From positions 7,670,001 to 7,734,000 of the forward strand of contig NZ_CP069396.1 of the NCBI RefSeq assembly GCF_016887565.1: a stretch of DNA of 64,000 nucleotides. The letters run 5' to 3'. The translations under genes and the position numbers were made by a program. Of the stretch, positions 1 through 64,000 are shown one piece after another. How positions within the stretch are numbered: the first letter of the stretch is position 1; the number at the start of each line of letters is the position of its first letter. A model generated the notes under the pieces. The model was not told the DNA's origin, searched no databases, and saw only the letters and a program-made list of their open reading frames with translations. Source of the DNA: Archangium violaceum (GTDB lineage Bacteria > Myxococcota > Myxococcia > Myxococcales > Myxococcaceae).

Positions 1-381
1 CGTGAAGAACTCCTGCGTCAGCCGCGTGAAGGACGAGGCCACGCGCACCCCGTCCTGGATGTCCTCGAGCTTCTGGATGCCGCTCTCCTCGCGGGCGGCC
101 ACCACCAACCGGCACTTGCCGAACTCCAGGTCCATCAGAAGCTCCAGCTCGCGGCCGGACTCACAGACCAGGTCCCACCCGGTGACGCCCGCGTCCGCCG
201 CGCCATCCGCGACGAACTCGGGAATGTCCTGGGCGCGCACGAAGATGGCCTCGAACTCGCCGCCGAGCGACGCGGTGAGGGCACGTTCTCCTCGAACGCG
301 GACCTCCAGGCCGGCATCGTTGAACAGCTCACGGACCTCTTCGGAGAGACGGCCTTTGTTGGGCAGGGCGATTTTCAGCAT
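1..381 (-). CDS. hisG: ATP phosphoribosyltransferase, N-terminal part (cut by window edge)
   Basis: This is the first enzyme of histidine biosynthesis, condensing ATP with PRPP. The minus-strand frame starts at ATG 381 and stays open to base 1, so 127 residues are visible. The N-terminus reads MLKIALPNKGRLSEE, the signature of the HisG catalytic domain, and DAGVTGWDLVCESG is the conserved part of the first lobe. The rest of the gene and probably the rest of a his operon lie to the left. A His-rich leader peptide and an intrinsic terminator lie directly upstream, so expression is probably controlled by attenuation. Confidence 0.95.
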   Translation of the reverse strand, partial: MLKIALPNKGRLSEEVRELFNDAGLEVRVRGERALTASLGGEFEAIFVRAQDIPEFVADGAADAGVTGWDLVCESGRELELLMDLEFGKCRLVVAAREESGIQKLEDIQDGVRVASSFTRLTQEFFT

Positions 382-420
382 CTGAGTACTCGGTAGGTGG
401 GGGGGGACGGGCCCGGAAAC

Positions 421-451
421 GAAAAAAGCCCGTCCTGGGTGGGACGGGCTT
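421..451 (-). terminator. Intrinsic terminator of the his leader (attenuator)
   Basis: On the minus strand a perfect 10-bp stem (AAGCCCGTCC with GGACGGGCTT, 6-nt loop) is followed at once by a run of T. It lies 40 nt before the hisG start and 36 nt after the stop of a His-rich leader peptide. Its 5' arm (CCCGTC, 448-443) can alternatively pair with GACGGG at 528-523 inside the leader peptide gene, which would break the terminator. The alternative pairing is inferred from complementarity only. Confidence 0.85.
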
Positions 452-486
452 CCGTTCACTGCTGCGTTTGCTTCGGGGGGCGTCTC

Positions 487-579
487 TTACGCGTTCACCC
501 GGGCATGCGCATGGCGAGCGGTCCCGTCAGGGGGCCGATGATGATGCGCGGGGTGATGGTGGATGGACGCGAAACGCAC
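487..579 (-). CDS. hisL: His operon leader peptide (30 aa, 8 His)
   Basis: Minus-strand frame from GTG 579 to TAA 489-487. The peptide begins VRFASIHHHPAHHHRPPDG and also has two later His residues, so 8 of 30 residues are His, including two runs of three. Such His runs just upstream of a terminator are the hallmark of ribosome-mediated his attenuation. An in-frame ATG at 609 would give a 40-residue version. A TTGACG hexamer lies just before that ATG, so the transcript may begin too late for it. The choice of start is open; the His run and the stop position are not. It was too short to be called by ordinary gene finders. Confidence 0.85.
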   Translation of the reverse strand: MRFASIHHHPAHHHRPPDGTARHAHARVNA

Positions 580-752
580 GGTACTCTTAGGTAGCGGAAA
601 GACCCCCATGCCGTCAACCCAACCGTTTCCCCCTCTGCTGGGCCGCCAGGGGGGCCTTTCCGACACCCGGGTACCCGTCCAAGCGACCGTCGACCTCGAA
701 AAACCTCGTTGGGTTGGCCTTCTGGAGCCCGATCCTCCTAGAATCGCTCGCC

Positions 753-2087
753 GTGGAAGCCATTCCTCCCGTACCTCCCCGGATCCTCATCGTCGACGAC
801 GACGATTCCGTGCGCGACGTCATCTCCGTCCTCCTCAGGGAGGAGGGATACAACTGCGTGGTGGCCAGTGGCGCCGAAATGGCCCTGGACATCGCCGGTC
901 AGGAAGAGACGCCGCTTGTCATCAGCGACATGAAGATGCCGGGCAAGGATGGCCTGTGGCTGCTCGAGCAGCTGCGCGAGCGCTATCCGGACACCTCGGT
1001 CATCATGCTCACCGGCTACGGTGACACCGAATCCGCCGTGGATTGCCTGCGGCGCGGCGCGGTGGACTACCTGCTCAAGCCACCCAAGCTGACGGACCTC
1101 ATCCGCGCCATCGAGCGGGCGCTCGCCAAGCGGCGCATCGAGCTGGCCCGCAAGCGCTACCAGAAGAAGCTGGAGCGCAAGGTGCGTGACCGCACGACCG
1201 AGCTGCGCAACGCGCTCCGGGACATCGCCAACACCTACCAGTCCACCCTGCTGGCGCTGGTGGCGGCCCTGGACGCCCGCGAGCACGAGACGTCGGACCA
1301 CTCGCAGCGCGTGGTGCGCTACACCAGCGCCATCGCCGAGCGCATGGGCATCAAGGGCCCGGAGCTCGAGGAGATCGGCCGCGGCGCGCTCCTGCACGAC
1401 ATCGGGAAGATTGGCGTGCCCGACGCCGTGCTGCTCAAGCCGGGCAAGCTGACCCCGGAAGAGTGGCAGGAGATGCGCAAGCACCCGGACATCGGCTTCC
1501 AGATGATCCAGAACATCCCCTTCCTGGCCACGCCGGCGCAGATCGTGCTGTCGCACCAGGAGCGCTGGGATGGTCAGGGCTACCCGCGCAACCTCCGGGG
1601 CCAGGAGATCCACATCGGCGCGCGCATCTTCGCCGTGGCGGACACCCTGGACGCGATGACGAGCGACCGGCCCTATCGCAAGGGCACCACCTTCGCCAAT
1701 GCCATCGCGGAGATCACCCGCTGTGCCGGCACCCAGTTCGACCGCGAGGTCGTCCGTGCCTTCCTGGATATCGGTGAGCAGGCGCTCATCAAGATCAAGG
1801 AGGACATGCACAACCGGAAGCTGACGTTGGTGCAGGCGGAGGCGCAGGCCCAGGAGGCCGAGGCCACCCTCGCGCGGCTCAGCGACGATCTGGACGACAT
1901 GGACCAGACCATCCCGGGCCCTGGAGGCCCCCCGAGCAGCCCTGGTCCCACGCCACGCGCCGCGCCCACCCCCGCCGCTCCCGTTTCCAGCCCGGCGGTG
2001 GCTGCCACGACGGCCACTCCCCGTCCGGAGCAGCCCGTGGTCCTCTCGGTCCTCGCCGGGGGACGCCAGGGCAACTCCCGCGACTGA
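753..2087 (+). CDS. Response regulator with HD-GYP phosphodiesterase domain
   Basis: A receiver domain (about residues 9-125, phosphoacceptor Asp59 in ISDMKMPGKDG) is followed by a short coiled linker and an HD-GYP domain (about 185-345). HD215-216 lies in LLHDIGKIGVPD, and DGQGYP at 273-278 is the GYP motif. The family hydrolyses cyclic di-GMP, so this is probably a phosphorylation-controlled regulator of that messenger in the cytoplasm. The last 60 residues are a Pro/Ala-rich tail with no visible fold. The GTG at 753 is chosen because the receiver begins right after it; a TTG at 714 would add 13 residues. No partner kinase is adjacent. It is divergent from the his leader. Confidence 0.88.
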   Translation: MEAIPPVPPRILIVDDDDSVRDVISVLLREEGYNCVVASGAEMALDIAGQEETPLVISDMKMPGKDGLWLLEQLRERYPDTSVIMLTGYGDTESAVDCLRRGAVDYLLKPPKLTDLIRAIERALAKRRIELARKRYQKKLERKVRDRTTELRNALRDIANTYQSTLLALVAALDAREHETSDHSQRVVRYTSAIAERMGIKGPELEEIGRGALLHDIGKIGVPDAVLLKPGKLTPEEWQEMRKHPDIGFQMIQNIPFLATPAQIVLSHQERWDGQGYPRNLRGQEIHIGARIFAVADTLDAMTSDRPYRKGTTFANAIAEITRCAGTQFDREVVRAFLDIGEQALIKIKEDMHNRKLTLVQAEAQAQEAEATLARLSDDLDDMDQTIPGPGGPPSSPGPTPRAAPTPAAPVSSPAVAATTATPRPEQPVVLSVLAGGRQGNSRD

Positions 2088-2090
2088 GGG

Positions 2091-2173
2091 TCAGGTCTGG
2101 TCAACCAGACCCGGCCGTACTTCAGGTCTGGTCAACCAGACCCGGCCGTACCTCAGGTCTGGTCAACCAGACC
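2091..2173. repeat. Three tandem 31-bp repeats with palindromic cores
   Basis: A 31-bp unit is repeated at 2091, 2122 and 2153 (the third copy is cut to 21 bp). Each unit holds the inverted repeat GGTCTGGT-CA-ACCAGACC (cores 2094-2111, 2125-2142 and 2156-2173), and the first two units differ at one base. The array starts 4 bp after the HD-GYP stop and ends about 80 bp before moaA. It could be a set of operator sites, a transcript-end structure, or a small repeat family. No T-run follows, so it is not a standard terminator. Confidence 0.85.
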
Positions 2174-2254
2174 TCAATCGAGCCCAGATCGAGCGGAGAC
2201 GGCGACTTCGGGCATGCTCGGCATAGGCTCGGCGGTTAATAGTCGAGCCCCTCC

Positions 2255-3253
2255 ATGACGCCAGCCCCTCCTATAAGGGATCCCCTGACTCCTCCCCTGC
2301 TCGACGCTCAGGGGAGAACCATGACCTACCTGCGGCTGTCCGTGACGGACCGGTGCAACTTCCGCTGCACGTACTGCTCGCCAGCGAGCTGGGGTGGGAA
2401 GAAGGACCTGCTGACGCCCGAGGAATTCGAGCGCATCGTCTCCGTCTTCGCCCGAATGGGCATCCGGCGGGTGCGGCTCACCGGAGGCGAGCCCCTGATC
2501 CGCCCGGACATCGTCGAGGTCTCCCGGCGCATCGCCGCGGTGCCAGGCGTGGAGCGGGTGGCCATCACCACCAACGCCAGCCACCTGGAGCGGTTGGCCG
2601 TGCCCCTGCGCGAGGCGGGCGTCACCCAGCTCAACATCAGCCTGGACACCCTGTCCGAGGCCACCTTCCGGCGCATCTCGAAGCAGGGAGAGTTCGCCAC
2701 CATCCTGCGCGGCATCGACGCGGCCGTGGGGGCGGACTACGCCTCCCTCAAGCTGAACGTCGTCGTCATGCGCGGGGTGAACGATACCGAGGTGCCGGAC
2801 CTCATCGCGTATGCCCACGCCCGGGGCATGGTGCCGCGCTTCATCGAGCTGATGCCCTTCGGACAGGGCACCCCGGTGCCCACCGCGGAGCTGGTGGACG
2901 GGCTGCGCACCACCGGCCTCTCCCTCGTCCCCGAGGACGAGCAGAACAGCGTCACCGCGGGCCCAGCCCGCTACTGGCGCGCGCACGGGGGGCTCGTGGG
3001 ATTCATCTCTCCCCTCACCCAGAACTTCTGTGGCGGTTGCAACCGCGTGCGCGTGGCCTCCAATGGAGACCTGCGCAGCTGCCTCGGCGGGCGCGCCCAG
3101 GCGCCGCTGCACACGCTCATCCGCGGCGGAGCCACGGACGCGGAGCTGGCCCTGGCCATCCGCGGCGCCCTCGGCGAGAAGCCCGAAGGCCACCGCTTCA
3201 CCGAGCCCGGTGCGGGCGCCTCGCTGCTGTCCATGATGGGCATTGGCGGCTGA
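2255..3253 (+). CDS. moaA: GTP 3',8-cyclase MoaA (molybdenum cofactor biosynthesis)
   Basis: This radical-SAM enzyme carries out the first step of molybdopterin synthesis. The N-terminal SAM cluster motif is C34-x3-C38-x2-C41 in TDRCNFRCTYC, and the C-terminal cluster is C259-x2-C262-x13-C276 in FCGGCNRVR...RSC. The protein ends in Gly-Gly (MMGIGG), the conserved MoaA tail that reaches the active site. LTGGEPL and TTNAS motifs are present. At 332 residues it matches the family. ATG 2255 keeps the usual LLDAQGR-type lead-in; ATG 2321 has a better ribosome site but would cut into the conserved start. No other moa gene is adjacent. Confidence 0.95.
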   Translation: MTPAPPIRDPLTPPLLDAQGRTMTYLRLSVTDRCNFRCTYCSPASWGGKKDLLTPEEFERIVSVFARMGIRRVRLTGGEPLIRPDIVEVSRRIAAVPGVERVAITTNASHLERLAVPLREAGVTQLNISLDTLSEATFRRISKQGEFATILRGIDAAVGADYASLKLNVVVMRGVNDTEVPDLIAYAHARGMVPRFIELMPFGQGTPVPTAELVDGLRTTGLSLVPEDEQNSVTAGPARYWRAHGGLVGFISPLTQNFCGGCNRVRVASNGDLRSCLGGRAQAPLHTLIRGGATDAELALAIRGALGEKPEGHRFTEPGAGASLLSMMGIGG

Positions 3254-3265
3254 GCCCAGAAGACG

Positions 3266-3310
3266 ACGGGCGAGGACCGGACCCCTGGTTGGAGATCCCT
3301 CCTCGCCCGT
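3266..3310. terminator. Hairpin between convergent moaA and DUF4870 genes
   Basis: ACGGGCGAGGA (3266-3276) is perfectly complementary to TCCTCGCCCGT (3300-3310) across a 23-nt loop. It sits between two genes that end towards each other. It lacks a T-run on either strand, so termination is inferred from position only. Confidence 0.5.
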
Positions 3311-3334
3311 GGCGCGACGCCTTCTCCGCTGCGG

Positions 3335-3715
3335 TTACTTCACCAGCCGGAGCGTGGCCGGGTAGCGGTACATCTCGCCGTTGTTGGCCTTGATGCCGGC
3401 GATGATGGACAGCACCAGCGCGGCGAGTCCCACCAGCGGCAGCAGGAAGATGCCGATCACCGCACACGTCAGGAGGGCCGAGACGACGAGCGCGATGAAG
3501 ACGGTGATCTGGAAGTTGAGCGCCTCCTTCGCCTGAGCCTCCACCCAGGGCGACTCCTTGCCCTTGGTGAGCCACACGATGAGCGGTCCGAGGAAGGGGA
3601 ACCCCACCACGGACGCCACCAGCGCGCTCAGGTGCGCGATCATGCCCCACGTCTTCTCGTCCGCCGTGGGCGCCGGCGAACCGGTGATGAAACCGGCCTG
3701 CTGCTGCATTTCCAT
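3335..3715 (-). CDS. DUF4870 (Tic20-like) membrane protein
   Basis: This 126-residue inner-membrane protein has the DUF4870 pattern: a TADEKTWGMIAHLSAL opening helix, a PLIVWLTKGKESPWVEAQAKEALNFQ loop, and two hydrophobic hairpins (about 28-45 and 68-112). Family members are small membrane proteins of unknown function. It is a single gene converging on moaA, with GGGGA-type ribosome binding sequence before ATG 3715. No functional partner is visible nearby. Confidence 0.85.
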   Translation of the reverse strand: MEMQQQAGFITGSPAPTADEKTWGMIAHLSALVASVVGFPFLGPLIVWLTKGKESPWVEAQAKEALNFQITVFIALVVSALLTCAVIGIFLLPLVGLAALVLSIIAGIKANNGEMYRYPATLRLVK

Positions 3716-3848
3716 TGCGAGTTCCCCTCAGGGTAGTCAACGGGCGCGGTCACCGCGCCCTCTCCTCCCCATTCTCCGACAGTCCCGGGTCAAATGTCAC
3801 GTATCAGGCACATGACGGAGGGAAGGGAACTCGCGAGCCGGAGAGACC

Positions 3849-5870
<2,022 letters not shown>

Positions 5871-6036
5871 CAAGGTCACGGTGTAGCGCAGCCGGGGAGC
5901 GGGCTTCAACCGTCTGGTGGGACCCCTGTCCAGCAGGTAGCGGACCGAAGGACGGGCGCAGCATCTGCGGTCGGCTCCTCGAAGCACGAAAAGGTTGCAC
6001 CAGACGATCTGGGTTCGAGCAGCCAACGTGGCGGGC

Positions 6037-6059
6037 TTCCAGGGCTCCGCGCCCTGGAA
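6037..6059. other. Perfect hairpin upstream of the CBS gene
   Basis: TTCCAGGGC and GCCCTGGAA form a 9-bp stem around a 5-nt loop in the roughly 250-bp gap between the riboswitch and the CBS-domain gene. There is no T-run. It may be a leader structure of the CBS gene or the end of an upstream transcript. The rest of this gap (5871-6118) shows no gene. Confidence 0.4.
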
Positions 6060-6118
6060 CCAAACCTGCAATAGCTTCTTTCAGAACCCACGACTCAATC
6101 AGGACCGGAGCCACGTTT

Positions 6119-6553
6119 ATGCAGACCGTCGGAGAGCTGATGACCCGCAACCTGGTCACTCTCACGGAGACCCAGAACCTCGCCCTGGCGGAGGAGTTGC
6201 TCCGCCTGCACCGCATCCGTCACTTGCCCGTGGTGCGCAACGGGAAGCTCATCGGGCTCGTCACCCACCGAGACCTGCTGCGGGCCGCCGCGCAGCGCGG
6301 TGGAGCGGACCCGGCCAAGCAGCCGCTCTGGGCCTCGGACGTGATGGTGCGCGACGTGAAGACGGTTCATGCGGACACGTCCACCCGTGAAGCGGTGAAG
6401 CTGATGCTGGACAACAAGTACGGCTGCCTGCCCGTGGTGGGAGCGGACGGACAACTGGTCGGCATCATCACCGAGGCGGACATGGTCCGCTTCGCCCAGC
6501 ACCTCATCGAGGACATGGACCGCCGAAGCCTCGCGGCCGAATACGAAGCCTGA
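6119..6553 (+). CDS. CBS-pair domain protein
   Basis: This 144-residue protein consists almost only of two CBS motifs (about 1-58 and 72-130), with the typical MTRNLVTLTETQNLALAEELL opening and a second unit VMVRDVKTVHADTSTREAV. CBS pairs bind adenine nucleotides and act as energy sensors. The ATG at 6119 has GGAG 8 nt upstream and matches the family start. The gene lies 21 nt before a triple universal-stress protein; this pair is common and suggests a joint role in stress or energy response. The partner protein is not known. Confidence 0.88.
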   Translation: MQTVGELMTRNLVTLTETQNLALAEELLRLHRIRHLPVVRNGKLIGLVTHRDLLRAAAQRGGADPAKQPLWASDVMVRDVKTVHADTSTREAVKLMLDNKYGCLPVVGADGQLVGIITEADMVRFAQHLIEDMDRRSLAAEYEA

Positions 6554-6574
6554 GCCAAACCACGGGGGAGCACC

Positions 6575-7915
6575 ATGTCGATCGTCTTCGGAACGGACTT
6601 CTCGGAGCGGGCGATGACAGCGGCACGGGCGGCGGTGGCGTTCGCCCACCGCAACGGCGAGGTGCTCCACCTGGTCCACGTCACCGAGTATGGAAGCGCG
6701 GGGCGTACCACCGCGACCGACGAGGCCCTGCGCCGAGAGGTGTCCGCCCGCCTGGAGGCCCAGGCCGCCGAGCTGCGCGCCGGAGACACGCGGGTGGAGT
6801 CGCACCTGCTGGAGGGAGCCCCGGACGAGGTCCTCGTCGAGCACGCGGCCAGCGTCCATGCCTCCCTCCTCATCGTGTCCCACCATGGGCAGCGGGCACC
6901 CCGCTGGCGCATCGGCAACGTGGCGGAGCGGGTGGTGCAGACGGCCCGGTGCCCGGTGCTGGTCGTCCGCTCGGCGAGCGCGCTGGAGTCCTGGGCACGC
7001 GGGGAGCGCAGCCTGCGTGTCCTCCTCGGCCTGGACTTCTCCCCTCCTTCGGAGGCGGCGGTGGCCTGGGTGCGCAAGCTGCGCACGCTCGGCAACTGCG
7101 AGGTGGTGGCTGCCCACCACTACTGGGGTGCGGACGCGCATGTACGCTACGGCGTCCCCCTGTCCACCGAGGCCGAGGTGACGCCCGAGGTGGAGGAGGC
7201 GCTGCGGCGCGACCTGACGGCCCGCCTGGGGGACATGCCCGGCACCGGAGCCGTCTGGGTGCACCTGGATCCCGGCCTGGGCCGGCCCTCGGACTCGCTG
7301 GTGGCGCTGGCGCGCAAGGAGGAGGCGGATCTCATCGTGGTGGGGACCCACCAGCGCACCGGGGCGAGCAAGTGGTGGTACGGCTCGGTGTCGCAGCGCA
7401 TCATCCACGAGGCCCCCGTCTCCGTGCTCTGTGTGCCCGCCAGCGCGGCGACTCCCCTCACCATCCCCGAGGTGCGTCGGGTACTGGCCCCCACGGATCT
7501 CTCCGAGGTGGGTGTCAGTGCCATCCGTCACGCGTACTCGGTGGTTCCAGCCGGAGGCACCGTCTACCTGCTGCACGTGCTGGAGCCCCTGGGGGGGACG
7601 CCCCCGCTCTATGCGCAGTACCTCTCGCCCCAGCCCCCCCAGGTCCGCACGCCCGAACAGGAGCGCGTCGCCGAGGAGCTGCGCGGGCTCATCCCACCCG
7701 AGGCGGCCGCCCGGGGCATCTCCACGCGGGTGGAGGTGGTCCACGGCCGCAAGGTGTCCGAGACCATCAGCCAGGCGGCCGAGCGGTTCAACTGTGATGT
7801 CATCTGCCTGGCCACCCATGGGCGCTCGGGACTCTCCAAGGCCCTGGTCGGCTCGGTGGCCCAGGAGGTCATCCAGAGCAGCTCCCGGCCGGTCCTGCTC
7901 GTCCGTCCCATCTGA
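6575..7915 (+). CDS. Universal stress protein with three UspA domains
   Basis: The 446-residue protein is a fusion of three UspA domains (about 1-135, 145-290 and 300-446), each opening with a beta strand and an Asp-Phe-Ser or Asp-Leu-Ser motif (GTDFSE, GLDFSP, PTDLSE). The third keeps the ATP-binding pattern G-x2-G-x9-G-S (GRSGLSKALVGS). The second is close to it, while the first (HHGQRAPRWRIGN) is degenerate. Most UspA proteins have one or two domains, so three is less usual. GGGGGAGC precedes ATG 6575. It is probably co-transcribed with the CBS protein. Confidence 0.9.
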   Translation: MSIVFGTDFSERAMTAARAAVAFAHRNGEVLHLVHVTEYGSAGRTTATDEALRREVSARLEAQAAELRAGDTRVESHLLEGAPDEVLVEHAASVHASLLIVSHHGQRAPRWRIGNVAERVVQTARCPVLVVRSASALESWARGERSLRVLLGLDFSPPSEAAVAWVRKLRTLGNCEVVAAHHYWGADAHVRYGVPLSTEAEVTPEVEEALRRDLTARLGDMPGTGAVWVHLDPGLGRPSDSLVALARKEEADLIVVGTHQRTGASKWWYGSVSQRIIHEAPVSVLCVPASAATPLTIPEVRRVLAPTDLSEVGVSAIRHAYSVVPAGGTVYLLHVLEPLGGTPPLYAQYLSPQPPQVRTPEQERVAEELRGLIPPEAAARGISTRVEVVHGRKVSETISQAAERFNCDVICLATHGRSGLSKALVGSVAQEVIQSSSRPVLLVRPI

Positions 7916-7957
7916 GCAGGCGGGCACCCGGCCTTCCGCTCCCATACTCGCGCAGCG

Positions 7958-7992
7958 GCATGCCGCCCCAGGCGCGGGCCCGCGCGGCATGC
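7958..7992. terminator. Possible terminator hairpin after the UspA gene
   Basis: GCATGCCGC (7958-7966) and GCGGCATGC (7984-7992) form a perfect 9-bp stem around a GC-rich 17-nt loop, 43 bp after the UspA stop and 45 bp before the next start. No T-run follows. Confidence 0.4.
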
Positions 7993-8036
7993 ACATTGAA
8001 CGTCTCCTCGTGGGTTGAGACACGCGGAGGTGCGCT

Positions 8037-8564
8037 GTGACCTACGTTGCCATCACCGAGTTCGAGACGCGGCTCCAGTGGCGGAGCGACTGTGGCGCCC
8101 AGCTCTTTGGAGAGCAGACCCCCTCCATTCCCCTGGGTGGGCAAAACTCCGACCTGGAAGGGCAATGGAATCCCGAGGCCCTGCTGGTGGGGGCCGTGGA
8201 GGGACGTACCCTGGTGGCCTTCCTGGAGCAGGTACGCGCCCTGGGGGTGGAGGTTCTCTTCTATCAGAGCTCCGCGGTGGCCCGCCGGGTGGACGGGCCG
8301 GATGGGCTACCCCACTACACGGACCTGATCGTCCGTCCCCATGTGGCCGTCCGCGACGAGACGGACGCCACCGCCGTACGTCGGATCTTCGACGCGCTCC
8401 CGGAGCGCTGTTTCCCCAGCTCCATGCTGCGGCTCACCCCGCGCATCGAGCCCATCGTCGACATCTGGGATGAACAGCACGCCGCCGCGCTGGAGGAGGA
8501 TCGCCGCCACGGACGGTCCTGGCGTTTCATGGAAGGGGGACGGGCGGCTGGCTATGAACCTTGA
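8037..8564 (+). CDS. OsmC/Ohr-family-like protein lacking one catalytic Cys
   Basis: The 175-residue protein follows the OsmC fold layout: N-terminal strands, then the helix NPEALLVGAVEGRTL, a TDLIVRPHV strand and ERCFPSSML near residue 122. In OsmC/Ohr proteins the first motif carries the peroxidatic Cys (GCT); here that position is Arg (EGRTL), while the second Cys is kept. It is therefore unlikely to act as a normal thiol peroxidase. GGAGG lies 8 nt before GTG 8037. It follows the stress-protein pair on the same strand, which fits a stress role. The family assignment is by pattern and is moderately sure. Confidence 0.65.
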   Translation: MTYVAITEFETRLQWRSDCGAQLFGEQTPSIPLGGQNSDLEGQWNPEALLVGAVEGRTLVAFLEQVRALGVEVLFYQSSAVARRVDGPDGLPHYTDLIVRPHVAVRDETDATAVRRIFDALPERCFPSSMLRLTPRIEPIVDIWDEQHAAALEEDRRHGRSWRFMEGGRAAGYEP

Positions 8565-8641
8565 CGCGACGTGCGGGACATGGTTGCTCACCGTGTCCGG
8601 AATCCATCCCTTCCGGGCTCTTGCTTGTTACGGTCCATCCC

Positions 8642-10060
<1,419 letters not shown>

Positions 10061-10067
10061 CGCCCCC

Positions 10068-11174
10068 TCAGGGAGTCAGGGGCAGGCGCAGGATGAACCG
10101 CGCCCCACCCTCGGGCGAGCTGCCGACCTCCAACGTGCCGCCGTGCTGCGTCACGATGGCGTGGACGATGGACAGCCCCAGACCCGAGCCCTGGGCCTTC
10201 GTGGTGAAGAAGGGCTCGAAGAGCCGGTCGCGGATCTCCGGCGCGATGCCCGGGCCCGTGTCGTCCACGGTGATCCACGCCACGGAGCCCTCGCGACCCG
10301 CGGAGACACGGACGAGCCCTCCGGCGGGCGTGGCCTCCAGCGCGTTGATGGTCAGGTTGATGAGCACCTGACGCAGCCGCTCCTCCTCGCCCGAGATGGG
10401 GGGAACCGACGTGCCCCCGTCCCCGTCCAGCTCCAGCCGCACCCGGCGCGCGTCCGCCTGACTTCCCAGCAGATCCACCACGCGGCGCAGCAGCGTCTTC
10501 ACCTCCACCGGCTCCGGGCGGAACTCGCGCGGCCTCGCGAACTGCAGGAAGTCCTCGAGGATGTGATCCAACCGGCGGATCTCATCCCGCACCAGCAACA
10601 GCGGCTCCAGCAGGTTGGGCTGTAGCTCCGTGGAGAGCCGCCGCACCCGCCGCTCCAGTACCGAGAGCTGCAGGGCCGCCGCGTTGAGCGGGTTGCGAAT
10701 CTCGTGCGAGAGCCCCGCCGTCATGGTGCCCACCGCGGCGAGCTTCTCCGTCACCTGGGCCCGGCGCGCCAGCTCGCGCTTCTCGGCCTGCAGGCGCACC
10801 TGGCGCATGGCCTGCTCCAACGTGAGCAGCAGCTCGTTGGGCGCGCAGGGCTTCATCAGGTAGGCGCAGGCCCCCGCGCGCACCGCCGCCACGGCCGTCT
10901 CCAGCGTGGCGAAGCCGGTGAGCAGCACCACCTCGGACTCGGGCACCTTCTCCTTCAGCTCTCGGGCGAGCGCCGTCCCCTCCCCGTCTGGCAGCCGCAG
11001 GTCCACCAGCGCCACGTCGAAGCCATCCCGGGCCCGCTCACGGGCCTCGCGGCAACTGGAGGCACCCTGCACCAGGTAGCCCGCGTCACCGAGCAATTCC
11101 TGGAGGTTGTCGAGAAAGGCCGCGTTGTCGTCGACGACGAGCACGCGGGGGCTATGGGAGAGAGAGACGCTCAT
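10068..11174 (-). CDS. Receiver-histidine kinase hybrid
   Basis: The 368-residue cytoplasmic protein has an N-terminal receiver (VLVVDDNAAF, phosphoacceptor region VALVDLRLPDGEG, about 8-125), then a HisKA domain with GLSHEIRNPLNAA and an HATPase_c domain (DDTGPGIAPE, GSGLGLSIVHAI). No membrane helix is present. Receiver-first kinases often take phosphate from another kinase and pass a signal on. ATG 11174 overlaps the stop of the double-receiver gene by 4 bp, so the two are translationally coupled. The obvious upstream partner is the globin kinase of the same operon. Confidence 0.9.
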   Translation of the reverse strand: MSVSLSHSPRVLVVDDNAAFLDNLQELLGDAGYLVQGASSCREARERARDGFDVALVDLRLPDGEGTALARELKEKVPESEVVLLTGFATLETAVAAVRAGACAYLMKPCAPNELLLTLEQAMRQVRLQAEKRELARRAQVTEKLAAVGTMTAGLSHEIRNPLNAAALQLSVLERRVRRLSTELQPNLLEPLLLVRDEIRRLDHILEDFLQFARPREFRPEPVEVKTLLRRVVDLLGSQADARRVRLELDGDGGTSVPPISGEEERLRQVLINLTINALEATPAGGLVRVSAGREGSVAWITVDDTGPGIAPEIRDRLFEPFFTTKAQGSGLGLSIVHAIVTQHGGTLEVGSSPEGGARFILRLPLTP

Positions 11175-11887
11175 GATGTCCGCGGTCGGCGCTCGTCGTG
11201 GATTCGCTCCAGCGTCTCCAGCAACGCCGCCGTATCGAAGGGTTTGGAGAAGATGCCCCTGTGCTCCGGCAGGGTCGACGCCACGTCCGGGAAGGCCGTC
11301 ATCACGAACACCGGCAGCTCGGGGAAGCGCGCCCGCAGCCGGCGCAGCGCCTCGCCGTCCGGACCCCCCGGCATCCGCAGATCCACCAGCGCGGCGAAGG
11401 GCCGAACCGAGGCGAGCTGGTCGGCATCCAGCACCGAGCGCGCGGTGACGCACGAGAAGCCGCGGGAGCGCAGCACCTCGGTGAGGTTGTCGCTGAGGGC
11501 CAGGTCGTCCTCGACGAGCGCCACCAACCCGTCCCGGCGCGCCTGGGACAGCAGCCCCACGAGCAGGGGAATGGGCACGGGCTTGGGCAGCACCGCCAGC
11601 AGCCCCTCGCGCCGGGCCGTCTCCAGGTCGTCTTCCCCGGGGTGGGCGGTGATGACCACGGCGGCGAGCCCCGGATCCACCTTGCGGATGTGGTGCACCG
11701 CCGCGGCTCCGCTCATCCCGGGCATCTTCATGTCCGTGAGGAGCACGTCGAAGTGGCGGGAGCGCGCCAGCTCCAACGCCCGAACCCCATCCGTCACCAC
11801 CGTGGCCTCATCCCCGCCATCCCGGAGGATCTCCGCCAGGTTCTCCGCGAAGGCCTGGTTGTCATCGAGCAGCAGGTAGTTCCTCAT
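11171..11887 (-). CDS. Double receiver-domain protein
   Basis: Two receiver domains make up the whole 238 residues: one at about 1-115 ([21 protein letters not shown]) and one at about 118-235 ([22 protein letters not shown]). There is no output domain. Such proteins relay or compete for phosphate. The gene overlaps its neighbours on both sides by 4 bp, so it sits between the globin-coupled kinase and the receiver-kinase. This supports a three-protein phosphorelay. Confidence 0.9.
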
Positions 11888-13050
11888 GGCGGCACCTGCG
11901 TGGAAGCGGTGGGAAGGGGAAGCCTCAGGACGAAACGCGCGCCGCCGCCCTCACGAGGCGCGTAGGCAATGGAGCCGCCATGGCGCTCGAGGATGCGCTT
12001 GACGAGCGGCAGGCCCAGGCCGATGCCTCGGGCCTTGGTGGTCATCAGCGGCTCGAACATGCGGCGCCGGATGGACTCGCTGACGCCCGGCCCCGAGTCC
12101 TCCAGGTGCAGCTCCACCGCGTCCACGCCCTTCGTCGCCGACAGCGTCACGGAGCCCGCCTCGCCCACGGCATGCACGGCGTTCTCCAGCAGGTTGACGA
12201 AGACCTGGCGCATCTGCCCGGGGTCTCCCTGCAGCGTGGGGAGCTCGGACAGGCGCTCGGCGCGAATGGAGACGCCCGCGGGGACCTGCACCGAGGTGAG
12301 CGCGTCCTTCCACACCTCGTCGAGCCGCAGGGGCTCTCGCTTGAGCGGACGATCGCGAATCATGTCCAGCAGATCCGTGACGATGCGGTTGGCCAGCGCC
12401 ACCTGCTCGCCAATGCGCTCCAGGTGCTTGGCGGCGCGCTCGTCGGTGGCCAGGGGCCGGCCCTTGAGGATGAAGAGCGACGTCTCGATGACGCCCAGCG
12501 GGTTGCGCAGCTCGTGCCCGATGGAGCCCACGAGCTGCCCGAAGGTGGACAGCCGCTCGCTGCGTGCCTGCTGGGCGAGCAGATCCTCCCGGTAGGTGTG
12601 CAGCATGATGGCCACCTCGAGATCGAGGATCTTCCCCAGGGCCGAGCGCGCCGCCCGGAGCGACGCGGGCTGGCCGACGTAGTGCTCGTCGATGACGCGG
12701 TTGAACTCCTCCCGCAGGACGTTCATCGCGCCGAACATGTAGTGCTGGGGCAGCGCGATGCGCACATGCATGCGGCCGATGCGGCAGCGCAGGAGGTAGT
12801 AGTCCTCGTCCCACGGCCCGCGCAGCAGTTGCTCCATCCACGCCTGCAGCGTGACCTTGAGGTGGCCCACCTGGCTCTCACCCGCCAGGGCGTTGCGTGC
12901 GCCCTCGTGCTCCAGGATGCGCGAGTAGAAGACGTGCGCGATGTCACGGAAGTGGGGGCGAGCCACCTCGTGAAGGGCTCGGAGCGCCTGCTCCTCCTCC
13001 GGCCCGAAGCCCACGTACCGTTTCAACTCTTCGAACAAGGTCTCCGCCAT
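11884..13050 (-). CDS. Globin-coupled sensor histidine kinase
   Basis: Residues 1-160 form a sensor globin of the globin-coupled-sensor type: [18 protein letters not shown] contains the pattern I-G-x2-H-x4-L-x2-Y, and His95 is the expected haem ligand. A HisKA domain follows (phosphoacceptor His179 in [11 protein letters not shown]), then HATPase_c ([18 protein letters not shown]). It has no membrane helix, so it should sense O2, NO or CO inside the cell. It is 388 residues from ATG 13050; a TTG two codons earlier is less likely. It is the first gene of a coupled operon with a double receiver and a receiver-kinase. Confidence 0.85.
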
Positions 13051-13337
13051 GTGCAAATGAACTTTTTAGCGCGCTCGAACGCGGAGAACAGCGGGATTCC
13101 CCTGCCCTCCTGCTCGGAACTCAACCAACCTGGGGGTGAAGCAAAAGACCGCTCCGGTGAAGCCCTCTGGGAAGGGCAAGAAACACGCCATCCTCAGCTC
13201 CCAAGGAGGAAAGTCCGGAAGGAGCGCAAGCCTTGCGGCACGGCGGACGGGGGGACGCAGCCTTTGCGCACGCGAGGCTGGACGCGCCCGGCCCCCCCGT
13301 GCAGCCTGGACCTCGTGGTTCCACACAGGAGACGTCC

Positions 13338-13853
13338 ATGAAGGTGAAGGCGCTGTGCATCTCCCTGGCTCTGCTCGCGGTCCCCGCGGTCTCGTTCGCG
13401 CAGAGCCCGTTCGACCAGATCAAGAAGGCAGCGGGCGACGCGGGCAAGGGCGCCGTCGAGAAGCGCGTCAACACGAAGCTGACGGAGGAGGCCCGCAAGA
13501 ACCAGTGCAGCTTCAAGTCGGGCACCGACGTGCTCGAGCCCGGCTGCGACAAGAAGCTCAAGAACCTGGCCAATGCCCTCATCGAGGCGAAGAAGCAGCT
13601 CGATTCGGCCGGCGTGAAGAACTTCAAGTTCGAGGTCTCCGGGCACACCGACTCGAGCGGTGACGCGGCCAAGAACAAGGAGCTCAGCGCCAAACGCGCC
13701 GAGGTCATCGTCAAGGAGCTGGCCGCCCGGGGCGTGCCCCGCGCGGAGATCATCTCCGTGGGCCGTGGCTCGGAGCAGCGACTGGTGAAGCCGGACGACA
13801 CGCCGGCCAAGAAGGCGAAGAACCGGCGCTACGAGATCCAGGTCCGGCTTTGA
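13338..13853 (+). CDS. OmpA-family outer membrane protein
   Basis: A Sec signal peptide (about 1-21, ending SFAQ) is followed by a short linker and a C-terminal OmpA peptidoglycan-binding domain (about 55-171) with FEVSGHTDSSGDAAKNKELS and NRRYEIQV. The Asp and Arg expected to bind meso-diaminopimelate are present in these motifs. At 171 residues it lacks a beta-barrel, so it is a periplasmic anchor protein rather than a porin. AGGAG lies 7 nt before ATG 13338. The 287-bp gap to its left shows no gene. Confidence 0.88.
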   Translation: MKVKALCISLALLAVPAVSFAQSPFDQIKKAAGDAGKGAVEKRVNTKLTEEARKNQCSFKSGTDVLEPGCDKKLKNLANALIEAKKQLDSAGVKNFKFEVSGHTDSSGDAAKNKELSAKRAEVIVKELAARGVPRAEIISVGRGSEQRLVKPDDTPAKKAKNRRYEIQVRL

Positions 13854-13867
13854 TGGGAGATTCCCCG

Positions 13868-13891
13868 CCGGGATGGCTCAAGCCATCTCGG
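13868..13891. terminator. Hairpin between convergent genes
   Basis: GATGGCT-CA-AGCCATC, extended by CCG/CGG on the outside, lies between the OmpA-like gene and the unknown gene ending at 13878, and overlaps the latter's stop. It may end transcripts from both sides. No T-run is present. Confidence 0.45.
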
Positions 13892-14312
13892 CGTTGTTCG
13901 TGTAGTAGATCTCGATCGACACCGGACCGGTGGCGAGCTGCGCGATGACGGCATCGGCCACGCGGCCCGCCGCCCAGTGAGTCGCGGCAGGACCCGCGAG
14001 GGCCCGCAGTCCCAGCCCCGCGCTGTTGGGACGAACCAGGCGCTCCACCCAGGAGGCCCCCCGCAGGTAGGCGTGGAACTTCGCCACGTCGGTGGCGATG
14101 TTGTCCTGCAGGTTCAAGTAGCGGTGCGGCGGCAGGCCATCGCGGTTCCCGATGCCGACTCCGGCCAGCGCGTTGGTGAGGACGAGGCGTGAGGCGGTCG
14201 TCCACCCCACGTTCGCATGTTGCAGGGCCGACCAGGCACAGTTGTACGGGGTGGCCTGCGCGATCGCCAGCTCGGTGGTGCTGATGTTCTTGAGAATGAA
14301 GTGTCCCGCCAT
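13878..14312 (-). CDS. Unknown protein (144 aa)
   Basis: I do not recognise the family. ATG 14312 has AAGGAG about 8 nt upstream, which is why the longer open frame to 14762 is not used. The protein has no signal peptide and begins MAGHFILKNISTTELAIAQ. It mixes polar and Ala/Leu-rich stretches with a likely amphipathic helix near 95-125. The gene stands alone between an OmpA-like gene and a lipoprotein gene, both on the other strand, so context gives no hint of function. Confidence 0.65.
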   Translation of the reverse strand: MAGHFILKNISTTELAIAQATPYNCAWSALQHANVGWTTASRLVLTNALAGVGIGNRDGLPPHRYLNLQDNIATDVAKFHAYLRGASWVERLVRPNSAGLGLRALAGPAATHWAAGRVADAVIAQLATGPVSIEIYYTNNAEMA

Positions 14313-14475
14313 GTCACGTCTCCTTCGAGAAGTGGCGACCTCCATGGCCGCCCACTCCCTCCTCGGAGACGACGGAGTCAGCGGCTTGTGACGTGGCCGC
14401 CGAACGGATGAGTGGCGAAGGCGTCTCCGCTCCTGCATCTTGCAGGGTCTCATTTCCACCCAGGAGGCCCTCTCC

Positions 14476-15540
14476 ATGCGTCCACTTCTTCTGATTGCCG
14501 CCGTCCTCACGACGGCGGCCTGTGTCCGAAACGCGCCCTCTGCCGATGCCACCGAACGCTCAACGGGAAACAAGGCCCCGGCCCTCGAGCTCGTGGCCCA
14601 GTCACCGCGGCAGTGGACGGGGATCGCGCTCTCGAAGGAAGGCCGCGTCTTCGTCAACTTCCCCCGCTGGTCCGAGGACGTTCCCGTCTCCGTGGCCGAG
14701 CTGAAGAACGGGCAGGTCTCTCCCTGGCCAGATGCCACCTGGAACGAGTGGAAGCCGGGCACGGCCGAACAGAACCGCTTCGTCGCGGTCCAGAGCGTGG
14801 TGATCGACGATCAGGACCGGCTCTGGGTCGTGGACACCGGCAATCCCTGGTTCAAGGGGGTCATCGCGACGCCCCGGCTCCACCAGTTCGACATCTCCAG
14901 CGGACGGCTGGTGCGCAGCTACGCCTTCCCTCCCGAGGTGTCCTCCGGCGACAGCTACCTCAATGACGTCCGCGTCGACACGGAGCGCGAGGTCGCCTAC
15001 TTCACCGATTCACAGGCCGGGGGCCTGGTGATCCTCGATCTGAAGAGTGGAAGCTCGCGCAAGGTGCTGAAGGATCATCCCTCCACCCATGCCGAGGTCG
15101 ACCACCTGATGGTGCTGGGCCGTCGCTTCAACAAGGCGGTCCAGTCCGACGGGATCGCGCTCAGCACGGATCGCAAGACGCTCTATTGGTCCGCGCTCTC
15201 GGGTCACACGCTCTGGCGCATTCCCACCGAAGCGCTGCTCGACCCCAAGCTCGACGACAAGGCCCTCGCCAGCCAGGTGGAGCGGGCGCACACCATCGTG
15301 GCTCCCGATGGAATCCTCTTCGACGACAAGGGGGTCCTGTGGCTCGGTGGACTGGAGGATGGATCGATCTACCGCTACGTGCCCGGCGGAGCCTACGAGC
15401 AGGTGATCCAAGATCCCCGCCTCCTCTGGCCGGATAGCTTCGCGCAGGGCCCCGAGGGGTGGATCTACGTCACCACCACGCAGATCCACCTGCCGCCCGC
15501 TGAGCGCGGTCCCTACGGCATCTACCGTTTCCAACCCTGA
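14476..15540 (+). CDS. Major royal jelly/yellow-like propeller lipoprotein
   Basis: The 354-residue protein begins with a signal peptide that ends in LTTAAC, a weak lipobox. The body matches the MRJP/yellow six-bladed propeller layout: SVVIDDQDRLWVVDTG, SYLNDVRVD, AYFTDSQAGGLVILDL, DGIALSTDRKTLYWSAL and LLWPDSFAQG. Bacterial members are secreted proteins of unsettled function. AGGAGG lies 8 nt before ATG 14476. It is just left of the RiPP-like cluster but on its own transcript, so it is probably not part of it. Confidence 0.82.
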   Translation: MRPLLLIAAVLTTAACVRNAPSADATERSTGNKAPALELVAQSPRQWTGIALSKEGRVFVNFPRWSEDVPVSVAELKNGQVSPWPDATWNEWKPGTAEQNRFVAVQSVVIDDQDRLWVVDTGNPWFKGVIATPRLHQFDISSGRLVRSYAFPPEVSSGDSYLNDVRVDTEREVAYFTDSQAGGLVILDLKSGSSRKVLKDHPSTHAEVDHLMVLGRRFNKAVQSDGIALSTDRKTLYWSALSGHTLWRIPTEALLDPKLDDKALASQVERAHTIVAPDGILFDDKGVLWLGGLEDGSIYRYVPGGAYEQVIQDPRLLWPDSFAQGPEGWIYVTTTQIHLPPAERGPYGIYRFQP

Positions 15541-15775
15541 GCAGGAACAGCCCTCTATGAGGAGAAAGGGAGCGGAGCGCGCCTGCCGGATATCAGTTAC
15601 ATCGAGCAGTCGCACGCAAAGACTCTCGCCCTGCCCTCCTTCAAGACTCGAGTCGAACAAAGTCAACTACACGGGAGGTCGTGTTCGTGGAAGGGAAGCA
15701 AGAGGTCGGCTTTCACTCCGACGCATGGGCCGAGGCACTCAGCCCGATGACCGCCCCGCCCCAACCATTGAGTGA
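15541..15775. other. Gap left of the peptide promoter, no gene seen
   Basis: This stretch of about 235 bp between the MRJP-like gene and the promoter of the peptide gene shows only weak, unsupported frames. I see no RNA gene, repeat or terminator with a T-run. Confidence 0.5.
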
Positions 15776-15803
15776 TTGACACCAGACGGTTTTTCCCTAG
15801 ACT
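15776..15803 (+). promoter_or_regulatory. Sigma-70-type promoter of the RiPP-like peptide gene
   Basis: A perfect TTGACA (15776-15781) and TAGACT (15798-15803) are separated by 16 bp. Transcription would start near 15810, giving a 60-nt leader before the peptide gene, which has AGGAG just before ATG 15870. Strong promoters of this kind stand out in a GC-rich genome and fit a highly made precursor peptide. Confidence 0.65.
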
Positions 15804-15869
15804 TCGGGGTTGGTTGTCAGCCGACCAATCGAGGGCGAGCGACGACAGCCAGCACCCCAGGAGAACAAC

Positions 15870-16037
15870 ATGTCCGACACCAAGAAGACCAACAAGCCCC
15901 TGCCGAAGCTGCGCCCCATCCTGACCGAGGAGGAGCTGGCGCAGGTGATGGGCTCGAAGGGCACCACCGTGGCGATGGCTCCGCCCGAGCAGTCCCAGTC
16001 TACCGGCGACACCGGCGCGACCGGCTGCCCGGGCTAG
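15870..16037 (+). CDS. Putative RiPP precursor peptide (55 aa)
   Basis: The leader-like N-terminus (MSDTKKTNKP, then LRPILTEEELAQVMGSK) has the acidic LTEEELAQV helix and small-residue end typical of leaders read by LanB-type enzymes. The C-terminus from about Gly31 is rich in Ser/Thr (Thr32, Thr33, Ser42, Ser44, Thr45, Thr48, Thr51) and has one Cys (Cys53). A good promoter lies before it and a strong terminator after it, so it has its own short transcript. A full-length LanB-type dehydratase lies 1.4 kb away. One Cys allows at most one lanthionine ring, so some dehydrated residues may stay open or be changed by the nearby oxygenases. The role is inferred from context. Confidence 0.78.
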   Translation: MSDTKKTNKPLPKLRPILTEEELAQVMGSKGTTVAMAPPEQSQSTGDTGATGCPG

Positions 16038-16058
16038 ACGCAAGCCACCTGCTGTCTG

Positions 16059-16091
16059 GCGCGCGGGACTTCCAGGTCCGCGCGCTTTTTT
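16059..16091 (+). terminator. Rho-independent terminator after the peptide gene
   Basis: GCGCGCGGGAC pairs with GTCCGCGCGC (one bulged G) around a short loop, followed by eight T. It lies 22 bp after the peptide stop and ends a short transcript carrying only the peptide gene. Confidence 0.9.
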
Positions 16092-16143
16092 TTCGACGAA
16101 GCGCAATCGCACCGGTTCGAGCTCGACTCCCCGCGCGGAAGCC

Positions 16144-17352
16144 TTACAGGAACGCGGAAAACACCAGATGGTGACGCAGTGACTCGCACTGCTCGAGCAA
16201 CTGCGGGACAGCGTCTCCCACGGCCTCTTCTCCATACACGCGCCCGAGCGCACGCACGGCCTGTTCGGGGTCATCCCCCACGAACAGACGTCTGGCGAGA
16301 AACGCGCTCACTTCATCCACTTTCAACTCGTCCCGCGGATACGTCGAGAAGCCTTCGATCCAATCAGCAACCACCTCCTGAGGCGACACCTCCGGAAAAT
16401 GGGCGGCAACCGTTTTCAATACGGCCTCACGTCCGGGTTTGATGTGCGCCAATGTCCATAGGAGCCTGGCCATCGAGTCCTTCGCGGCTCGTTTCTCCCC
16501 GAGAATCAGCCGGTCACGCAACCGCACCTTGAACGACTGCATGAAGGTCTGGATGACCTCGCCGAACCGCGCTTCGGCCATCTCGGCCGCACGGACGAGC
16601 TGATCCGCGAACCGATGGCTCGCTTTCGCGAGATTCTCGAGCACCCGATAAACGGTCTCCACGTCGGCCGTCCGAACGAGAGCGAACGCCATGCGGAGGT
16701 ACAGCGGCTCCGAGGTCTCCGAAAGGATCGTCAAGGTCTGGAGCTGGCGCTCGACAAGCGGCTCTCTGTAGAACGGATCCACCGCCACACCAGGAGGACA
16801 ATACTCATACGCGGGGCCTGAGCGCAGCGCAGCGTTCGTCCTCGCGACAAGGACCACCGACAGCTCATCCAATGAGTAGAGCGAATGGATGTCTTCTGGC
16901 GCCTGCGTCGTCAGTGAACCCGGGGTGAGGTTCCGGATTCCGGAGAAGGTGAGGTCCCCCCAGAGAAGATGAGAATTGAAATAGGTCTCGGACCGTTCGA
17001 ACGCGTAACGGGCCTCCAGGCAACGTCCACTCAGTACGCCATACACATCATAGGCATTGGGACGATGGATGGTCGTCACCAGATCGCGCCAGAAGTACAG
17101 GCCAAGGTAGAAACGCCCGGATTCGAAGACGATGAGGGGCGTCTGGTCGAGTCCCGCCTTGAAGTCGCCCTGAGGAGGAAGACTGTCGAGACCTTGCAGC
17201 CAGGTCACATAGTCCTCCAAGGAGAAGTCGCGCACCCAACTGCTTGACCGCCGCAGGGTCTCCACAACGATGTCGGTGAAGCACTGTTCGTTGTAGTTCC
17301 GTGCGTGCCATGCTCGCTGGATCTGTTCGCCCAATTCCTTGAACACCCGCAT
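16144..17352 (-). CDS. Cupin-like protein with a broken metal site (paralogue of 23975-25186)
   Basis: The 402-residue protein aligns end to end with the product of 23975-25186: both share the opening pattern, SLPPQGD, a beta-rich core of about residues 70-170, and a helical C-terminal half. In the paralogue the core has H-x-H and a later His, spaced as in cysteine dioxygenases. Here the second His is Pro (IHRPN, His96/Pro98), while His156 in IHSLYS is kept. It may therefore be a non-catalytic partner or binding protein. It is divergent from the dehydratase gene and points at the peptide gene. The fold is inferred; no function is known. Confidence 0.65.
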   Translation of the reverse strand: MRVFKELGEQIQRAWHARNYNEQCFTDIVVETLRRSSSWVRDFSLEDYVTWLQGLDSLPPQGDFKAGLDQTPLIVFESGRFYLGLYFWRDLVTTIHRPNAYDVYGVLSGRCLEARYAFERSETYFNSHLLWGDLTFSGIRNLTPGSLTTQAPEDIHSLYSLDELSVVLVARTNAALRSGPAYEYCPPGVAVDPFYREPLVERQLQTLTILSETSEPLYLRMAFALVRTADVETVYRVLENLAKASHRFADQLVRAAEMAEARFGEVIQTFMQSFKVRLRDRLILGEKRAAKDSMARLLWTLAHIKPGREAVLKTVAAHFPEVSPQEVVADWIEGFSTYPRDELKVDEVSAFLARRLFVGDDPEQAVRALGRVYGEEAVGDAVPQLLEQCESLRHHLVFSAFL

Positions 17353-17485
17353 GCATCACCTCACACGACCATCCATGGCGTCTACCGTGAGCGACTGGTG
17401 CGGCTCGCGAACGGATTGACCACGGCGATGGATGAACTACAACGTGACCGCCATCGCCACAAGGTAATCCTGGAACCTACTTCCC

Positions 17486-20400
17486 TTGTCCGCCCCTGTG
17501 ACCGCCCCCATGCAGCGCCTCGTTCCCTTGGGACACTTCGTCGTTCGAACGCCACTGCTCGGGTTCGAGGAGCTCGCGGCCAGGGTCGAGGGTGTCGATG
17601 CGGCGTCGCGCGAGTCCGTGTATCGCAAGCGACTCGACGATCTGTTGTCTGTTCCGAGGGTGCGAGAAGCCCTGAGCCTGGGTTCACCAGCACTCAGCGG
17701 GGACATGGATGTCTGGCGGAGTGCACCCGACAGCGGCCACGGACTGAAAGTGGAGCGGGCCCTGGTGAAGTACGTGTCGCGGATGATTGGAAAGCCCACG
17801 CCTCTTGGGCTGATGGGGGGATACACTCTCGGTCAAGTGGGCGGAGAAACCAGGCTCGAGCTCGAAGCCCCCGGTGCCTATCTCCGCCAGAGCCGCCTGA
17901 GCTACGAATACCTTCATCAGCTGGCGGGCGCGCTCTCCAGGACGTCCGAGCTCGAACCAGAGCTCCTCCTCTTCCCAAACACCAGCCTCTACACCATCGC
18001 CGGCTACATTCGATACGTGAGAACGACGACGAGCCATGGCTCGCGTCGGTATGAGTGGGTGGCCCTGGAAGACAATGAGTACCTCCAGCGGGCGCTCCTG
18101 CGTGCCGGGAGTGGAGCGACACGCCAGGAGGTGGCGGAGGCCATCGCGGGAGAAGAAGTGGATGCATCCGAGGCCATGGCGTTCGTCCGAGAGCTCGTCG
18201 CGCTCGAGCTCCTGGTCCCCACCCTGGCACCGCCCCTGACGGCGCTGAATGGGCTCGAGCGGCTGGCGGAGGCCGTTGCTCGCACCTCTTCGGGCAAGCC
18301 CTTCGCTCGGCGGCTTCATTCGGTCAGAGAGGCGCTTGCCGAAATCGACCGGGTGGGCATGAGTCGCGAACCCGCGGGTCATGGCAGGGTGATGAGTCTG
18401 CTCGAACCACTCCCGGCGCCAGTAGACCCACGCCGTCTCGTCCAGGTCGATCTGTTGAAACCGGGCCGTCAGGTGCGGCTTGGCACCGAGGTGGTAGAGG
18501 AGCTGAAGAGGGGAATCACCCTCCTCCATCGCATCGGTGCCTTTCCGCTCCCGATGCCTCTCGAGCACTTTCGAAATGCCTTTGTTCAGCGATTCGGAAC
18601 GCGCGAGGTCTCCCTTCTCGAGGCGCTCGATCCGGAGTTCGGCGTCACCTTCGGGCCCACGGGTGGGCCGGATGACCTCGCGGGTGCCCAGAGGGAGGAA
18701 CGCTCCTCGGAATGGCATCGGGCCATGGAGGCGCGGGAGGACTACTGGCTCGGCAGGATCACCGACGCCCTGCGGCGAGGTCTTACCGAGCTCGAGCTCA
18801 CGGACGCTGAGATTCAGGCGCTCCCTTCGTCCGCTCCTCCCCCACTCCCTTCGCTGATGACCGTCGTCGCCGCCGTGGCCGCTCGTTCCAAGGAGGAGCT
18901 CGCGGCAGGACACTTCCGGATCCGGCTGGATCATGTCAACGCAGGGGGGCGGCTTCTCTCACGAGCCGCCCATCTGTTCCCAGAGCTGCGAGAAGAGCTC
19001 CGAGACGCGCTGTCCCGCGAGGAGCTCGCGTCCCCCGGTGCGGTCCATGCGGAGATCGTCCACCTTCCGGGAGGCGCGGTCGGAGACATCGTCGCGAGAG
19101 AAGCGCTCCACGAGAGGGAAATCGTCTTTCTTGGCCAACCGAGCGCTCCTCCCGAGCACCAGATTCCGGCTTCGGATCTCAGGGTATCGGTGGTTGGAAC
19201 GCGGATCGTCCTTCGCTCCGCCCGGTTGGGACGCGAAGTGATTCCAAGGCTCTCCAATGCCCACGACTATTTCGGTTGGAACCTGGCGGTGTATCGGTTC
19301 CTGGCGACCTTGCAACACCAGGACTCGACCTCCGCCCTGGTCTTCAACCTCGGGAGGATGAGACGTGCCCGCTTCGTTCCGCGAATCGTCTCGGGACGGC
19401 TGGTTCTCTCCGTCGCCCGGTGGACGGTCTGGCGGGAAGACCTGGCCCGAGCAGCCGGCGACGAGGCTGGGGGCTCCTCGGAAATCGAAAGACTGAGGAC
19501 CACACTCCGACTCCCCAGGTTCGTCTACCTGGAAGAGAGCGAAGGCCCTCTCTTGATGGATCTGGACAATCCCCTGTCCGCCGAAATCCTGCGACGGGCG
19601 ATCAACAAAGAACCCAGCACCACCCTGACGGAAGTCTTCCCCAGTCCCGAGGAGCTGAGCGTCAGGGACAGGGAGGGGCGCCACTTCAACCATGAGCTGT
19701 ACGTACCGTTCATGACCGCGGCCGCCGCTCCGTCCCGGCCACGGGCTCTGGTACAGGCGGGCGCATCACGGACGGCTCCGCGATCGCATCTCCCTGGTTC
19801 GGACTGGCTCTACATCAAGCTCTACACCGCACCGATGTTGTTGGACCCCGTGCTGAGCCGCTTGGCTCCCGTGATCGCTCGGGGCCGGGAGTCCGGGGTC
19901 ATCGACCAGTGGTTCTTCGTTCGTTACGCGGACCCCGAGTGGCATCTCCGCATCCGGTTCCACGGAACGCCTTCGCGAATCCGCTCGGAGCTCCTCCCGC
20001 TCCTCGAAGAAGCGGCCGGAAGCCTGCACGCGTCGGGTCAGCTCTGGAGGCTTCAATACGACACGTACGAGCAGGAGCTCGAACGCTACGGTGGCCCGGA
20101 GGGAATGGCTTGGGCGGAGAAGGTCTTCCATCGCGACAGCGAATTCGCGCTTGCCGCGTGCGCACTGAGCGAGGATGGCGGCGAGAGCTCCCAGCGATGG
20201 TGGGCCGCCTTGCGCGCCACGCATGCGCTCCTCGTGGATCTGGGATTCGATCTGGGTGAGCGCTGGGAGCTCGCGAAGGGACTGAAAGACGAAGCCCTGT
20301 CCGGGATGAGCCATGAGCTGGCCCGGGAAGTGCTCTCCCATCGGTACCGCCAACTTCGCGCCACCGTGCAACAGGTGCTCGAATCCGAGGACGCGGGCGG

Positions 20401-20653
20401 ACGGTTCGACCTGGCCATCCTGGAGCACCTGAACACGCGCTCCGAGCGGCTTCGCCCTCAAGTGGAATCAGCTCGACGAGAGGCAGCCGCACAGAACTGG
20501 AGCATCCGCGCACTGGCGGGCAGTTGCGTTCACATGCAGCTCAACCGGCTGCTGCCGCGAGACGTGAAGGCGCGGGAAGCGAGCATCTACGACTTCCTGG
20601 CCAGGTACTACGGTTCCGCGCTGGCCCGGAAGCCCGAGGAGCGACAGGCTTGA
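17486..20653 (+). CDS. lanB: LanB-type lantibiotic dehydratase
   Basis: The 1055-residue protein has both LanB halves. The N-terminal glutamylation domain (about 10-760) opens with VPLGHFVVRTPLL and has SRMIGKPTPLGLMGG, a variant of the usual R-x3-R-x-T-P-F-G block with Lys for the second Arg and Leu for Phe. The C-terminal elimination domain (about 770-1050) has WLYIKLYTAP, FFVRYADPEWHLRIRF, ELERYGG and CVHMQLNRLL, keeping the Arg, Glu and His expected for glutamate elimination. Such enzymes dehydrate Ser/Thr in peptides using glutamyl-tRNA. The start is uncertain: TTG 17486 or ATG 17510. It converges on the five-gene operon. Confidence 0.92.
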   Translation: MSAPVTAPMQRLVPLGHFVVRTPLLGFEELAARVEGVDAASRESVYRKRLDDLLSVPRVREALSLGSPALSGDMDVWRSAPDSGHGLKVERALVKYVSRMIGKPTPLGLMGGYTLGQVGGETRLELEAPGAYLRQSRLSYEYLHQLAGALSRTSELEPELLLFPNTSLYTIAGYIRYVRTTTSHGSRRYEWVALEDNEYLQRALLRAGSGATRQEVAEAIAGEEVDASEAMAFVRELVALELLVPTLAPPLTALNGLERLAEAVARTSSGKPFARRLHSVREALAEIDRVGMSREPAGHGRVMSLLEPLPAPVDPRRLVQVDLLKPGRQVRLGTEVVEELKRGITLLHRIGAFPLPMPLEHFRNAFVQRFGTREVSLLEALDPEFGVTFGPTGGPDDLAGAQREERSSEWHRAMEAREDYWLGRITDALRRGLTELELTDAEIQALPSSAPPPLPSLMTVVAAVAARSKEELAAGHFRIRLDHVNAGGRLLSRAAHLFPELREELRDALSREELASPGAVHAEIVHLPGGAVGDIVAREALHEREIVFLGQPSAPPEHQIPASDLRVSVVGTRIVLRSARLGREVIPRLSNAHDYFGWNLAVYRFLATLQHQDSTSALVFNLGRMRRARFVPRIVSGRLVLSVARWTVWREDLARAAGDEAGGSSEIERLRTTLRLPRFVYLEESEGPLLMDLDNPLSAEILRRAINKEPSTTLTEVFPSPEELSVRDREGRHFNHELYVPFMTAAAAPSRPRALVQAGASRTAPRSHLPGSDWLYIKLYTAPMLLDPVLSRLAPVIARGRESGVIDQWFFVRYADPEWHLRIRFHGTPSRIRSELLPLLEEAAGSLHASGQLWRLQYDTYEQELERYGGPEGMAWAEKVFHRDSEFALAACALSEDGGESSQRWWAALRATHALLVDLGFDLGERWELAKGLKDEALSGMSHELAREVLSHRYRQLRATVQQVLESEDAGGRFDLAILEHLNTRSERLRPQVESARREAAAQNWSIRALAGSCVHMQLNRLLPRDVKAREASIYDFLARYYGSALARKPEERQA

Positions 20654-20680
20654 TTCGAGCCTGCCACCCTCCCCCTCTCC

Positions 20681-22774
20681 TCAACGGTTCTGGAGGAGCA
20701 ACCGCTCTTCGTTCCAGGTGAGCCCATATCGAAGCATCGCCTCGGCGAGTCCCGTCTGTATCGGCGGTGGATGAGCGAGGTCGTCGAACTTGATCAGGCG
20801 GATCGTCTTGTCGGCCCCCGCCGAGGCCAGGGCCGACATACCGGGCGAGAATGAGACGGCGGTTGGCATTCCTTGATGGCCAGCGCTCCTGCCCATCAGC
20901 TCCCCGGAAGGAAGGCTCCAGACCTTGACCAGCAGGTCCATTCCACCCGAGGCCATGAACCTCCCATCCTGTGACATGCCAATGGACAGAGCTCCGACAG
21001 CCCCCTCGTCCAGCGCTTTCACCAGGCGGCCGTCCATGGCATCCCAGATACGAATGGGTTGATTGATGCCCGCCGTCACCAGGCGGTTGTCGGAGGGGGT
21101 GAAGGCAACCGCTCGGACCAGCCCCCCCGTGTCGAGCTGGAGAATCTGCTGACGGCGATTCAAATCCCAGAGGCGCACGGTGTTGTCCGCGCCGCCAGAT
21201 GCGAGACGATTCCCCGCTGGCTCGAAGGCCAGGGACCAGATTTTTCCCGTGTGACCCGTGAGCTGACCGAGGACGGAGCCAGAGGGCAGCGACCAGAGGA
21301 GGATGTCGCGATCTCCGCCTGCCGCGAGGGACTTCCCATCCGGAGCAATGGCCAATGCGCGAACGGACCCGGTCACGCCGGACAGGGCGAGCAACTGCCG
21401 GCCAGAGCCTGCCTCCAGGACACGCACCGTCCCATCCAGTCCGCCCGCCGCGATGAGCTTGCGATCCGGGCTCACCGCGAGGGAGGAGATCCCCGTTCCG
21501 AGCGAGCGCGGCTCCAGGGCGTTCCCTTCCGGGAGGCTCCACAGGCGCAATCCATCCTCCCCGCCCGAGACGAGCGCCTGGTCCTCTGAAAACGCCAACG
21601 CCTCCACCCAGACCTGGTGTCCCCGAAGGATCACTTCAGCGGGAGTCCTGGGCCGGGACCAGACGTGCAACGAGCCATCCCGTCCGCCTGAAGCAAAGGT
21701 GAGCCCGTCTGGAGACAAGGCGACCGTCATCGCGAACGAGCGATGTGCATCCAGACGCTCGAGGAGCTCGCCACTGCGCGCATCGAAGAGCTGAATGCGC
21801 CCATCCCACCCCGCCTGGACGAGGAGCCGGAACTGGGGATCGATGATGGTGGCCGAGACGCCGCTCTGGATTCTCAGGACATCGAGGAGCTGTCCGGACC
21901 GGGTGCTCCAGAAACGGACCGTGCGGTCGGCAGCCGCGGTCATGATCCGCTGTCCATCGGCGGAGAAGGCCCCCGACTCCACCTTCTCTTCGTGTCCGAC
22001 GAGGCGGTGGAGCTCCGTGCGCGCACCCAGATCCCAGACCCGGGTACTCCGGTCCATGCTCGTCGAGAGCAGGTGCCTTTCATCTCCGGAGAAAGCGACG
22101 GAGATCGCGTACTCGTCGTGCTCGAACCGCATCCGCTCGGTCCCGGCGCCGACGTCCCAGACGCGGACCGTCTTGTCCACGCCACAGGAAGCCAGCATCT
22201 TCCCGCCGGGCGAGAACGCCAGGCCACGCACCACGTCCGAATGGCCTTGGAGCAAGGCCACCTGCCTGCCTTGACTCGAGTCCCAGATGCGGATCTCCCC
22301 CGGCCGGCCCGCGGAGGCCAGCAGTCGGCCGTCCGGGGAAAAGGCGACGGCATGTACCTCGGCTGAATGGCCCTCGAGCTTCGCCAGCAGCTCTCCGCGG
22401 CTCACATCCCAGAGGCGAATGACGGAATCGGTTCCCGCCGAAGCAAGCACCCGGCCATCCGGGGAGAACGTGGCGGTGAGAACGGAGCCCTCGAATGTCT
22501 TCGTCCACAATCGGGTGGAGGCACGGCTCCTCGCCCAGGCCTGCCCCCACTGCGCCGCCAGCGAGTCCGTCTCCATGCGGGCGGCCGCGAAATAACCCGC
22601 CGCCAGACCCCATTGCCGCGATTCGGCCGCCGCGTCACCCTTCGCCAGGTAGATTCGCGCACGCAGGCTCCGCTCGGTCGTGCCCGCCCCGGAGACTTCA
22701 CCGGCGGGCCGGAGGGCCGAGCAGGAAGCCAGCAGCAGCGCCAGGCCCACCCAACCCAGCGGCCGAGCCCTCAT
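20681..22774 (-). CDS. WD40-repeat lipoprotein
   Basis: The 697-residue protein begins with a lipoprotein signal ([13 protein letters not shown], Cys18). After a helical stretch of about 80 residues it holds roughly 13 or 14 WD40 repeats (for example [21 protein letters not shown]), enough for two seven-bladed propellers. It should be an envelope scaffold. Its ATG overlaps the stop of the 2OG oxygenase gene by 4 bp, so it is translationally coupled to the modification operon. A WD40 lipoprotein is unusual in a RiPP cluster and might serve in export, immunity or envelope attachment; none of these is shown by the sequence. Confidence 0.88.
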
Positions 22775-23946
22775 GTCAGTTCCTCGGTGAACGACCCCGG
22801 AACGAAGTGGAAGAAGATGGAGATCGAGCGTTTCCCGGGAGAGAGGGCATTGCGCCAGTGGGCGATCTCCCGTCCCTTGTAGATGACCGCATCCCCGATC
22901 GCGAGCCGTACCCCGAGGCGATCCTCCCCGGTGGGGGAGAGCCAGAGCGGCCAGGAGCACTTCCCCTCGGGCCGGGGAAGGAAGTCGACCAGGAGGGAGA
23001 TCGTGAACTCGCACTGAGGGCGGTCCACATGCCGCTTGAGCACCGCGCCTGGCATGTACTCCGCGATGTAGCAGTACGAGGGCTTCACCGGGCAACCCAC
23101 CAGAGAGGCCACGAAGGGCGGGAGCTGCCGGTGCAGGAACGAGGTCACGGTCTCTCCATGGAGGACGTGCCTCAACGGCACTTGACCGTCACCCGCCTTG
23201 AGGAACCCCTGGGCGCGCAGCTCCCGGAAGTACGTGGAGAGCGCGAGGCAGAAGGAGCGGGAGAAGAGACCTTCGACGATGGCGTACCCGTGCTCGCGAA
23301 AGGACCGGCGCTCGTCCGAGCTGGGACCGGCGGGCGACTCCCGTGAATCGGACCGGGGCAGCAGAAGACCCGCCGCCTCGAGCTCCGCGACCAGCGCGGG
23401 CGGATACCGGCCCTGACGTGCCTCGGAAGAACCAGACAACCGGCCGAGGAGCTCGCGGTGGCGTGCGCCCAGATGCACCGGGACCAGGACCCCCGTCCTG
23501 CGTTCCGGAACCCAGGCCAGCGAATGCTCGGAGGAGAGCCGCTCTCCGAGCTCGGGGTCCTGTTCGGAGCCAAGGACTTCCTCGCGCCCTCCGAACCGGG
23601 CCGCCGGGTTCAACTGGAGAGCGCCCGCGGGAGCGGCGCGGCGGGGCGCACGGGTGAGCCCACGCTTGGGGAGGTGCATCAGTTGCACACTCCGGGACAC
23701 CTCTCGTGGAGGAACGAAGATGCCAAGCCGTCGAAGCGCCCGCTCGTGCGCGTCGGTGAGCTCGACATGCCCCGCACCGGTCCGGCCCAGCAGGCGCTCG
23801 AGCAGCTCGAAGAGCTCGCGATGACGCGCCCGCGAGATGATCTCCCCTCGCAGGCCACGACCCTTCACTGGCGCGGAAATGGCGTATGCGGGCCCCTGCT
23901 CGTCGATCGGCGTGATGCGCAGATTCGGATTCAGGACGAGGTCCAT
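22771..23946 (-). CDS. 2OG-Fe(II) oxygenase with an extra N-terminal domain
   Basis: The C-terminal half of this 391-residue protein is a 2-oxoglutarate/iron oxygenase: His306-x-Asp308 in LKRHVDRPQ and His363 in EIAHWRNAL form the iron triad, and Arg about 10 residues later fits 2OG binding. Residues 1-205 are not part of the usual fold and look like two similar helical units ([14 protein letters not shown] and [12 protein letters not shown]), perhaps for substrate binding. Its job may be hydroxylation of the peptide product. It lies 28 bp after the cupin gene and overlaps the WD40 gene. Confidence 0.82.
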
Positions 23947-23974
23947 CGATCGTTTCTCGCTTGTTGAAAGGCGC

Positions 23975-25186
23975 TCAACGCTCTTGAAGGAGGGGCGCCA
24001 GAATCGGATGAGCTCGCAATTGAGCGAAATGCCTCAGCAACTCCTGACGCTGGTTGTCGATATCCTCCGGGGAGAACGTCTCGCCGAGAGCGCCAAGAAC
24101 CTTCTTGTCGTCCAGCCCCAGGATCATCAGCCGAACGATTTCCCCATTCAGCTCGTCGAACTCGACTCCCATCATCAGGCGTTCTCCAAGCTCGGAGACC
24201 CACTCCGCGGCCTTCTGCCTCGGGTCGGCATCGGGGAACCGTTGACGGATCATCTCGAAGATCGCGCTTCGCTCGGGAAGGACGAGGAGCAACGCGAGGA
24301 AGAAGCGATGACTCGCATCGGTAATGCTGCTCCGCAGACTGACGATGGCGCGGTCGCGCCGCTGCTGTGCGAACACCGCGTCGAAAGTCGAAGTCACCTC
24401 GCCATGCCGCCGGCTCGCCAGGGAGAGCGCCTCGTCCCAGAAGGGGCGCTCGGGGGCGATCTCCGCGAGTTGCTGCAGCACGAGGAAGGTCTCGTGTAGC
24501 CCGGCTCCCTCGAGGAGGGAGCGGGTCCATCGCTGGTGTTCGGCGGGCCGGGTCCTGGCCAGGAACTTCAGATACTGGAGCCGGCGGACCATCAGCGGAT
24601 CGCGAACGAAGGGATACACCGCGATGGACGGCCGATGGTGGTCGAGCTGTGGCCCCTCGGAGCCGGAGCCCACCGTGCGCACCACGATCGAGATCGAGGG
24701 GAAATCGAGGTGGAACAGCGAATGGATCAACCCCCGCCCCGTGATTCTCCTGATGTCACCGCGGCGCAACAACTCCACCTGCTGCAGGGCGTGCGTCCCC
24801 ACGAGGAAATGCGGATTGATGGTGTGGGTGGGCGTGAACTGGTAACGGGCGTGAACGCTCGAGCCCTCGAGGACGGAAAAGGCACCGAAGAACCCATGCT
24901 CGTGGATCGAAGTCGTGCCCACGACCCAGTGCAGCAGTTGGATGAGCAACCGCCCGTCATTGAAGACGACGAGTGTGGGTTCCCCGAAGGCGGAGGAGAG
25001 ATCGCCTTGGGGTGGAAGGCTCGCCGCCGACATCAACCAGCTCGCCACCTGGTCGACGTCGATGTGTTCGTGGCATTGCGCGGCCCGCAGGAACTGTTCG
25101 GCTATCTGGGGAAGGGCATGCTCATCATAGCTGGCGGCAGACCACGCCTCGTCAATCCGTTGCCCCAGCTTCTCGAAGAATTGCAT
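23975..25186 (-). CDS. Cysteine-dioxygenase-like cupin protein
   Basis: In this 403-residue protein a core of about residues 70-170 has IHEHGFFGAF (His95, His97) and IHSLFHLDF (His155). The His-x-His plus distal His about 58 residues later resembles the three-His iron site of cysteine dioxygenases. The rest is mostly helical and matches no family I know. It is 12 bp after the ATP-grasp gene, so it is co-transcribed. A full-length paralogue with a broken metal site lies at 16144-17352. Substrate unknown; oxidation of the peptide's single Cys is one testable idea. Confidence 0.65.
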   Translation of the reverse strand: MQFFEKLGQRIDEAWSAASYDEHALPQIAEQFLRAAQCHEHIDVDQVASWLMSAASLPPQGDLSSAFGEPTLVVFNDGRLLIQLLHWVVGTTSIHEHGFFGAFSVLEGSSVHARYQFTPTHTINPHFLVGTHALQQVELLRRGDIRRITGRGLIHSLFHLDFPSISIVVRTVGSGSEGPQLDHHRPSIAVYPFVRDPLMVRRLQYLKFLARTRPAEHQRWTRSLLEGAGLHETFLVLQQLAEIAPERPFWDEALSLASRRHGEVTSTFDAVFAQQRRDRAIVSLRSSITDASHRFFLALLLVLPERSAIFEMIRQRFPDADPRQKAAEWVSELGERLMMGVEFDELNGEIVRLMILGLDDKKVLGALGETFSPEDIDNQRQELLRHFAQLRAHPILAPLLQER

Positions 25187-25198
25187 GTTCTACACACC

Positions 25199-26812
25199 TC
25201 ACTGGATGTCCAGCGGAGACGAAACGGGTTGCAATTTCCCTTCGGCGTTGAGGGTCGTGCGGCTCACGATGGGATACCGCTTGGAGAAGAGCGCCTCGTC
25301 ACCCGCGAAGATCAGCCTGGGCTCGAGGTGGCTCGGCATTCCGTGCTCACGTACGCCGTCCTCCGTGAGCCAGATGAGAAACGCCTCGGCCCGCTGATCC
25401 GTCAGGAGAGGAAGCCAGCCGTCCGAGGACAGCGTGCCGATCCTCCCCTCTGGCCACCGTTGGAGAAAAGCACTCTCGAGCTCGGCCCGCGCGAGGGTGC
25501 CCCGATCGGCCTCCTCGGTCATCGCCAGCCAGACTGGCACCTTGCCTTCTTGCTCGATGAATCCGGGGACCATCTCCACGAATCCCACCAGCTCATGGTC
25601 CGCCGCGGCGGGCTGATCTCCCCGGAGGTAGGTCACTCCACACGGAGAATTGATCTCCAACACAGCGCCACCCTCGGAGAGAGGAGCACCCTCGTCACGC
25701 AGGATGACATCGATCCCCGCGCTCGGCTCCCCGAACCGCTCCAACAACCGCTCCAAGGCTTCGCGATCCGCTGGATGCAACGCCTCCAACGGAGCCTTTT
25801 CCATCTGCTCACCCGCGGCGGCCGAAACGCGCAGCCGGGCCCCAGCCTCCGGAATCACACGCGAGAGATCCGCCATGGACCGGATGCCATATCCCCAGAG
25901 CTGTTGCAGCAGGCGCTGCTGCTGAATCAGCAGCCGGTGTGCTCGCCGGTGCAGCTCGGGTTGATCCCGCTGGAGCAATTCGTCGATCGTGCTCACGCCA
26001 TCCCCCGTGATCACTCGAGGGTTGGCTCGAAACACGCGGAACAGCTTGCCCCCGATGAAGTGGAGTCGGAGCTCCACTCCCTCCAACATCCGTTCGACCA
26101 GCAGGAAGTCGGAACGGAAGAATTGTTCCGCCGCGACCGCCAGATCGGCCGCATTCTGGATGCCCAGGATGACGGACTCGGAGTTCCCTCCAGAGACGGC
26201 CTTCAACGCCACCGGATACCCAAGGGACTCCGCCCGCTCGAGGAGATCCTCCTTGTTCAAGGACAGGAAGCCGGGAGCCACGGGAATTCCCGACGTCTTG
26301 AGCAGGTCCCGCCCAAAAGCCTTGTTCGTTCCCGCCAACGTCAGGATGCCCGAGACACTCTGATCCAGGTTCATGCTGATCAGACGGCAATGACGCCCGA
26401 TCCCCAGATAGAGGGACTGAAAGCGGCCGAGCAGCACGGGCAGCGACACCCAGCGCCGATAATCCGCGAGGCGGCGATACAGGCCGTACCCCACGGTGTA
26501 GACGTAGCTGTCGTGCGCGATGGGCAGCAGTCTGCGCTGCACGCGATCGGTGTCTTCGGGGTTCAGCGCAAGCACCCTGGAGAGCAGGGCCGGCGAAAAA
26601 AACGGGTAGACGCCCGCGTACACATGCGTGATGCCGTCCCCCTCCGGTTCGAGCGTCAATGGCTCTCCCAGGTTGGGTTCCACGATGAGGCGGTGCCATT
26701 GCGCGGTCACGGCTTCGATTTCGGACTCCGAAGCCGACAACCATGCATGCATGAGGTCCGTGCCCGGCGTGAAGGACACCCCTTGATGAACGACGATTCT
26801 CGAGACCCTCAT
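25199..26812 (-). CDS. ATP-grasp ligase, cyanophycin-synthetase-like
   Basis: This 537-residue protein has a central ATP-grasp domain of about residues 150-430: GTNKAFGRDLLKTSGIPVAPGF, FLLVERMLEGVELRLHFIGGK, VITGDGVSTIDELL and AVLEINSPCGV follow the order seen in cyanophycin and glutathione synthetases. These form amide bonds using ATP. The N-terminal 150 and C-terminal 100 residues are not recognised. The ATG overlaps the DUF6445 stop (TAATG), so translation is coupled; the longer frame to 26959 is rejected. It may add an amino acid or close a ring on the peptide product; substrate unknown. Confidence 0.82.
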   Translation of the reverse strand: MRVSRIVVHQGVSFTPGTDLMHAWLSASESEIEAVTAQWHRLIVEPNLGEPLTLEPEGDGITHVYAGVYPFFSPALLSRVLALNPEDTDRVQRRLLPIAHDSYVYTVGYGLYRRLADYRRWVSLPVLLGRFQSLYLGIGRHCRLISMNLDQSVSGILTLAGTNKAFGRDLLKTSGIPVAPGFLSLNKEDLLERAESLGYPVALKAVSGGNSESVILGIQNAADLAVAAEQFFRSDFLLVERMLEGVELRLHFIGGKLFRVFRANPRVITGDGVSTIDELLQRDQPELHRRAHRLLIQQQRLLQQLWGYGIRSMADLSRVIPEAGARLRVSAAAGEQMEKAPLEALHPADREALERLLERFGEPSAGIDVILRDEGAPLSEGGAVLEINSPCGVTYLRGDQPAAADHELVGFVEMVPGFIEQEGKVPVWLAMTEEADRGTLARAELESAFLQRWPEGRIGTLSSDGWLPLLTDQRAEAFLIWLTEDGVREHGMPSHLEPRLIFAGDEALFSKRYPIVSRTTLNAEGKLQPVSSPLDIQ

Positions 26813-27408
26813 TACCGGGCTTCGTTGAAGAAGAAGAGCTGTGTGAGACGCGCGTTCTCGATGTGATCGCCGAACGAATTCGCCTGGGAATGGAAGAACT
26901 GGCCCCGGAACAGTATCAGCCTGTTGTACTTCATCGGGAGGAAGAAGGACTGCGTCCACCGATCGCGGTGCATCCCTTCCTGGACCACGAAGTAATCCCA
27001 GACCGTCTTGCCCTCGAGAAGCGAATAGATGTCGAGGACTTCATCTCGGGTCGGCCACTTCTCCAACCCGGTTTCATTGTGCCGCCAGAAGCAGGTGCCG
27101 CCCTCGCACTGCTCCGGGGGATTCAAATAGAGAATGCCCCCCCAGTCGCAGTGGTCGACATGGATGTCCATCGAATGCTGCTCGTTGGCGGCTCGAAAAG
27201 CGAAGCGCCCCGTCCCTTCTGGAGCCGCGGGGACGAGGGGTACCCCGAGCAACCTGGAGATCTGCTCGATCTCGGGCGTCGTGGCCCTGAAGTCGGAGTA
27301 CAGCCCGGTCGAGTTCAGGTTCCGGTACTGGGCACCAAGCGCCTCGCGTCGCTTGCTATCGACGTCGGGGCAGAAGTCGTCCACGACCAAGAAGGAGATT
27401 TCCGGCAT
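26812..27408 (-). CDS. DUF6445 protein (2OG-oxygenase-like fold)
   Basis: This 198-residue protein matches the DUF6445 pattern: DIHVDHCDWGGILYLNPPEQ with a His83-x-Asp85 pair, GGTCFWRH, and a distal His173 in LFRGQFFHSQ. The H-x-D...H order suggests an iron site in a jelly-roll fold, but the family has no known reaction that I can cite. It is the first gene of a five-gene operon, with a TATAGT -10 box upstream. Together with the 2OG enzyme and the cupin it gives three possible iron enzymes in one cluster. Confidence 0.75.
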   Translation of the reverse strand: MPEISFLVVDDFCPDVDSKRREALGAQYRNLNSTGLYSDFRATTPEIEQISRLLGVPLVPAAPEGTGRFAFRAANEQHSMDIHVDHCDWGGILYLNPPEQCEGGTCFWRHNETGLEKWPTRDEVLDIYSLLEGKTVWDYFVVQEGMHRDRWTQSFFLPMKYNRLILFRGQFFHSQANSFGDHIENARLTQLFFFNEAR

Positions 27409-27467
27409 CGGGTGTGATCTGGAGGGGGGACTGGAGCTTGCGTCAGCAACGCTCTGTTGGCTTTCCG

Positions 27468-27473
27468 ACTATA
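27468..27473 (-). promoter_or_regulatory. Probable -10 box of the modification operon
   Basis: TATAGT on the minus strand lies about 60 bp before the DUF6445 start, as TGCTATAGT (extended -10 style). No clear -35 hexamer is seen at the usual distance, so an activator may be needed. Confidence 0.4.
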
Positions 27474-27522
27474 GCAAGGAGGTCGCGAGGTACGATACGA
27501 GGACGTGAGGGCTCGTCTTTCA

Positions 27523-27567
27523 TGGAGCCGACACCCGGATTCGAACCGGCGACCTACGGATTACGAA
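27523..27567 (-). pseudogene. 3' half of tRNA-Thr(CGT) (attachment-site-like remnant)
   Basis: Read on the minus strand, the 45 nt run from the anticodon loop (TTCGTAA, anticodon CGT) through the variable region and T-arm (GCCGGTTCGAATCCGG) to the acceptor end GTCGGCTCCA. The 5' half of a tRNA is missing: nothing upstream pairs with the anticodon stem or acceptor. Fragments that start in the anticodon loop are typical of sites left by tyrosine-recombinase elements. The plus strand here translates to the familiar GFEPATYGLR artefact of tRNA regions. Confidence 0.75.
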
Positions 27568-27607
27568 GAGTGGAGCCCCTTCTGGTCGCCACCGTAACCC
27601 ACTGGAA

Positions 27608-29131
27608 TTACTGCGAATCGGGCCTCTTTTTGGCCTGACGAGGCACCAGGGGCGCCGCGGGCGTCTCGGGGGCAGGCTCGGAGAGGAAGGGCTTCCACTG
27701 GATGGTGTAGTTCGCGGCGCTGTCATCGGCACTGTCGAGGACCAGGGCGTCGATCTCCGCCTCCACGGTCGTTCCCCAGTAATTCCCGCTGAGGTCGAAC
27801 GTGCCGCCGGTTCGTCCGGCATTGCCGCCTCCAATGGTCAACTGCTGCACCCGGTTCGTCAGGCCGATGAAGGAGTTGCCACGGATGACGGCCCTCGTTC
27901 CCTGAGGTGCCACGTAGAGCTTGCCCGCGCGCAGCAGGTTGTTCTCCACGACCAAGGGGTTGAAGTGGTTCGGCCCGAGGATGAGTTGGAGCCCGTGCAG
28001 CGTGTTGCGCCGGAAGGTGCCTCCGTCACCGTAGAGCGTGACGCCCGACTCGAGCTCGCAGTCACTCATCGAGCCCGCACCGACGAAGAGGCTCGAGTAG
28101 ACGGCGAGCGAGCTCCGCATCCAGTCGATGAGACAGTGCTCGTAGGTGACCGTCGCCCCGGTGGGTGCCGAGGTGAAGAAACCCGGGTTGAAGAGCAGGA
28201 AGCGCGTGTACTTGAACACGTGGTTGCTCGACGAGGTGCCCCTGAGCAGCCCGTTCCAGAACGTCACCGGCTCCTCGGCCGTGCCGATGGCCTGGATGCT
28301 CGTCTCGCCGTCGTCGGTCAGCGAGCCGAAAACGACGACCCCCGGCTCCACCTGGAGTGACGAACCGCGAGTCAGGTGGACCACCTTGTTCGGGTCGAAC
28401 ACATAGGGGCTGCCATCCTGGGTGAAGCGCGCCGCGCCGGACAGATCCTGGGACACCAGGGTGCCCGCCCGGGTCTTGAAGCGGAGCGTCAGTTGCGGCA
28501 CCGCGTTGCCCGCGCCGTCTCGGAGGCCGGAGAGTTGCACCGTCACGTCCGCGTCCCGCCGCATCGGAATGCCGGGCGTCACGGTCAGCACCCGCTGCTC
28601 ATACGCGAGCTGAATGGAGGAACTGGCGGAGTCCGCCTGCTCCATCGGCAGGATCTGGACGGTGCCCGGACTGACCGAGGCCGGGTCGAGCTCCTCGTTG
28701 AACTCGATGCGGACGGGCGACATGACCGGCACGTCGGCCGCCCCTCCCGCAGGAGAGCTCGAGAGCACTGCCGGCGGGCGGGTGTCCTTCGAAACCACCG
28801 AGGCCGACGCGCTGACGGAGGTGTCGGCCTTCAGGACCGCGGTGACGGTCGCGGAGGTGCCATGCGCGGGAGCTGTGAACAGCCCCGTTACATCAATGGT
28901 CCCCGCGGAGGTGGACCAGGAGACGTCGGCAAGCTCCTGACCGAGCCTCGCGGTGAAGTGAGTGGTGCTCCCGGGCTCCAACTCCGAGGTGGCCGGTGAG
29001 ACGGTCAGTCCGGGGGGCGGCGGTGGTGTCTGGGTCCCCTCGCCACACGCGCACCAAAGCGTGGCGAGAAGCGTGAGGGCACACAGCCTGGCGGTCGTGG
29101 GAGTCGGAGGAATGCGCGCGGTGGGCAGCAT
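27608..29131 (-). CDS. Secreted lipoprotein with Ig-like and beta-helix domains
   Basis: The 507-residue protein has a signal peptide ending in LLATLWCACGEG, so it is probably a lipoprotein. A Pro-rich linker is followed by an Ig-like domain (about 40-115), a Big_5-type domain (about 118-225, PVMSPVRIEFNEELDPASV) and a right-handed beta-helix with short repeats (about 240-470, such as NLLRAGKLYVAPQG). Such proteins sit on the cell surface; the function is unknown. It lies alone, divergent from the PadR gene. Confidence 0.82.
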   Translation of the reverse strand: MLPTARIPPTPTTARLCALTLLATLWCACGEGTQTPPPPPGLTVSPATSELEPGSTTHFTARLGQELADVSWSTSAGTIDVTGLFTAPAHGTSATVTAVLKADTSVSASASVVSKDTRPPAVLSSSPAGGAADVPVMSPVRIEFNEELDPASVSPGTVQILPMEQADSASSSIQLAYEQRVLTVTPGIPMRRDADVTVQLSGLRDGAGNAVPQLTLRFKTRAGTLVSQDLSGAARFTQDGSPYVFDPNKVVHLTRGSSLQVEPGVVVFGSLTDDGETSIQAIGTAEEPVTFWNGLLRGTSSSNHVFKYTRFLLFNPGFFTSAPTGATVTYEHCLIDWMRSSLAVYSSLFVGAGSMSDCELESGVTLYGDGGTFRRNTLHGLQLILGPNHFNPLVVENNLLRAGKLYVAPQGTRAVIRGNSFIGLTNRVQQLTIGGGNAGRTGGTFDLSGNYWGTTVEAEIDALVLDSADDSAANYTIQWKPFLSEPAPETPAAPLVPRQAKKRPDSQ

Positions 29132-29225
29132 CCCCCAAGTATCAAAGAGCGACGGGCCGGATGGATGAAGTCCTGGGTGGGCAACCGACCGCCCCTCTGA
29201 GGCGGCCTTGACGCCGATGCGTCTG

Positions 29226-29250
29226 AGATATATCTAAGCAACATCTAGAT
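29226..29250 (+). promoter_or_regulatory. Probable PadR operator and promoter region
   Basis: Two perfect short palindromes, AGATATATCT (29226-29235) and ATCTAGAT (29243-29250), lie about 30 bp before the PadR start, with TTGACG at 29208-29213. The AT-rich palindromes overlap the expected -10 region. PadR proteins usually repress their own operon through such sites. Confidence 0.6.
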
Positions 29251-29279
29251 AGCTCTTACGGGGCTCGAAAGGACGCACC

Positions 29280-29834
29280 ATGCGAGGCAGACACGGAAGA
29301 AGGCGGGACGAAGCAGATCACTGGCAGAGCGAGCGGGATGACCACAGGGGACGGCATGGACATGGCGGGCGCCACCGCATGTTCGAGGGCGGCGAGCTGC
29401 GCCTCGTCCTGCTCCACCTCATCGCCCAGGAGCCCCGCCACGGTTACGACCTGATCCGCGCGATCGAAGGGCTCAGCCGCGGCGAGTATGCACCCAGCCC
29501 AGGGGTGGTCTATCCGACGCTCACCCTGCTCCAGGACATGGGCCTGGTCGGCGAGCCGGATACCAACAACCAGCGCAAGCTCTTCTCCATCACGGAGCAA
29601 GGCCGAGCGCTGCTCAGCGAGAACGCGAAGGTCGTGGAGGCCCTGCTCCAGCGGCTCGGGGCCGCCGCGGAGATTCGCGAGCGGACTGACGCCGCCCCGG
29701 TCCGGCGCGCCATGCACAACCTGAAGAGCGTGCTGTTCGACACGCTGTCGGCCGGCGCCGACAAGAAGATCGTCCTCGAAGTGGCGGCCCTGATCGACGA
29801 GGCCGCGCAGAAGATCGAGAGGCTCCGCTCATGA
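29280..29834 (+). CDS. PadR-family transcriptional regulator
   Basis: The 184-residue protein has an Arg/His-rich N-terminal tail (1-33, with many His that could bind metal), then a PadR winged helix (about 34-110: LRLVLLHLIAQEPRHGYDLIRAIE, YPTLTLLQDMGLV) and a C-terminal dimerisation helix. It represses genes until a ligand binds. Its stop overlaps the start of the siderophore-interacting protein gene by 4 bp. That pairing is common and suggests iron or siderophore control. Palindromes just upstream suggest self-regulation. Confidence 0.9.
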   Translation: MRGRHGRRRDEADHWQSERDDHRGRHGHGGRHRMFEGGELRLVLLHLIAQEPRHGYDLIRAIEGLSRGEYAPSPGVVYPTLTLLQDMGLVGEPDTNNQRKLFSITEQGRALLSENAKVVEALLQRLGAAAEIRERTDAAPVRRAMHNLKSVLFDTLSAGADKKIVLEVAALIDEAAQKIERLRS

Positions 29835-30325
29835 ATCGCCAAGACGCTCAGGGCAGACAGAGAGAGGACCGCGCGAGCGCCGCTTCGCGTCCTGCTGGCA
29901 GGGAGCAGTTCGCTGGGGCCAACGCCGGCGAACCGGGCACGCCTCACCAGATCGTTCGCGTGCGCCACGAGCTCCGGCGGCGCAAGCTCGTCGTCAGCGG
30001 CGTGGAGTCCCTGACCCCCCGCATGCGGAGAATCCGCTTCACGTCGCCCGAGCTCGCGGATTTCCACAGCCCCTCGCCAGACGACCACGAATGGGTCGTG
30101 CGCGGGGAGCCGAGCGCGCACGACGGCGAGCTGCTGCGTCGCGCGCTCGCCGGATTCTCTCCTCCCTCGGGGGACGGCTTCGTCTGGATCGCCGGCGAGG
30201 CTTCGCTCGTTCACGAGGTGCGGGCTCTCTTCGCCGAGGAGCGCCGACATCCGAGTGAATGGATCAAGGCGGCATCCTACTGGCACCGCGGTGCGCATGA
30301 CGGGCGCAGCAACCCAGTCAAGTAG
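29831..30325 (+). CDS. Siderophore-interacting protein with a large internal deletion
   Basis: SIP proteins use FAD and NAD(P)H to release iron from siderophores and are usually about 270 residues. This one has 164. It keeps the N-terminal RRRKLVVSGVESLTPRMRRIRF block up to PDDH, then jumps directly to the C-terminal part (SGDGFVWIAGEASLVHEVRAL, WIKAASYWHRGAHD). The middle, with the FAD-binding RxYTxR motif, is missing, so it cannot bind FAD in the usual way. The reading frame is intact and coupled to PadR. It is probably a dead remnant, unless it has taken a new role. Confidence 0.78.
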   Translation: MNRQDAQGRQREDRASAASRPAGREQFAGANAGEPGTPHQIVRVRHELRRRKLVVSGVESLTPRMRRIRFTSPELADFHSPSPDDHEWVVRGEPSAHDGELLRRALAGFSPPSGDGFVWIAGEASLVHEVRALFAEERRHPSEWIKAASYWHRGAHDGRSNPVK

Positions 30326-30355
30326 GCAAGTATCCAAAGGGAACGGAGCCGTCGC

Positions 30356-31408
30356 ATGCGATCCAGATTGATCGAATCGCTCGTTGTCTGTGTCGTGCTG
30401 GTAGCTCTACTTTTCGCCGCGCCCGGAGGAGCCGCGCAGCCCACGCCGAAGCGCGCACTGCTGATACTCTCGAAAACCACCCATACACTGGCGATTGTGG
30501 ATCCAGCCAACCTGAAGGTCATCGATCGCGTGCCCGTGGGACCGGATCCGCATGAGGTGATCGCGTCTTCGGATGGAAAAACGGCCTACGTTTCCAACAC
30601 CGGGTTCGGCCGCTTCCACGAGCTCAATGTCATAGACCTCATCGCGAGGAAAGCGCGGCCCAGCATCGATACCGCACCGCTGATCGGCCCACACGGATTG
30701 GCATTCGTTGGCGGAAAGCTGTGGTTCACGGCCGAAGGTGCGAAGTCCATTGGCCGCTATGATCCGACAACGGCCCGAGTCGACTGGCTCATGGGCACCG
30801 GCCAGAACCGGACGCACATGCTCCACGTCACCGCGGATGAGAAGCAGATCTACACCACGAACGTGGACTCCGGGAGCGTCAGCATTCTGGAGAATGTCCT
30901 ACTCCAGCCGACGGTACCTCCAACGGGAGTCCTGCCTCCCGGGGCTCAACCCCGCATGGACTGGATCCAGACCGTCATTCCGGTGGCCCAGAGCTCCGAG
31001 GGTTTCGATGTCTCACCCGACGGGCAGGAGTTGTGGACAGCGAGCCCGACGGGAGCGCTGTCGATCATCGACATCTCGGCCAGGAAGGTGACGGCCACCG
31101 TTGACGCGAAGCTCCCCGGTGCGCACCGGCTGAAGTTCACCCCGGATGGCAAGCGTGTGCTGATCGTGAGTGTTCGAACTGGAGAGCTGGTCATCTTCGA
31201 CGCCGGATCGCGTCAGGAAGTAAAACGGCTGAACATCGGCCGTGGCGCGGCCATGTTGGTGGACGCCGAGGGCGCACGCGCATTCGTGTCCTGCACTCCT
31301 GACAACTACGTCGCCGTCATCGATCTCGAGACGTTGGAAGTGACCGGCCGCCTCGATGTTGGCGGACGGCCGGACGGTCTGGCCTGGGCGGTGCAACGTC
31401 CAGAGTAG
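30356..31408 (+). CDS. YncE-like beta-propeller secreted protein
   Basis: The 350-residue protein has a signal peptide (1-27, ending GGAAQ) and repeating units of the YVTN/YncE type (for example HTLAIVDPANLKVIDRVPVGPDPHE and VAVIDLETLEVTGRLDVGGRPD) that should form a seven-bladed propeller. Members are periplasmic or surface proteins, often tied to metal or redox functions, but the sequence shows no specific ligand site. It starts 30 bp after the deleted SIP gene and may be part of the PadR operon. Confidence 0.85.
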   Translation: MRSRLIESLVVCVVLVALLFAAPGGAAQPTPKRALLILSKTTHTLAIVDPANLKVIDRVPVGPDPHEVIASSDGKTAYVSNTGFGRFHELNVIDLIARKARPSIDTAPLIGPHGLAFVGGKLWFTAEGAKSIGRYDPTTARVDWLMGTGQNRTHMLHVTADEKQIYTTNVDSGSVSILENVLLQPTVPPTGVLPPGAQPRMDWIQTVIPVAQSSEGFDVSPDGQELWTASPTGALSIIDISARKVTATVDAKLPGAHRLKFTPDGKRVLIVSVRTGELVIFDAGSRQEVKRLNIGRGAAMLVDAEGARAFVSCTPDNYVAVIDLETLEVTGRLDVGGRPDGLAWAVQRPE

Positions 31409-31420
31409 CCGCTCACCCCG

Positions 31421-32109
31421 TCAGTTCATCCGCTGCGCGGGGGCGCACAGCCTCGCGCTCAGCGTGGCCACGGGGGTCTCCCAGTGGTGTTCGAACCGGA
31501 AGCCGAGGAACTGCTGGGACGCGCGGCCACGGCGGTACGCGGCCCCCACCCGCCGCAGGAACTCGGACCGCCCGACGCCGGACTGCGGAGCCTTGAAGTG
31601 TTCGACCGCGCTGAACAGCAGGATGAGCTTCGCGGTGTGGATACCCAGGTTGCCCAGGGCGTACGCCTGCAGCTCCATCTCGCCCATCACGTCCGTGGCG
31701 TAGCCCGTCAGCACGTGCAACAGGTCATGCGTCTCGCGGTAGCGCTTGCCGATGAAGTCGATGTCGTTCTTGAGCTCGAGCGTCGTCTCGAAGGGCGAGA
31801 TCTTGTTGTCGCGGAAGTAGCGCGCGAACCCATGGCCGAGCGTGCCCTCGGGCAGGCGCTCGAGCGCGTCCAGGTCCAGTTCCTTGCCCTGCAGGGAGGG
31901 ACGCTCGGACAGCATGCGGCGCCCCTCCTCGCTGCGCCGGAGTTGCTGGGCCAGCGATGCGTAGACGTTGAGGTCCAGGCAGATGTTGATCAGCTGGCCG
32001 CAGGTAGGATTCGTCGGGTCGTCCTTGAGCACCTCCAGGCACTGGCGCGCCACGCGCAGACGGGTGAACAGGGAGGCGTTGTCGGGTAGCGACAGGGTGT
32101 TGGGATCGC

Positions 32110-32113
<4 letters not shown>
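31421..32113 (-). CDS. COQ4-family protein
   Basis: The 230-residue protein carries the COQ4 metal motif HD-x2-H...E as [29 protein letters not shown] (about residues 132-160). In eukaryotes COQ4 acts in ubiquinone synthesis. Myxobacteria generally use menaquinone, so the role here is unclear. Its start overlaps the stop of the Baeyer-Villiger monooxygenase gene by 4 bp, so the two are made together. It may act on the product of that enzyme, which is inference. Confidence 0.85.
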
Positions 32114-33915
<1,802 letters not shown>

Positions 33916-33950
33916 CCGTGCACTTCCTTTCCAACCGACTGTCGCGGCGC

Positions 33951-33970
33951 ATGTACACGGCCGTGTACAT
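33951..33970. promoter_or_regulatory. TetR operator 1 (perfect 20-bp palindrome)
   Basis: ATGTACACGGCCGTGTACAT is a perfect 20-bp inverted repeat 36 bp upstream of the monooxygenase start. A second copy with 17 of 20 bases the same lies 46 bp away at the TetR start. This is the expected arrangement for a TetR repressor that controls both divergent units. Confidence 0.8.
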
Positions 33971-33996
33971 CCTGGACATAACCCAATGACTGTCGT

Positions 33997-34016
33997 AAGT
34001 AAACAGCCGTGTACAT
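33997..34016. promoter_or_regulatory. TetR operator 2, overlapping the tetR start codon
   Basis: This copy matches operator 1 at 17 of 20 positions, with a perfect right half (CCGTGTACAT) and three changes on the left. It covers the first bases of the proposed TetR ATG (34015). No ribosome binding sequence precedes that ATG, so a leaderless transcript is possible. Confidence 0.65.
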
Positions 34017-34596
34017 GTCCGGCCCAAGCGAGCCCAGGAGAGCGACGCGCCAGCGCGATGCGGAGCGCACGCGCATCGCGATCCTCGACGCCGCACGAAC
34101 CCTGTTCTCCACGCGAGGTTTCGCCCACACCGGAGTACGCGAGGTGGCGGAGCTCGCCGGGGTGAATTCCTCGCTCGTCGGCCGCTACTTCGGCTCGAAG
34201 CAGGGGCTGTTCCAGGCGACGTTGGAGCGGATGATCGACATCACCCCGATGCTCCACGGAGATCGGCGCCGCTTCGGCGTGGACATGGTGGCGGCCTTCT
34301 TCGACGCGCCGGACGCACCGGGCCCGCTGGCGATGATGATCCTCTCGGCGGCCGACCCCGAGGCGCACGCGGCGAGCGTCGAGCTCCTCCAGACGAAGGT
34401 GATCACCCCTCTGGCCCGGTGGCTGGGACCCCCGGACGGCGAGGGGCGAGCGGCGCGGCTCAGCATCCTCTGGACCGGCTTCCTCACCAGTTGGAAGCTG
34501 CTGCCCATCCAGTCGCTCACCGGAGCGCGCCTCGCCTCCACCCGCCGCTGGCTGGAGGCCGCGACCCAGGCGATCGTCGATGAAGGCTCGGCCTGA
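34015..34596 (+). CDS. TetR-family repressor
   Basis: The 193-residue protein has the N-terminal TetR helix-turn-helix ([47 protein letters not shown], about 22-68), with a variable ligand domain behind it. The ATG at 34015 lies within the second operator; a GTG two codons earlier is possible. It is probably self-regulated and represses the divergent monooxygenase/COQ4 operon and perhaps the esterase after it. Its inducer is presumably the ketone substrate. Confidence 0.9.
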
Positions 34597-34639
34597 GCGT
34601 CACCGCCGCCACGAGTCTACTGAGTGAAGGAGCAAAGAC

Positions 34640-35620
34640 ATGAAGCCAGCCGCGAATCCGTTTCACCCTGACCTGCAACGCGCAGCGCGCCTCATCCCGA
34701 AGGTCACGGTGACCCGGCCGGTGCTCGCCGTGATGCGGTTCCTCACCCGCCTCCAGCCGACGCCCCGCGCCCCCGAGGACGTGGCCGTGGAGGACGTGCG
34801 GGTGCCCGGGCCCTCAGGGGGGCAGCCGGTGCGCGTGCGGACCTATCGGCCCCGGAGGGTCCGGGGACGGACGCCGGCGCTCCTGTGGATTCACGGGGGC
34901 GGATACATCCTCGGCCGGCCGGAGATGGACGATCTTCTTTGCGTCGAGTTCGCGCGTGAGCTGGGCATCCTCGTGGCCTCCGTGGACTACCGGCTGGCAC
35001 CCGAGCACCCCTTCCCGGCACCGCTGGAGGACTGCTACGCGGCGCTGCGATGGCTCTTCGCCCAGGCGGGGGCGCTCGGCGTCCTCCCCGAGCGCATCGC
35101 CATCGGCGGGGCGAGCGCCGGCGGAGGGCTCACGGCGGCACTGGCTCAGCTGGCGCACGACCGCGAGGAGGTCCGGCCCGCCTTCCAGCTGCTCGTCTAC
35201 CCGATGCTGGACGACCGCACGACGACGCGCACGGACATCGACGGCACGAACCACCGCGGCTGGAACCAGGGCAGCAACGTGTTCGGCTGGCGGTCCTATC
35301 TGGGACGCGAGCCGGGTGGCGCGCAGGTGCCGGCGCATGCCGTGCCCGCGCGGCGCGAGGACCTCTCGGGACTCCCTCCGGCCTGGTTGGGCGTGGGCAC
35401 CTGCGACCTCTTCCACGACGAGGACCTCGCGTACGCCAGGCGCCTGCAGGCCGCCGGCGTGCCGTGCGACGTCACCGTGGTGCCCGGCGCCTTCCACGGC
35501 TTCGACGTCATCACTCGCGGCGCCGGGGTGGCGCGCGAGTTCCGTGGGGTCTACACGGCCGCGCTCCGCCGAGCCCTGTTCCCGGCGCCCGGCGTCACGG
35601 AGCTCGCGAAGTCAGGCTGA
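34640..35620 (+). CDS. Alpha/beta hydrolase, hormone-sensitive-lipase type esterase
   Basis: The 326-residue protein has the HSL-family oxyanion motif HGGG (in LLWIHGGGYILGRP, near 82), the nucleophile GASAGG (Ser near 163), an Asp in GTCDLFHDEDLAYA and a His in VPGAFHGFDV. It should cleave short esters. GGAG lies about 9 nt before ATG 34640, and the gene follows TetR by 43 bp. With the divergent Baeyer-Villiger enzyme it forms a plausible two-step ketone breakdown unit. Confidence 0.9.
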   Translation: MKPAANPFHPDLQRAARLIPKVTVTRPVLAVMRFLTRLQPTPRAPEDVAVEDVRVPGPSGGQPVRVRTYRPRRVRGRTPALLWIHGGGYILGRPEMDDLLCVEFARELGILVASVDYRLAPEHPFPAPLEDCYAALRWLFAQAGALGVLPERIAIGGASAGGGLTAALAQLAHDREEVRPAFQLLVYPMLDDRTTTRTDIDGTNHRGWNQGSNVFGWRSYLGREPGGAQVPAHAVPARREDLSGLPPAWLGVGTCDLFHDEDLAYARRLQAAGVPCDVTVVPGAFHGFDVITRGAGVAREFRGVYTAALRRALFPAPGVTELAKSG

Positions 35621-35632
35621 TACAGCACGCCC

Positions 35633-36184
35633 TCAGGCGGCGAGCGCCTTGTCGATGGCGGACAGCACCATGGGATCGTCCGGCGCCACGTCCGGCGCGA
35701 AGCGCGCGACCACCTCGCCGTTCTTGTCGACCAGGAACTTCTCGAAGTTCCAGAGCACACCCGGCTCGGGGTTCGGCGTCATGCCATAGCCCCGCAGCCG
35801 CTCGCGGAAGTTCTCGCCAGGCCGCGAGGCCGCCTTGGGGAACCGCTGGGTGAGCTCGCGGTACAGCGGATGGATGTCCGGTCCGGTCACCGTGATCTTC
35901 GAAAACATCGGGAAATCCACGCCGAAGGTGGACCGGCAGAACCCCTGGATCTCCTCGTTCGTCCCTGGCTCCTGGCCGGCGAAATCGTTGGCCGGGAAGC
36001 CCAGCACCACCAGGCCCTTGTCGCGGCGTTCGGCGTAGAGCTTCTCCAGGGCTTCATACTGCGGCGTCAATCCGCACTTGGAGGCCACATTGACCACCAG
36101 CAGGACCTTGCCGGTGTAATCGCCAAGCCTGGCGTCATTGCCCGTGATGGTCTTCAGGGGTACGTCTTGGATGGCGGTCGACAT
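35633..36184 (-). CDS. Glutathione peroxidase family protein
   Basis: The 183-residue protein has the family motifs NVASKCGLTPQYE (peroxidatic Cys37), GFPANDFAGQEPG (with the Gln of the catalytic tetrad) and LWNFEKFLVDKNG (Trp and Asn). It reduces hydroperoxides, usually with thioredoxin in bacteria. GAGGAA lies 6 nt before ATG 36184. It converges on the esterase gene and is a single-gene unit. Confidence 0.93.
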   Translation of the reverse strand: MSTAIQDVPLKTITGNDARLGDYTGKVLLVVNVASKCGLTPQYEALEKLYAERRDKGLVVLGFPANDFAGQEPGTNEEIQGFCRSTFGVDFPMFSKITVTGPDIHPLYRELTQRFPKAASRPGENFRERLRGYGMTPNPEPGVLWNFEKFLVDKNGEVVARFAPDVAPDDPMVLSAIDKALAA

Positions 36185-36304
36185 GCGGATTCCTCCCTCA
36201 GCGCGGTGTTCTCGTCTCGAGGCCTGGCTGCGGTATCCGATACTGCCGGTCCAGGTTCAAGCCCTTCCGCTCACATGTGCGGCGCCGAGCTGTAGACTTG
36301 GCCC

Positions 36305-36694
36305 ATGACATGGGAGCAACTGGTCAAGCTGGGTTGCCAGCTGCCCGAGGTGGAGGAGGGCATCTGGTTCCGTACGCCGGCACTCAAGGTGCGCGGCAAG
36401 TCATTCGTCCGCTTGAAGGAAGACGGCGAGTCAGTCGTGTTCCTGTTGGAGAGCGTCGATGAGCAGGAGTTCCTGATCCAGGCGCTGCCAGAGCTCTACT
36501 TCATCACGGACCACTACCGGGGCTGGCCCGCGGTGCTGGCGCGGCTCTCGAAGCTGCGCGTGCCGGAGTGTCGGCGGCGGCTCGAGCAGGGCTGGCGGCT
36601 CAAGGCGCCCAAGACGCTGGTGAAGCAGCGTGAAGCCCCGCGCGGCCCACCTCCTCGAACTTCGCCTCGCGGAAGGTCGAAACGAAGCCCATGA
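36305..36694 (+). CDS. MmcQ/YjbR-family protein
   Basis: The 129-residue protein has the YjbR layout: an N-terminal helix (WEQLVKLGCQLPEVEEG), a beta sheet around WFRTPALKVRGKSFVRLKEDGESVVF and a C-terminal part (YFITDHYRGWPAVLARL). These small proteins have a double-wing fold; function is unproven. The last 20 residues are basic and probably disordered. Confidence 0.78.
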   Translation: MTWEQLVKLGCQLPEVEEGIWFRTPALKVRGKSFVRLKEDGESVVFLLESVDEQEFLIQALPELYFITDHYRGWPAVLARLSKLRVPECRRRLEQGWRLKAPKTLVKQREAPRGPPPRTSPRGRSKRSP

Positions 36695-36707
36695 AGCAAG
36701 AGAGGAC

Positions 36708-37379
36708 TCAGGGATGCTCCAGCATGGGGAGCGGCATCCCTTCCCTTGCCACGTACGAGACCGTCACCAGGGTGCCGGCACGGGCGTCACCCTGCACGGA
36801 GGAATAGGAGGCTCCATTCCAGAGCACCGGCTCGGGCGCCATCAGGACCTGCTCGCGAAACTGTTCCAGCTCCTCCTGGTTGGGGTGCGAGGTCTCCAGA
36901 CGGCACAGAGAGGCACCGCAGTGCACCGACTCCAGCCGGGAGGTGGTGAGGATGCGCGCCAGTCTGGCGCGGGCCAGCTCCTCAGCCTGCCGGCTCCACT
37001 GGGGATCTCCCGGCTCGGCGTGGACCGCCTCCTCCAGGTTGGCCACCACCTCCTGCTCGGACGGCGGCGCCGGGTGGTCCGGCGGGGCCGGCGAGACCGG
37101 GCGCTCCACCCCATCACCGGAGGCGGGCGGCTCGGTGGGGAGTGCCTGGGTCTGGCCCGGCGCGAAGACGGGCGGGCGCGCCACGTCCCGGGAGAGGCGC
37201 TCCAGTTGGGCCCGCTGCTCACCCAGGGCCCGGGTCGCCTCTCGAAGCTCGCGGCGGGTGGCCTCGAGCTCCGCCTGCTGTTGCTGGCGTTGCTCCTCCA
37301 GCGAGGTGTGTTCCAGCCACTGCCAGCCCAGGAAGGCCAGCAGCACGGTGATTCCGGCCAGGATGGGGGTGCGCTGCAT
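36708..37379 (-). CDS. Membrane-anchored coiled-coil protein, unknown function
   Basis: The 223-residue protein has an N-terminal membrane helix (ILAGITVLLAFLGWQWL), then a coiled coil with Gln/Glu/Arg repeats (about 27-68), a Pro-rich linker (70-110), and a C-terminal globular part with two Cys (HCGASLCRLE). The bulk should lie in the periplasm. It is 30 bp after a small secreted protein gene on the same strand. I do not recognise the family; two-Cys C-terminal domains of this kind occur in many myxobacterial proteins. Confidence 0.72.
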   Translation of the reverse strand: MQRTPILAGITVLLAFLGWQWLEHTSLEEQRQQQQAELEATRRELREATRALGEQRAQLERLSRDVARPPVFAPGQTQALPTEPPASGDGVERPVSPAPPDHPAPPSEQEVVANLEEAVHAEPGDPQWSRQAEELARARLARILTTSRLESVHCGASLCRLETSHPNQEELEQFREQVLMAPEPVLWNGASYSSVQGDARAGTLVTVSYVAREGMPLPMLEHP

Positions 37380-37409
37380 CGCGAGTCTCCCGGGGCGGTG
37401 GCGAAGGAA

Positions 37410-37865
37410 CTAGTTGTCCCACTGGATGGAGTAGATCTTGGCGTTCTGCGCCAGGTTGCACAGCACGTAGAGCGAGCTCTTGGTGTCCGTGAAGAGCGTG
37501 CCCAGCTCGATGGTCTGCGGGCTGCCCGCGGCCGGCAGCGAGACCCAGCTTCCCGCGTAGATACCGGTCTGGGTGTTGGCGGTGGCCGCGATCCGGCAGC
37601 TCACATCGCCGGTGGTGGCCCCCTGCGCCATCACGGAGAAGGTGCGATACCCGGCGGTGCCAGAGAACGGCAGGGCCACGATGAAGGACTTCGTCGTGGT
37701 GCAGCTGTTGGCGATCCACCCGTAAGCGTAGACGGGGCAGTTATCGTCCGCCGTGCCGGAGGCCTTCATGGCGGCCCCTCCAATTCCACTCGCGTGGGCG
37801 GGGGTCGCCTTGGCAGCGAGGGCGAAGGCGGCGGCGAGGGACAGGGTCTTCAGGGCGGTCTTCAT
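37410..37865 (-). CDS. Small secreted protein, unknown
   Basis: The 151-residue protein has a clear Sec signal peptide (1-25, ending THAHAS-type AHA-S). The mature part is beta-rich with four Cys (CPVYAYGWIANSC, VSCRIAA, LYVLCNLA), probably two disulfides. No family is recognised. Similar short secreted proteins are numerous in myxobacteria. It may share a transcript with the coiled-coil gene after it. Confidence 0.72.
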   Translation of the reverse strand: MKTALKTLSLAAAFALAAKATPAHASGIGGAAMKASGTADDNCPVYAYGWIANSCTTTKSFIVALPFSGTAGYRTFSVMAQGATTGDVSCRIAATANTQTGIYAGSWVSLPAAGSPQTIELGTLFTDTKSSLYVLCNLAQNAKIYSIQWDN

Positions 37866-38070
37866 GGCTTGCTCCGTTGTGGTGGGTTCATCCGTTGAGA
37901 ACCGCGAGCGGACAAAACGGGCAAGCGAGCGCTTTTTTCTTCAGGGCTCCGGCACGAATACGCCCCCGCTCGGTGACTCCGGACACCAGGTGGTGACTGC
38001 CGTCACCATGCCGCGTGATGCGGGAGGACGGGCGTGCGCGTCCCAAGTGACTGATTTTCCGGGAGGAGGG

Positions 38071-39168
38071 ATGCCCGGGCATGCGTGGGCGGTGGGGCAG
38101 AGGTTGGCATGCGTCCTGCTCCTGGTCCTCACATGCCGCGCAATGGCGGCCCTGGCGTGTTCCACACGCCCCACGCCCGAAAGCAGCCACGCCATGTCCA
38201 TCTCCTCCATCTCCCACCGTCCCGTCATCGCCTCCCCCATCGAGACCGTGTCCTCGCCAGTTCAGCGGGTGGAGAGCACCCCGGCCTCGCGGCCTGGGAA
38301 TGACCTGCGGCAGAAGCTCATGGCGGACTCCTTCGAGCAGGGCCCGGGCAAGCCAGGCGCGGTCTCGGGTGTCTTCGAGAACACCTTGAATCAGGTGTCG
38401 CAGGCGCTTGGCGACCTCATGCAGCTGCTGAAGGGCCTGGAGGGACAGGGAGGCCAGGTCGGCGACCTGGGCGAGGGACCGTGGGACCTCGCGTCCGGAG
38501 TGGATGGCTTCTCGGTGGGCGGAGTGGGCGGCGCGACCGACACCCAGCCCCTGGGTCCTGGCTCCGACGCGGGTCCCGGGTTCGGCGCGCCATCCGCCGG
38601 GTCCACCGACCCGGTGAATCCGAGCGAGCCGTGGCTGGCCAAGAACAACGTCGGCTCGCCCTACAACAGCAACATGCGGCTCATCGAGCCGAGCCAGAAG
38701 AGCCAGTACAAGTACACGAACACGTTCACCAACAACACGAACGAGCCGCAGACCATCACCCTCTGGAACAAGACGGGCGGGAACGGCAACCCGAACGACG
38801 GACAGAACTTCGACAAGAGCACGCCGAAGAAGTTCACGCTCCAGCCCGGCGAGTCGCGGATCGTGGCGTTCGACAGCAACAGCAGTGTGGCGTGGTGCGC
38901 ATCGAAGGACGGCACGGCGAATCCGGGCGCGAACTCCGGTCAGACCTGGGGCGAGGCGACTTTCGCGAACGCCGCCACGGGCTGGAGTGGCTACGACACC
39001 AGCCAGATCAGCCCCGCGGGCCACAATGGCAGGATGTCCATCACGAACGAGGCCACGGGCCACACCGTGACGGAGGCCAACGCCTGGCAGACGCCCTCGG
39101 ATGACCCCGCTGGCCGCGATGTGGGTGTCCCCGCCGGCCCGCTGAACCTGGTCACGACCTTCAGCTGA
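38071..39168 (+). CDS. Secreted protein with beta-rich C-terminal domain, unknown
   Basis: From ATG 38071 the 365-residue protein has a strong GGGAGGAGGG ribosome site and a signal-like start (RLACVLLLVLTCRAMAALAC). A start at 38194 (MSISSISHRP) would lack both but is a common style of myxobacterial protein start, so the choice is open. Residues 100-170 are helical then Gly-rich and disordered. The C-terminal part has YKYTNTFTNNTNEPQTITLWN and is probably a beta sandwich. No family is recognised and context gives no clue. Confidence 0.65.
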   Translation: MPGHAWAVGQRLACVLLLVLTCRAMAALACSTRPTPESSHAMSISSISHRPVIASPIETVSSPVQRVESTPASRPGNDLRQKLMADSFEQGPGKPGAVSGVFENTLNQVSQALGDLMQLLKGLEGQGGQVGDLGEGPWDLASGVDGFSVGGVGGATDTQPLGPGSDAGPGFGAPSAGSTDPVNPSEPWLAKNNVGSPYNSNMRLIEPSQKSQYKYTNTFTNNTNEPQTITLWNKTGGNGNPNDGQNFDKSTPKKFTLQPGESRIVAFDSNSSVAWCASKDGTANPGANSGQTWGEATFANAATGWSGYDTSQISPAGHNGRMSITNEATGHTVTEANAWQTPSDDPAGRDVGVPAGPLNLVTTFS

Positions 39169-39233
39169 GGATCAGGCCGGCCGGCGCCGCCCCAGGGAGT
39201 GCCCAGGGGCTGGACGCCGGCCAGCGCGGTGGC

Positions 39234-40889
39234 TCAGTTCCGCTTGAAGCCGATGGCGTCGGCGTGGCCGTCACCCGTCACGTCCGCCACCGCGCACACA
39301 TCCTGCGCGAGGCAGAGGCCGGTGCTCCACAGCCAGCTATAGCCGTTGAAGCTCCCGCCGCTGGAGGTGGCGGCGTACACCGTGCCCTGGCTGCCGCGCA
39401 CGAAGGTGACGATGTCATCGCGGCCGTCACCATTCACGTCGCCCACGGCCGGAATCTCGCCGCTGTAGGCGAAGTCGCTGTGCCACAGCCCGGCGCCGCC
39501 GAAGCTGGAGCCGGTGGACAGGGCCACGTACACATCACTGGCGGAGCCCTGGGTGAAGGTGACGATGTCGTCGCGGCCATCACCGTTGAAGTCGCCCACC
39601 TTCGGCGTCTCGCCACTGTAGGCGAAGTCGCCGTGCCACAGCCCGGCGCCGCCGAAGCTGGAGCCGGTGGACAGGGCCACGTACACATCATTGGCGGAGC
39701 CCTGGGTGAAGGTGACGATGTCGTCGCGGCCGTCACCGTTGAAGTCGCCCACCTCGGGCAGCTCGCCGGTATAGGCGAAGTCGCCGTGCCACAGCCCGGC
39801 GCCGCCGAAGCTGGAGCCGGTGGACAGGGCCACGTACACATCATTGGCGGGGCTGTGCGTGAAGACGACGATGTCATCCTTGCCGTCGCCATTGACGTCT
39901 CCCACGCGGGGAGTCTCTCCGTCGTAGGCGAAGTCGTCGTGCCACTTCCAGCCACTGCCGTTGAAGCCGGTGCCGGTGGAGAGCGCGACGTAGACATCAT
40001 GGGCGGTGCCCCGCGTGAAGGTCACCAGGTCCTGCCGGCCGTCACCGTTGAAGTCACCGGTGAGGCAGACCTCGTTGCCGATGCAGAAGCCATCGTGGCG
40101 GGCCTGGCCGCTGGAGAAGCCGGAGCCGGTGGAGCTGCCCACGAAGACGTCACCGCCGCCGCCGTACAGGCGAGCCAGGCCAGCCACGTCGCCCTGGCTC
40201 AGGTTGCCCCCGTTGTTCCAGGTCGGGTTGCAGTAGGCCATGAGCGAGCCCTGATCGAAGTTGCCCACGTACATGTCGCCGTTGGTGCCCTGCGGCGAGT
40301 CCGTGCAGCTCGACGGCTTGTCACCCCGGTTCTGCTCGTGGGCCAGGCTCAGGGCATGGCCGAACTCGTGCACGCCGATGGCCTCGATGCAGTAGCGCCG
40401 CCCCGAGTCCCCCACCGTCGCCGTGTTGCAGCTGCCGTAGCCCCAATTGTTGAAGGTGAAGTTGAGCACCATGCCGTTGGCCATGCCGTTCAACCCGCGG
40501 CCCAGGGCCTTCACCCGCGGATTGTTGTCGGACGTGGTGTCGGAAAGCTGGATACGGATGCCCGACGAGAACACGCTGCACTGGCCCCAGCCGGTGAAGT
40601 CCACGTGGAAGAACGGCTGTCCCTCGAAGCGCGCCTCGACGATGCTGCGCACCCAGCCCTTCTCGGTGTCGAAGCCGGTGCTGTCCCAGCACACGGGGAT
40701 GCTGGCCACGCCATTGCTCATGGACCACGCATTGCCGTTGTGGATGTACGAGGCATCCTTACGCGAGGCGAGCTGCTCGCCGGTGGCGGGCTGCGATTCC
40801 TCGGGGGCGGGACCTCCACAACCCAGGGCCCACGAGCCCGCGAGCACCGAGACGGTCAGGTTGAACAGTCCGTAGGTACGACGCTGCAT
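39234..40889 (-). CDS. Secreted zinc metalloprotease with FG-GAP/VCBS repeats
   Basis: The 551-residue lipoprotein has a signal ending in WALGC. The protease domain (about 45-245) has the zinc motif [12 protein letters not shown], as in matrixin-type metzincins. C-terminal FG-GAP repeats ([15 protein letters not shown]) follow, which bind calcium and form a propeller. Its targets are probably outside the cell. The three middle repeats are nearly identical at DNA level with a 153-bp period, which suggests recent expansion. ATG 40889 follows AAGGAAAA. Confidence 0.88.
39430..39890 (-). repeat. 153-bp tandem repeats inside the metalloprotease gene
   Basis: The block starting tgccacagcccggcgccgcc recurs at 39481, 39634 and 39787, a 153-bp (51-codon) period with few changes. 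It encodes consecutive FG-GAP units. Such near-identical copies can gain or lose units by recombination. Confidence 0.8.
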
Positions 40890-41060
40890 ATCTGTTTTCC
40901 TTGGTGGATGAGAAAGCATGAAGAACATGCGCCGTCTGCTCTGTCGGCGACATGTGCGCACCGAGGTGTGTCCGGCTTGCGAGGACACAGGTACAGAATC
41001 GCGCGAGCGTCCGTGAGGGCCATGCAGTCAGGCGCTCTGCCCATGCAGTGAACCGGCCCG

Positions 41061-41405
41061 TCACGCCCGTGAGCTGTCTGGGGGTCGCACCAACTCCGCC
41101 GGGTACGGTGCGGCGCCCGGAGTGGTTGGGCTGACGTCTTGCGCGCGTGACTGCTCGATCAGGTCGAGCGCGACGCCCACCGTCGTGCCAACCACGCGGT
41201 TGACCCACCGGACCATCCCATACGAGCCCGAGACAGCCAGGTCATGGAGCTCGTGCACGCCCCGGACGGGGACCGCGATCGGGGGCACCTTCTCCAGCAG
41301 CTCGAAGGGCTTCGCGGCGGTGCGCTTGTGCACCTGCTCCACCGCCGTCGCGCCCTTGTCCACCGCGTCCCGTACCAGCTCCATCAATCCGTGCCACTTC
41401 TTCAT
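41061..41405 (-). CDS. Small protein coupled to a lipase-like hydrolase
   Basis: The 114-residue protein (MKKWHGLMELVRDAVDKGATAVEQVHKRTA) has no signal peptide and a helical N-terminus, with a possible weak membrane-associated stretch near 65-90. Its ATG overlaps the stop of the hydrolase gene by 4 bp, so they are made together, and it may be a chaperone or partner. I do not recognise the family. The longer frame to 41936 is a shadow. Confidence 0.7.
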   Translation of the reverse strand: MKKWHGLMELVRDAVDKGATAVEQVHKRTAAKPFELLEKVPPIAVPVRGVHELHDLAVSGSYGMVRWVNRVVGTTVGVALDLIEQSRAQDVSPTTPGAAPYPAELVRPPDSSRA

Positions 41406-42493
41406 GGAAGCTCCTGTTCGCACCAGGCCCTCACCTGGGCATAGACAGCCGCGTGGTGGGCCAGGGCGATGTGATCCACCCCCGCCACGACCTTGACGTT
41501 CTCCTGCGGAAACACAGGCGAGCGGTCCTCCGGCTCCGCCCGTCCCGCGGCGCTCGCCAGGGGCACCACGCCGTCTCCGAAGAGCATCGAGAGCAGGTGG
41601 CGCTCGTCGTTGCCCAAAGAGCCAACGAGCAGGTGATGGGACAGCTCCGGGAGCAGCGGGACGGGGTGGCGGCGGTTCTGGAGGCGCGCCTCGCCCTCGG
41701 TGCCCTCCCAGTCCTGCTTCACCAGGTTCCCGTATCCCAGATCCTTCACGCCGCTGCTGCGCAGGTCGACGACGTCCGCCACCAATTGCGTGTAGGGATT
41801 GGGAATCGCTCGCAACACGTGGCTCACCGCCCTGCCCGCCCGTTCGAGCGGCGAGCCCAGGTGCGGTACGCCCAGGTAGAGGGCGCGGCGGACCCGGGAC
41901 AGCCAGGTGTGCCCCGCCTCGGCGGCCACGTGGCACGCGCTGCGCACCACGAGCCCGCCCATGCTGTAGCCCACCAGGATGAGTTCCTCGACGGGGACGG
42001 GGAAACAGGCCACCAGCGTCTCCAGCAGCCGGGCCAGGGCCTCGCCGTTGTCGGAGATGTGCAGGCCCGTGTTGTAGCGGAGGTAGAGCGGCGTCACGCC
42101 CTGGTCCCGTTGCAGCAGCGCGCCGTAGGTCACCGCGGGCTCGCCAGGGAAGGACCAGACGGCCTCGGTGACGGCGAGCCCATGTACCCAGAGCGCCAGC
42201 CGGCCCGTGGGCGCGGGGTACGCACGCAGGAGCGACTCCCGGTCCAGCCGCACCGGGTGCCCGTCGAGGAAGAGCTCCATCGGCGTGGCCAGCCCGTTGT
42301 TCTGGCGGTGGAGGTAGTCCCCCAGGACGCCGTTGAGGACCCCGAGGGCGAACTCCAGCTTGCCGCCACCAGCCCGGGCGGCGGGCAGCGGCGCGGAGAG
42401 CGCTCCGGCGGGGACGGGCGGGGCCAGGTCGGTCTGCACCGCTGGAGCTTCAGTGTCTTTGGGTGTCATCAAGGTTCGCTCGCGGCGGACCAT
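41402..42493 (-). CDS. Alpha/beta hydrolase (lipase-like)
   Basis: The 363-residue protein has an alpha/beta hydrolase core with nucleophile motif GYSMGG (Ser near 174), GVPHLGSPLERAGR downstream as in PGAP1/lipase-type enzymes, and DHIALAHH near the C-terminus with the likely catalytic His. The first 45 residues are Pro/Ala-rich. No signal peptide is seen. The start is either ATG 42493 or ATG 42469; neither has a clear ribosome site. It is co-translated with a small partner protein. Substrate unknown. Confidence 0.82.
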   Translation of the reverse strand: MVRRERTLMTPKDTEAPAVQTDLAPPVPAGALSAPLPAARAGGGKLEFALGVLNGVLGDYLHRQNNGLATPMELFLDGHPVRLDRESLLRAYPAPTGRLALWVHGLAVTEAVWSFPGEPAVTYGALLQRDQGVTPLYLRYNTGLHISDNGEALARLLETLVACFPVPVEELILVGYSMGGLVVRSACHVAAEAGHTWLSRVRRALYLGVPHLGSPLERAGRAVSHVLRAIPNPYTQLVADVVDLRSSGVKDLGYGNLVKQDWEGTEGEARLQNRRHPVPLLPELSHHLLVGSLGNDERHLLSMLFGDGVVPLASAAGRAEPEDRSPVFPQENVKVVAGVDHIALAHHAAVYAQVRAWCEQELP

Positions 42494-42551
42494 GACACGG
42501 ATGACGCACCGCGTAAATCCTGCGGCCCATGGACGGAAAGATGGAGGCGCC

Positions 42552-43271
42552 TCAGTCGAGCCCGCGCTTCCCCACGGACCAGTACGCCTTGACCTTCTGC
42601 GGCGCGCCCACGCCGTCCGCCCGGAGCCGCGCGCGCAGCGCCTGGATGGCCTGCGCCCGACCCGTCATGACGAGTTGCGCGCCCGGCCGCCGCTTCAGTG
42701 CGGCGCCCAGACGCTCCGCCACGGCGGGCAGGTGTCCCTCGTCGGACGCGCGCTCCACCACGGCGCTATCCGACAGCTGGAACTCCCGCAGCACCGTCTC
42801 GGACTCGTCTCGGGAGGAAACCTCGAACACCTGCTCGACGCCCTCCGCGCCGGCCCGCAGGTTCCGCAGCGTGTGGGCCACGGCGAAGGACGTCTCGTCT
42901 CCGAACAGCACCACGGGCCCCTGCAGGGACATGAGCGCCAGGGAGCCGCGAGGCCCCATGAACTGGCAGCCGTCCCCCACCCGCACGTTGCGGCCCCACT
43001 CCGCGCCGGGGCTGTTGCCATGGAGGTAGACGAGCAACTGCGTCGCCCCGCGAGCCGCGTCCCACGCCAGGGGCGTGTACGTCCGCATTCCCACGCGCGG
43101 AAAGAACACCTGCACCTTGTCCCCCGCGCTCCAGGAGACGTCGCGCAGCGCCTCGCCTTCCAGCTCCATCCAGCGGAAGCGAGGTGAGATGTCACGCACC
43201 TGCGCCACCCGCGCGTCGCGGAACAGGAACCGCCCCAGCATGCCTCCGAGAATCGCCTTCCCTGACGCCAT
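42552..43271 (-). CDS. Siderophore-interacting FAD reductase
   Basis: The 239-residue protein has the full SIP layout: RDISPRFRWMELEGEAL, the FAD motif MRTYTPLAWD (R-x-Y-T-x), a Gly-rich GPRGSLAL loop, GDETSFAVAHTLRNL for NAD(P)H and a C-terminal VKAYWSVGKRGLD. It releases iron from siderophores by reduction. Unlike the deleted copy at 29831-30325, all domains are present. It stands alone with no siderophore genes in view. Confidence 0.88.
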   Translation of the reverse strand: MASGKAILGGMLGRFLFRDARVAQVRDISPRFRWMELEGEALRDVSWSAGDKVQVFFPRVGMRTYTPLAWDAARGATQLLVYLHGNSPGAEWGRNVRVGDGCQFMGPRGSLALMSLQGPVVLFGDETSFAVAHTLRNLRAGAEGVEQVFEVSSRDESETVLREFQLSDSAVVERASDEGHLPAVAERLGAALKRRPGAQLVMTGRAQAIQALRARLRADGVGAPQKVKAYWSVGKRGLD

Positions 43272-43399
43272 TCCGTGTCACTCCCGGGGGCACCCTGCCC
43301 CCCTTCATGCGTGCCATCCTCGCACCGGCCCGCCAGAGCGAGCATGAACTCGTGTGACGGGAATATGAAGAAGCGTGAAGCACCCAGGGGCCATGCGGT

Positions 43400-46300
43400 T
43401 CATTCGGGCCTGCCGGCCTTGAGCCGTTTCATCCACCGGAGCAACAGGCCGGATGAAGTTCCCGCATAGGCGGATGCCGCGTGGATCCGCACTTCCACCT
43501 GCGTGCCACCCTCCGGCGCACTGAGTATCCGCAGTGCTCCACCCTGGCGCCTGGCGCGCTCGAACATGCCCTTGATGCCGTAGCGGCCCGGCTTGCCGTT
43601 GTGGCTGGCATGGATGGGGTCCAGGCCCATGCCGTCATCCTTCACGCACAGGCTCAAACAGTGCTCGTCATAGCTCAGGGACACGGCGATGGACCGGGCC
43701 TTCGCGTGGTGTACCGCGTTGGCCACCGCCTCCCGGGCGATCATGAGCAACTCGTCGCGGACGGCGGCGCGCAGCGGCCGTTCGTCGCCGGTGACGGAGA
43801 CGTTGACGAGGTGCTTTCCATCCGCCAGTTCCCGCGCCGCACAAGCGAGCGCTGTGCCGAGCGGCCCGTCGGTCGTGCGCAGCTCGGAGACCCGGTCGCG
43901 CGCGGCGGAGATCACGCCCTCGGCCTTCACGATCGCGCGCTCCATGCTTTCGTTGAGCTCGGGGTCGACGATGCGCCTGGCCAGGCTGTCGAACTGAAGC
44001 ACCAGGCCTTGCACGCCCTGGAGCAGCGTGTCGTGCAGTTCCCGGGCAATCCGCTCCCGCTCGCGGTGGCGCTCTTCCAGTCGCAGCTGGACCTGGTTTT
44101 CGATGACGCGGGCCCGCATCCGGTACGCGCTCCAGGCGATGGCCAACAGAGAGACCACACAGGCAACGGCGAAAGCCTTCGTCTGGACCAGGGTGGGCTC
44201 GATGGTGAAGTCCAGCGCGGCACCGGTTTCGTCCCACACGCCGTCACCGTTGGAGGACACAACGCGGAAACGATAGCGACCGTGGGTGAGATTGGCGTAG
44301 GTCGCCTCGCGCAGCGAGCCGCCGTCGTGCCACTCGCCGTCCACGCCCTCCAGCCGGTAGCGGAAGCGTGCCCGGTCCGCCGCCGCGAGCGTGACGGCGG
44401 TGTAGCGCAGCGTCACGCTGTGGGTACCTTCCGGCAGATGCAGGTCGTCCCCAGCGAGATAGGTACGGTCGCCGGCCCGCACGCTTTGGATCTCGGTCCG
44501 GGGCGGGCGCTCGTTCCTGAGCAACGCGGCCGGGTCCAGCCACGTGACGCCGCGGTTGGTCGCGAACCACAACCGACCGCGCTGGTCCCGCACCGCCGTG
44601 GGGACCGGGCCCGCCTGCAAGGCGATGCCGGGCAGCCCGTCGCGCCAGTCGAACAGGCGGTAGTTCAGCGCACCGCCGGGCCGCGAGAACATCCTTTCGA
44701 TGTCGCCAGCCTTCACCTGGACCACGCCCCGCCCGCCGTTCATCCACAGGTCTCCGTCCGGCGACTCGACGATGCCGGTGATGAGACCAAAGGCGATGTC
44801 CCGGCTCGCCAGAATCGTCGCGAAGCGCTGGCCGTCGAAACGCGCGACCCCGCTCTCGCCGGCGACCCACAGGTTCTTGTCGGTCGCGTGGATCGTGGTG
44901 GCGCGGCCGATCGCCAGCCCATCACCCGCGCCGTATCGGATCGAGTGGCCGCCGGACCACCGGACCACTTCGTCCTCGAACGCCAGCCAGACCACGTTGC
45001 CGGGACCGAGCGCCATGGCGTTGGGGGCGGGGCTGTCGCCGAACCGCCTTTCGGGCTGGATCCCCTTGGGTGTGGCGACGAAGATCCCGTGGCCGACGAT
45101 GGACAGCCACATGCCGTCCTCGCCGTTGGGCATGAAGGCCATCACATGCGTCTCAACGGCTCCGGCGGGGAGTTCGAACTTCCGCAGCGTGTCGCCTACG
45201 CGCCGAAACACCTCCCGTCCGTTGAACCACCACAGCGCGCCATCGGCGGCGAAGATGGCCGTGCGGGTCGGTACCGGACCCCCGTAGGCGCGAGGTGGGG
45301 CGGGAGGGTCCACCACCAGCGCGGTCCGCTGATTGCCCGCCATCACCCGGGTATCCAGAACCGCGAGCGTAAAGCCCCCTTGAGACGCTGACGACAGCTC
45401 GGGGATGTCATGCAAGCGCTTCTTCTGGAAACTCGCCAGCCCGGCGTTCGTGCCCACCCACACGGTGCCCTCGGTGTCCTCGATCACCGGCACCACCACC
45501 GGGGAGGCCAGTCCATCGGGCTGCTCGAACTTCTCCAGCGGGTCCGAGGGGCGCAGGCCGCGCCCGGTCGGAATGCTGGCCGGGGTGGGCAGTCGCCAGA
45601 TGCCGGCACCCCAGATGGTGAGCCAGAGGCTGCCGTCGCGGGCGAACAGCATCTGCTTGGCCCGTGCGAAGGCAGGCGCGCCCGCCGTCGAAGACGACGA
45701 AGATGAGCCGGATGTCGGCGGAGCCGCTGAAGACACGGGTGCGGTGCCCGGCGGGACGGACCGGGCATGATCCGGCAGAGGACGCGTCCCTTGGAGCTCC
45801 TCGCTCAGCCAAAGCCGACCGTCGAGGTCCTCCGCGAGCACGGCATCCCGGGAGATCGTTTCTCCCGTGTCCTGGAACCGCCGCTCCCCCGGGCGGAGGA
45901 AGACCAGCCGGCGTGGCGTGCAGACCCAAAGCACGCCGCGCCGATCGACGTAGACATATTCCGCGGCGCCGTCGTCGTAGCCCCATTCCCGGCCCACGAC
46001 ATGCCATTGCCCCTCCTCATACCTGGCCAACCCGCCCGCGGCGGCGGCCCAGAGCGCACCGTCCGGGGTGCCGGCGAACCTCAGCACACGGCCGGGCGGC
46101 ATCCCCTCTCGGGGGCCGAAGACGGTGGAGCGGCCATCACGCAGTCGCGCCGCACCTCCGGCGAAGAAACCCAGCCAGATGTCACCGTTGGGCAGCACCT
46201 TCAGCGCGTTGATGTTGGAGGAGGGCAGCCGCTGCCCCTCCCGCAGCGGATAGCGGTCGAAGCGGACACCATCGAATCGATAGAGGCCCATGCCGGTGCC

Positions 46301-46477
46301 GAGCCAGAGGTATCCCGTGGGCGCCTGCGCCAGCGTCCAGATGTCGGCGGGCGCGCCGTCGTTTACCGGGAGCGGGGTGTAGGCGTAGTGATCGAGGGAC
46401 GTGGCCGCGGCGTCGCAGGGGCCCAGCGATGCGGCCAGTGCGAGCAGGAGGGTGATGATGGACGACCGGGGACGCAT
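43400..46477 (-). CDS. Hybrid-type sensor: two-component propeller histidine kinase
   Basis: The 1025-residue protein has a signal peptide (1-24), a large periplasmic domain of two-component-regulator propeller repeats (GYLWLGTGMGLYRFDGVRFDRY and similar, about 40-690), a Y_Y_Y domain (about 700-770), one membrane helix (about 785-805), and a HisKA_3 dimerisation domain (ARELHDTLLQGVQ) with HATPase_c (KDDGMGLDP). Such kinases often sense sugars and phosphorylate a LuxR-type regulator; none is adjacent. The 5' ATG 46477 begins the signal peptide. The gene ends a run of myxobacterial genes and starts a region that looks foreign. Confidence 0.9.
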   Translation of the reverse strand: MRPRSSIITLLLALAASLGPCDAAATSLDHYAYTPLPVNDGAPADIWTLAQAPTGYLWLGTGMGLYRFDGVRFDRYPLREGQRLPSSNINALKVLPNGDIWLGFFAGGAARLRDGRSTVFGPREGMPPGRVLRFAGTPDGALWAAAAGGLARYEEGQWHVVGREWGYDDGAAEYVYVDRRGVLWVCTPRRLVFLRPGERRFQDTGETISRDAVLAEDLDGRLWLSEELQGTRPLPDHARSVPPGTAPVSSAAPPTSGSSSSSSTAGAPAFARAKQMLFARDGSLWLTIWGAGIWRLPTPASIPTGRGLRPSDPLEKFEQPDGLASPVVVPVIEDTEGTVWVGTNAGLASFQKKRLHDIPELSSASQGGFTLAVLDTRVMAGNQRTALVVDPPAPPRAYGGPVPTRTAIFAADGALWWFNGREVFRRVGDTLRKFELPAGAVETHVMAFMPNGEDGMWLSIVGHGIFVATPKGIQPERRFGDSPAPNAMALGPGNVVWLAFEDEVVRWSGGHSIRYGAGDGLAIGRATTIHATDKNLWVAGESGVARFDGQRFATILASRDIAFGLITGIVESPDGDLWMNGGRGVVQVKAGDIERMFSRPGGALNYRLFDWRDGLPGIALQAGPVPTAVRDQRGRLWFATNRGVTWLDPAALLRNERPPRTEIQSVRAGDRTYLAGDDLHLPEGTHSVTLRYTAVTLAAADRARFRYRLEGVDGEWHDGGSLREATYANLTHGRYRFRVVSSNGDGVWDETGAALDFTIEPTLVQTKAFAVACVVSLLAIAWSAYRMRARVIENQVQLRLEERHRERERIARELHDTLLQGVQGLVLQFDSLARRIVDPELNESMERAIVKAEGVISAARDRVSELRTTDGPLGTALACAARELADGKHLVNVSVTGDERPLRAAVRDELLMIAREAVANAVHHAKARSIAVSLSYDEHCLSLCVKDDGMGLDPIHASHNGKPGRYGIKGMFERARRQGGALRILSAPEGGTQVEVRIHAASAYAGTSSGLLLRWMKRLKAGRPE

Positions 46478-46859
46478 GGAGTCTCGGGCAGGCGGCGAAG
46501 TATGGCCGATCGCGCACGGTGCTTCCATTCAGGGGATGCAGCAAGCCCGGTCCGAATGGTGCATCAGTCCTCTCGGTGGCTGGCGTCCTTCGAGAGCCAT
46601 TCCGACATTCTGGAGCTCGCCGCGTCGATCAGCCCAACGTCCCGGCCTGCCGCGGAGGCTAATTCCAGCCCGGCAGCTGCTCGCGCGTCACGACGTTGCT
46701 CGAGGTGTAGAGGTTCTTGATCGATTCCCCCGTCGTCCGCCCAGGCCAGGATCGCCAGCAGCCTGATCGACCGTCACCCCCAAACCGCCGGATGACCTTC
46801 AGCGGTTTTTTCCGTGCGGTGTGATAGGGTGCCGGCAGATTTCCATCAAGGAACGTCCC
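46478..46859. other. Intergenic region of 382 bp without a supported gene
   Basis: The stretch between the divergent kinase and a small membrane-protein gene has only short frames. A minus-strand frame ending IKNLYTSSNVVTREQLPGWN (stop near 46661) looks more protein-like than its neighbours and may be the tail of a decayed gene, but I cannot name it. Confidence 0.4.
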
Positions 46860-47267
46860 ATGTCTCATCGCCGATGGCTGACCGCCGCGCTCTGGTCAGG
46901 CTCGTTGGTCGCGGCCTTTTTCATCGGTAGTCTTGTCAGCAAACTTCAGGCCGACACCCCGGAGCGCCCCCCCTCTGCCTTGATACAGGGACTGCCTCCC
47001 CATTGGGAATCCGCGACAGCGGAACTTACCCGCCGTGTCCAGGCCGCTTTCCCGATAGGCAGCAGCGAGGCGGCTATGGCTTCAGCTCTTCGAGCGCAAG
47101 GGTTTGAGCTACAGACCTGGAACGCCAGGCCGGGCGAGGAGAAACGGGCCGACCGAGACCATCACACCGTCTTTTGCCGGATTCGGGCGTCTGTCCTCTG
47201 GCGGATTGACGACGCGGGGAAGCTCACCGAGCTCAAGGCCGACTATCGCGAAGCCGGTTGCCTTTAG
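46860..47267 (+). CDS. Small membrane-anchored periplasmic protein, unknown
   Basis: The 135-residue protein begins with a signal anchor (WLTAALWSGSLVAAFFIGSLV) and has a short globular domain with Cys residues (VFCRIRAS, YREAGCL). AAGGAA lies about 8 nt before ATG 46860. The layout resembles small lipoprotein-like or BamE-like proteins only loosely. I do not recognise a family. Its base and codon use is less GC-extreme than its neighbours. Confidence 0.65.
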   Translation: MSHRRWLTAALWSGSLVAAFFIGSLVSKLQADTPERPPSALIQGLPPHWESATAELTRRVQAAFPIGSSEAAMASALRAQGFELQTWNARPGEEKRADRDHHTVFCRIRASVLWRIDDAGKLTELKADYREAGCL

Positions 47268-47362
47268 AGCGTCTTGGTTTTGTCGGTCGGATTTTCATCC
47301 ATGACCTGATGCCGGGCAGCGCGAAGAGAACCAGCGGCTCTTATCCTTCCCCCCATGAGCGA

Positions 47363-47699
47363 GACATGGAGGCGGGCGGACACCGGACGTCGTTCCTCGC
47401 GCGGGCGGAGGACGCGCTGATGGGGACGTTCGCCCTCACCCAGCTCGTCGCGGACCGGGTGAAGGCGCCTGTCATCGCCGCCGGTGGCATCTCCGACGCG
47501 CGCGGCATCCGCGCGGCGCTCACGCTGGGCGCACAGGCCGGGCAGCTCGGCACCGCGTTCCTCGCCTGCGAGGAGTCCGGCGCCACGCCGAGCACCGCGC
47601 CGCCCTCTTCAGTGACAAATCGCACCACACGGTGCTGACGCGCGCCTTCTCCGGACGGCTGGCGCGCGGCCTGCGCAACCGCTGGAGCGAGGATCGGCG
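47363..47699 (+). pseudogene. Remnant of nitronate monooxygenase
   Basis: The frame from about 47363 reads EAGGHRTSFLARAEDALMGT, then VKAPVIAAGGISDARG, then AALTLGAQAGQLGTAFLA, the C-terminal FMN-binding part of nitronate monooxygenase (2-nitropropane dioxygenase). Near 47590 the frame shifts by one base and continues as EHRAALFSDK, then LTRAFSGRLARGLRNRW, again family sequence. The N-terminal 150 or so residues and the C-terminus are missing. It stops right at the end of the PKD/discoidin gene, so that gene's arrival or a deletion probably destroyed it. Confidence 0.75.
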
Positions 47700-47702
47700 G
47701 GG

Positions 47703-49307
47703 TCAGCGCACCTCGAATTCGTAGATGCGCGTCGCCGGGTCACCGTTCTGGGTCGGGGTGGTCACGTTGAACTTGATGTAGCGCGCCGAGGTGGCGCTGA
47801 TCGAGTGGGTCGAGGTGTTGGCGGTGTTGTTGGTCACCGTCACCGGGGTGCTCCAGCTGGTGCCGTTGCTGGAGGTCTGGATGGTGAAGGCTTTGGTGTT
47901 CCAGGTGCTCGATTCTCCGCCGGCGCCGGCATGCTTGACCACGAAGCTGCTGACCGTCTGCACCGAGCCGAGATCGACCTGCAGCCAGGACTGAGAGGTC
48001 AACGAGCAGAACTTGTCGGTGGTGCCGCCGGAGACGCTGCCGTTGACCGCCTTGGCCGGCGTTTCGCTGCTGTTGCAGGCGCTGGAGCCGGTCGCCGGTT
48101 TGTTGAGCGCCAGGTTGACGTTGCCGACGCCAACCGAGACGGTCTGGGTCTTGGTGTGGCTGGCGCCGCCGTTGTCGGTCACGGTCAGGCTGACGTTGTA
48201 GTTGCCGGTGCTGGCGTAGACATGGCTGGGGTTGATCGCGGTCGAGCCGCTGCCGTCGCCGAAATTCCAGCTGCGCGAGGCGATGCTGCCGTCGATGTCG
48301 CTGGAGGAGTCGCTGAAGTTCGCGGTCAGTCCGCTCACGCTGACGCCGAAATTGGCCACCGGCGGGGTGTTGCCGCTGACCGCGGTGTTGATCGCCGCCG
48401 CGTACTGCGCGGTCGTGCCCTGCGACCAGCACAGCTGGATATCGTCATACAGCCACATGAAGCCGCCGATGATGCCGGCGGTGGCCTTCCAGTTGCTCAT
48501 CTTGCTCTGCACCGTGGTCGGACTGTCGCCGCTGCCGCAGCCGGTGCCGTGGCGCGACCACAGGCCCGGGTCGACGGTCATGCCCATCGCGGTGTTCCAG
48601 CTCGCCGGATTGTTGCCGGCGCCTCCGTCGTACACCTGCAGGTAGATGGTGTCGACCGCGCTGCCGAGGTTGTCCTTGAGGTTCTTCCAGAAGCTCTGAT
48701 TGGTGTAGGGCGCGAAGGAGATCTTGTAGCCCTGGCCGATCAGCATCTGACCGAACTGGGTGGTCGGGGAGAGGTCGTAGGCGCTCTCGTCGTCGAAGTT
48801 GACCGCGTCGGCGCCGGTGACGGTCTTCAGCGCCTGGAAGTTGCGGTACAGGATGCTGTTGCTGCCGGTGCCGCAGACGATGGTGCTGCCGCAGCCGGCG
48901 GCGGTGCCGTTGACCAGCCTGGCCATGCGCTCGAAATCGGGAACGCTCCAGGCACCGATCGACACTTCGATGCGATTGACCGAGGTCGGCGCGGTCTTGA
49001 GCGTGGCCAGCCGCGTCGGCCAGGCCGGGTCGCCGATGTAGGCGCCGTTCTTGACCACCGGGATGTCGTTGTAGACCAGGTCGCCGTTGTCCTCGATGTG
49101 GAAGCTCCACAGGATCACGGTGGTGAAGCCCGAGTTGCGCAGGTCGTCCATCACCGCGGTGCCGCCGGAATAGAACGGGCCGCCGCCGTAGATCGCCGAA
49201 TCGGCATGGGCCGTCGGCGCGATCGCGGCCAGGGCGAGGACGGCGAGCGCCGGCCAGGCTCGGCGGGCGGAACGGAGGCTGGACGAGAGTTGCTTCGACT
49301 TCAACAT
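47703..49307 (-). CDS. Secreted GH18-like protein with PKD and discoidin domains
   Basis: The 534-residue protein has a signal peptide (about 1-34, ending PTAHA-D), a TIM-barrel-like domain resembling GH18 (about 36-320: TVILWSFHIEDNGDLVYND, ADAVNFDDES, YLQVYDGGAGN), a PKD domain (about 325-410, SRSWNFGDGSGSTAINPSHVYASTG) and an F5/8 C-type discoidin domain (about 412-534, LALNKPATGSSACN). The catalytic DxxDxDxE pair of chitinases is not complete, so enzyme activity is uncertain. Style and length resemble proteins of Lysobacter and Xanthomonas, which suggests horizontal transfer. It abuts a decayed gene on its left. Confidence 0.82.
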   Translation of the reverse strand: MLKSKQLSSSLRSARRAWPALAVLALAAIAPTAHADSAIYGGGPFYSGGTAVMDDLRNSGFTTVILWSFHIEDNGDLVYNDIPVVKNGAYIGDPAWPTRLATLKTAPTSVNRIEVSIGAWSVPDFERMARLVNGTAAGCGSTIVCGTGSNSILYRNFQALKTVTGADAVNFDDESAYDLSPTTQFGQMLIGQGYKISFAPYTNQSFWKNLKDNLGSAVDTIYLQVYDGGAGNNPASWNTAMGMTVDPGLWSRHGTGCGSGDSPTTVQSKMSNWKATAGIIGGFMWLYDDIQLCWSQGTTAQYAAAINTAVSGNTPPVANFGVSVSGLTANFSDSSSDIDGSIASRSWNFGDGSGSTAINPSHVYASTGNYNVSLTVTDNGGASHTKTQTVSVGVGNVNLALNKPATGSSACNSSETPAKAVNGSVSGGTTDKFCSLTSQSWLQVDLGSVQTVSSFVVKHAGAGGESSTWNTKAFTIQTSSNGTSWSTPVTVTNNTANTSTHSISATSARYIKFNVTTPTQNGDPATRIYEFEVR

Positions 49308-49537
49308 GGTGCGATCCCCTGCAATGAGCGTCGTGGACGCGATGGCATCGATGCGCGCCGTACGTGCTGCGGGACTGCCCGCGGCGCGATCGCGCGCTCC
49401 CTGTCGCCGACCTCGGCGACGGGCCAACATTGCGAGCGCCGAAATCCGAGTGTCAACAGGTTAATTCAATTTAAACGGGGAGATAATGTTTTACCCGGGC
49501 GCTGGTCGGGTTTTTGCCTGGCAGCTCGAGACCAACC

Positions 49538-49975
49538 TCACGCCGAGCGCTTCGACGCGCGATAGGCCGCCCACGCGCCGGTCGACCAGAGCGCACAGGC
49601 GACGAGGACGGGCTGGAAGAAGAGCCGGATGAACCGCGCCCTGTCGGTGTCGAGACCGAACGCGTCGATGCCATTGGCGTACTGCGAGATGTTGCCCGGG
49701 AAGACCGCGACGAAAAACGCGGCCGTCACCCACCCGACGTGCGGGCGCAGGCGGCGCGCGAAGATGAGCGCCGCGCCGAGCACGAGCTCGACCACGCCCG
49801 AAGCGAGGACGACGAAGTCGGCATCGAGTGGCACCCACTTCGGAACCTGTGCCAGGAACTCGGTGCGGGCCCACGTGAGGTGGCCCGCACCCGCGAGGAG
49901 CAAGGAGGCTCCCAGCCAGATGCGTGCAAGGGTCTTCAGGAGACTGGGGGCTGCCACGGCAACGTCTTGAGACAT
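49538..49975 (-). CDS. DoxX-family membrane protein
   Basis: The 145-residue protein has four membrane helices in the DoxX pattern (RIWLGASLLLAGAGHLTW; FVVLASGVVELVLGAALIF; HVGWVTAAFFVAVFPGNISQY; FFQPVLVACALWSTGAW). The family is linked to redox and stress functions without a fixed role. GGAGG lies 6 nt before ATG 49975. It follows a 47-residue protein gene by 59 bp on the same strand and probably shares its transcript. Confidence 0.88.
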   Translation of the reverse strand: MSQDVAVAAPSLLKTLARIWLGASLLLAGAGHLTWARTEFLAQVPKWVPLDADFVVLASGVVELVLGAALIFARRLRPHVGWVTAAFFVAVFPGNISQYANGIDAFGLDTDRARFIRLFFQPVLVACALWSTGAWAAYRASKRSA

Positions 49976-50034
49976 GAATCCTCCAAGGAAAGTTCGTGAA
50001 TGCTGGCCGGCAAGCCGTGAGCAGCGGATGCCCC

Positions 50035-50178
50035 TCAGCGCTCGCAACTGACCTCGCCCGGCGCGTGGATCACGCGCGTCAGGGCCTGAAGGTCCTCGCG
50101 GAGCTTGATGATTTGTTCGAGGGAGACACCGACGCTGCAGACGAGCTTTCCAGGGTTCGGGCTGGCAGGCGTCGACAT
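50035..50178 (-). CDS. Small protein (47 aa) upstream of DoxX
   Basis: The frame MSTPASPNPGKLVCSVGVSLEQI has AAGGAG about 7 nt before ATG 50178 and a helical middle (LEQIIKLREDLQALTRV). It has no membrane segment and two Cys. The good ribosome site and its place between a promoter-like AT-rich region and DoxX make it likely to be real. No function is known. Confidence 0.55.
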   Translation of the reverse strand: MSTPASPNPGKLVCSVGVSLEQIIKLREDLQALTRVIHAPGEVSCER

Positions 50179-50241
50179 GGTGGACTCCTTCTGCTCGCGC
50201 GGCGCGCGGCTCGGTCGCCACCCATATTGCTTAAAATTAAA

Positions 50242-50251
50242 TTGCATGCAA
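50242..50251. promoter_or_regulatory. Palindromic operator candidate upstream of the DoxX operon
   Basis: TTGCATGCAA is a perfect 10-bp palindrome inside an unusually AT-rich stretch (ttaaaattaaattgcatgca), about 65 bp before the small protein gene. MarR-type repressors use sites of this look. No MarR gene is adjacent. Confidence 0.45.
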
Positions 50252-50411
50252 CCTATTTCGAGGTTCGCGCTCCGCACCGCCGTCTCCAACACGAAGCACC
50301 CGCCGCGCCCCCTCCGACTCGTCGCCTCCCGCCAGGCACGACGTCTTCAGGACCAGCACGGGCATCTTCAGCTTGGAGCGAAAGGCCGCGCGGTTCCGTC
50401 GGCTTCGCGGA

Positions 50412-50786
50412 TTAGAAGCAAGCTGGGCGGTATACGGTGCATTCACGAATGACGAACGAGCCGTCGGGATTCTCTTCAAAGGGAATGCAGGAGGAGGAGG
50501 AGGAAAGGCAGAAGGGGTCGGCTACGACCATCATTCCAGTCCCCAGCAGCATCGCCCCCAACACGCCCAGGCCGAGCGCGATCTTATTGGGACGTAGGTA
50601 TCCAATAACCAAGGCGATGACCCATCCGATGCCCCCCATCAGACTCAAGGACTGCGCCCACCTGGTGGGGATTTCGCTGCAAATAAACACCCAAGTGAGC
50701 ACCGCCAGGCACACGAGTGAGGTAGCCGCCGGCAGTCCTTGCAAACTCCTCTTCGGTTGGCGATACGCACTGAAAACAAAGGACAT
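50412..50786 (-). CDS. Small membrane protein, unknown
   Basis: The 124-residue protein has three likely membrane helices (TSLVCLAVLTWVFICS; LMGGIGWVIALVIGYL; LGLGVLGAMLLGTGMMVV) and a short tail with four Cys (FCLSSSSSCIP, ECTVYRPACF), perhaps outside the membrane. No family is recognised. It stands between the DoxX unit and a metallo-beta-lactamase-fold gene; the 189-bp gap on its right shows no gene. Confidence 0.65.
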   Translation of the reverse strand: MSFVFSAYRQPKRSLQGLPAATSLVCLAVLTWVFICSEIPTRWAQSLSLMGGIGWVIALVIGYLRPNKIALGLGVLGAMLLGTGMMVVADPFCLSSSSSCIPFEENPDGSFVIRECTVYRPACF

Positions 50787-50975
50787 ACGGTGAGCCTCAT
50801 CAATCTCCGAGTCTCATTGTACGAGAGGTGCTCGCAGACTTGAAGTAACAAGCTGGGCCAGCGGGAGCGCTCACGACTGCCCACTTCCCCATCGAGTCGT
50901 TCACGAGGCCGACTTCGCCACGCACGAGCAGGCTCGCATGGCGCTCTTCGACGTAACCGGGGCAAGCCCCCCTGC

Positions 50976-52007
50976 CTACTGGAGTCGCACGGGATCGAAC
51001 ACGAAACCGCCACCAGGAATGCTGCGGACACGCCCGAGACCCGGGAACGGGAAGTGGTAGCCGTGCAGGAGTGTGTCGGAGCGATCACTTGCCTCCTGCA
51101 GGATGGCGCGGCGGACAGCGACAGTGTGTTCGGGCTCGACGTCCGCCAAGAACCGCCACTCCGGGTGGCGGAAGGACAGGACGTGGTGAGCCAGGGCGTC
51201 GCAGCTGAGGATCACCCTCTGACCATCCGATTGCACTTGTAGACCGATGTGTCCAGGAGTGTGCCCCAGCAAAGGGGCCACGTTGACCCCACGTGCCAGC
51301 TGCACATCCCGGTCGACCAGCAGTACCCTTCGCTCGATGAGCGGAAAAATCTGCCGGGTGAAGGTGAGGAAGAACGCGCGGCTGCCTTCGTCCAGATTCG
51401 GGGTAGGACGCTCTTCCCGCCAAAAGTCCCACTCTTCTCGGGCGAAGACGATCTGCGCTTCGGGAAAAGCGAGCTCCCTTTCCGAGTTGATGAGGCCACC
51501 CAGGTGATCGGCACTGGCGTGAGAGATCACGATGGTGTCTACATCCTCAGGGCGGTACCCCGCAGCCCGCAGCGAGGCTTGCAGATGCCCTGCGGTGCGC
51601 CGCCCGTCCGGTGTCGGGAGTGCACCAAACCCAGTGTCTAGTAGGACCAGCCGGTCCCGCGAGCGCACCAGTACTGGACTGATCTGACTGCGGACTACGT
51701 CGACGGGTAGACCCGCCTCTTGTAACAGCGGCTGCCACTGCGCGGCTGGTACACCGAGGGCGTAGTTCGCGGCCGGTAGCTCCACGAAGCCGTCATCGAG
51801 GACCAGCAGTTCCAGGTCCCGGCCGACTCGGTGGCGAAAGAACCGGCGGTCGGCAGACCGCCTGGGCTGGGCTGCGTTGGCCGCGGGAGCGCTCTCACAG
51901 GAGAGGAAAGAACCGGCAACGCCGGCCGCCGCCAGCCCCAGCGCCTGCCGGCGCGAAAACCCGGCGGCAGCCGAGGTGTTGCGAGTGTCCGTTGCTGAAT
52001 CAGTCAT
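50976..52007 (-). CDS. Tat-exported metallo-beta-lactamase-fold protein with an altered metal motif
   Basis: The 343-residue protein has a Tat signal (SRRQALGLAAAGVAGSFLSC) and an MBL fold (LVLLDTGFGA, LLGHTPGHIGL, LSCDALAHHV, LLHGYHFPFPG). The metal motif H-x-H-x-D-H is here HASADH (in VISHASADHLGG), so the second His is Ser. The other His and Asp ligands of the fold are kept. It may bind a single metal ion. Substrate unknown; relatives are lactonase- or hydrolase-like. AAGGAG lies 7 nt before ATG 52007. Confidence 0.85.
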   Translation of the reverse strand: MTDSATDTRNTSAAAGFSRRQALGLAAAGVAGSFLSCESAPAANAAQPRRSADRRFFRHRVGRDLELLVLDDGFVELPAANYALGVPAAQWQPLLQEAGLPVDVVRSQISPVLVRSRDRLVLLDTGFGALPTPDGRRTAGHLQASLRAAGYRPEDVDTIVISHASADHLGGLINSERELAFPEAQIVFAREEWDFWREERPTPNLDEGSRAFFLTFTRQIFPLIERRVLLVDRDVQLARGVNVAPLLGHTPGHIGLQVQSDGQRVILSCDALAHHVLSFRHPEWRFLADVEPEHTVAVRRAILQEASDRSDTLLHGYHFPFPGLGRVRSIPGGGFVFDPVRLQ

Positions 52008-52327
52008 GACAGGGCTCCTTGAATCGTGCAGCGGAGGACGGCGCTACCCGCTTCGTTGCCGCCCAGGGCGAAGGCTGGGTAATACGGTCGGGCAAGCTGT
52101 GCATCACCCCGAATGAAGCCAGCCCCGGCCACGGGGAGGGCGTGCGCGGGGGACAGCTCAAACATCCTCAACGGCCAGCCGCTCCGGTCTGAAGTCGGAT
52201 GGCTTCATGAGCGCCTGCACCCGCGTCCAGACAATCCCAGCAGCGACCGCCCTGCACCCCGGCCTCGTGCCCCATCGCGCGGTGTCGTCGAGCTCGCGTC
52301 CGTCATCGCTTCATCTCCTTCTCTGCA
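52008..52327. other. Intergenic, no gene seen
   Basis: Between the MBL gene and the repeated 119-bp module, a stretch of about 320 bp holds only unsupported frames. I see no RNA gene or clear terminator. Confidence 0.4.
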
Positions 52328-52446
52328 GGGTGTTGGCCGCGGCCTACAGGTCCGGCGCCCCCTGTTGTCTCGAGCCTACAACCCCCGCACCGCCGCCTCG
52401 TCGTTTCGCGGGTTTGGCGTTGGTCCGCCCCTTGCTCATGGGGAGC
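52328..52446 (+). repeat. 119-bp upstream module, copy A
   Basis: This 119-bp stretch is repeated at 59812-59930 on the opposite strand with only five differences, all in its first 50 bases; the last 70 bases are identical. Each copy lies just before a lipoprotein gene and ends with a sigma-54-type promoter. No terminal inverted repeats are seen, so it does not look like a transposon. It probably works as an activator-binding and promoter region. Confidence 0.85.
52421..52436 (+). promoter_or_regulatory. Sigma-54-type promoter A
   Basis: TGGTCCGCCCCTTGCT has the invariant GG and GC of sigma-54 promoters separated by exactly 10 bases, and a perfect TTGCT -12 element. Transcription would start about 12 bases downstream, giving a leader of about 40 nt to the lipoprotein start at 52490. 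It is inside the identical part of the 119-bp module. Confidence 0.7.
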
Positions 52447-52489
52447 ACGTCGTTGTCCCACCCATCACCCCGTTTCGCGAGTCACCCCC

Positions 52490-52855
52490 ATGCGCATCTC
52501 TTCCTCCCTCTCCCTGCTGTCCCTGCTCCTCGTTCTCCCCGCGTGTGGCCCGACCACCCGCGAAGATGCGCAACGCCAGGCCACCGACTCCGCCTGCGAC
52601 TACTACGATGAGTGTGAGGAAATCGGCTCCGGCGATGGCAAGGAGTTCCAGGACCGGAAGGAGTGCGAGGTGAAGGCCCGCGATTTCTTCCAGGGCGCGT
52701 GGACTGCGGACAACTGCCCCGCCATCAACGAGAAAGGGCTCGAGACGTGCCTGGAGCGCATCCGCACCACCTCGTGCTCGAGCGGGACGGACTTCTTCAA
52801 CACCGCGTTCTTCGTCTGTGGCTCGGGCTCGGTCTGCCAGGACGCCCAGGACTGA
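52490..52855 (+). CDS. Cys-rich lipoprotein (DUF6184-like)
   Basis: The 121-residue protein has a lipoprotein signal ending in LLVLPAC (Cys19). The mature part has spaced Cys (SACDYYDEC, KECEVKA, NCPAI, TCLERI, SCSSG, VCGSGSVC) likely to form disulfides, in the pattern of DUF6184-type myxobacterial lipoproteins. Function unknown. It is behind a sigma-54-type promoter inside a module shared with the lipoprotein gene 58793-59782. Downstream lies a kinase and activator operon on the same strand. Confidence 0.78.
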   Translation: MRISSSLSLLSLLLVLPACGPTTREDAQRQATDSACDYYDECEEIGSGDGKEFQDRKECEVKARDFFQGAWTADNCPAINEKGLETCLERIRTTSCSSGTDFFNTAFFVCGSGSVCQDAQD

Positions 52856-52879
52856 GTGTTCGCCCGCTATAGTGGCGCG

Positions 52880-53887
52880 ATGACGCAGTTAGGAGAGGCA
52901 GGCACGGTGGGCCGCTACCGGCTGGTGTCCCGCCTGGCGCGCGGAGGGATGGCGGAGGTGTTCCTCGGCGTCCTGCCCGGGCCCGAGGGCTTCGAGAAGC
53001 CGGTGGTCGTCAAACGCCTGCTGCCGGAGCTGGCCGGACAGGAGGCCTACCGGCAGATGTTCGCCCAGGAGGCGCGGCTGATGGCCACCTTCGGCCACGC
53101 GCACGTCGTCTCGGTGCTGGACTTCGGGCTGGAGGCGGGTGCGCCCTACCTGGTGCTGGAGTACGTGGAGGGGGTGGATCTGGCCCGGGCGCTCGCCGCG
53201 CGAGGACCGCTGGCGCCCCCGCTCGTGCGGCACCTGGGCCTGTGCCTGCTGCGCGCGCTCGAGCACGTGCACGGCCTGCGCGACACCCGGGGCGAGTGGC
53301 TGGGGCTCGTCCACCGGGACGTGAGCCCCGCGAACGTGCTGCTGGGCCACACCGGCGACGTGAAGCTGGCGGACTTCGGCATCGCCAAGGGGCTGCGCAC
53401 GCCCTCGCGCACCGCGCCCGGCAGCACGCGCGGCACGCTGCGCTACATGTCCCCCGAGCAGGTGCGCGGCGGCCCCCTGGACGCGAGGGCCGATCTCTTC
53501 TCGCTCGGGGTGCTCCTCTACGAGGCGGTGGTGGGCCGCGGCCCCTTCGCGGCGGCCACGGAGGCACAGCTGCTGCTCGCCGTACGGGACGCGCGCCTGG
53601 AGCCCGCCGAGCACCTGCTGCAACGGGCTGGGCCGGCTCTGGCGGGCGTCCTCCAGCGCGCCCTGCGCCCCCACCCCTCCGAGCGCTTCGCCTCCGCGGG
53701 AGACATGGCGCGCGCCCTGCTGGACGTGGACACCGGCTCCGGGGCGGAGCAGCCCTGGCATGTGGCCGAGCTGGTGGCGGAGACGCTCGCCGCCGGGCGT
53801 ACCCCGGGGGCCTCCGGGCCCGGGAAGAGAGCCGCGAGCCCGTTCTCCGCCGCCCTGCTCGAAGGCCAGGGGGACGAGGAGACGTGA
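52880..53887 (+). CDS. Ser/Thr protein kinase (Hanks type)
   Basis: The 335-residue protein holds a kinase domain (about 10-280): GGMAEVFLG loop, Lys in VVVKRL, catalytic HRDVSPANV, DFG at the metal site and MSPEQ in the activation loop, all intact. A short Ala/Pro-rich tail follows, with no membrane helix, so it is cytoplasmic. ATG 52880 follows the lipoprotein stop by 24 bp. The gene lies 66 bp before a FHA-sigma-54 activator, whose FHA domain binds phospho-Thr, so this kinase is its likely partner. Confidence 0.92.
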   Translation: MTQLGEAGTVGRYRLVSRLARGGMAEVFLGVLPGPEGFEKPVVVKRLLPELAGQEAYRQMFAQEARLMATFGHAHVVSVLDFGLEAGAPYLVLEYVEGVDLARALAARGPLAPPLVRHLGLCLLRALEHVHGLRDTRGEWLGLVHRDVSPANVLLGHTGDVKLADFGIAKGLRTPSRTAPGSTRGTLRYMSPEQVRGGPLDARADLFSLGVLLYEAVVGRGPFAAATEAQLLLAVRDARLEPAEHLLQRAGPALAGVLQRALRPHPSERFASAGDMARALLDVDTGSGAEQPWHVAELVAETLAAGRTPGASGPGKRAASPFSAALLEGQGDEET

Positions 53888-53953
53888 CGCCGGCGGTGCC
53901 CGTGCTTCCTCGCCCCGTGCCCTCCCGGACGGAAGGTGCTATGCACGGCGGGC

Positions 53954-55294
<1,341 letters not shown>

Positions 55295-55322
55295 CGTCCA
55301 TGACCTCTCCTCCCCTCGTGCC

Positions 55323-56816
55323 ATGAAACCAGCTCCCATGCCGCGCTGCCCGACGTGCCAGAGCGAGTACGCGGAGGACGTCTCGTTCTGCCCCCGTGAC
55401 GGCGCGGCGCTGCTGCCCGCCGTGCTGGAGGGCCGCTACCGGTTGCTGTCCCCGCTCGGCGCGGGAGGCATGGGCGTGGTGTACCTCGCCGAGCACCTGG
55501 GACTGCGCAAGAGCGTGGCGGTGAAGCTGCTGCGCGGTGAGCTGTCGAGAGATCCCACCTTCGCCCGCCGCTTCGAGCTGGAGGCCATCGCCGCCAGCCA
55601 GATCGGTCACGAGCACATCGTCAACGTGACGGACCTGGGCCGCACCCCCTCCGGTGAGCTCTTCTACGTCATGGAACTGCTGGAGGGAGAGAGCCTCGGG
55701 GCGCTGCTGCTGCGCGAGCACTTCCTCCCGCTGTGGCGCGCCGTGCCGATCCTGACGCAGGTGTGCCGGGCGCTCGAGGCGGCGCACGCGCGCGGTATCG
55801 TCCACCGGGACGTGAAGCCGCAGAACGTGATGCTCCTGCGGCGCCAGGGGCAGGCGGACTTCGTCAAGGTGGTGGACTTCGGCATCTCCAAGGTGATGCA
55901 GGGGCAGCCGGGCAGCGGACTCACCGAGGCGGGCGCCATCCTCGGCACCGCCAACTACATGGCCCCGGAGCAGGCTGCGGGTGGGACGGTGGATGCCCGG
56001 GCGGATGTGTACTCGATGGGTGTGCTCACCTACGAGGTCTGCACCGGCTCGCTCCCCTTCCGCGGGGACAACACCTTCGCCACGATGTTGCAGCACCTGG
56101 AGGCCACCGCCGAGCCTCCCAGCCGGCGCCGCCCGGACCTCGGCCTGCCGCCGGAGCTGGACGCGCTGGTGCTGAGCGCGCTCGCCAAGGACCCGGCCGC
56201 CCGCCCCACCCTGGAGACGTTCCGCGCCGGGCTGGAGGCCCTCGTCCCGGGCCGCGTGCCCCTCCAGCTCACGCCGGCCATGGCCACCGGCCCCGTGCCC
56301 GTGCTCCCGCCCGCCGCACCGCCCGCTCCGCCTGCCGTGACCGAGCCCCTCGAGCCCACCATGGTATCCACCCGGAGCCTGGAGCCGGTCCACCGTGCCA
56401 GGCGCGGCGGGCTCCTCGTGGGAGGAGTGGGAGTGCTGCTGCTCCTCGGCGGCGTGGGGCTGTGGACGGTCACCTCGCGCGGCCCGGCCGTGGAGCCCCC
56501 GAAGGAGTCCTCTCCCCCGCCGGCCCCGGCCCGTTCACGCCTGTCCATCACCTCGCGGCCCGAGGGCGCCACGGTGACGCTGGGCGAGCAGGTGCTCGGA
56601 GTCACCCCCCTGGAGCTGGAGCGCCCGGACGGAGACTCCGGCCCCCTGCGCCTCACGTTGGAGGGCCATCTCCCCGAGGTGCTCGAGCGCCTGCCCGAGG
56701 GCGATCGGCTGGACGTCACGCTGAAGAAGCCACCGCCGCCGCGCGCGCGGCCCGACAAGCCCCGGACTGGCAAGGCCCAGGACAAGGTCCAGGACCTCAA
56801 GCCCAACCCCTTCTGA
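55323..56816 (+). CDS. Ser/Thr protein kinase with zinc ribbon and PEGA domain
   Basis: Domains in order in this 497-residue protein: an N-terminal zinc ribbon (CPTCQSEY, FCPRDG), a kinase domain (about 35-300: GAGGMGVVYLA, VAVKLL, HRDVKPQN, DFG, APEQ), a Pro-rich linker, one membrane helix (LLVGGVGVLLLLGGVGLW, near 365) and a periplasmic PEGA domain (SITSRPEGATVTLGEQVLG). It is complete and should sense envelope signals. The start can be ATG 55323 or 55338. It is 28 bp after the activator gene and 7 bp before a TPR-PEGA gene. Confidence 0.92.
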   Translation: MKPAPMPRCPTCQSEYAEDVSFCPRDGAALLPAVLEGRYRLLSPLGAGGMGVVYLAEHLGLRKSVAVKLLRGELSRDPTFARRFELEAIAASQIGHEHIVNVTDLGRTPSGELFYVMELLEGESLGALLLREHFLPLWRAVPILTQVCRALEAAHARGIVHRDVKPQNVMLLRRQGQADFVKVVDFGISKVMQGQPGSGLTEAGAILGTANYMAPEQAAGGTVDARADVYSMGVLTYEVCTGSLPFRGDNTFATMLQHLEATAEPPSRRRPDLGLPPELDALVLSALAKDPAARPTLETFRAGLEALVPGRVPLQLTPAMATGPVPVLPPAAPPAPPAVTEPLEPTMVSTRSLEPVHRARRGGLLVGGVGVLLLLGGVGLWTVTSRGPAVEPPKESSPPPAPARSRLSITSRPEGATVTLGEQVLGVTPLELERPDGDSGPLRLTLEGHLPEVLERLPEGDRLDVTLKKPPPPRARPDKPRTGKAQDKVQDLKPNPF

Positions 56817-56823
56817 ACCGACG

Positions 56824-57696
56824 ATGACCACCCGCCACCGCCGCATGTCCTTCCCGGCGCTCCTCATCGCGCTGCTGCTCGCCCTGGGAGGAACGGGGGC
56901 GAGCGCCGCCGAGCCCGGGGCCGCCCGCGCCGCCGCTCGCAGACACTTCGAGCGCGGAACCACCCTCTACCAGGAGGGCCGTTACGCCGAGGCCGCCGCC
57001 GCCTTCGAGGCCGCCTACCAGACGCTCGCCAACGGCGTGGTCCTCTACAACCTGGGCCAATGCTACGAGAAGCTCGGGGATCTCCAGCGGGCCATCGGCT
57101 ACTACCGCGACTACCTGCGCATGGTGCCCGACGCGGAGGATCGGCCGCTCGTCGAGTCACTCATCGCCCGGCTGGAGAAGCGCTACGAAGAGGAGCGCCG
57201 TCCCCAGGTGACCGTCTCCAGCGAGCCCGCGGGGGCGCGAGTCCAGGTGGATGGCGAGGCGCGCGGGGTGACGCCCTGGAGCGACAAGCTGGAGGTGGGC
57301 CCGCACCGGCTCGAGGTGACACACGAGGGCTACCAGCCGTTGCGGCGCGACATGGAGCTGCGGCCGGGGGAGCCTCTCGAGCTCCAGTTGATGCTCACGC
57401 CCCTGTCCAAGAGCGGCGTGGCGGTCGAGAACCGCCCGGGACAACCGCGGCGGCGCGTCTGGACGTGGGTGGCCGCGGGCGCGGCGGGGGTGGCGACGGC
57501 GGGGGCGGTGACGCTCGGGCTGCTGGCGCGCTCCGACTCGCGGGAGCTGCTGGCCCGGCCGCACGAGCGCGCCGAGGCGCAGCGGCTGCACGACTCGGCC
57601 CTGGGCCGGGCGCGGGCCTCCAACATCCTCACCGGTACCGCGGGCGTGGCCCTGCTGGCGGGCACGGCCCTGTTCTTCGTCGAGGGGAGCTTCTGA
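56824..57696 (+). CDS. TPR-PEGA membrane protein
   Basis: The 290-residue protein has a signal peptide (LLIALLLALGGTGASAAEP), TPR repeats (about 35-110: HFERGTTLYQEGRYAEAAAAFEAAY, LYNLGQCYEKLGDLQRAIGYY), a PEGA domain (VTVSSEPAGARVQVDGEARG) and two membrane helices at the C-terminus. It should be an envelope protein working with the kinase before it, which has the same PEGA domain. It is 7 bp from the kinase gene and one base from the next, so one operon. Confidence 0.88.
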   Translation: MTTRHRRMSFPALLIALLLALGGTGASAAEPGAARAAARRHFERGTTLYQEGRYAEAAAAFEAAYQTLANGVVLYNLGQCYEKLGDLQRAIGYYRDYLRMVPDAEDRPLVESLIARLEKRYEEERRPQVTVSSEPAGARVQVDGEARGVTPWSDKLEVGPHRLEVTHEGYQPLRRDMELRPGEPLELQLMLTPLSKSGVAVENRPGQPRRRVWTWVAAGAAGVATAGAVTLGLLARSDSRELLARPHERAEAQRLHDSALGRARASNILTGTAGVALLAGTALFFVEGSF

Positions 57697-57697
57697 C

Positions 57698-58789
57698 GTG
57701 CGCGCATGGCTGATGGTGATGATGATGGCCCTGGCGGGCTGCGGCGTGCAGGTAACGGGCGCGCCGTGCCAGGACGACCTGCAGTGCCCGAGTGCCCAGC
57801 GCTGCACCCCCGAGGGGCTCTGCGTGGCGGGTGCCCGCTCCGGAGAGCACCTGCTCGAGTCCTGCCGCACGGCGATGGAGACGCTCGCCCGGCGTGCGGA
57901 CCAGTGCTACGGCGGGAAGACACCGGAGAGCTACCCGCGGCTGGCGGACGCGGAGTCGGTGTGCGCCTCGGTGATGGCGAGCGTCCAGGCGAACCGGCAG
58001 GCCTTCGTCGCGGAGCGGTTCGGCGCCTGCGTCCGCCAGCTGCGCGACCTGCCCTGCGGCGCGATGACGCTCGACGACTTCAGCCAGGGCAACCTGCTGG
58101 CGCGCTGCGAGGCCCTGGAGCCCCAGGTGGAGGAAGGCAACCCGTGTGGCAGCAACCTGGACTGCCAGGGCGGCTGGTGCGACACGAACGCCGGCTGCAC
58201 AGGCGTGTGCAAGCGCTACGTGCCCGCGGGGAGCGGGTGTGACGGCAGCGTGCCGTGCCAGCCCGGCTCCACCTGCTCGCTCAACGTATGCCGCGCGCAT
58301 GCGAACCTGGGCGAGTCCTGCGCCTGGGGAGTGCGCTGCGCGCCGGAGGCCAATGCCGCGTGCGTGGACAACCGGTGCGTGGCGCGCAAGGCGTCCGGCG
58401 CGTGCAAGAGCGCCGACGAGTGCGAGCCCGGCCAGGCCTGCGTGAAGCCGAGCGTGGACGCGGGCCCGGACGCCCCGCGCGAGTGCCGCCCGGCCCGGGG
58501 CCTGGACGAGCCCTGCACTCCCGGCGCCTCCGAGTGTGGCGGCCTGCTCTACTGCGAGGCCGCCACGGCGCGCTGCCGTCCCTGGAGGGAGCTCGGACAG
58601 ACCTGTTACGACCCGGATGGCACCAAGGAGGTGGCCCTCTGCCTCGGGAGCCGGTGCGCCTTCGGGGCCTTCCTGCAGCTCGTCTGCCAGCAGTACGTCG
58701 CCCCCGGAGGGGCCTGCTCGGCGGACGGGGACTGCGGCCCCACGGGGGCCTGCCGCAACAAGGTCTGCGTCACCACCTGGTGCCGGTGA
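57698..58789 (+). CDS. Cys-rich secreted lipoprotein
   Basis: The 363-residue protein begins at GTG 57698 (one base after the previous stop) with a lipoprotein signal (MVMMMALAGC). The mature part has about 36 Cys in repeated units such as PCQDDLQCPSAQRC and CGSNLDCQGGWCD, a myxobacterial pattern found in many surface lipoproteins. It is the last gene of the kinase operon and converges, 3 bp apart, on the lipoprotein gene 58793-59782. Function unknown. Confidence 0.85.
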   Translation: MRAWLMVMMMALAGCGVQVTGAPCQDDLQCPSAQRCTPEGLCVAGARSGEHLLESCRTAMETLARRADQCYGGKTPESYPRLADAESVCASVMASVQANRQAFVAERFGACVRQLRDLPCGAMTLDDFSQGNLLARCEALEPQVEEGNPCGSNLDCQGGWCDTNAGCTGVCKRYVPAGSGCDGSVPCQPGSTCSLNVCRAHANLGESCAWGVRCAPEANAACVDNRCVARKASGACKSADECEPGQACVKPSVDAGPDAPRECRPARGLDEPCTPGASECGGLLYCEAATARCRPWRELGQTCYDPDGTKEVALCLGSRCAFGAFLQLVCQQYVAPGGACSADGDCGPTGACRNKVCVTTWCR

Positions 58790-58792
58790 GCC

Positions 58793-59782
58793 TCAGCGCG
58801 TGGAGTAGGACGCGCCGATGAAGGCGCAGTCCTTGGACTCGACGCCCCACTTCACCTGCGAGGGCGCGCTGCCGTCCAGGAAGGAGGAGCGGAAGTCCGT
58901 GTCCCAGCACTCGTTCAGCGTGACGGGGCTGGCGAGATCGCCCCCGGTGGCGCGCACGTCCGCGCGGCCCGCGCCCGTGGACGTCCAGCGGCTCTTGATG
59001 CTCCAGCGCTCCAGGGCCACCCGGGTCAGGTCGAACCAGTGGATGTTGGAGTCGGCGGCGAACTCGAAGGAGCCCTCGCCCCCGGGCACCTGACTGTAGC
59101 GGTAGGCGGCCGTGTCGGGCACGGTGGCATCGTTGACGAACTCCTTCAGGTCCACGTCCACGGTGACAGCGGCCGTGGGGTTGGGGCGGGCGTAGTGGAA
59201 GCTGACGCGGCCCTTCTTGCTGTCCTGGAACGGGAGGCGGGCGGCCTTGTCGTAGTCGATGTCGAAGCTGCCCTCGCCGTAACCCTTGATGGCCTTGCCG
59301 TTGTCATCCACCGCCACCGTGTGCGAACCGGTGATGATGGCGGCGTACTCGCTGTCGGCGGTGCCCCTGGGCTTGGCCTCCAGGGTGTACTTGAAGGCGT
59401 TGGGGGCAGTGCGCACGGCAGTGAGCTTCCAGGTGGTGCCCTCCCAGTCCTTGTTGTGCGGACCCCACACGGCGGTGGTGCCGTCGTCGGAGGTCGGCTC
59501 GAAGCCCGCCACGAAGTTGAGCGAGCCGAGCGTCCACAGGGTGACGCCGTTGACGAAGAGCACCGTGCCGCCAGTCACCAGCCAGGTGCCGGACAGGTCG
59601 CCCCGGGACTGTGCCCGCACGGTGGCGACGCCGTCGTCGATGCTCTGGGAGGTCTTCGAGGGCACGTCCAGCTTGGCCATCTCCTGGGAGGGCATGCCGT
59701 CCTTGAAGGACACCGTCTCGATCTGGGGGCCACCGCACGCGGCGAGAGAGAGGGAAGCCAGCGCGCCGAACATCTTCTTCAT
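58793..59782 (-). CDS. Lipoprotein behind module copy B
   Basis: The 329-residue protein has a lipoprotein signal (ALASLSLAAC) and a beta-rich mature part (GTTWKLTAVRTAPNAFKYTLEAKP, GSFDIDYDKAARLPF, VSFHYARPN), perhaps a lipocalin-like or beta-sandwich fold. GAGGAAA lies 6 nt before ATG 59782. It is driven by the same 119-bp module and sigma-54-type promoter as the lipoprotein gene 52490-52855, so the two are probably co-regulated. I do not recognise the family. Confidence 0.82.
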   Translation of the reverse strand: MKKMFGALASLSLAACGGPQIETVSFKDGMPSQEMAKLDVPSKTSQSIDDGVATVRAQSRGDLSGTWLVTGGTVLFVNGVTLWTLGSLNFVAGFEPTSDDGTTAVWGPHNKDWEGTTWKLTAVRTAPNAFKYTLEAKPRGTADSEYAAIITGSHTVAVDDNGKAIKGYGEGSFDIDYDKAARLPFQDSKKGRVSFHYARPNPTAAVTVDVDLKEFVNDATVPDTAAYRYSQVPGGEGSFEFAADSNIHWFDLTRVALERWSIKSRWTSTGAGRADVRATGGDLASPVTLNECWDTDFRSSFLDGSAPSQVKWGVESKDCAFIGASYSTR

Positions 59783-59811
59783 GAGAATTTCCTCGTGTTT
59801 GGGGGTCTCGC

Positions 59812-59930
59812 GCTCCCCATGAGCAAGGGGCGGACCAACGCCAAACCCGCGAAACGACGAGGCGGCGGTGCGGGGGTTGTAGGCTCGAAACAACAGGGAG
59901 CGCCGGGCCTGTAGGCCACCGCCAACACCC
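59812..59930 (-). repeat. 119-bp upstream module, copy B
   Basis: Inverted copy of 52328-52446 with five differences in 119 bases. It ends about 30 bases before the lipoprotein start at 59782. Both copies can be read as RAYNPRTAASSFRGFGVGPP in one frame, but the absence of a start or ribosome site and the position make a coding role unlikely. Confidence 0.85.
59822..59837 (-). promoter_or_regulatory. Sigma-54-type promoter B
   Basis: The minus strand reads TGGTCCGCCCCTTGCT, identical to promoter A, with GG and GC 10 bases apart. The lipoprotein ATG (59782) lies 40 bases downstream, so the leader would be about 30 nt. Confidence 0.7.
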
Positions 59931-60221
59931 TCCCCGGCCAGCACTCGCGGCTCTCCGCGCGCGGCGTGCCGCCCAGGCCAACCGGCAACCCTCACGAGCC
60001 ATGGCTACTGCTGTTCTAGGGTGGCGCCATCCCGAGGCGCTCGAGAAGGCTCCCGCGGACACGACCACGCCCACGAGGCCACTCGTCCTGGCCGGGCACG
60101 GCCATGTGATTGACGGGGCACGCCTCGACCTCCACGTCAGCACGTGGGTTCCGGACCTGGAGGCCCGTCGCCCTGAGTCCGACCGCTCGCATCTACGCGG
60201 ACGGAGGCGTGCGGTCTCTGA

Positions 60222-60309
60222 TGTGACGCGAGTCACAGGCGCCACGCGCCACCTCGCCGCTACCGCGATTCGTGGACACCACACAACACTCTGTGGAGGA
60301 CAGTCCACA
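60222..60309. promoter_or_regulatory. Two inverted repeats upstream of 60468
   Basis: TGTGACGCGAGTCACA (60222-60237) fits the CRP/FNR-family consensus TGTGA-N6-TCACA exactly. TGTGGAGGACAGTCCACA (60292-60309) is a second perfect inverted repeat (TGTGGA-N6-TCCACA). They lie about 235 and 165 bp before the next gene in a 530-bp gap that shows no supported gene. A further AT-rich stretch near 60400-60420 may be its promoter. Confidence 0.5.
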
Positions 60310-60467
60310 CCAGACATGACGTCGCGTGACGGCAATTCCTCTCACTCAGGAATCATGAAACATCACACCGTCTCATCAATCAGGAAACAGAGGAACTCTT
60401 GTAATTTAATTTCAACACGAATACCCTGACATCATCCTATCGTTGGAGACACCTGGGGGTATTCGAC

Positions 60468-62042
60468 ATGAATCCTGTTTTGAATTGCGACGTGGGGATG
60501 TGGAGAGTGGCGTTCGTATGTCTCGCCTTGGTGGGCTGTGGCGACGGAGCGGTCGACCCTGTGCCGGCACCACTCCCCGAGACCACGACGCCGGCAGCGG
60601 AAACCGTGCCCGACTTCGAGTCCACGCTCGCCCCAGCGGGATGGGAGACAGTGGCGAACCAGTATCAGACCTTCACGCTGACCAGTCCGTCGACTGTCAG
60701 ATTCGGTCAGGGGGATAGCTGGGTCACTCGAGAGCTGCCCGCGGGCAGCGTGTATTGCTTCTTCAATCCGGACCCCGCTCCGGGGCGGTTCAAGACGTGC
60801 CAGCGCAGCACGCCGCAGGAACCCGCGAGCGAGCCGGCGCTCAGCCCCGCGTGTGCCACGTTCTATTCCTCCGACTTCGCTCTCACCAGCACCCGCCAGG
60901 CCAACCCCATTCCCACGGTGGCGAAGCCCGCCAAGGGCGTGGCGGTTTCGGAGCCCACCTACAAGACATGCGTCGTGCGCGCCACCGACCACGCCGCTGA
61001 CGGCGTGGCGGGCTTTACCCGAAACGACTATTCGCGCCGGCAGGCCTTCAACGCGAACAGCACGAAGCAACTGGTGTACGCCCTCGATGGATACTGGCAT
61101 GTGTATGACGCCAACACCCGCGTGCGCCTGAAGAAGCTGTCGGGCCCGGGTGGCGACGCGGAGCCGCAGTGGCACCCGACGAACCCGGACCTGCTGTACT
61201 ACCTGCCCACCAATGGCGTCGGCATGACGCTCCACGAGCTGAACGTGTCGACCGGGGCCTCCCGCGTCGTGGGCGACTTTGGCGCGAGGCTGAAGGCCCG
61301 GTGGCCGACCGCGGCGGCGGCATGGACGAAGTCGGAGGGCTCTCCCTCGGCGGACGGACGCTACTGGTGCTTCATGGTCGACACGAGCGACTGGAGCAGC
61401 GTGGGCGTGTTCACCTGGGACCGCGATACCGACACCATCCTGGGCTCGTACGACACCCACGGCGAGCGTCCCGACCATGTGAGCATGTCCCCGAGCGGTA
61501 ACTCCTGTGTGGTGTCCAGCGACGGTGCGCTGGGCACGGTGGCGTTCTCGCGGGACTTCAGCAAGAAGACCCAGCTGCTCTCGAAGTCCGAGCACTCGGA
61601 CCTCGCACTGGACACCAACGGCGACGACATCTACGTGGCCGTCGACTACCAGTCCAACGCGGGCGACGTGTTCATGGTGAACGTGCGCACGGGCGTGCGC
61701 ACGGCGTTGTTCTCGACGTACGTGGGCGGCACCGCGACGGCGCTGCATGTCTCGGGCAAGGCGTTCGCCAGGCCCGGCTGGGTGGTGGTCAGCACCTATG
61801 CCGACTACGGCGGCGCCCAGCAGTGGCTGCACCGCAAGGTGATGGCCGTGCAGCTGAAGGCCAACCCGACCATCTACACGCTGGCGCACCACCGCACCGC
61901 ATCGAACGGTTACTGGACCGAGCCGATGGCCAGCGTCAACCGCGACTTCACCCGGGTGGCCTTCAGCTCCAACTGGGGCAGTGGCAGCGCCACGGACGTC
62001 GACGCGTACGTGGTCGAGATTCCGGCGGGCGCGTTGAAGTAG
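60468..62042 (+). CDS. Propeller-like lipoprotein, unknown
   Basis: The 524-residue protein has a lipoprotein signal (WRVAFVCLALVGC); ATG 60498 starts it directly and ATG 60468 would add ten residues. The mature part has repeated beta motifs of a propeller (LVYALDGYWHVYDANTRVRLKKL, GVFTWDRDTDTILGSYDTHG, DDIYVAVDY), and an N-terminal Thr/Pro-rich linker. It resembles oligogalacturonate-lyase-like or TolB-like propellers loosely. A hairpin ends the transcript. Function unknown. Confidence 0.8.
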   Translation: MNPVLNCDVGMWRVAFVCLALVGCGDGAVDPVPAPLPETTTPAAETVPDFESTLAPAGWETVANQYQTFTLTSPSTVRFGQGDSWVTRELPAGSVYCFFNPDPAPGRFKTCQRSTPQEPASEPALSPACATFYSSDFALTSTRQANPIPTVAKPAKGVAVSEPTYKTCVVRATDHAADGVAGFTRNDYSRRQAFNANSTKQLVYALDGYWHVYDANTRVRLKKLSGPGGDAEPQWHPTNPDLLYYLPTNGVGMTLHELNVSTGASRVVGDFGARLKARWPTAAAAWTKSEGSPSADGRYWCFMVDTSDWSSVGVFTWDRDTDTILGSYDTHGERPDHVSMSPSGNSCVVSSDGALGTVAFSRDFSKKTQLLSKSEHSDLALDTNGDDIYVAVDYQSNAGDVFMVNVRTGVRTALFSTYVGGTATALHVSGKAFARPGWVVVSTYADYGGAQQWLHRKVMAVQLKANPTIYTLAHHRTASNGYWTEPMASVNRDFTRVAFSSNWGSGSATDVDAYVVEIPAGALK

Positions 62043-62063
62043 GATCGCGGCCGCTGGCCAACG

Positions 62064-62089
62064 CATGAGGGCCCCACGGGGCCCTCATG
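62064..62089. terminator. Hairpin after the propeller lipoprotein gene
   Basis: CATGAGGGCCCC and GGGGCCCTCATG form a perfect 12-bp stem with a 2-nt loop, 22 bp after the stop codon. There is no long T-run, but the stem is very stable. Confidence 0.6.
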
Positions 62090-62119
62090 TTCCAGCGCCG
62101 GAATGGAGATCGAACGAGC

Positions 62120-62656
62120 ATGTCGAAGAACTCCCCCCCCGACACCGCGGAAGTCATGGCGAAGGTCAGGGCCGTGGCCGAACAGAAATGGAAGGAGTCG
62201 CTGGCTCCGAAGAACGCGAATCCGGCCGACGCCGCATTCATCGGCTGGCGGACCGACATCAGCGACCCTTTTCCGATGACATGGCCGTCCGTGGACGGGA
62301 CTCTTGTTTTCTACGCTCTCGCACGGGGCATGAATCCCCAAGTGCTGCGGGACGGGGAGTTCGTTGGTCCCACCTGGGCCAGGATTACCTACTCGGCCCA
62401 GGACAAGAAGGCCGAGCTCACGCTCCTGGACGTCCGACTCGAGTCTCGCGGAGTCCAGGGAGTACGCCCCCTGCGACAAGAGGAGCTCGAGATTCTGAAG
62501 TCGAAACCGCTGGATTTCCTACTGGGTTCGCGGACGGCGGCCGCGGATCAGAAGCTCAAGTCTTATTACTGTCTTCAGCGCTCGCTCGGAAACATCCCGT
62601 CCGAAGCGGTCACCGCTCATGCGGCATTCTTCAAATGGCTCGACTGTGGAGCCTAG
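62120..62656 (+). CDS. Unknown soluble protein (178 aa)
   Basis: From ATG 62120 the protein has no signal peptide or membrane segment. It begins MSKNSPPDTAEVMAKVRAVAEQ, with a helical N-terminus and a mixed alpha/beta body (FPMTWPSVDGTLVFYALARG, WARITYSAQDKKAELTLLD). I do not recognise the family. It is 77 bp after the propeller lipoprotein gene, separated by a stable hairpin, and converges on the SDR gene. Confidence 0.65.
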   Translation: MSKNSPPDTAEVMAKVRAVAEQKWKESLAPKNANPADAAFIGWRTDISDPFPMTWPSVDGTLVFYALARGMNPQVLRDGEFVGPTWARITYSAQDKKAELTLLDVRLESRGVQGVRPLRQEELEILKSKPLDFLLGSRTAAADQKLKSYYCLQRSLGNIPSEAVTAHAAFFKWLDCGA

Positions 62657-62722
62657 ATCCGGAGACACGCGAGTACCGCTGCCAGCCTGACCGCCGTGAC
62701 GTTCGGGATGAGGCGCGCGGCC

Positions 62723-63562
62723 TCAGCTCGCGGCGGACGCGTGGAATCGACCGGAAAACATCGCGGCGATCACGCCACCGTCGACGAGCAGGTCCGTGCC
62801 CGTGATGAACGAGGCGTCGGGGCCGAGAAGGAAGGCGGTCGCGTTCGCGATGTCGGCGGGGGTTCCGAGGCGTCCTGTTCCGGACGCGGCGACCATCGCC
62901 CGCATCATGCCGCCGTGCTCCCCGGCGAGCTCCTGCTGGCCCATCGGGGTGGCGATGACGCCCGGGCTGATGCTGTTGATGCGTGCTCCGCGTCCACCCC
63001 AGGCAGCGCTGGCGCCCTGGACACGGAGCTGGTTGGCGCGCTTGGAGAGGCCGTACGCCGCGGCGGGATGGGTCACGACTTCGGGCCGCACGAACGGCAG
63101 CTCGAGCAGCCCCTCGCTCGGCGTCATCCGGAGTGCGGCCTCCTGCTCAGGGGTCAGCGGTGCCGCCAGATGTCCTGCCATGCTCGCGATCACGACGCCC
63201 GCCCCACCGTCGGCCACGACGCGGCCGAACTCCTCCAGCACGAGCGCGACGCCGAGCAGATCGACCCGGAGGATCGCCTCGACACGCGCCTGGACCGGGG
63301 AGAGTCCGGCGGTGTGGATGACCTGCACCACCCTCCCCGCGGAACTGGCGGTCTCGGCGAGCGACCTCACCGATTCCCGCGACGACACGTCGACCCTCCG
63401 GGTCGAGACGTCGTGACCGTCGCCCCGCAGGGACGTCGCGACCGACTCCAGGGTGCCCTCGTTGAGGTCGGCCAGGAGAACCGTCCGCCCTGCTCCCTGT
63501 CGACGGGCGATGGCCTGCCCCATACCGCCCACACCAATCACGACGACGACTTCCTTTTTCAT
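62723..63562 (-). CDS. SDR-family oxidoreductase
   Basis: The 279-residue protein is a short-chain dehydrogenase: a glycine-rich motif (VIGVGGMGQAIAR, variant of G-x3-G-x-G), an Asp after strand 2 (LLADLN, suggesting NAD), catalytic Tyr-x3-Lys (AAYGLSKRAN), and NSISPGVIATPM. It oxidises or reduces alcohols or ketones. The gene lies 65 bp after a Baeyer-Villiger monooxygenase on the same strand, so it probably makes or uses its ketone. Confidence 0.92.
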   Translation of the reverse strand: MKKEVVVVIGVGGMGQAIARRQGAGRTVLLADLNEGTLESVATSLRGDGHDVSTRRVDVSSRESVRSLAETASSAGRVVQVIHTAGLSPVQARVEAILRVDLLGVALVLEEFGRVVADGGAGVVIASMAGHLAAPLTPEQEAALRMTPSEGLLELPFVRPEVVTHPAAAYGLSKRANQLRVQGASAAWGGRGARINSISPGVIATPMGQQELAGEHGGMMRAMVAASGTGRLGTPADIANATAFLLGPDASFITGTDLLVDGGVIAAMFSGRFHASAAS

Positions 63563-63627
63563 GGTGCTCCCTCGATTCGCGACATTCTCGAGACAAACAT
63601 GGGGGGCCTCCGGCGGGGCTCAGGCGC

Positions 63628-64000
63628 TCACGCCGTGCCAGTAGCGAGAGGTGCTGCTCCTGTCGTGAGTTCCAGGCCCGCGAGCTCATCGCCCTTGCGC
63701 CAGCTCCGCAGGACGTCGATGAACTCAAGCGTGTCGCCTCCGAAGGGGGCGAAGCGAATCGCGCTCGGAGGGGGCCGGACTCCCTCGTTGTTGAGGTAGC
63801 CGGGCGTGCAGTCGACACCGCCGAAGGTGGCCCCCTTCTGGAGGCGGGTGAAGATCTCTCCCCACCACTGCTCCTGCGCCTGCTCCGTCGGTTCGATCAT
63901 CTCGACGCCCCGCTTCAAGCAGCGCTCGATGATGTAGGCGGCGTGTTGCGCCTGCTCGCTGAGGATGTGAACGAAGTTGATCGCCCAGCCGCTCTGGGTC
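63628..64000 (-). CDS. Second Baeyer-Villiger-type monooxygenase, C-terminal part (cut by window edge)
   Basis: The visible 124 codons are the C-terminus of a flavin monooxygenase: [30 protein letters not shown] and [19 protein letters not shown] match the product of 32110-33915 closely, and the DNA itself is very similar. The two are recent paralogues. The gene continues beyond the right edge. It is upstream of and probably co-transcribed with the SDR gene. Confidence 0.9.

Follow-up and report, generated by a model that had tools for sequence, protein, structure and literature searches.

A precursor-like peptide with a single cysteine in a LanB gene module without LanC from Archangium violaceum

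The first lanthipeptide to be characterised from the Deltaproteobacteria belongs to class II and came from Archangium violaceum, and the accessible part of that report describes no efficiently modified class I product (PMC9576775). LanB-type enzymes also occur without a cyclase, as the available text on the pearlins (PEARL) describes (PMC11002830). A published mining survey took LanC as its starting point (PMC7268733), and surveys of this type cannot find clusters such as the one considered here. The open PMC subset yielded no description of a comparable cluster, and no paper in it joins cysteine dioxygenase, RiPP and lanthipeptide.

We analysed a 64,000-nucleotide stretch of the A. violaceum genome (contig NZ_CP069396.1), which is called the window below. 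The peptide encoded at 15870-16037 is very probably the precursor for a gene module that occupies positions 15760-27487 and consists of the following features.

15776..15803, plus strand: promoter-like site TTGACA-16 nt-TAGACT of the precursor gene (10 of 12 consensus matches; mean of 0.0 in shuffles)
15870..16037, plus strand: precursor peptide, 55 residues (from ORF translation, relatives, the shared module and the alignment of three sequences)
16058..16093, plus strand: terminator-like hairpin and U-run, 3' of the precursor gene (folding energy compared with shuffles)
16144..17352, minus strand: U402a, 402 residues, a paralogue of U403b (30%) in which the second His of HxH is missing
17486..20653, plus strand: predicted LanB, full length, up to 1055 residues from TTG (ATG at 17510 possible), with Lant_dehydr_N and Lant_dehydr_C
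20681..22774, minus strand: WD40-repeat protein with a lipoprotein-like start, its ATG overlapping the oxy391 stop
22771..23946, minus strand: oxy391, 2OG-Fe-oxygenase-like by residue spacing (H306-x-D308...H363...R373 in the C-terminal half)
23975..25186, minus strand: U403b, 403 residues, with a predicted N-terminal thiol-dioxygenase (CDO) fold containing His95, His97 and His155, and a helical C-terminal half
25199..26812, minus strand: ATP-grasp protein, 537 residues from ATG at 26812, with cyanophycin synthases as its nearest solved relatives
26812..27408, minus strand: DUF6445 protein (PF20043), 198 residues (E 2.6e-8, 34.5 bits against a cut-off of 24)

The frame at 15870-16037 on the plus strand translates to MSDTKKTNKPLPKLRPILTEEELAQVMGSKGTTVAMAPPEQSQSTGDTGATGCPG, followed by a stop. 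All of the residues named in the preliminary description (Thr32, Thr33, Ser42, Ser44, Thr45, Thr48, Thr51 and Cys53) are found at these positions. Cys53 is the sole cysteine of the peptide; therefore, the earlier limit of at most one lanthionine follows directly from the sequence. The peptide is laid out as a leader of approximately residues 1-31 (consensus KPLPKLRPILTEEELAxVMG), a variable stretch (residues 32-45) and a conserved tail (residues 46-55, GxTGAxGCPG). The TTGACA of the promoter-like site is found at the aligned position in both relatives described below, and the ribosome site CCCAGGAGAA directly 5' of the ATG is common to all three genomes. The precursor gene and U402a converge, and the terminator-like hairpin is located between their ends. 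Its stem-loop (16058-16086; −20.3 kcal/mol, z −2.5) was equalled in stability by 3 of 200 shuffles and is followed by a U-run. A consensus terminator scan did not include it among the sites listed, and a GC-rich inverted repeat is visible at the same position in both relatives. Judged by these predicted signals, the precursor gene is its own expression unit. A chance ORF was ruled out by the relatives, pN/pS and the signals, and the precursor gene is real.

Relatives of the peptide were found in two other genomes among 96 of the family (its own included). One belongs to the same genus (G004; 93% identical, E 2.9e-29), and the other was found on a contig (G020; 64% identical, E 1.4e-18) that is letter-for-letter NZ_RAWB01000186.1 of Corallococcus llansteffanensis CA051B. 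The next match in these genomes had an E of 0.059 and reads as noise. No second copy exists in the peptide's own 13.2 Mb genome, where the next match had an E of 1.76. An exact-pattern scan of a contig collection gave no match, with patterns that would miss the C. llansteffanensis relative as well. Aligned to MSDTKKTNKPLPKLRPILTEEELAQVMGSKGTTVAMAPPEQSQSTGDTGATGCPG, the two relatives read MSDTKKTNKPLPKLRPILTEEELAQVMGAKGSTVAMAPPEQSQSTSDTGASGCPG and MSENTKAKKPLPKLRPLLTEEELARVMGARGNAVILEPPETSKEVGGTGAMGCPG.

This alignment holds only three sequences, two of them 93% alike, and among the seven core Ser/Thr positions it retains Ser or Thr in all three peptides only at Ser42 and Thr48. The other positions vary (T32, T/S/N; T33, T/T/A; S44, S/S/E; T45, T/T/V; T51, T/S/M). 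Pro38, Pro39, Glu40, Gly49, Ala50, Gly52, Cys53, Pro54 and Gly55 are invariant. For the whole peptide, pN/pS between the window and C. llansteffanensis was 0.23/0.36; the values were 0.14/0.29 in residues 1-31, 0.35/0.45 in residues 32-55 and 0.14/0.47 in the final ten, all from small counts. At both ends of the peptide (the leader and the final ten residues), pN is thus smaller than in the stretch that separates them. The part kept by selection appears, from this comparison, to be Ser42 together with the GxTGAxGCPG tail. The preliminary description proposed an alignment of homologous peptides to look for conserved Ser/Thr and Cys53. The alignment agrees for Cys53, Ser42 and Thr48 and disagrees for the other five Ser/Thr residues, and the notion of seven conserved dehydration sites was rejected. 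The expectation that many dehydrated residues would stay open is weakened accordingly, since selection apparently does not maintain a product of that kind. A collagen-like Gly-X-Y character of the tail was also considered (Gly49, Gly52 and Gly55 in all three peptides, Gly46 in two); three repeats are too few for this assignment. An MxPPE motif shared with the precursor at another LanB locus (L099) was noticed by eye and is too short for use.

The precursor is co-conserved with an eight-gene module. In tblastn searches, the precursor, U402a, LanB, the WD40-repeat protein, oxy391, U403b and the ATP-grasp protein were present in both related genomes, and the DUF6445 protein is an eighth gene that is present in both as well. 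The module is therefore found in three genomes of two genera. Absence of related peptides next to LanB in other genomes had been named beforehand as a refutation; it did not occur, because the same module with LanB is present in the two relatives. Between the window and the genome of the same genus, a single collinear block spans 15760-27487 with 92-94% identity, its left edge lying 16 bases upstream of the promoter-like site. The flanks (13854-15759 and 27488-31413) had no match at E 1e-10 in the fetched DNA of that genome. Matching resumes beyond them; therefore, the block occupies the same chromosomal position in the two genomes. On the left side of the C. llansteffanensis copy, the contig ends. 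The five minus-strand genes from 27408 to 20681 form a tight run in which neighbours overlap or nearly touch, with overlaps between the ATP-grasp start and the DUF6445 stop and between the WD40 start and the oxy391 stop. A remnant of the module, in which only oxy391 (its C-terminal part) and the WD40 gene survive, was observed on a 6.9-kb contig (L174:4436-6949; G025:C409). To the left of the module, a gene similar to major royal jelly protein/SMP-30 (14440-15540) lies within the stretch unmatched in the fetched DNA of the genome of the same genus, and a protoglobin fused to a histidine kinase is encoded at 11884-13056.

Neither U402a nor U403b matched a family in Pfam or NCBIfam, and a PDB profile search with U403 returned only chance-level matches. 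The AF2 model of U403b, computed from 14 rows, had a mean pLDDT of 81.7 and displayed a CDO-type cupin fold, with a best Z of 15.5 to B. subtilis CDO (4qm9; rmsd 2.7, 143 aligned, 15% identity). All of the best 50 VIA-align rows for its N-terminal half were thiol dioxygenases. Foldseek also ranked thiol dioxygenases first, followed by hydroquinone dioxygenase, CA_C3497 and gamma-carboxylase chains. His95, His97 and His155 form a putative three-His metal site. The HxH pair occurs in 11 of the 14 family rows and is absent in the three U402a rows, and the later His is retained in all 14; U402a is a probable catalytically dead partner of U403b, as far as these residues indicate. The accessible text of PMC10966181 names a Ser-His-Tyr triad for the CDO family, and its SxHxY motif was found in 0 of the 14 U403-family rows. 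U403b had no sequence match to CDO profiles, and hhalign detected nothing between U403 and six CDO domains of the same genus. With neither a CDO sequence match nor SxHxY, thiol oxidation by U403b is a guess from the fold and the His residues.

Across 195 genomes of the phylum, the U403 family gave 18 matches in 14 genomes. A full-length LanB was present in the fetched stretch at 12 of these, and one (L108) had a LanB C-terminal-domain protein instead. The remaining five had no LanB in the fetched stretch, three of them lying where a contig ends or on a contig of 3.8 kb. Six U403 loci have LanC as well as LanB nearby, and the cores contain several Cys where a precursor was seen. The family is therefore not tied to a single Cys: the U402a/U403b pair goes with LanB peptides as a whole, and we infer that it is connected to Cys53 here. 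A U403-family scan of the contig collection found only the C. llansteffanensis contig (L080) and missed U403 genes detected in the phylum genomes; it is no evidence of rarity. Several other gene arrangements were observed around these families. At L108 (958-9599; G020:C1110), the U403 gene and the LanB C-terminal-domain protein are accompanied by two HpaB-like frames (one scanned), a Cupin_8 gene and more oxygenase-like genes, and no full LanB was seen. At L100 (12163-17517; G035), tandem LanB frames (one of full length, one of ~775 residues) and then LanC stand beside a U403-family gene. A PF05995 cysteine dioxygenase and an apparent ABC transporter ATPase share one frame at L111-L116 (own copy, G000:C1:11981947-11982324); this frame was found in all 6 genomes of the genus, the ATPase part being read from sequence.

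Among solved structures, the ATP-grasp protein matched cyanophycin synthases best (E 2.4e-19; long frame, residues 175-440). The best NCBIfam models were of the cyanophycin synthetase and D-Ala ligase types, all below the cut-off; an MvdC/MvdD model was found neither in Pfam nor among the best 25 of 28 NCBIfam matches. Only 4 of the 195 phylum genomes contain a match to this protein, the fourth with 30% over part of the length. For oxy391, there was no match in Pfam or NCBIfam, the PDB profile search gave only chance-level matches, and the structure model (pLDDT 38.9) was too poor for use; therefore, the oxygenase assignment rests on the spaced residues only. Six phylum genomes have an oxy391 match, two of them partial. 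The WD40-repeat protein begins with an LLLASC sequence, which we take to be a lipoprotein-like start motif.

A cousin of this arrangement, which looks like a hybrid RiPP cluster, was found at L161 (G042:C11 ~166490-182000; L175:490-11600), where LanB, an oxy391 homologue (31-33%) and a true MvdC/MvdD-like ATP-grasp protein occur together with YcaO, TfuA, three JmjC_2 proteins and a radical SAM/SPASM protein. No LanC was found there. The oxy391 homologue keeps the HxD and the distal His and does not keep R373. The precursor of this locus has 55 residues, is free of Cys and ends in AIPISSNTGGDVVWGY; BLASTP at E <= 100 gave no alignment with the module precursor. The combination of LanB, an ATP-grasp protein and an oxy391-type protein, as annotated from sequence, occurs twice, with different ATP-grasps.

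Both domains of the module LanB were matched strongly (PF04738, E 1.2e-130; PF14028, E 2.1e-59), and the claim of a precursor-like peptide near a LanB is borne out by this full-length enzyme. Together with its two orthologues, it forms a deep clade of its own (support 1.0; FastTree, midpoint rooted, 57 of 58 LanBs, a second, shorter one at L157 being left out). Among 169 near-invariant columns of the 54 other LanBs, 128 are conserved throughout this clade, and at the other 41 one or more of its members differ. Residues were mapped to NisB by a profile alignment, counted by hand and numbered from a fragment starting at 17645. Y43 (NisB Y80), R46 (R83), T52 (T89) and D269 (D299) are kept, as are the elimination-domain positions E813 and R814 (E823/R826 motif) and H963 (H961). 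However, K50 stands for NisB R87 and S86 for D121 in all three copies, whereas the other family LanBs have R in 54 of 54 and D in 53 of 54 at these positions. Because of such departures, the activity of the enzyme may be changed or lost. In the accessible text of PMC4341554, NisB Y80F and H961A wholly lost dehydration in vivo, R87A was partial with 4-7 dehydrations still made, and D121A was near wild type; E. coli work cited there found dehydration abolished by Ala at either R87 or D121. The E. coli results and the uniform substitutions favour a rival reading in which a LanB with an altered glutamylation site transfers another amino acid or performs another reaction, leaving the product undehydrated. 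The in vivo results argue against this, as do the mildness of a change to Lys and the retained elimination domain, and we regard it as very improbable. Dehydration by the module LanB is likely, with altered activity possible, as judged from its residues, and the enzyme represents a natural test of the roles of NisB R87 and D121.

No LANC_like match was found in the module; therefore, even a single lanthionine is uncertain. The genome contains six LANC_like matches, the nearest ~280 kb from the module in an open frame of 1087 residues. Its two other full-length LanBs are each adjoined by LanC, and two further LanB-like frames at 5.13 Mb are weak matches with no LANC_like match near either. The two LanCs elsewhere would allow a conventional class I lanthipeptide containing a single methyllanthionine, in which Dhb48 is joined to Cys53 by a distant LanC or spontaneously and the other genes are accessory. 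Thr48 and Cys53, invariant and six residues apart inclusive, fit this, and LanC loci whose precursors have a single Cys and 6-7 Ser/Thr in the core do exist (L137, L143 and L147), in precursor lists that are pattern-derived, with pattern-set core borders and chance rows included. However, among the 50 other LanB loci fetched out of 64 matches, 42 have LanC nearby. The module leader also lacks the KKLxLxKETLR box common in other LanB-locus precursors of the family, and the LanB stands in its own deep clade; we regard this conventional class I reading as unlikely. NCBIfam had no match for the two precursors tried, nor a class I match for the L099 and L100 precursors beside LanB and LanC. The eight loci without LanC in the fetched stretch suggest a different outcome, a linear dehydropeptide with Cys53 free, or used for metal binding or a disulfide. 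Six of them have a Cys-free, Ser/Thr-containing precursor candidate (L128, L132, L134, L148, L153 and L161); the candidate at L126 contains Cys, and L159 gave no recognisable one. Genes at these LanC-less loci, as at U403-family loci, the remnant and the cousin, were called simply from codon-position G+C, start and ribosome site. LanC loss is spread over several separate branches of the LanB tree. With such LanC-less loci, some of them with Cys-free precursors, open dehydro peptides may be common in the family. However, the precursors of the other LanC-less loci have another type of leader, oxy391, U403 and the ATP-grasp were not found beside them except at L161, and five of the seven Ser/Thr vary here. 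We therefore consider a linear product quite improbable for this module. L132, L134, L153, L148 and L128 carry several Thr-rich, mostly Cys-free precursors with the KKLxLxKETLR leader, up to six at L132, which are candidate linear dehydropeptides in their own right. A precursor at the LanC-less L134 also has one Cys and 6 Ser/Thr; with those of L137, L143 and L147, it indicates that a single Cys taken alone is not new.

The reading we lean towards is that the gene at 15870-16037 specifies the precursor of a peptide that LanB dehydrates without a LanC in the module and that is then tailored by oxidation, mainly at the GxTGAxGCPG tail. The leader would present the C-terminal part to the module enzymes. 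The module LanB probably dehydrates the precursor, and it would modify only a small number of residues: Thr48 above all, with Ser42 as a possible second site. Cys53 could then be a substrate of U403b, partnered by its probably inactive paralogue U402a; that Cys53 ends up oxidised is rather unlikely. Alternatively, Dhb48 and Cys53 might be joined into a single thioether ring of six residues in the absence of a LanC of the module's own, which is slightly more probable but still less likely than not. Cys53 may also stay free or react in another way. The oxygenase-like oxy391 and the DUF6445 protein might hydroxylate or oxidise the tail, and the ATP-grasp protein might add or close an amide or ester. 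X-Pro-Gly is the target of collagen prolyl 4-hydroxylases; Pro54 in this context is a guess at a hydroxylation target. In its most specific form, the module would define a new LanB class without LanC, in which a remodelled LanB makes one or two dehydro residues, the dioxygenase and its inactive twin turn Cys53 to a sulfinic acid or a derived product, Pro54 is hydroxylated and the ATP-grasp protein adds a link; this is rather improbable as a whole. If the thiol-dioxygenase-like pair does act on a peptide Cys, this would add a new kind of tailoring to LanB peptides.

Compared with the known systems, the module shares with class I lanthipeptides a small leader-core peptide and a two-domain, full-length LanB, and it differs from them by the missing LanC, the other leader, the one Cys, the thiol-dioxygenase-like pair and the ATP-grasp. 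It resembles the pearlins in having a LanB-type enzyme without a cyclase; however, these have a short LanB with only the glutamylation-like domain and a Cys-free precursor, according to the accessible text of PMC11002830, whereas the module LanB contains the elimination domain (PF14028, with the E823/R826 and H961 positions kept) and its precursor contains Cys. As in graspetides, an ATP-grasp stands beside a short precursor, but it is cyanophycin-synthetase-like and not of the MvdC/MvdD type by the matches given above. Because a defining feature of each was looked for and not found, the module cannot be classed as a class I lanthipeptide, pearlin or graspetide system. U403b has the fold, in its N-terminal half, and the three His of the thiol dioxygenases, and it differs from them by the absence of SxHxY and of a sequence match and by an extra helical half of ~200 residues. 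The parts of the module are of known kinds, and it is the combination of genes, not the one-Cys core, that is new.
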